Below are positions 1-20,747 of a stretch of DNA of 20,747 bases, piece by piece. The notes below the pieces were generated by a model. That model saw only the letters and a program-made list of their open reading frames with translations. It was not told where the DNA came from and searched no databases. A program made the position numbers and the translations under genes. The number at the start of each line of letters is the position of its first letter. The first letter of the stretch is position 1. The stretch is taken from the IMG/VR virus record IMGVR_UViG_3300003690_000181, positions 1 to 20,747 of that record. One strand, given 5' to 3'. This DNA is from a virus.

Positions 1-1638
1 GGTCACAATAATTATACGGGTAATTTCTCTAATGAAGATTATTGGGACTCATTATCTGTTTCTGATAAGGATATGGGATATGTTAACTATTTTGTGAATA
101 GGGATGGAGTAGTGACCACAGTTTCTGATTCAGGATATACTAAATTCATAGATAGTAAGAAGACTACGGCTGCGGGACATATACCTTATCTTCAGGAGCC
201 TCTCGCTGAAGCTGATTCTCTCTATGAATTACATGATGGACCTGGGGATGCAAGTTCATTTGCTACTTTCCAAGCGGCTGCTGATGCCAGTAGTTTGTTT
301 AACACTATGAGAGAACCGTTCTTTTTATATGTTCCTATGAATGCTCCGCACTCACCTCAAACATTTCCTCCTAGTGGAATGATACACAACTGGGATGGGT
401 TCTACAGTACTAATAATACACAGCATTCAATGGATGTGATCGCAGATGCTGGAAATGATCCAGGTCCTCATGTGGGTGCTATTGCTGCTAGTGGGTCGTG
501 GATGAACTCTACTGCACAAGTAGAGAATATAGACTATATGGTGAGTGCGTTCCTCTCTTCTATTGATCCTGTCAGACGAGATCGCACTATATTTATATTT
601 ATGGGTGATAATGGGGCTGATAAAAATATTATGGAGTCTATGAATACTTATGCTAATGGATTAGCTGGGGTAACTAGTGGATTAGGTCCTGTTTACACGA
701 AATGGCTTGATAATGGTGGTATAACTTATCTAAGTGGAACTAGGCATGGTGGGAACGATAATGGACCTGGGGGATTTAAGACATCAGTATATGAGAGAGG
801 TACAATAGTTCCTTTCATTGTAAGTTCCACAATGATAACAAATAAAAATACTATATCAAACGCTTTTATTGATGGAATTGATTTATATGCTACGATTGCT
901 GAGATTGTTGGTGTAAATAAATCATTAATTTCCAATACTGCGGCCAAGCCTCAACGATATGAGGGTATTTCATTCTTACCAATCTTAAGCGGAGGACCTA
1001 CTCCTAAAAAGAATTTCTCTTTTTCCGAGTTCTTTTCCCCCCAAGGAAACTCTACTGCGTCTGGGACTAGCGTGATGGAGGTAGATGGAGCTATTAATAT
1101 TGAAGGAATGGGTACTTGGACTGGGAAGATAGGGAAGTATGATGGAACCCCCGAAGGATTAGAAACAACAGGTGCTTATGGAGGCTCGGGCAACCCCACT
1201 ATACCTTATGAGCGTAGACGCGCCCTTACAGTAAGTGCTAATGCATACAAACTTGGGCATTTTGCAGTTTCAGGCGCGGATTCTACTGCAATCTATAGCA
1301 GTGTTCCAGAGGTGAGTGCTGGGTCCTGGAAACTGATTAGATCTACAAGTGGTTATCTATATAATTTGTCAGGGTTTGATGAATTATATCACCTAAGACA
1401 GGGAGATGGTACAGACGCAGACCCCTATGAACTTGATAACTTATTATTTCAATATAGAGATCTAGCCGCAGATACTGCGGGTGCTGGTGCAGGGGCTAAA
1501 GATATGCTAACATACTTATTGGATCAAGCAACACAAACAAATGAGGATGATTATTATTGGAGGTTAGCTAGGATATACTACACTCTATTAGACTCTCTCA
1601 ACCAGTATCTAGATCAAAGAAAGGATCCTCTCTCTTAA
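1..1638 (+). CDS. Sulfatase-family enzyme, C-terminal part (5' end outside window)
   Basis: The frame is open from base 1, so the start lies outside the window; 545 residues are visible. It matches the C-terminal half of type I sulfatases (alkaline phosphatase superfamily), which hydrolyse sulfate esters. Motifs in order: NAPHSP (visible residues ~114-119, conserved active-site His); a segment ending GDNG, whose Asp-Asn (codons 607-612) is the usual second metal-ligand pair; GGFK with the conserved Lys (~260) followed by YERGTIVPF; a DGIDLYATIAEIVG helix; and a late ELYHL element typical of sulfatase C-termini. The formylglycine motif CxPxR and the first Asp pair would lie upstream and cannot be checked. 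The stop touches the ATG of gp25, which ties it to the baseplate operon and suggests a virion-borne enzyme acting on host surface glycans. That role is inference; another alkaline-phosphatase-superfamily hydrolase is possible. Confidence 0.85.
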   Translation, partial: GHNNYTGNFSNEDYWDSLSVSDKDMGYVNYFVNRDGVVTTVSDSGYTKFIDSKKTTAAGHIPYLQEPLAEADSLYELHDGPGDASSFATFQAAADASSLFNTMREPFFLYVPMNAPHSPQTFPPSGMIHNWDGFYSTNNTQHSMDVIADAGNDPGPHVGAIAASGSWMNSTAQVENIDYMVSAFLSSIDPVRRDRTIFIFMGDNGADKNIMESMNTYANGLAGVTSGLGPVYTKWLDNGGITYLSGTRHGGNDNGPGGFKTSVYERGTIVPFIVSSTMITNKNTISNAFIDGIDLYATIAEIVGVNKSLISNTAAKPQRYEGISFLPILSGGPTPKKNFSFSEFFSPQGNSTASGTSVMEVDGAINIEGMGTWTGKIGKYDGTPEGLETTGAYGGSGNPTIPYERRRALTVSANAYKLGHFAVSGADSTAIYSSVPEVSAGSWKLIRSTSGYLYNLSGFDELYHLRQGDGTDADPYELDNLLFQYRDLAADTAGAGAGAKDMLTYLLDQATQTNEDDYYWRLARIYYTLLDSLNQYLDQRKDPLS

Positions 1639-2106
1639 ATGGCAACGAATCAAATAGTAAATACATTTGGCACCACTTATTTTGCACCTACTGATAGGAG
1701 TATTGCGGAGTTAAAGGGTTCATACTTAGGAGTAACCTTTCCTATAGGGAGAGAAAAGATTAAGGGAAGTTTTTTTAATAGGGAGAGTGGCAAGGAATTA
1801 ATTCGAGGTGCAATAAAGCAATTATTAAAAACCGAACGAGGCGAAAGAATAATGCTTCCTAACTTTGGATGTAATTTAAGAAAATATTTATTTCAGCCCT
1901 TAGATGAAGCAACTTTTGAATCTATAAAAAGGGAGATATTATATTCTTTTGATAAATATATTATGGGGGGAGTAGTGAAGAAACTCTCGGTGATACCCTA
2001 TGGAGATATAGGGCCTGCGGGGGGGAACTCTTTAAAAGTTACATTATTGGTGGAAATGACCGATACAGATTTAGCAGTATTTGATGTACAGGTGGTAATT
2101 AAATGA
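1639..2106 (+). CDS. 25: Baseplate wedge subunit, T4 gp25-like
   Basis: A 155-residue protein of the T4 gp25 / GPW family, somewhat longer than T4 gp25 (about 130). The hallmark is at residues 68-90: GERIMLPNFGCNL followed by the FQPLDE segment. The latter corresponds to the loop (EPR in T4) that joins the gp6-gp7 core bundle. In contractile tails this protein links the sheath to the baseplate wedge. The ATG directly follows the TAA of the sulfatase gene, and the stop overlaps the next start (ATGA). An AAGGA element about 13 bases upstream may serve as ribosome site. A run of seven G at 2019-2025 lies inside the gene. The residues before ~45 are an extension I do not recognise. Confidence 0.93.
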   Translation: MATNQIVNTFGTTYFAPTDRSIAELKGSYLGVTFPIGREKIKGSFFNRESGKELIRGAIKQLLKTERGERIMLPNFGCNLRKYLFQPLDEATFESIKREILYSFDKYIMGGVVKKLSVIPYGDIGPAGGNSLKVTLLVEMTDTDLAVFDVQVVIK

Positions 2107-3716
2107 ATTTTTCTGGGACAATAAGTTCAGATTTTATGAAATTAGCGAGCATTCCGGTGATGAAGCGGCCTTCGTTGATTGATTTCGCGGCGACGGATTT
2201 TATTTCTTTAAGAAATTCGTTAATTAAATATATTAAAGCTGTCTATCCTACAGAGTATAATTATTTTGTTGAATCAGATATAGGTATGATGTTTATAGAG
2301 TTGATAGCTTATATGGGATCTGTAATGTCAATGAAAGCAGACATGTTAGCTAATGAAAATTTCTTCGTAACAGCTAGGCAACGTAGTAGTGTAAAAAAAT
2401 TATTACAATTAATTGGTGTAAAAATGAAGGGGCCTCTTTCCGCTGCGATGGATGCTTCTATAACTTTTGATGATCCTCCTGTGAATATAGGTGGGAATGC
2501 ATATTATACGATAACTCCCTCTAATAGAGTTGTCACTATTGAGTCCCCCCAAGATGGAGGAAGTGTTACATATACTTTGTACAAGGTAGTGAATGGAATT
2601 ATTGATCTGATAAATTCCAGAGGAGATATGCGTCTATATAGTACGGAAAGTGATAATCCAGAAACAGATACGGTGTACACTAATTTAGTGTTACAGGAAG
2701 GAGTACTAGTTACAGATAGTGGAGGTTTTGCGGCTACGGAAGCTATTAAAACAATAAAATTAACGCAGGCTCCTGTAGTTGATGGAAGTGTTGAAGTGTT
2801 TATTAATTCGGTTGATGCAAATGTCTCCGGTGCGTATCGAAAGGTAGAGAATATTTATTTTGCTTCTGGAACTACAGACAGAATTTTTGAGGTACTCTAT
2901 GACGATGACTATCAAGGAACTGTTTTATTTGGAGACGGCACTGTAGGTATTTCTCCAACTGATACAGACGCCTATTTGGTTCATTATCGAGTAGGTGGGG
3001 GATCAAGAGGAAATTTAAATCCAGATGTAATCAATGCTGCTATACAAGCCACAACTAATATAGGAGGAACAGACGCTAGACCTGGAACTATTACCAACAC
3101 AAGTGTTGCAACAGGGGGAGCAAACGCTGAAACTATGGCCCACGCCAAACAATGGGCTCCCTTAACTTTTGCTCGACAGGACAGAGTGGTTACTTTAAAT
3201 GATTACACAGTCTTTGCTAATACATTCATAAGTACTTTTGGAACAGTAGGCAAAGCAGTAGCTGTTACTAGGGATGCTTATTCTTCTGCAAATATTATTG
3301 ATATCTATGTGTTGGAAAAGGCTTCCGATATTCAATTACAAAAAGCTAGTCCTACATTTAAAATTCAATTATTGGATGCTATTAATAGGGTTAAAATGGC
3401 TACAGACGAAGTGTTTGCAGTTGATGGCTTAATTAGAACATTAGATTTAGTAGTTACTATATTTATTGATAAAGAGGATGAAGCGAGAGAGTCTCAGATT
3501 ATTGGATTAGCCAGAAATAAAATATTGAACTATATGAGTATTGATAATAGAAGATTTGGAGAGCCCTTAATAATAGCCGAATTAAACAGACAAATTTTTG
3601 AAGTTAATGAAATTCGGTATTCTGAGATAGATAATTTAGTGCATAATATCTTAGTAGATGAAAATGAAATTATTCAATTGAATAATTTAACGGTGAATGT
3701 GAGTTTACTTGAATAA
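2103..3716 (+). CDS. 6: Baseplate wedge subunit, T4 gp6-like (baseplate J family)
   Basis: A 537-residue protein, shorter than T4 gp6 (660). The N-terminal ~100 residues carry the typical J/gp6 opening: a segment on full-length folding (YNYFVESDIGMMFIELIAYM), then a helix of the MKADMLANENFFVTARQ type and a KKLLQLIGVK element. A beta-rich middle follows, with VLFGDGTVGI and YRVGGGSRGNL (~280-305), which are typical of J-like proteins. The region around APLTFARQDRVVTLNDY (~352-368) is the conserved entry to the C-terminal domain. In T4, gp6 dimers form the inner ring of the baseplate and pair with gp25 and gp7. Order 25-6-(7-like) agrees with this. The start overlaps the gp25 stop as ATGA, with an AGGTGG-like site upstream. 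Confidence 0.93.
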   Translation: MNFSGTISSDFMKLASIPVMKRPSLIDFAATDFISLRNSLIKYIKAVYPTEYNYFVESDIGMMFIELIAYMGSVMSMKADMLANENFFVTARQRSSVKKLLQLIGVKMKGPLSAAMDASITFDDPPVNIGGNAYYTITPSNRVVTIESPQDGGSVTYTLYKVVNGIIDLINSRGDMRLYSTESDNPETDTVYTNLVLQEGVLVTDSGGFAATEAIKTIKLTQAPVVDGSVEVFINSVDANVSGAYRKVENIYFASGTTDRIFEVLYDDDYQGTVLFGDGTVGISPTDTDAYLVHYRVGGGSRGNLNPDVINAAIQATTNIGGTDARPGTITNTSVATGGANAETMAHAKQWAPLTFARQDRVVTLNDYTVFANTFISTFGTVGKAVAVTRDAYSSANIIDIYVLEKASDIQLQKASPTFKIQLLDAINRVKMATDEVFAVDGLIRTLDLVVTIFIDKEDEARESQIIGLARNKILNYMSIDNRRFGEPLIIAELNRQIFEVNEIRYSEIDNLVHNILVDENEIIQLNNLTVNVSLLE

Positions 3717-6700
3717 TGAAAAGTAAATTTACTCCCAACCCACGAACTTATACAAAAAGAAATTTTGTTGAGTTAATTGAATTGATTACTCCTGGAGTAT
3801 ACCAGGAGGAAGATTTAGCATTGAGTGGGAGAGAGATAAATCCAGCTTCAAGAATTATAAATACTCATTTAGTAGCGGCTAATAATATCTCCCAGGTACT
3901 ATCCATCTCGGCTGTAGCTAATTCGCAAACTTCTAGTTTAAATAATATTTCAGGTATCTCTCAATTTTTTATTAAACAAAATAATCTTACCAATATTACG
4001 CCTTACAGTTTTGAAACTAAAATACTTTTACCTTTGGGACTTTCTTTTAAGGATTTTAATACAAGCGGAGAGTACAATACTTATTTATCTGGAACTTTAT
4101 TGCCCCAAATAATTCTGGCTACTGGATCGGAGCCTGGAGCTTTACGCCAAAATATTTCTACACTATCTGCTCTAACTACTGATAATAATCCCAGTAGCGT
4201 TCATAATTATTTGGTGGACACTTTAGGTTGGATGTACTTTTTGAATACATCAGCGGACGGGGGTTTAACATATAGCCCCTCTAGTTTTGTACTAGAATCA
4301 TTAAACACATTATATTTAGGAAAGAGTCTAACTACTGTCGATGGAATTAGAGGCTTTGACACCTACTTGTGGAAAAATTACTCTACATGTACTACTTTCA
4401 CTAATCTAAGTCTTATTCCAGCAGACTTTGTATCAGGAGCAGCCGATTCTATTCTTACTCCTAGTGCTGGGGTTGTAGCTACATGGACAAGTGGAACTCA
4501 AAAATTAGATAACTTATTAACTTGGTTAGATGTAATCTATTCGCCTGCTTATATGGATCAACAGGATTTTAAAGTACAGCAAGCTTTTAATGATTATATT
4601 GACGCTGCGCTTTCATTAACCGATCTTGTATCTAAGGGTCCTTTTAGAAAATTTATTGATGCTTTTGGGTTTCAAGCGGCTGATATTACCGAACAAATTG
4701 AATCAATAGGATTGTTGTATGATATTGAAAATTGTCCTGAGGAATATTTACAATTTCTTGCAGACCTAATTGGATGGAAATTGTATGGAGCCTCTACCTC
4801 TAAGTGGAGACACCAACTACGAACAGCAGTAGATTTATACAAGAGAAAAGGAACATTAGATTCAATTCAATACGCTTTGAATACTCTCGTAACTAACTCT
4901 GTTTTAGATGTTTCGGGGCGTGTAGCAGAATTATGGGAATCGTATATACCCTTCCTTATTTGGTATAGTTTAGGTACAGAGTCTCCCTACTTCCGGGATT
5001 TAACTACTTGGACACAAGGATTAGCCACAGACGCAGGAGTTTACTATTACAATCCTAGTAGTATAGAAGAAAATTTAAAAATTGTAACCGACTCAATCAT
5101 CTTAGATTTATATAAGAAATTTCCTGATAACTTTCTGTATCTTGGAGAAAAATTTCCTGTAAATAGGATGTATACGCTGGATGATAGAGGGTGCCCCTCT
5201 AGTGTTTATACTATAATTAATGAATCTCATATGAAACCTTTTCATATGCATTCTGTAGATAGTCCTGGGTATCAGGTCTTTAAACGGGAAGCTATGATAT
5301 TGGGAAAAGGTGATGCATGGAATGCGGCCCATTGTGATGGTCCTTTAGGGACTGGTGTGTATATGGCAGCTTTAGAGCATCCTCAGGGAGGTGAGGAACC
5401 CATTTACTTATCAGCCACGGGTGATTTAGAGTTCTTATTTAATTATAGAACCTATACTAATTATCCTCTCCCCCCATTTGAACAGATAAAATATTATAGA
5501 GACAGTTCTCTTACCCCTGCGTTAGCTGCTTACCTTAAAGAAAAGTTGGCTTGTTTTGGAGTAAGGAGAGAATTTTGTACTGATGTAGAAGATTTTATCC
5601 TGAGTGCAGGAATTAATACTGACACAAACTTAGGGAGTCTTAATGAATTTTTGATGTTCTTTAGTGCAGTACAAACTCCTCCTAATTATGATAATGTATT
5701 ATATAATATATCAGAATCTCATAATAATCTTTTGAGTTTGTGGAATGGAAAATCATCTCATATATTTATTGATTTTGATAATACAGATTTTGATTTTGCT
5801 AAAACTACGTTGGATGGAGACTCTAAGTATGCTTTATATGAAGCTTCTAGGGTAGCAACTAATTTTTCGCCCGCTCACACCATAGCTAGAATCAATTTAA
5901 ATGCTAGTGCTATGGACTATGCGGATTATTCTAGTACACGTTGGAGTTATTTAGGGTTTGATAAAGATGATACGAGAGTAAGTTATACAAGTGCTTCTGT
6001 CTTAGCTGGCTTTGAATGGAGCGGTTTGGATATGGGAGCTATACTAACCGCTGGGGGTGGGGACTCCAATTTAGATGGGGATGCTGGTAGAGGGGGTTTA
6101 AATACTTTTAAACGGGCTGATGTAGATAATATCGTAGGGGACGTACTCTTTAATAAGAAGACTCCTATTGTTGCTGATTTAAGCTCAGTATCACGGACAG
6201 CGTTGCGAAGACGTAATTTTCGCTATACTTTGCCCACAGAGGGATATTATCATCGAACAGGATTTAATGCTCCTAATAGTTGGGATCCATCCACCTTGGA
6301 ATATTCTATGCCTTCTTCTGTAGGAGAATTTACTCTGGGATATGTGGCTTCCGCAGGTAAGTTTTTTCCTATTGTAGATCCAATAAATCCCTCAGGGGTG
6401 TGGGATAAATGTGAGGGTCTAAGTTCCACTCGTTCATTCTCAGCTATTTATACAAGTGCTACATTCCCTTATAGGGGACTAAGAGTTCTTGGTTCTAATG
6501 CTAAGTGGGATGAAATTGAAGTCTCTACAGCACGTTATGTAGATCGAGGTCAAACCCCCCATATTTATATTGTAATGCATGAGTTATTGGAAGAGAAAGC
6601 CCGCGATTTAGCTAGAACAGTTTCTTCTATTACTGTGGATACCTACTGGAAAAATGAAATTCAGAGTTATGCCAATAGTGCTATAGCTAGTGGGTATGTT

Positions 6701-8257
6701 TTTAATTCAGATACCGAGTATAGAAATTTTAGTTTCGGTATTGGTATTCAAAAATTATACAAAGATTATGCACATTATTTTAAAAGACATTTTTTGAGTA
6801 GAAATGATACGGATGATACTGGGGGGAATATTTTTGGACAAGTTTTTGGAGATGGGTTATATAATGATAACTTTTCTGTCGAGGGTTCTGCGGTAGAAAC
6901 AACGGCAGGGGATTATGTTGCCTCTAGCTTTGCTTCAGGACTTGCAATAAATCAAAACGCTGGCTCTGGAGTTTTTAGTACATGTGCTGTAGCAGCATAT
7001 AGTGATGGAAGTAATGATCTACCAGCATCAGGTACTTATATCGCCAGTGCAACAGGAGATTTAGTAGTTCCTTTATCAGGTACGCAATTTATACAAGAAG
7101 CGGTATACAATGCTGAGTTTAGAAATCCACATATTCTAAGTGGTGTGGAATTCTGTGATACGTCAGGTTCTCCATCCGAGAATGCGTTCTATGTATTTAA
7201 AGCTGATCCAAGTTTTAAAGTTCCTGGAGCCGAAAATTATTTAATAGATAATACAATTATTAAATGCAAAACCGCAGGGGGATTTCCTAGATTACGTTTT
7301 GATTTATCAGCTTATGGGAAGAGAAGAAATTATTTCATCAAGGATCATAAATTCAAACTGAAAATTAAAGCTTTAGTAGCTGAAGAAAATTCGCCAATAT
7401 TGGGAGGAGGCCAATTAGGAGTGTGGATTCATACTAATCCTATTTATGATGCTTCTGCTCCTAGTGGTGCAATGTGGTCTTGGACGCCTGAAGGAAAGTG
7501 GACATTACATAACGCTACTAATATAAGTTTACCCACAGTCTTAGGTTCATACGCACATATCCACACATACGATCTCAAGACTACAGAATCTACAGAAGAA
7601 GAGGTAATTTATTGTTTAGGAAATACTAGCGAATCTACTCAGGAGTCGGTAATTAATAATGTTTCATTAAATAATATTTTGGAAGGATATTTTGAGACTT
7701 ATGAATTAAATTTTGATACTCGAAATTATACTATCTATAATAATTATGAATACTTAAAGATTATCCCCGTACCTGAGGAATATTATAGATTTGAACAGAC
7801 GGTGAATAGAGATGATACTAATTACTATGTAGAAATATTTTTCTTACCTCCCACTAATCCAGGCAAGTATTTGTTGATTGATTCTATTTCTTTAGAGGAT
7901 AGTACACAGCGAGACAATGCAGGGTTAGGAACAGATCATGGAATTCAAACAAGTGGAATACCTTTAAGGAAATTTGTAAAGGAAGATAAACTGTATTTAA
8001 ATAAAGAACAAGTAAGGACTGTTTTAAAATTCTTTACTGGATTGGCAGGTAAAGGATACGGATTGTATAAAACTAGCTTGGCTAGTAGAGATTTCAGAAT
8101 AGGTCCAAATGCGAATGACACATATGGTATTTTATATGGCAATGATTTAGGGCCTGCTGGGGGTAGTAGATTAAATTATCGTATACATCCCTTGTGGGGA
8201 GATGGAAGTACTAAACGAGGAAATAATAGTTTTGAAAACATAATAGTGGATAATTAA
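3716..8257 (+). CDS. Large baseplate wedge protein with P2 gpI / T4 gp7-like domain and C-terminal extension
   Basis: A 1513-residue protein, larger than T4 gp7 (about 1030). At residues ~330-420 it has a P2 tail protein I-type domain: a CPEEYLQFLADLIGWK segment (~340), basic helices, then KRKGTLDSIQYALN (~375-390). This is the CPxxLLPxLA ... R ... KGT pattern of the family. P2 gpI and T4 gp7 are functional equivalents that pair with gp6/J, so position after gp6 supports a wedge role. Residues ~430-1060 are unassigned. From ~1080 on the sequence is beta-rich, and around 1250 it has a Trp-rich MWSWTPEGKW element, suggestive of a beta-sandwich binding module. It starts in a TAATG overlap and its stop abuts the next ATG. 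The gpI-type domain is well supported; the gp7 name is by synteny. Confidence 0.8.
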   Translation: MKSKFTPNPRTYTKRNFVELIELITPGVYQEEDLALSGREINPASRIINTHLVAANNISQVLSISAVANSQTSSLNNISGISQFFIKQNNLTNITPYSFETKILLPLGLSFKDFNTSGEYNTYLSGTLLPQIILATGSEPGALRQNISTLSALTTDNNPSSVHNYLVDTLGWMYFLNTSADGGLTYSPSSFVLESLNTLYLGKSLTTVDGIRGFDTYLWKNYSTCTTFTNLSLIPADFVSGAADSILTPSAGVVATWTSGTQKLDNLLTWLDVIYSPAYMDQQDFKVQQAFNDYIDAALSLTDLVSKGPFRKFIDAFGFQAADITEQIESIGLLYDIENCPEEYLQFLADLIGWKLYGASTSKWRHQLRTAVDLYKRKGTLDSIQYALNTLVTNSVLDVSGRVAELWESYIPFLIWYSLGTESPYFRDLTTWTQGLATDAGVYYYNPSSIEENLKIVTDSIILDLYKKFPDNFLYLGEKFPVNRMYTLDDRGCPSSVYTIINESHMKPFHMHSVDSPGYQVFKREAMILGKGDAWNAAHCDGPLGTGVYMAALEHPQGGEEPIYLSATGDLEFLFNYRTYTNYPLPPFEQIKYYRDSSLTPALAAYLKEKLACFGVRREFCTDVEDFILSAGINTDTNLGSLNEFLMFFSAVQTPPNYDNVLYNISESHNNLLSLWNGKSSHIFIDFDNTDFDFAKTTLDGDSKYALYEASRVATNFSPAHTIARINLNASAMDYADYSSTRWSYLGFDKDDTRVSYTSASVLAGFEWSGLDMGAILTAGGGDSNLDGDAGRGGLNTFKRADVDNIVGDVLFNKKTPIVADLSSVSRTALRRRNFRYTLPTEGYYHRTGFNAPNSWDPSTLEYSMPSSVGEFTLGYVASAGKFFPIVDPINPSGVWDKCEGLSSTRSFSAIYTSATFPYRGLRVLGSNAKWDEIEVSTARYVDRGQTPHIYIVMHELLEEKARDLARTVSSITVDTYWKNEIQSYANSAIASGYVFNSDTEYRNFSFGIGIQKLYKDYAHYFKRHFLSRNDTDDTGGNIFGQVFGDGLYNDNFSVEGSAVETTAGDYVASSFASGLAINQNAGSGVFSTCAVAAYSDGSNDLPASGTYIASATGDLVVPLSGTQFIQEAVYNAEFRNPHILSGVEFCDTSGSPSENAFYVFKADPSFKVPGAENYLIDNTIIKCKTAGGFPRLRFDLSAYGKRRNYFIKDHKFKLKIKALVAEENSPILGGGQLGVWIHTNPIYDASAPSGAMWSWTPEGKWTLHNATNISLPTVLGSYAHIHTYDLKTTESTEEEVIYCLGNTSESTQESVINNVSLNNILEGYFETYELNFDTRNYTIYNNYEYLKIIPVPEEYYRFEQTVNRDDTNYYVEIFFLPPTNPGKYLLIDSISLEDSTQRDNAGLGTDHGIQTSGIPLRKFVKEDKLYLNKEQVRTVLKFFTGLAGKGYGLYKTSLASRDFRIGPNANDTYGILYGNDLGPAGGSRLNYRIHPLWGDGSTKRGNNSFENIIVDN

Positions 8258-9376
8258 ATGAGAGGATCAGTAGGAGTATATTATAAAGACAAGCTTATTT
8301 ACGAAGAGACAAATCTTCTTGTAAATGGGGCAGGTTCTTTATTAGCTGATATTATGACAGTCTCCCCCTCCCTATCGGGGGTGCCTGATCATGCTACTTC
8401 TTCTATTTTAGACTCCTCTAATTATACTATTCAGGCTGTATCGTTTGGAACAGCGCAAAGTGCGTACATGAAAAATGCTCATATTTATACAGAGCCTAAA
8501 GTTTATCTACTTTCTTCCGTATTTGGGGGCACCTCTTCAGTTATAGATGTAATTCGACATAGAGAACCTGGGATTGCTGAGGCTCTCACCGTAAGTTCTT
8601 ATTCTCCCACTAGTCTTCTTCCTCATTATTCTGACCCCAACCTTCCTACTTTAGAAGTAAGCAGCGATGTATCAGCAGTTGTTAGTGGTATAGCTTTAAG
8701 TTCTATAGTACCTGGAAACGGACAAAATTTAAATTTAATACCTTCGGCATATCATCATGCTGTATTTATTAATACTGCTTTATCTTCTTTATCGGCTGTC
8801 GGGGGGGCTATTTTAGGATGCTGGCCTGAGGGAAGTGGGGGCTCAACGGCACCCGGATCGGTGGGGGGAACTGATTTTTCCGCATTTAGTGGAACATCTC
8901 TATCCGCTCCTGAGGATGTAGCCTATTCAGGTACATACAATGGAATGTTTAATGCAGCCAGTTCTATGGATACTTCTGGTTTTGTAAATATGATTATGTC
9001 CGCATCCCCAAATCATGCAGACGCATATTTAATGAGTAGTACAACTAGTGGTTTATGCGTGTCAGGAGGAACCGACACGGGTAATTCTGGAACAGTCGAA
9101 TATTCCGTTACTATAGGTGCAGGAGATTTAGGTGGAGCTAATTTGTACGGGGGTATATATAATATGGGATTATGGACAATAGATATGGATAAATCTCTTC
9201 TTGCAGGAAATACTCCTCCTTATTCGTTTGATACCCTAAATAATCCTAGAAAGTATAGATTGTTTGCTGTGAAATCATTTAGTAGAAATATAGCTAGAGT
9301 GACAGATTCAGGGGTTGATGCAGGTTGTATAAATTATGGAGATTGTTTAATTAAGTGGAGAATACACTTCCTATGA
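8258..9376 (+). CDS. Baseplate/fibre-associated structural protein, paralogue of the next gene
   Basis: A 372-residue protein I cannot place in a named family. The N-terminus (~1-35) has a GVYYKDKLIYEETNLLVNGAG pattern: a short beta-hairpin, then an N-x-(hydrophobic)-V-x-G-x-G turn. The C-terminus (~305-372) has YNMGLW, then FAVKSFSRNI and a final IKWRIHFL strand. The same two ends recur in the protein that follows, so both are probably variants of one fold; the middle here (~100-300) is Ser/Gly/Thr-rich and differs. Similar C-terminal pairs of N-x-(V/M)-GL(F/W) and a terminal W-x-(h)-x-F strand occur in phage tail and fibre proteins. The ATG abuts the preceding TAA; a run of seven G lies at 8801-8807. 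Confidence 0.75.
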   Translation: MRGSVGVYYKDKLIYEETNLLVNGAGSLLADIMTVSPSLSGVPDHATSSILDSSNYTIQAVSFGTAQSAYMKNAHIYTEPKVYLLSSVFGGTSSVIDVIRHREPGIAEALTVSSYSPTSLLPHYSDPNLPTLEVSSDVSAVVSGIALSSIVPGNGQNLNLIPSAYHHAVFINTALSSLSAVGGAILGCWPEGSGGSTAPGSVGGTDFSAFSGTSLSAPEDVAYSGTYNGMFNAASSMDTSGFVNMIMSASPNHADAYLMSSTTSGLCVSGGTDTGNSGTVEYSVTIGAGDLGGANLYGGIYNMGLWTIDMDKSLLAGNTPPYSFDTLNNPRKYRLFAVKSFSRNIARVTDSGVDAGCINYGDCLIKWRIHFL

Positions 9377-9975
9377 GAAATTTTATAGATGATTTAGGGA
9401 TTAATGGACATTTAACCATCATTAAAAAATATAATGACGGTGAAGAAGAGATAGTATTTGATGATCATAATGTTATCGTATCAGGAATGGGTGTAGGATT
9501 AGCCTATTTATTTACAGGATCCGGTTCAAATGTCATTACGGACTATCAAATAGATAGATTTCAAGTAGGAGTATCGGGGGCTACCTCCCTAGAGCTAAGT
9601 ACAACTAATTCGTTGTCAGGGGGCTTAAATTATTCTGAGTATGGAAATGGTAGTAATTTATTTATTGAAGAATGTACTCAAATCGTAGGTAATATAGATT
9701 TGACTCCATCAGCATTTGCTCTTATTCCTGCAAATAAAGTTACAAGAATAGGAGATAATGCTGTGAGATATACCCTAGTAGTAGATGAGGAATCTTGTAA
9801 TGGTTTAGCGGGACAGAGTGGGGAGGATGAATATTTAAATGAAGTAGGTTTATTTATGAAGAATCCTAGGGGGGCTACGGTCAATGCTTCTCTTTTAGTG
9901 GCTTATAGAGCTTTTAGTATTATTCGAAAAACTAATGATTTTAGTTTAATTTTCAGATGGACACTTAATTTCTAA
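9373..9975 (+). CDS. Small baseplate/fibre-associated structural protein
   Basis: A 200-residue protein. I chose ATG 9373, which overlaps the previous stop as ATGA like other junctions here; an in-frame GTG at 9355 would add six residues. From ~10 to 45 it has a polar hairpin, then HNVIVSGMGVGLAYLF. Near the C-terminus it has LNEVGLF, LVAYRAFSII and the closing strand IFRWTLNF. Both ends match the preceding 372-residue protein in order and spacing, which suggests gene duplication followed by loss or gain of the middle. No enzymatic motif is seen. The compact size and place between the wedge proteins and the large fibre suggest a connector or cap, but this is inference. Confidence 0.78.
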   Translation: MRNFIDDLGINGHLTIIKKYNDGEEEIVFDDHNVIVSGMGVGLAYLFTGSGSNVITDYQIDRFQVGVSGATSLELSTTNSLSGGLNYSEYGNGSNLFIEECTQIVGNIDLTPSAFALIPANKVTRIGDNAVRYTLVVDEESCNGLAGQSGEDEYLNEVGLFMKNPRGATVNASLLVAYRAFSIIRKTNDFSLIFRWTLNF

Positions 9976-12900
9976 TGGTATTTAATCGGAACGATATTTA
10001 TACAAGCAGCGGCAGCGTAATGTTATATAATTCTTGGACTCCTTATGTGTCCAAGTTTGATACTAGTTCATTCTATAATTGGGAACAAGATAACCTACCT
10101 CTCTATGATTTAGAAGAACGTACTTATGAAATGTGGGAGCATGGAGGATTTCCCACTTCTTCAATTACTGGGCTTGCATTAACTGTGTCGGCTGATACGC
10201 CTACAGCTACTCTTCAAGCAAATTCAACTATCTTTACTAGTGTTAGTTCCTGCATTGCTGCTATCCCAAAGGTTGTTCGTTTTCCTGTCTTAATTGAGGT
10301 TTGTAATTTTGGAAATATGGGTCCTTTAGAGCTACATAATTTTCGAATGGAAGAAGGAGGCTCTATTGAAATTATAAATAGAGCATACGGAAGATCCTTA
10401 AATGGTTCTGCAACGGTCACATCAAAAGTTAGCCCTGCTAACATGACGCACAACCAATCGCATGCTATCCTGACTCAAATTGCGGACGCTAACTTAAGTG
10501 CTATTTTATGTTCTGGTCTTACTAATACATCTACATGGGGAGGGGTGCGTACTTCGGGAGTTCATATTGCTACACCTGTTTTTGGGCCTAAAAATTCGAC
10601 CGTATTTAGAACAGATGGAGAACCTAGAGCTAGTGCTATAAATTCATTTTACTATATAGATTCTACTTTAAGAAGAAGTCCGTTAGCAGTTAGTCTTTAC
10701 GAGAGTACTGTGTTTAGTCCTACAACTAATTTTAATTTTAAAGTTAGACCCTACGAGAAGAGAGCCGCAGCCATTGGATCAAATGATGATTCTATGGGAG
10801 TTGCCGATGTAAGTGCTGCTGATCCGTATATTCCTGGTGATCTTTTACAGCGAAATTCCGCTGATGTATTAGATAAAGTAAGTGGGGGCATGTACATGAA
10901 CAACTGTAGTAAGATAAGTGTGCAAAATTGCGACGGCCCTATTTATATAAGAAATTTTATAGTTGATGGATCAAGCCAAGCAGCTAATTCAGGTCAGGAA
11001 GTAGGCATTCATATTGTTAATTCAGATGTAGTGTTAGAAAACTGTGGGGCTGTTAGATGTAGGGACGCAGGGTTTAAATTTAATAACTCAAAAGTAATGT
11101 TATCAAGATCAGCTTTTGCATATAGAGCCTATGATTTATCTTCTACCACAGGCAGGGTTCCTGAAAAAGGAGTTGGATTTCATGCTATAAATAGTGATGT
11201 ATCAATTAGTGCCTTAATTGGAGCAACTAGTGAAAATCAATGGAGGTACGGTAATGGAGGTAATTGGGAATCTTCTGGGAATGATGTAGTAATTTGTGCT
11301 TCCAGAAATTATATAGGAATGAAGCTAGATAACTCCAGGCTTACTGGAGGGTTCCAAAGGTCCTTCGCAGGGCAGGAGGAGAGTGGAGGAACTGTAGCTC
11401 TAGAATTGAATACAGGCTACGGATTACAGGCTAATAATTCGCATATAGATTTAAAAGGTTTATTAGATGTATATGAGAATGAAGACGGGATTCAGCTAAA
11501 TAATTCTTATATGAGGTATGAGCAGCTTTGTGTAGGAAGAAATAATGGAAAAGGATTTGCTAGTAATAACTCTACTGCTATTTGGGATTCTAATGTTGAG
11601 GGTTTTGAACAGAGTTCTCGTAGACAACTTGATTTTTCAGGAAACGGTCAACATATAAATTTAGAAAATCAAAGTACATTTACATTCAAAAAGAGAAATC
11701 ATATTCCTGAACTATATGGAAATACTTTTATTGTCTCTGCGGTGGGGAGAGAGGCGGGCTTACCTCAACCTGCTTTACCTGCAATTTCTGTTTCTCATAA
11801 TTCACAAGCTGATTTTCTAAATTTAAAATTCCTTACTCGCGCTCCTACTCATATGCTTAGTAATATGCCTCAGTATGGTTTAGGAATCGTTGTAGATAAA
11901 AATTCAGATGTAGATTTTTATGGAACAAAAGAGGGTGCTACATTTATTTTAGGTCCTGATTCTTATGCTACACAACACTACGTAGCAGGAGTATATGCTG
12001 ATAATAATTCCACAGTAGGATTTCATGGTCCTACATTTATTGGGAGATTTGGAGTAGATGTTTTAGCTAATAATAATTCTACAATAAATATCACTCCTCC
12101 ACGCATAGGGAATTCCTTTCTTGCAGACTCTAGTTCTTTTGATTTAAGTGCCGCGTTGAATCAGACTTCCGTTGAACTTCATTCAACCAGAGCTTGTTTA
12201 GTAGCCAATAAAAATTCTACTATTAATCTAGAGAACTTAGGATCATTTGATAACTACTGGACTAGGAGTGCTCAGGGAGTTACGGCTTTAACTGCGGGGA
12301 CAGATTATCGGCAAACATATGGAGCCGATAGTGATGGTCTAAGTGCTACTATTGGGTACGGTTCCCTACAATTCTTCCCTAATCCTCAAAATTCGCAAGC
12401 AGTAACGCAGGCCAAAACTGATAGTTTAATACTACTTGCTATTGATACTACGGCTCAAGCCACTCCTATTTTTACATTTAAGACTAACGGTAATCAGTTT
12501 TTAATTAGTAATGATTGGTTCATTAATGGAGGGGGGTGGGCTGCTGCTATGGCTCAAGCTTCTTATGGTGGAGTATGTGTTAGAGCCGTTGAAGATAGTG
12601 TTGTAAATGTTACAAATGTTTGCTTCCCTGTAGGAACTAACACTAGTCCTTTGGACGGACCTTATTACGATGTTAGTGCAACTGAATGTGATAGGTTAAT
12701 GATTTGGAATATTGCTGATACTTCTAGATTAAATGCAGCTTATTGTAGTGTAAGTGGAATGTATCCTGCTGATGTTGGCTATCACGGTCCTAGCGCGGTA
12801 TGGGCGTCGGCGCAGGATGTGGATACTGGCCCCCCTGTTGTTGGAACTGGAGAAACTCCAGCCTCTGGTGCCCCTTCTTCGACCCCAGATACAGGTGTCT

Positions 12901-13694
12901 TGAGTGTACTTGATGCTTTTGGGGCTGGGAGTTCTGTGTGGGCAATTACTTCTGGTACTACTATTAATATGCCCTTTAAACGAATCGGTTTGGGGGGTTG
13001 GGCTGGGGACGGTGCAGTGGGTGCGGGTGGAGGGGGAGGTACTTTAGATCCTTCCTTCGCAACAGATGCAGGTATAGCGGTCTCGGGGGGAGGTTCAGAT
13101 ACTTTCGGTAGAGTAAGCCCAGGAATCTTTGGGGCAGGTATTGAGTCTTATAAGAATCAGGGAGTATTTAGATTATATTTCTCGCCTAAATCTGAAGTAA
13201 AATTATTGCAGAATGATATGAGTGGCTGGCTTCATGGAAGTTATAATGTTGTCGCAGGGAGAACTTTTTCGGGTGTGGTAGGACCCGCGTATCAGGTCTT
13301 TGCTCAGGGATATAATATGTCAGCTAACTTATCGGCAGTAGTTCCTGAGGGGTATCTGAATGCGAGTTCATTTTATCCCAATCTATTAAAACTTAGTATA
13401 GATTCACAAGGTTGTCGAGTATTTGATAAATTATGGACTTCCGGCTTCTATTACTGTAGTGAATTTGTGGAAGATAATCCAACTCAATGTATGTTGGATG
13501 AATCGGCTGCTAACACTTTTGCTAATGCTAAGAATGCCTCATTAGGAATGTCAGGGAAGCCGCGTAAAGTAACTCTTTATCGAGCTAGATCTGACTCAGC
13601 AGCCAACCAAGGGGCAGAAGCTTATGAAGGTGATGTTTTAGCAACGCAGGGATTTAAATCTGCTAACATATTTGATTTAAAGAGAGATAACTAA
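9975..13694 (+). CDS. Tail fibre/spike protein with right-handed beta-helix region
   Basis: A 1239-residue protein. Residues 1-60 hold a short module with YNWEQDNLPLYDLEER, also found in the next protein and possibly an attachment segment. Residues ~320-760 are a long repetitive stretch with thirteen x-N-S elements (mostly NNS, at about 349, 371, 406, 453, 488, 510, 532, 566, 609, 643, 678, 701 and 747), each followed by alternating hydrophobic residues. This is typical of a parallel beta-helix with stacked Asn at a turn, as in phage tailspikes and pectate-lyase-like folds. I see no clear catalytic set. The C-terminal ~480 residues include a Gly-rich stretch (~1004-1025) and a beta-rich tail. 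The likely role is host binding, perhaps glycan binding or cleavage. It starts in a TAATG overlap and ends in another. Confidence 0.8.
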   Translation: MVFNRNDIYTSSGSVMLYNSWTPYVSKFDTSSFYNWEQDNLPLYDLEERTYEMWEHGGFPTSSITGLALTVSADTPTATLQANSTIFTSVSSCIAAIPKVVRFPVLIEVCNFGNMGPLELHNFRMEEGGSIEIINRAYGRSLNGSATVTSKVSPANMTHNQSHAILTQIADANLSAILCSGLTNTSTWGGVRTSGVHIATPVFGPKNSTVFRTDGEPRASAINSFYYIDSTLRRSPLAVSLYESTVFSPTTNFNFKVRPYEKRAAAIGSNDDSMGVADVSAADPYIPGDLLQRNSADVLDKVSGGMYMNNCSKISVQNCDGPIYIRNFIVDGSSQAANSGQEVGIHIVNSDVVLENCGAVRCRDAGFKFNNSKVMLSRSAFAYRAYDLSSTTGRVPEKGVGFHAINSDVSISALIGATSENQWRYGNGGNWESSGNDVVICASRNYIGMKLDNSRLTGGFQRSFAGQEESGGTVALELNTGYGLQANNSHIDLKGLLDVYENEDGIQLNNSYMRYEQLCVGRNNGKGFASNNSTAIWDSNVEGFEQSSRRQLDFSGNGQHINLENQSTFTFKKRNHIPELYGNTFIVSAVGREAGLPQPALPAISVSHNSQADFLNLKFLTRAPTHMLSNMPQYGLGIVVDKNSDVDFYGTKEGATFILGPDSYATQHYVAGVYADNNSTVGFHGPTFIGRFGVDVLANNNSTINITPPRIGNSFLADSSSFDLSAALNQTSVELHSTRACLVANKNSTINLENLGSFDNYWTRSAQGVTALTAGTDYRQTYGADSDGLSATIGYGSLQFFPNPQNSQAVTQAKTDSLILLAIDTTAQATPIFTFKTNGNQFLISNDWFINGGGWAAAMAQASYGGVCVRAVEDSVVNVTNVCFPVGTNTSPLDGPYYDVSATECDRLMIWNIADTSRLNAAYCSVSGMYPADVGYHGPSAVWASAQDVDTGPPVVGTGETPASGAPSSTPDTGVLSVLDAFGAGSSVWAITSGTTINMPFKRIGLGGWAGDGAVGAGGGGGTLDPSFATDAGIAVSGGGSDTFGRVSPGIFGAGIESYKNQGVFRLYFSPKSEVKLLQNDMSGWLHGSYNVVAGRTFSGVVGPAYQVFAQGYNMSANLSAVVPEGYLNASSFYPNLLKLSIDSQGCRVFDKLWTSGFYYCSEFVEDNPTQCMLDESAANTFANAKNASLGMSGKPRKVTLYRARSDSAANQGAEAYEGDVLATQGFKSANIFDLKRDN

Positions 13695-14416
13695 TGGCTG
13701 AACCGATTTATGGAGATAGTGTTTTTAGGTTTACTGATCCTCTTCGTTATTTTAAAGCGAATGATCCTTACTATTTTGAAGTGGATAACATCCCTCTTAA
13801 GCAGTTACAGGAAAACTGTCTATGGCTAAAGGATCAGCTTACTAAAAGTACGCAGGGTTCATTAGGGGTGAAGAGAGGGGATTTAGATGAACTTCGCCCT
13901 TACGCAAATGGAGGAGATAGAGTTCTTAGAGTAAAACCAGGAAGGTTTACCGCTAGAATTAATGACGCTTCCACTAAGGAACCTCTCCAATTTTTGAATA
14001 AAGTATTCGGGATTGGCGGCCAGGGTTGGGGTACAGGAGGAGGGGGTCCTAATACCTTTCCTGAATATATGCATAGAGTTTCTGCTTGGGAAGCCGCTAT
14101 GGGGAGTCCTGGATCTTGGCCTGACCACGAAGATCCTAGTTGGAATACCATACTATATAATTCTTTAGAAAAATTTAAAAGTAATTTAGCACAAGATGCT
14201 TTGGGTATGACAGGTCTAGTCGAGCGCGTGTTTACATGGCCCACTAGGGGGGCAGGGATGCCCATTGATGGGAGTGGGGTGCCCTATGCAATCTCAGGTG
14301 GACGGTTGACCTACATGGGCCCGGAAAATCCAGCCCTTCATGAGGTACATCGTCTTCCTCTGATAGCTACTGAAGCTTTATTGTGGGCTCAGAGTGATTT
14401 ACAGAAAACCAATTGA
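13694..14416 (+). CDS. Virion structural protein sharing N-terminal motif with the fibre
   Basis: A 240-residue protein I do not recognise by name. Residues 19-50 contain YFKANDPYYFEVDNIPLKQL followed by an ENCLWLKDQL helix, which parallels the DNLPLYDLEE module at residues 33-55 of the upstream fibre. A second element, RGDLDELRPYANGGDRVLRV followed by KPGRFTARIND (~62-92), resembles beta-strands seen in baseplate and fibre adaptors. The middle is Gly/Pro-rich (GGQGWGTGGGGPN). Its stop overlaps the TTG start of the next gene as TTGA. The two genes may have arisen by splitting one long protein, since this one lacks an obvious closing domain. It is probably a peripheral baseplate component. Confidence 0.72.
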   Translation: MAEPIYGDSVFRFTDPLRYFKANDPYYFEVDNIPLKQLQENCLWLKDQLTKSTQGSLGVKRGDLDELRPYANGGDRVLRVKPGRFTARINDASTKEPLQFLNKVFGIGGQGWGTGGGGPNTFPEYMHRVSAWEAAMGSPGSWPDHEDPSWNTILYNSLEKFKSNLAQDALGMTGLVERVFTWPTRGAGMPIDGSGVPYAISGGRLTYMGPENPALHEVHRLPLIATEALLWAQSDLQKTN

Positions 14417-16209
14417 TAAAAAGGTGGAGGGGAATAACAAGAAATGCAATAGTAGATGTACCTGATGAGATTACTGTTCAGGTTCCTCTATTTGATTCTA
14501 CAGATTTTGATTATATTGACGAAGATGGCAACGAGCAATCTGTTGCTGGAGTACAAAGTAGGATTGATATGGTCTTTATTTATAGTAAACCTGTAGATGC
14601 TAGTGGTATAAAATACGTTCAAGGAACTGCTATACACGGTACTACCACTCCTATATTAGGTATTGTGCGTGGTGCAGGAATTAAAATGAAGTATGACCCA
14701 ATAACTAATATAAATCAGTATTGGCATGTAAGGGCCACAGACTCTGCGGGTAATACCCAAATACTGGCTGCGCCTGGTGATGTTAACGATACTAACCTAG
14801 GATTTACATCTACATCAGCTAATGACATAGCGTATGATATTAGAGGTTCCTTCCCTTCTCCTGATGATATTTTAAATATTGCTCCTCTTATTGAGGAACG
14901 CCTTGTTGATAGTGCTATAGAATTGGTGGGTCAATCTATTTTACCTGTAGCATATGTGTGGGTACAAGCAGATTCTAGTTTAGTAGCTACTACAGATATT
15001 ATTGATATTAGACCACTTTTTAGAACTGCGGAATTATCTTATAATGAGAGAGCCGGAATTGCTGCGGCTGTACCTCAAATATCTCTAGCTAACCCTGTTT
15101 GCAGTTTATCTCTAATGGAGAACAGGTCTAAGAATTTATTTAATTATTTTACTACTCAAATAGAACAATCAGCCCCGTCCGTACATACAACCCGAACTGT
15201 AGCAGCAGGGTATATATTTGGAGGATGGAATTTTGGGCCTGAGGGGGCGCTATACGATTTTGAGTTTAAAAACTCAAGTGAAGAACCCAGAGATCCTATT
15301 ACTGGGTCTGATTTAAATATAGGGGCTACAAATCCAGTAGTTAGAAATACTTTAGCCAATAAGTATCATTTCGGAGGAGGTGATATTGATAATGTTCCCG
15401 ATTACCCCGACTGGGAGATTGGAGAGTGGACAAGTATGGCAGAAAATAATCTTACAGATGTAGGATACTATCCTGTTGACTATACCACTCCATATATGTC
15501 TTTACGACACGCATTCGGATTTGGTGAGGACGGAGATCCCTCTATAGTTGGTGGTTCTATATCTGGTCGTGCAGCGGCAGGTTACTCAGGGGCTAGATTA
15601 AAAAATACATTTAACACCGAAAACGGACCCACAGACATAATTTCAAGAACATTCTTTAATTATTGTAAGAAAAGAATTAATTTTATTAAACCTAGTTGGT
15701 TGTTAGATTATTCGATAGATGTGGAACTTGTTAATTGTGTAGGACAAAATTATAATGGTGCGCGGTCACAAAGTAACTCTGTTGATTGGGCTAAAGCAGG
15801 AACTTATTTTGGTTGTTGGGTAGAGAAGGGGAAGGATTATTTTATTATTTATTACGCTTGGAATGGTGACGAAATAAATGCGCGGTGGGGGCCAATATCG
15901 AGGTATCATATTCAAGTTCCTATAGAAGGGACAGATGGTGTAATATATACAGAACGAACAACTGATTATGCATCAGAAGCATATGCTGGCGGTTTCTTGG
16001 TTCCTGTTCAGGATATTCTTGAGAGTAATACTGACAAAATGCGTCCTTCAGAAGATGGTATAGGGGGCTATATGGGAAATCCTAGAGTAGGTAAGTGTAG
16101 TCTACCTACTGTTTCGTGGAAAATGACAGCCGTGGGGGTAGATGATGCTGCCTTCTTATACACTAATTTAAATAACAATGATCCTACTATTACTCTAAAT
16201 GGCGCGTAA
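14413..16209 (+). CDS. Virion structural protein, unrecognised
   Basis: A 598-residue protein. The only plausible start is TTG 14413, inside a TTGA overlap; the frame has a stop at 14395-14397 and no nearby ATG or GTG. No good ribosome site is visible, so expression probably depends on translation of the preceding gene. The N-terminal ~100 residues are beta-rich (VPDEITVQVPLFDSTDFDYI, then RIDMVFIYSKPVD and PILGIVRGAGI). Residues ~155-200 include a helical EERLVDSAIELVGQSILPVAYVW type segment. The rest is rich in Gly, Asn, Tyr and Trp with no recognised motif; a GCWVEKGKDYFIIYYAWNGD element lies at ~474-493. Location between the fibre genes and the Ser-Glu protein argues for a tail or baseplate surface role. 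Confidence 0.7.
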   Translation: MIKRWRGITRNAIVDVPDEITVQVPLFDSTDFDYIDEDGNEQSVAGVQSRIDMVFIYSKPVDASGIKYVQGTAIHGTTTPILGIVRGAGIKMKYDPITNINQYWHVRATDSAGNTQILAAPGDVNDTNLGFTSTSANDIAYDIRGSFPSPDDILNIAPLIEERLVDSAIELVGQSILPVAYVWVQADSSLVATTDIIDIRPLFRTAELSYNERAGIAAAVPQISLANPVCSLSLMENRSKNLFNYFTTQIEQSAPSVHTTRTVAAGYIFGGWNFGPEGALYDFEFKNSSEEPRDPITGSDLNIGATNPVVRNTLANKYHFGGGDIDNVPDYPDWEIGEWTSMAENNLTDVGYYPVDYTTPYMSLRHAFGFGEDGDPSIVGGSISGRAAAGYSGARLKNTFNTENGPTDIISRTFFNYCKKRINFIKPSWLLDYSIDVELVNCVGQNYNGARSQSNSVDWAKAGTYFGCWVEKGKDYFIIYYAWNGDEINARWGPISRYHIQVPIEGTDGVIYTERTTDYASEAYAGGFLVPVQDILESNTDKMRPSEDGIGGYMGNPRVGKCSLPTVSWKMTAVGVDDAAFLYTNLNNNDPTITLNGA

Positions 16210-16212
16210 GAA

Positions 16213-17172
16213 ATGGGTTTTGAATGCGGACAACTTTTACCTGGAACAGGCTCCTTAGGAAACTTTCCTGATTATCCTTTGCCTGGAATGGGGGGGCAAC
16301 CAGGCCCAGATGGAGGAGGCGGCGGGCCTGGTCCTGGCACTGGATCGAGTTCCTCTTCAGAGGATACCCCTCCACCTGGAAACGGCTCATCATCCGAGTC
16401 AGAGTCTGAATCCGAGTCATCATCATCCGAGTCTGAATCTGAATCTGAATCCGAATCTGAATCCGAATCTGAATCAGAACCCCCTCCTACATATTGTAGG
16501 TGTGCAATAGGAGAATTGATCAGTTACACTGAGACAGGGGAACCAGGGTGTATTTTCAAACGATGGATTTTTGAACAAAATTGTGAAAATGAGGCTGATG
16601 GGGTTCCTGATAGTCAGGATTATATTGATGCGTTTAACGAAGCTATTACCATGAGCATGAACGATGGGGGCGGTTATAGTCAAACTCCTGCACACCAAGA
16701 TTGCCCGTCCGACTCTGACTCCGATAATTTGTGTTGTCAAGATTCTGATGGAGGCACTCCTTTTCCTGGAGGTGGTGCATCCAACCGCTGTTGTAAGAAT
16801 GTAATTTTAACTGCTTGGGAGGAGGAGGACTGTAGTTCTTCACAGTCAGAATCAGAATCTGAATCTGAATCTGAATCAGAATCAGGATCTGAAGAACCTC
16901 CCACTCCTAACCTGACTGGGGGAAAGATGTTTCCCAATGTGGGAAAATTAATTATACGCGGGAGGGGAGGCTCTATTTTAAACTTAACTGATCCTAGAAT
17001 TGAAGCATACATTAGATCTAAGGCTCCAACAGGATTGATTGATCCTCGTTTAATGGTGGACCCATCTATTTCAAATAGAAATGCAGCCTTTATACGAAAT
17101 CCAAAACGTAATGACCCTATTTTTGGAGTAAAAATACATCCAAGTATTGATAGTATACCGTCTTTGATTTAA
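16213..17172 (+). CDS. Ser-Glu-repeat, Cys-rich virion-associated protein
   Basis: A 319-residue protein of mosaic, low-complexity composition. Residues ~1-58 are Gly/Pro-rich with a Ser patch. Two (Ser-Glu)n tracts follow, at about 59-89 and 208-228. Between them is a module with ten Cys (starting CRC, with two CC pairs), an even number compatible with disulfides or metal binding. The last ~90 residues are not repetitive and look like an ordinary folded domain (PNVGKLIIRGRGGSILNL to KRNDPIFGVKIHPSID). Codon choice in this frame matches neighbouring phage genes, which supports it as the real frame over shadow frames. It begins three bases after the upstream stop. The end sits at an unusual junction with the next gene (see 17154-17315). 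The function is unknown; a surface decoration or fibre linker is possible. Confidence 0.75.
   Translation: MGFECGQLLPGTGSLGNFPDYPLPGMGGQPGPDGGGGGPGPGTGSSSSSEDTPPPGNGSSSESESESESSSSESESESESESESESESEPPPTYCRCAIGELISYTETGEPGCIFKRWIFEQNCENEADGVPDSQDYIDAFNEAITMSMNDGGGYSQTPAHQDCPSDSDSDNLCCQDSDGGTPFPGGGASNRCCKNVILTAWEEEDCSSSQSESESESESESESGSEEPPTPNLTGGKMFPNVGKLIIRGRGGSILNLTDPRIEAYIRSKAPTGLIDPRLMVDPSISNRNAAFIRNPKRNDPIFGVKIHPSIDSIPSLI
16387..16479 (+). repeat. First Ser-Glu codon repeat tract
   Basis: Near-perfect six-base repeats of the form TCN-GAR (mostly tct-gaa, tcc-gaa and tcc-gag), with two short Ser-only interruptions. It encodes an alternating Ser-Glu linker. Synonymous variation between units suggests selection on the protein rather than very recent expansion. 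Confidence 0.9.
16834..16896 (+). repeat. Second Ser-Glu codon repeat tract
   Basis: Six-base TCN-GAR repeats again, closing the Cys-rich core on its C-terminal side. It is close enough in sequence to the first tract (about 350 bases upstream) that recombination between them could delete the Cys-rich module. Confidence 0.88.
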
Positions 17173-17315
17173 CAAATGATAATATCATTAGAAGTCTCAA
17201 TCCAAAATTTAGAAATATTCTTCGAAAAATAAAATATTTTGACGGTACACTTTTAAGCTCTAGTGAAATTGCAGGGATCATTCGGACTAGATTAGTTGAC
17301 GGAACTATTGATACA
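17154..17315 (+). other. Open, protein-like frame upstream of the next gene without a canonical start
   Basis: The frame of the gene starting at ATG 17316 stays open back to the TAG at 17151-17153, giving 54 extra codons. The encoded residues look like real protein (for example DLTNDNIIRSLNPKFRNI and SSSEIAGIIRTRLVDGTID), and codon choice (aga, tta, agt, gga) matches the phage. There is no ATG, GTG or TTG in frame. Either a non-AUG start is used, or translation enters from the preceding gene by a -1 shift, or one base is missing in the assembly near 17154-17170. The ATG at 17176 is in another frame and hits a stop after 18 codons at 17230. Confidence 0.6.
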
Positions 17316-18737
17316 ATGAGTGTTACCTCTTATGAGAATTTATCAAAACAACCTCAAAAAGCTATGAGGATTCTACCTAGTAGATCAACAACGGTTAACT
17401 TTGTAGCTGCTCTAAATTTATTAGATAGACATAAGATTCCCTTAGACCCCGCTAATAGTAGCGGACGCCAGCATGAAATTGCTAAATTAACACACTCCCT
17501 GGCAACAGATTTAAATAAAAGTCTTCCTATTTCTATCGGTGGCACGGTAAAAGAATACTTTATTGGGGATAATAATATTGTTGTTGATAGAGCTAATTTA
17601 GAAGCGCAGGATGGAGATTATATTAATATAACAGTAGGGGGAAACACAAGTAAGATTTTCCTAAACAGCGAAATAGACCATGCATATATTGTTGATCCAA
17701 ACTATCTTCGGCAAATAGAAATGCTCTTGGGGGGAACAGGAGAGCAAACTATCTCAGTCTCCGCAGAATATAGCGATAATTTAGAGTACAATTATTCACT
17801 AAATTTAAATGGGGAATCTCCATGGGAGAAGTTCTACTTTGCTAAATTAATTCTAAGCTCAATAGATACTCTTGCTCCCCACTCCCGCGCTCCTTATTTA
17901 AGTACAACAACTGCAAGATATGAGATAGTAGATCATACTACTACAGACGGGTTACGTGAGGTTGAGGACCTAGTTAGATATACAGCTAACTATGCAGTAC
18001 AGTCTATTCATCATGATGATGTAATGATGAACTACATTACCTCAACAGGTAAATTTACTGTAAGTAGGCAAGATTTTTTAGATGATGCTCCTAAAACATT
18101 TAAGAGGAGACCTATTTTTGCTAGGCAAGTACCACGATATTATATAATTTTTCCTACTACTAGAGAAGAGTTTCTTACTTTTGGGGCAAAATCTAAAATA
18201 ACAAGTATAGGTAGTAATATCGTTTACAGACATTTAAACACTGTTCCGTTTATGACTAAATCTTCTAGAACTGATCCTAATAATTTTCTAAATATAAAAT
18301 TTGCTCTTAGTAACGATGTCCCAGGGTTCCTAGGTGATATATCTAATGGACAAGCTAGATACGTGTCATTGAATCCCGATAGTAAGATATACACGCAAGG
18401 ATATAAGCCTGGGTTGGGTGGAGAAACGGAGCCTCCTAGGACTAAGGATACATTTAGAATATGTAAAGAAATAATAGAGGACTTATATAGTAATTATGTT
18501 TTAGAGCGTCAAGGGATCGGTTTTGGGTTAAATAAATCAGATGTATTTTTTAGACTATCAGGTATGGAATATAATAAAGGGGTGGTTTTAGAAAATATCA
18601 ACATCTGGTGGCCGCAAATACGAGCAGGTTTAATCAGAGATGTTAAAGTTTTCCCTGCTACTACCAAACTTTACTCCTCCACATTCGGTGCTTCTTCACC
18701 CGCAGATAGAAATAAAGCTGCTAATGCTCGCAAATAG
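17316..18737 (+). CDS. Large virion structural protein, unrecognised
   Basis: At least 473 residues from the first in-frame ATG, and probably longer at the N-terminus because the frame is open and protein-like to 17154. I do not recognise the family. From the start it has a mixed helix segment with KQPQKAMRILPSRSTTVNFV, a central beta-rich region (~95-170), a segment TPDTLAPHSR-like at ~185 (IDTLAPHSRAPYL), and a C-terminal part with FRICKEIIEDLYSNYV (~394-409) and WWPQIRAGLIRDVKVFP. No signal peptide, membrane span or enzyme motif is apparent. It is the last gene before the only clear non-coding gap and so closes the tail/fibre module. The upstream neighbour may be its N-terminal part if a frameshift joins them. 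A structural role is inferred from position only. Confidence 0.68.
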   Translation: MSVTSYENLSKQPQKAMRILPSRSTTVNFVAALNLLDRHKIPLDPANSSGRQHEIAKLTHSLATDLNKSLPISIGGTVKEYFIGDNNIVVDRANLEAQDGDYINITVGGNTSKIFLNSEIDHAYIVDPNYLRQIEMLLGGTGEQTISVSAEYSDNLEYNYSLNLNGESPWEKFYFAKLILSSIDTLAPHSRAPYLSTTTARYEIVDHTTTDGLREVEDLVRYTANYAVQSIHHDDVMMNYITSTGKFTVSRQDFLDDAPKTFKRRPIFARQVPRYYIIFPTTREEFLTFGAKSKITSIGSNIVYRHLNTVPFMTKSSRTDPNNFLNIKFALSNDVPGFLGDISNGQARYVSLNPDSKIYTQGYKPGLGGETEPPRTKDTFRICKEIIEDLYSNYVLERQGIGFGLNKSDVFFRLSGMEYNKGVVLENINIWWPQIRAGLIRDVKVFPATTKLYSSTFGASSPADRNKAANARK

Positions 18738-18841
18738 AGAGAACGCTACAAAAAAGAAAATAAAAACGGTTTATATTGGATGGGGCGCTAAATACCTGTA
18801 GAGATAAAGAATCTCGATTATTAATCAAGGATAAAAATATT
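18738..18841 (+). other. Non-coding gap between tail and head modules
   Basis: About 104 bases, the clearest gap in an otherwise packed window. It has an A-rich stretch, a CTAAATAC element at 18788-18795 that is vaguely like the phage T4 late promoter core TATAAATA, and a small inverted repeat GAGAT/ATCTC (18801-18815, five-base loop). None is strong enough to call a promoter or terminator. A TTG at 18776 opens the downstream frame earlier but has no ribosome site. Confidence 0.45.
18827..18832 (+). promoter_or_regulatory. Ribosome binding site for the head-module gene at 18842
   Basis: AAGGAT lies nine bases before ATG 18842. It favours this ATG over the upstream in-frame TTG at 18776, since the TTG has no comparable site. 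Confidence 0.55.
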
Positions 18842-19204
18842 ATGGATAATTTTAAAATTACTGATGAGTTCCGTGAGAAGGTCATGGAATCGGCTGCATG
18901 GAATAAAGTAGGCGTAGTTCTATCCGAAGCCAGGAAGGAAGCTGCGGTAGTCAATGAAGAGGGTACTCCTTCTGAGGTAGATGAGGGTACGGAGGAGCGT
19001 GTAGAGGAAACAATTCATGTGTGCCCTCTATGTACCTGCGAGCTTACGGATCCCATTGATGAGGAAAGACTCGTTGAGCACCTCGATGTGGTTCTAGGTC
19101 TTGTTGAGCGTCTCTCTTCTATTAATGAAGGCGACGAAGATGTAGAAGAGGTAATTGATACTGCTCTAGTTGATCTCCTTCTTGGAGATATCGAAGAAGA
19201 GTAA
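18842..19204 (+). CDS. Small acidic protein with CxxCxC motif, head module
   Basis: A 120-residue acidic protein from ATG 18842, preceded by AAGGAT at a good distance; an in-frame TTG at 18776 could add 22 residues but lacks support. The N-terminal ~35 residues look helical (MDNFKITDEFREKVMESAAW). A Cys cluster CPLCTC at 61-66 is the only feature suggesting metal binding, but no second Cys/His pair is clear apart from His80, so a full zinc ribbon is not shown. The C-terminal ~45 residues are helical and strongly acidic. It is the first gene after the gap and lies upstream of a putative core protein and gp21. In T4, small core proteins gp67 and gp68 occupy this place. The scaffold role is inference from position and composition. 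Confidence 0.65.
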   Translation: MDNFKITDEFREKVMESAAWNKVGVVLSEARKEAAVVNEEGTPSEVDEGTEERVEETIHVCPLCTCELTDPIDEERLVEHLDVVLGLVERLSSINEGDEDVEEVIDTALVDLLLGDIEEE

Positions 19205-19220
19205 TATCACTCCTTTTCTC

Positions 19221-19745
19221 ATGAAAAGCATTTCAGATTTTGCCGAAAGTTTAATTCTAGGTGAGGTGCAGGATATCCAGGAAGGGAAAGCAGTTTCTCC
19301 TTCTATGGCAACCAACACCCCCCAAGCTGCCCCTGCGGGAAAAGATATCAGGAATGTAAAAGTTCCTAATTCTTTTATGCAGGAGGTTTTGGGAGGGAAG
19401 TTTGTACCTTCACTACAGGAAGAGGTATTACCTGAACCTGAAGAGAAGGAAGTGGTTCATTTAGAAGAGCCCCAGGAAAATAATTCATTATTAATTTCTG
19501 AGGGCACAGTAAATGAATTAGTAGTCTTACTCAGAGAGGTAAAAGAACTTTTATCTGAAATGACAATGGGAACTACAAGCACAGGTCAGATTGGAGTAAA
19601 TTTGGGAGGTCCTGGTAGGGGTAGTAAACTCAGGCCACAGAAGGGTTATCCCTCCGCTACTCCACCTACACTACCTAGTAATTATAAAAGAGGCTCTAGA
19701 GGAATATTTAAAGATGCTCTTAGTAGGAGAAGGCGGCAGAGATGA
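19221..19745 (+). CDS. Putative prohead core/scaffold protein
   Basis: A 174-residue protein from ATG 19221. The frame is open from TTG 19170, but that would overlap the previous gene by 35 bases; neither start has a good ribosome site. The opening MKSISDFAESLILGE resembles in style the short N-terminal leader of T4 internal head proteins (MKTYQEFIAE). IQE|G at 19-22 and LGE|V at 13-16 fit the (I/L)-x-E rule of T4 gp21 cleavage. The middle is Pro/Glu-rich, residues ~97-114 form a leucine-rich coiled-coil-like helix (VNELVVLLREVKELLSEM), and the end is strongly basic (DALSRRRRQR). These features and its place before gp21 suggest a prohead core protein that is processed at maturation. No family is named with certainty. 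Confidence 0.65.
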   Translation: MKSISDFAESLILGEVQDIQEGKAVSPSMATNTPQAAPAGKDIRNVKVPNSFMQEVLGGKFVPSLQEEVLPEPEEKEVVHLEEPQENNSLLISEGTVNELVVLLREVKELLSEMTMGTTSTGQIGVNLGGPGRGSKLRPQKGYPSATPPTLPSNYKRGSRGIFKDALSRRRRQR

Positions 19746-20188
19746 ATGTAGTTGAAGCTATAGATGGTCTAGTTGAAGCTAAAAGAGGAAGCGTTAAGGG
19801 ACGTAAGAAGTATACATCTAGAGAGGGAGCTAAAAAGGATGTAACTCAAGCAAAAAAAGGAAGAGTAAAAACTTATAAAAGTATTAGAGATGCTTTAAGA
19901 CAAAGTTATTACGGACAGATATGGTCTACTAAATCAGCGGGTAGATTATATGTTACTTCTAAGGGGAAATGGGGAGCAAAAAGTGGTAGGGGAAAAATTG
20001 CAAAAGGATTCACTAAAGGAAGTGCAACTCCCTCGGCCTCTTTTCCTAGTATTAAAAAGCATGCTGCGCGAACGATGCTTCGGTATGGATCAGGTTCTGA
20101 TAAGTTAGCTAAAAAATATGGAAGTAGAACTATCAGAAAAAAACGTGGAATTGGTGGCGCTGACGGTAGATTAGATAAGGAAAAATAA
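19742..20188 (+). CDS. Highly basic small protein, possible internal head protein
   Basis: A 148-residue protein, very rich in Lys, Arg, Gly and Ser from about residue 14 to the end. The first 12 residues (MNVVEAIDGLVE) are by contrast acidic/hydrophobic and end in LVE followed by Ala, a good match to the (I/L)-x-E|A cleavage rule of T4 prohead protease. Cleavage there would free a strongly cationic mature chain suited to binding packaged DNA. A YYGQIWSTKSAGRLYVTSKG segment (~60-79) is the only non-basic core. Its ATG overlaps the previous stop (ATGA), and the next gene, gp21, starts two bases after its stop. An internal, co-packaged DNA-binding protein is my best reading; a scaffold component is the alternative. 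Confidence 0.68.
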   Translation: MNVVEAIDGLVEAKRGSVKGRKKYTSREGAKKDVTQAKKGRVKTYKSIRDALRQSYYGQIWSTKSAGRLYVTSKGKWGAKSGRGKIAKGFTKGSATPSASFPSIKKHAARTMLRYGSGSDKLAKKYGSRTIRKKRGIGGADGRLDKEK

Positions 20189-20189
20189 A

Positions 20190-20747
20190 ATGCAATTATT
20201 ACAAGACGTATTTGTTATAGAAAATTTACAAGTTATTAATGAGGGTACTAAAGGTGGGGTAATGAAGATTAGAGGTACTTTCCAAAGAGCTATGGAAGCT
20301 AATAATAACGGAAGAATTTATCCTACTTCTGTGTTAGAGGGACAAATTAAAAAATTGCAACCTCTTATTCTAGAAAGACGCCTATGCGGAGAGCTTGACC
20401 ATCCACAAAATGAAACTGTAAAACTTTCTAATGCTTCTCACCTACTCACTAAACTAGAGATGCACGGGAATGAAGTTATTGGTGAAGCGGAAATTCTTAG
20501 AACACCCGCTGGTCTTACAGCACAAGCTCTTATTAACGGAGGAGTAAAAATTGGTATCTCTTCTAGAGGAATGGGTACTTTATCTGAGGACCACACAGGG
20601 AATAAAATTGTAAATGAAGACTTTAAATTAGTAACTTTTGATTTAGTTGCTGATCCATCTACACGGGGAGCGTACCCAGGTATAGCTGAGTCTACGGAGT
20701 CTAGATTTGCTAGAGAAACGCACAATAGATTGAAGAAAGAAAGTAAT
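20190..20747 (+). CDS. 21: Prohead core protein protease, T4 gp21-like (3' end outside window)
   Basis: The frame starts at ATG 20190, one base after the preceding stop, and is open to the last base, giving 186 residues; the C-terminus is missing. It matches the T4 gp21 family (peptidase family U9/S80, herpesvirus-protease-like fold), which cleaves scaffold and capsid proteins during head maturation. Motifs in order: NNGRIYPTSVLE (~39-50), the conserved entry; GELDHP with His71, likely catalytic; GVKIGISSRGMGT with Ser124/Ser125 holding the likely nucleophile; and FDLVADPSTRGAY (~150-162). All match the family order. Together with the upstream small proteins it defines the head module and is expected to precede scaffold and major capsid genes, as in T4. 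The missing C-terminus prevents a length check. Confidence 0.94.
   Translation, partial: MQLLQDVFVIENLQVINEGTKGGVMKIRGTFQRAMEANNNGRIYPTSVLEGQIKKLQPLILERRLCGELDHPQNETVKLSNASHLLTKLEMHGNEVIGEAEILRTPAGLTAQALINGGVKIGISSRGMGTLSEDHTGNKIVNEDFKLVTFDLVADPSTRGAYPGIAESTESRFARETHNRLKKESN

Follow-up and report, generated by a model that had tools for sequence, protein, structure and literature searches.

A putative formylglycine-type sulfatase encoded as a module of baseplate-operon proteins in uncultured T4-like phages

The window, by which we mean the entire 20,747-base IMG/VR fragment analysed here, opens inside a sulfatase gene whose own 5' part can therefore not be read, and continues into phage baseplate genes. 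The features to which the text refers are the following.

1..1638, + strand: putative sulfatase module, the C-terminal 545 residues of a fusion between a LamG protein and a sulfatase (PF00884, 47.6 bits; full-length relative at L002:6476-11659; 5' end cut by the contig end)
1639..2106, + strand: gp25-like baseplate wedge protein (PF04965, 42.3 bits; phrog_261), its first base directly following the sulfatase stop codon
2103..3716, + strand: gp6-like baseplate wedge protein (phrog_219, E 3e-33)
3716..8257, + strand: long tail protein with a Tail_P2_I (gpI-like) segment (PF09684, 26.3 bits)
9355..9975, + strand: 206-aa operon protein (phrog_5417), an extra copy of which bears the sulfatase in six related contigs

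The first of these is a 545-codon ORF, open at its 5' end, in a frame next to which each of the other five contains 28-64 stops. It matches the Pfam family Sulfatase over profile positions 88-301, well above the cut-off of 25 bits, and its His (nt 349-351), Asp-Asn (607-612) and Lys (778-780) align with H211, D317, N318 and K375 of the Pseudomonas aeruginosa arylsulfatase, whose catalytic residue numbers were partly checked on the 1hdh alignment. The initial annotation had described a sulfatase-family enzyme with these residues intact, a description that both the profile match and the alignment support. It had also placed the end of the sulfatase exactly at the start of baseplate gene 25, and indeed the stop codon TAA occupies 1636-1638 and the ATG of the next gene, recognized as gp25 by Pfam and by PHROGs, follows at 1639 with no gap between. 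As the window alone covers four of the ten catalytic residues, the other six are known from relatives; taken together, the alignments identify positions 1-1638 as the C-terminal two thirds of a predicted S1 (formylglycine-type) sulfatase and not as a separate gene.

The missing part is found on IMG/VR contig 3300006736_000116 (L002/L003), which runs colinear with the window for 8.4 kb (94% DNA identity). There the frame runs on upstream without a stop to give an ORF of 1727 aa. Its first ~930 residues make up a structural protein with a LamG-like jelly roll at the end, and the remainder is a whole sulfatase, carrying 'LIISDDVGVDNLG', 'VCSPTRAAILTGKH' and 'GKWHL' and complete with CSPTR, the first Asp pair and all other catalytic residues. 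Since this frame is continuous from the structural protein into the sulfatase, the window ORF constitutes the final part of a fusion protein. The fusion is preceded by a gp53-like gene, by a long gene that has no assignment but occupies the hub position, and by a spike gene with a weak resemblance to gp5, and is followed by gp25, gp6 and the gpI-like gene. LamG protein and sulfatase share single ORFs of 1683-1760 aa in several contigs, and co-encoding with a tail structural protein, be it the LamG or the 206-aa protein, is seen as single ORFs inside the spike-gp25-gp6 gene order. Thus, of the earlier proposal of a sulfatase gene within a baseplate operon the operon setting stands, whereas the stand-alone gene does not, the relatives showing it to be the C-terminal part of a far longer structural protein. 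The tie to the tail proteins, with which the enzyme was suggested to be produced, is closer than had been supposed, because the sulfatase is covalently joined to a baseplate-operon protein.

The formylglycine motif and the first Asp pair, which the initial annotation proposed to look for upstream, lie beyond the reach of the window and are present in the 94%-identical relative and in every copy that covers them. The maturation motif CxPxR/SxPxR (PROSITE PS00523 pattern) reads C[ST]P[ST]R wherever a copy covers the site. All phage sulfatase copies are of the Cys type, and most of them contain both sulfatase signatures. The PF00884 scores of the longer copies (97.9 bits for L002, 101.9 for L024 and 86.8 for L025) all exceed the cut-off as well. 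All ten catalytic and metal-binding positions are present and invariant wherever they are covered, as compared to 14% invariant columns overall; besides the Cys they comprise an Arg, two Lys and two His, aligned to R55, K113, H115, H211 and K375 of 1hdh, and the four metal ligands Asp, Asp, Asp and Asn, of which the Asp-Asn pair lies in the window itself. This invariance is retained even though identity among some of the copies drops to 36-40%. In close pairs the dN/dS of the sulfatase is 0.21-0.31, next to 0.10-0.24 for the neighbouring gp25, gp6 and 1513-aa genes. An AlphaFold model of the sulfatase, built from seven sequences only, reached a pLDDT of 28 and was too poor to use; as the prediction failed for lack of alignment depth, the catalytic case rests on sequence, and in those terms the sulfatase is shown to be fused, to have an intact catalytic site and to be under purifying selection.

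These data bear on what we regard as the strongest rival explanation, an unlikely one nonetheless, that the sulfatase fold serves as a binding domain, a receptor-binding part that stays unmatured and holds a sulfated glycan without cutting it. The glycan-binding fold of the LamG-like neighbour domain would suit such a role, as would the lack of a recognizable FGE or anSME gene on the family contigs searched, yet binding by itself is not expected to keep a maturation motif, and the Cys, the Arg, both Lys, both His and every metal ligand are invariant. A very improbable further alternative is an active formylglycine hydrolase with another target, for example a phosphonate monoester or a phosphodiester. 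Phosphonate monoester hydrolases are matured at CxPxR too, and one of them, 4upk, is among the weaker matches of a profile of 13 phage domains searched against the PDB; in that search, however, the top matches are all sulfatases, S1 enzymes ranking first with 93.8 bits for 7stt and 87.6 bits for 1hdh, and the best matches likewise place the domain with the S1 sulfatases when the other branches of the superfamily are considered, a check that the initial annotation had raised. Moreover, the metal ligand pair that is Asp-His in phosphonate monoester hydrolases is Asp-Asn in all phage copies, as in sulfatases.

This sulfatase was found in 17 contigs, the window counted, which were gathered by searching with the full protein and sulfatase profiles and by matching a DNA pattern of the maturation motif, and some of which share their source populations. 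Thirteen IMG/VR stretches match the motif pattern C[ST]P[ST]RAx(I/M)LTG, and all but one of them (12/13) belong to this phage sulfatase family. In 11 of the 17 contigs the sulfatase is carried by the LamG protein just before gp25, and in the other six (L024, L025, L121, L123, L125 and L145) by an extra copy of the 206-aa protein, farther downstream. We call this copy extra since a plain 206-aa gene lies beyond the fused one in all four contigs that can be read downstream (G013, G014, G018 and L145). Where the LamG position is readable in contigs with the 206-aa fusion (G013, G014, G018 and G020), it holds a LamG gene without sulfatase, split by a break in G013, with gp25 next to it. Hence related phages carry the same module on one or the other of two baseplate-operon proteins, and each phage seen has a single sulfatase, at either of two positions in an operon that is otherwise conserved.

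The LamG protein without sulfatase is far commoner, with 355 relatives counted and 80 kept, and at more than 80 other loci it is followed directly by gp25. All sulfatase-less copies examined end 0-2 residues past the aligned LamG end with gp25 immediately next, the exception being a locus that itself ends at that point. The eight sulfatase-bearing LamG proteins placed in the tree group together in a single clade (SH-aLRT 99, one change), from which we infer that the module was probably gained once on the LamG scaffold and then kept through wide divergence. Whether the module was transferred between the scaffolds or gained separately is not resolved by the tree (bootstrap about 50).

The recurrence of the junction also disposes of an assembly chimera or contamination, in which a bacterial sulfatase would have been joined to a phage gene. 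The window does start inside the gene, and a near-identical contig (L124/G019) is frameshifted in the fusion gene, but the same junction is present in 11 contigs with a vertical tree, a parallel junction is present in six others, and no close cellular homologue was found that could have served as contaminant; we consider this explanation refuted by the independent contigs. The frameshifted gene (G019:35402-40728) is broken within its sulfatase part, and as the near-identical copy in G016 is intact, the break is probably an assembly error. In two of the 206-aa fusions, L024:3841-8412 and G018:4110-8705 (L123), ~450 residues of unassigned type lie between the 206-aa-like part and the sulfatase. 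By eye (GNGFGS) we considered an alpha/beta-hydrolase domain there, an idea that neither Pfam nor a PDB sequence search supported.

The LamG protein without sulfatase was modelled from 50 sequences at middling confidence (pLDDT 57). In the model the N-terminus and a long middle part are helical, and the C-terminal part forms a beta domain. Among viral structures the model matches LamG/concanavalin-like proteins best, one of them being a virion structural protein of cyanophage S-PM2. The PDB matches are headed by jelly-roll subdomains of clostridial toxins at low TM-scores, which we read as a shared predicted fold and nothing further; the Pfam match to Laminin_G_3 is weak and under the cut-off. 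The jelly roll is thus, by structure comparison at low TM-scores, what the scaffold has in common with the LamG/concanavalin-like proteins of T4-like marine phages such as Q5GQW3 of S-PM2, from which it differs in the long helical segments that precede the jelly roll and, within one clade, in the sulfatase that follows it. The place of the scaffold in the virion is inferred from gene order.

Two long contigs of 67 kb (3300003690_000011) and 64 kb (3300025131_000033) carry terminase, portal, major capsid protein, sheath, tube and baseplate genes in the same order, genes that were labelled by position and sequence appearance unless tested with Pfam or PHROGs. The best isolate matches of the terminase share 31-34% identity with it; among them are Flavobacterium phage immuto, Microcystis phage Mel-JY01 and a 595-kb uncultured phage. 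The carriers of the sulfatase are uncultured T4-like (T4-type) myophages. No tRNA was found in them and no cultured relative exceeds about 34% in the terminase, so the host cannot be assigned. Bacterial FGE works in the cytoplasm, where tail proteins are made. Neither FGE (PF03781) nor anSME (TIGR03942) was detected on the family contigs searched, all of them fragments of 6-67 kb, which is consistent with the dependence on a host maturase put forward in the initial annotation; as the contigs are fragmentary, a maturase encoded elsewhere by the phage is not excluded, and a host enzyme is merely the simpler reading.

The single FGE match of the maturase search falls on contig 3300009545_000018 (447,763 bases, G022), which is unrelated to the fusion family, is classed as viral and carries, together with the FGE-like gene, a stand-alone sulfatase (L120). 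This sulfatase and another stand-alone one, L104, match phrog_19870, a PHROGs family of unknown function with 459 positions, the length of a sulfatase, and we suggest that phrog_19870 is probably a sulfatase family. The stand-alone enzymes of the virus collection have the sulfatase fold as well and, unlike the phage fusions, the L120 ORF has no tail protein attached.

A collection of 50,697 phage records dated 2025 yielded no true homologue of the fused sulfatase, and tblastn of the window's sulfatase part against isolated phages gave no match. The full protein matched, among isolated phages, only records named 'Acinetobacter phage MD-2021a', and the one that was read (L107) is bacterial chromosome (fadH, tRNA-Ser, oprD). 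Most of the other sulfatase matches among phage records fell in unannotated faecal clones, Salmonella contigs and Campylobacter phage records marked UNVERIFIED; two such contexts were read, one resembling an enterobacterial region and the other a Bacteroides-type polysaccharide locus. The sulfatase regions of CAKLQF020000021, MG065691 and MT835657, deposited as phage, resemble bacterial chromosome, and these records could misguide the annotation of phage sulfatases. A genome scan gave no cellular homologue of the LamG protein and, for the sulfatase, three distant lone sulfatases of 29% identity at best that did not usefully root the tree. A virion sulfatase was not found in the literature, for which open-access papers only were searched, the joint matches for sulfatase and phage being FGE-type domains, remarks in reviews and bacterial enzymes. 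Virion-borne enzymes that modify glycans are in general already known; a formylglycine sulfatase fused to baseplate-operon proteins is new among the phage records and open-access literature searched, the absence of a report being no proof.

The reading that we favour, and hold to be probable, is that of a sulfatase carried on the virion and directed at sulfated surface glycans, in which presence in the virion, maturation by the host, hydrolysis of sulfate esters, the substrate and the step of entry are all inferred. We propose that in these T4-type myophages the gene between the central spike and gp25 encodes a tail-tip protein with a LamG-like jelly roll, and that one clade would have gained a full S1 sulfatase as a C-terminal module of this protein. 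The fusion would form part of the baseplate or of its appendages, a location inferred from gene order and fusion without proteomic or biochemical data. In the host cytoplasm, before the domain folds, a host maturase would turn the active-site Cys of C(S/T)P(S/T)R into formylglycine, which is assumed in the absence of a maturase on the contigs and of a known host. At adsorption the tethered enzyme may then strip the sulfate esters off a sulfated glycan that the host cell bears or is surrounded by, and desulfation would expose a receptor or clear the path of the tail.

The enzyme could instead be active in the virion and aimed at the surroundings, loosening the sulfated polysaccharide of algae or particles and so giving phages access to hosts within gels or aggregates. 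To this we give only little weight, although the closest solved enzymes include polysaccharide sulfatases (e.g. kappa-carrageenan S1_16 and S1_15), since no evidence separates it from action at the host surface; as the profile scores are scattered over many S1 subfamilies, no subfamily or substrate can be assigned to the phage sulfatase.

With S1 (type I, formylglycine-dependent) sulfatases such as 1hdh, 7stt (N-acetylgalactosamine-6-sulfatase) and the S1_15/S1_16 polysaccharide sulfatases 9bau and 9fo1, the phage enzyme shares its Pfam family and all ten catalytic and metal-binding residues, and yet those are separate secreted enzymes whereas this one is a C-terminal module of ~795 residues with long insertions on a structural protein. 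Phage tail depolymerases and tail-borne glycan esterases are known kinds of tail enzyme, and they are likewise enzymes on a tail protein with host surface glycans as the presumed target. The tail enzymes of phages known to us so far cut or deacetylate host polysaccharides, in contrast to which the phage sulfatase would take off sulfate and would need a residue made after translation. A desulfating tail-tip enzyme, if true, would be a new entry chemistry and would suggest sulfated coats as barriers to phages or as their receptors; it would also be a virion enzyme with a post-translationally installed catalytic group, making the maturase status of the host a testable limit of host range. A further-reaching idea, on which our confidence is evenly balanced, holds that the catalytic residue of a tail-tip enzyme is absent from the encoded protein and must be installed by the host maturase, that infectivity is thereby tied to sulfatase activation in the host, and that the module moved between, or was separately gained on, two baseplate scaffolds. 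As sulfated polysaccharides are important in marine carbon storage, a particle-borne sulfatase would be of ecological and enzymological interest.

Several other genes of the window deserve mention. A 1239-aa protein at 9975-13694, with many repeated Asn-Asn-Ser motifs and no match in Pfam or PHROGs, is possibly a right-handed beta-helix fibre. The ORFs at 13694-14416 and 14413-16209 (240 and 598 aa) correspond to one ORF of 817-929 aa in three related contigs, and the frame break near 14398 is perhaps an assembly indel. Similarly, the ORFs at 16213-17172 and 17316-18737 (319 and 473 aa), with a break near 17166, form one ORF of 951-1061 aa in relatives, and the presumed structural protein at 16213-17172 contains long Ser-Glu repeat tracts (SESESESE).
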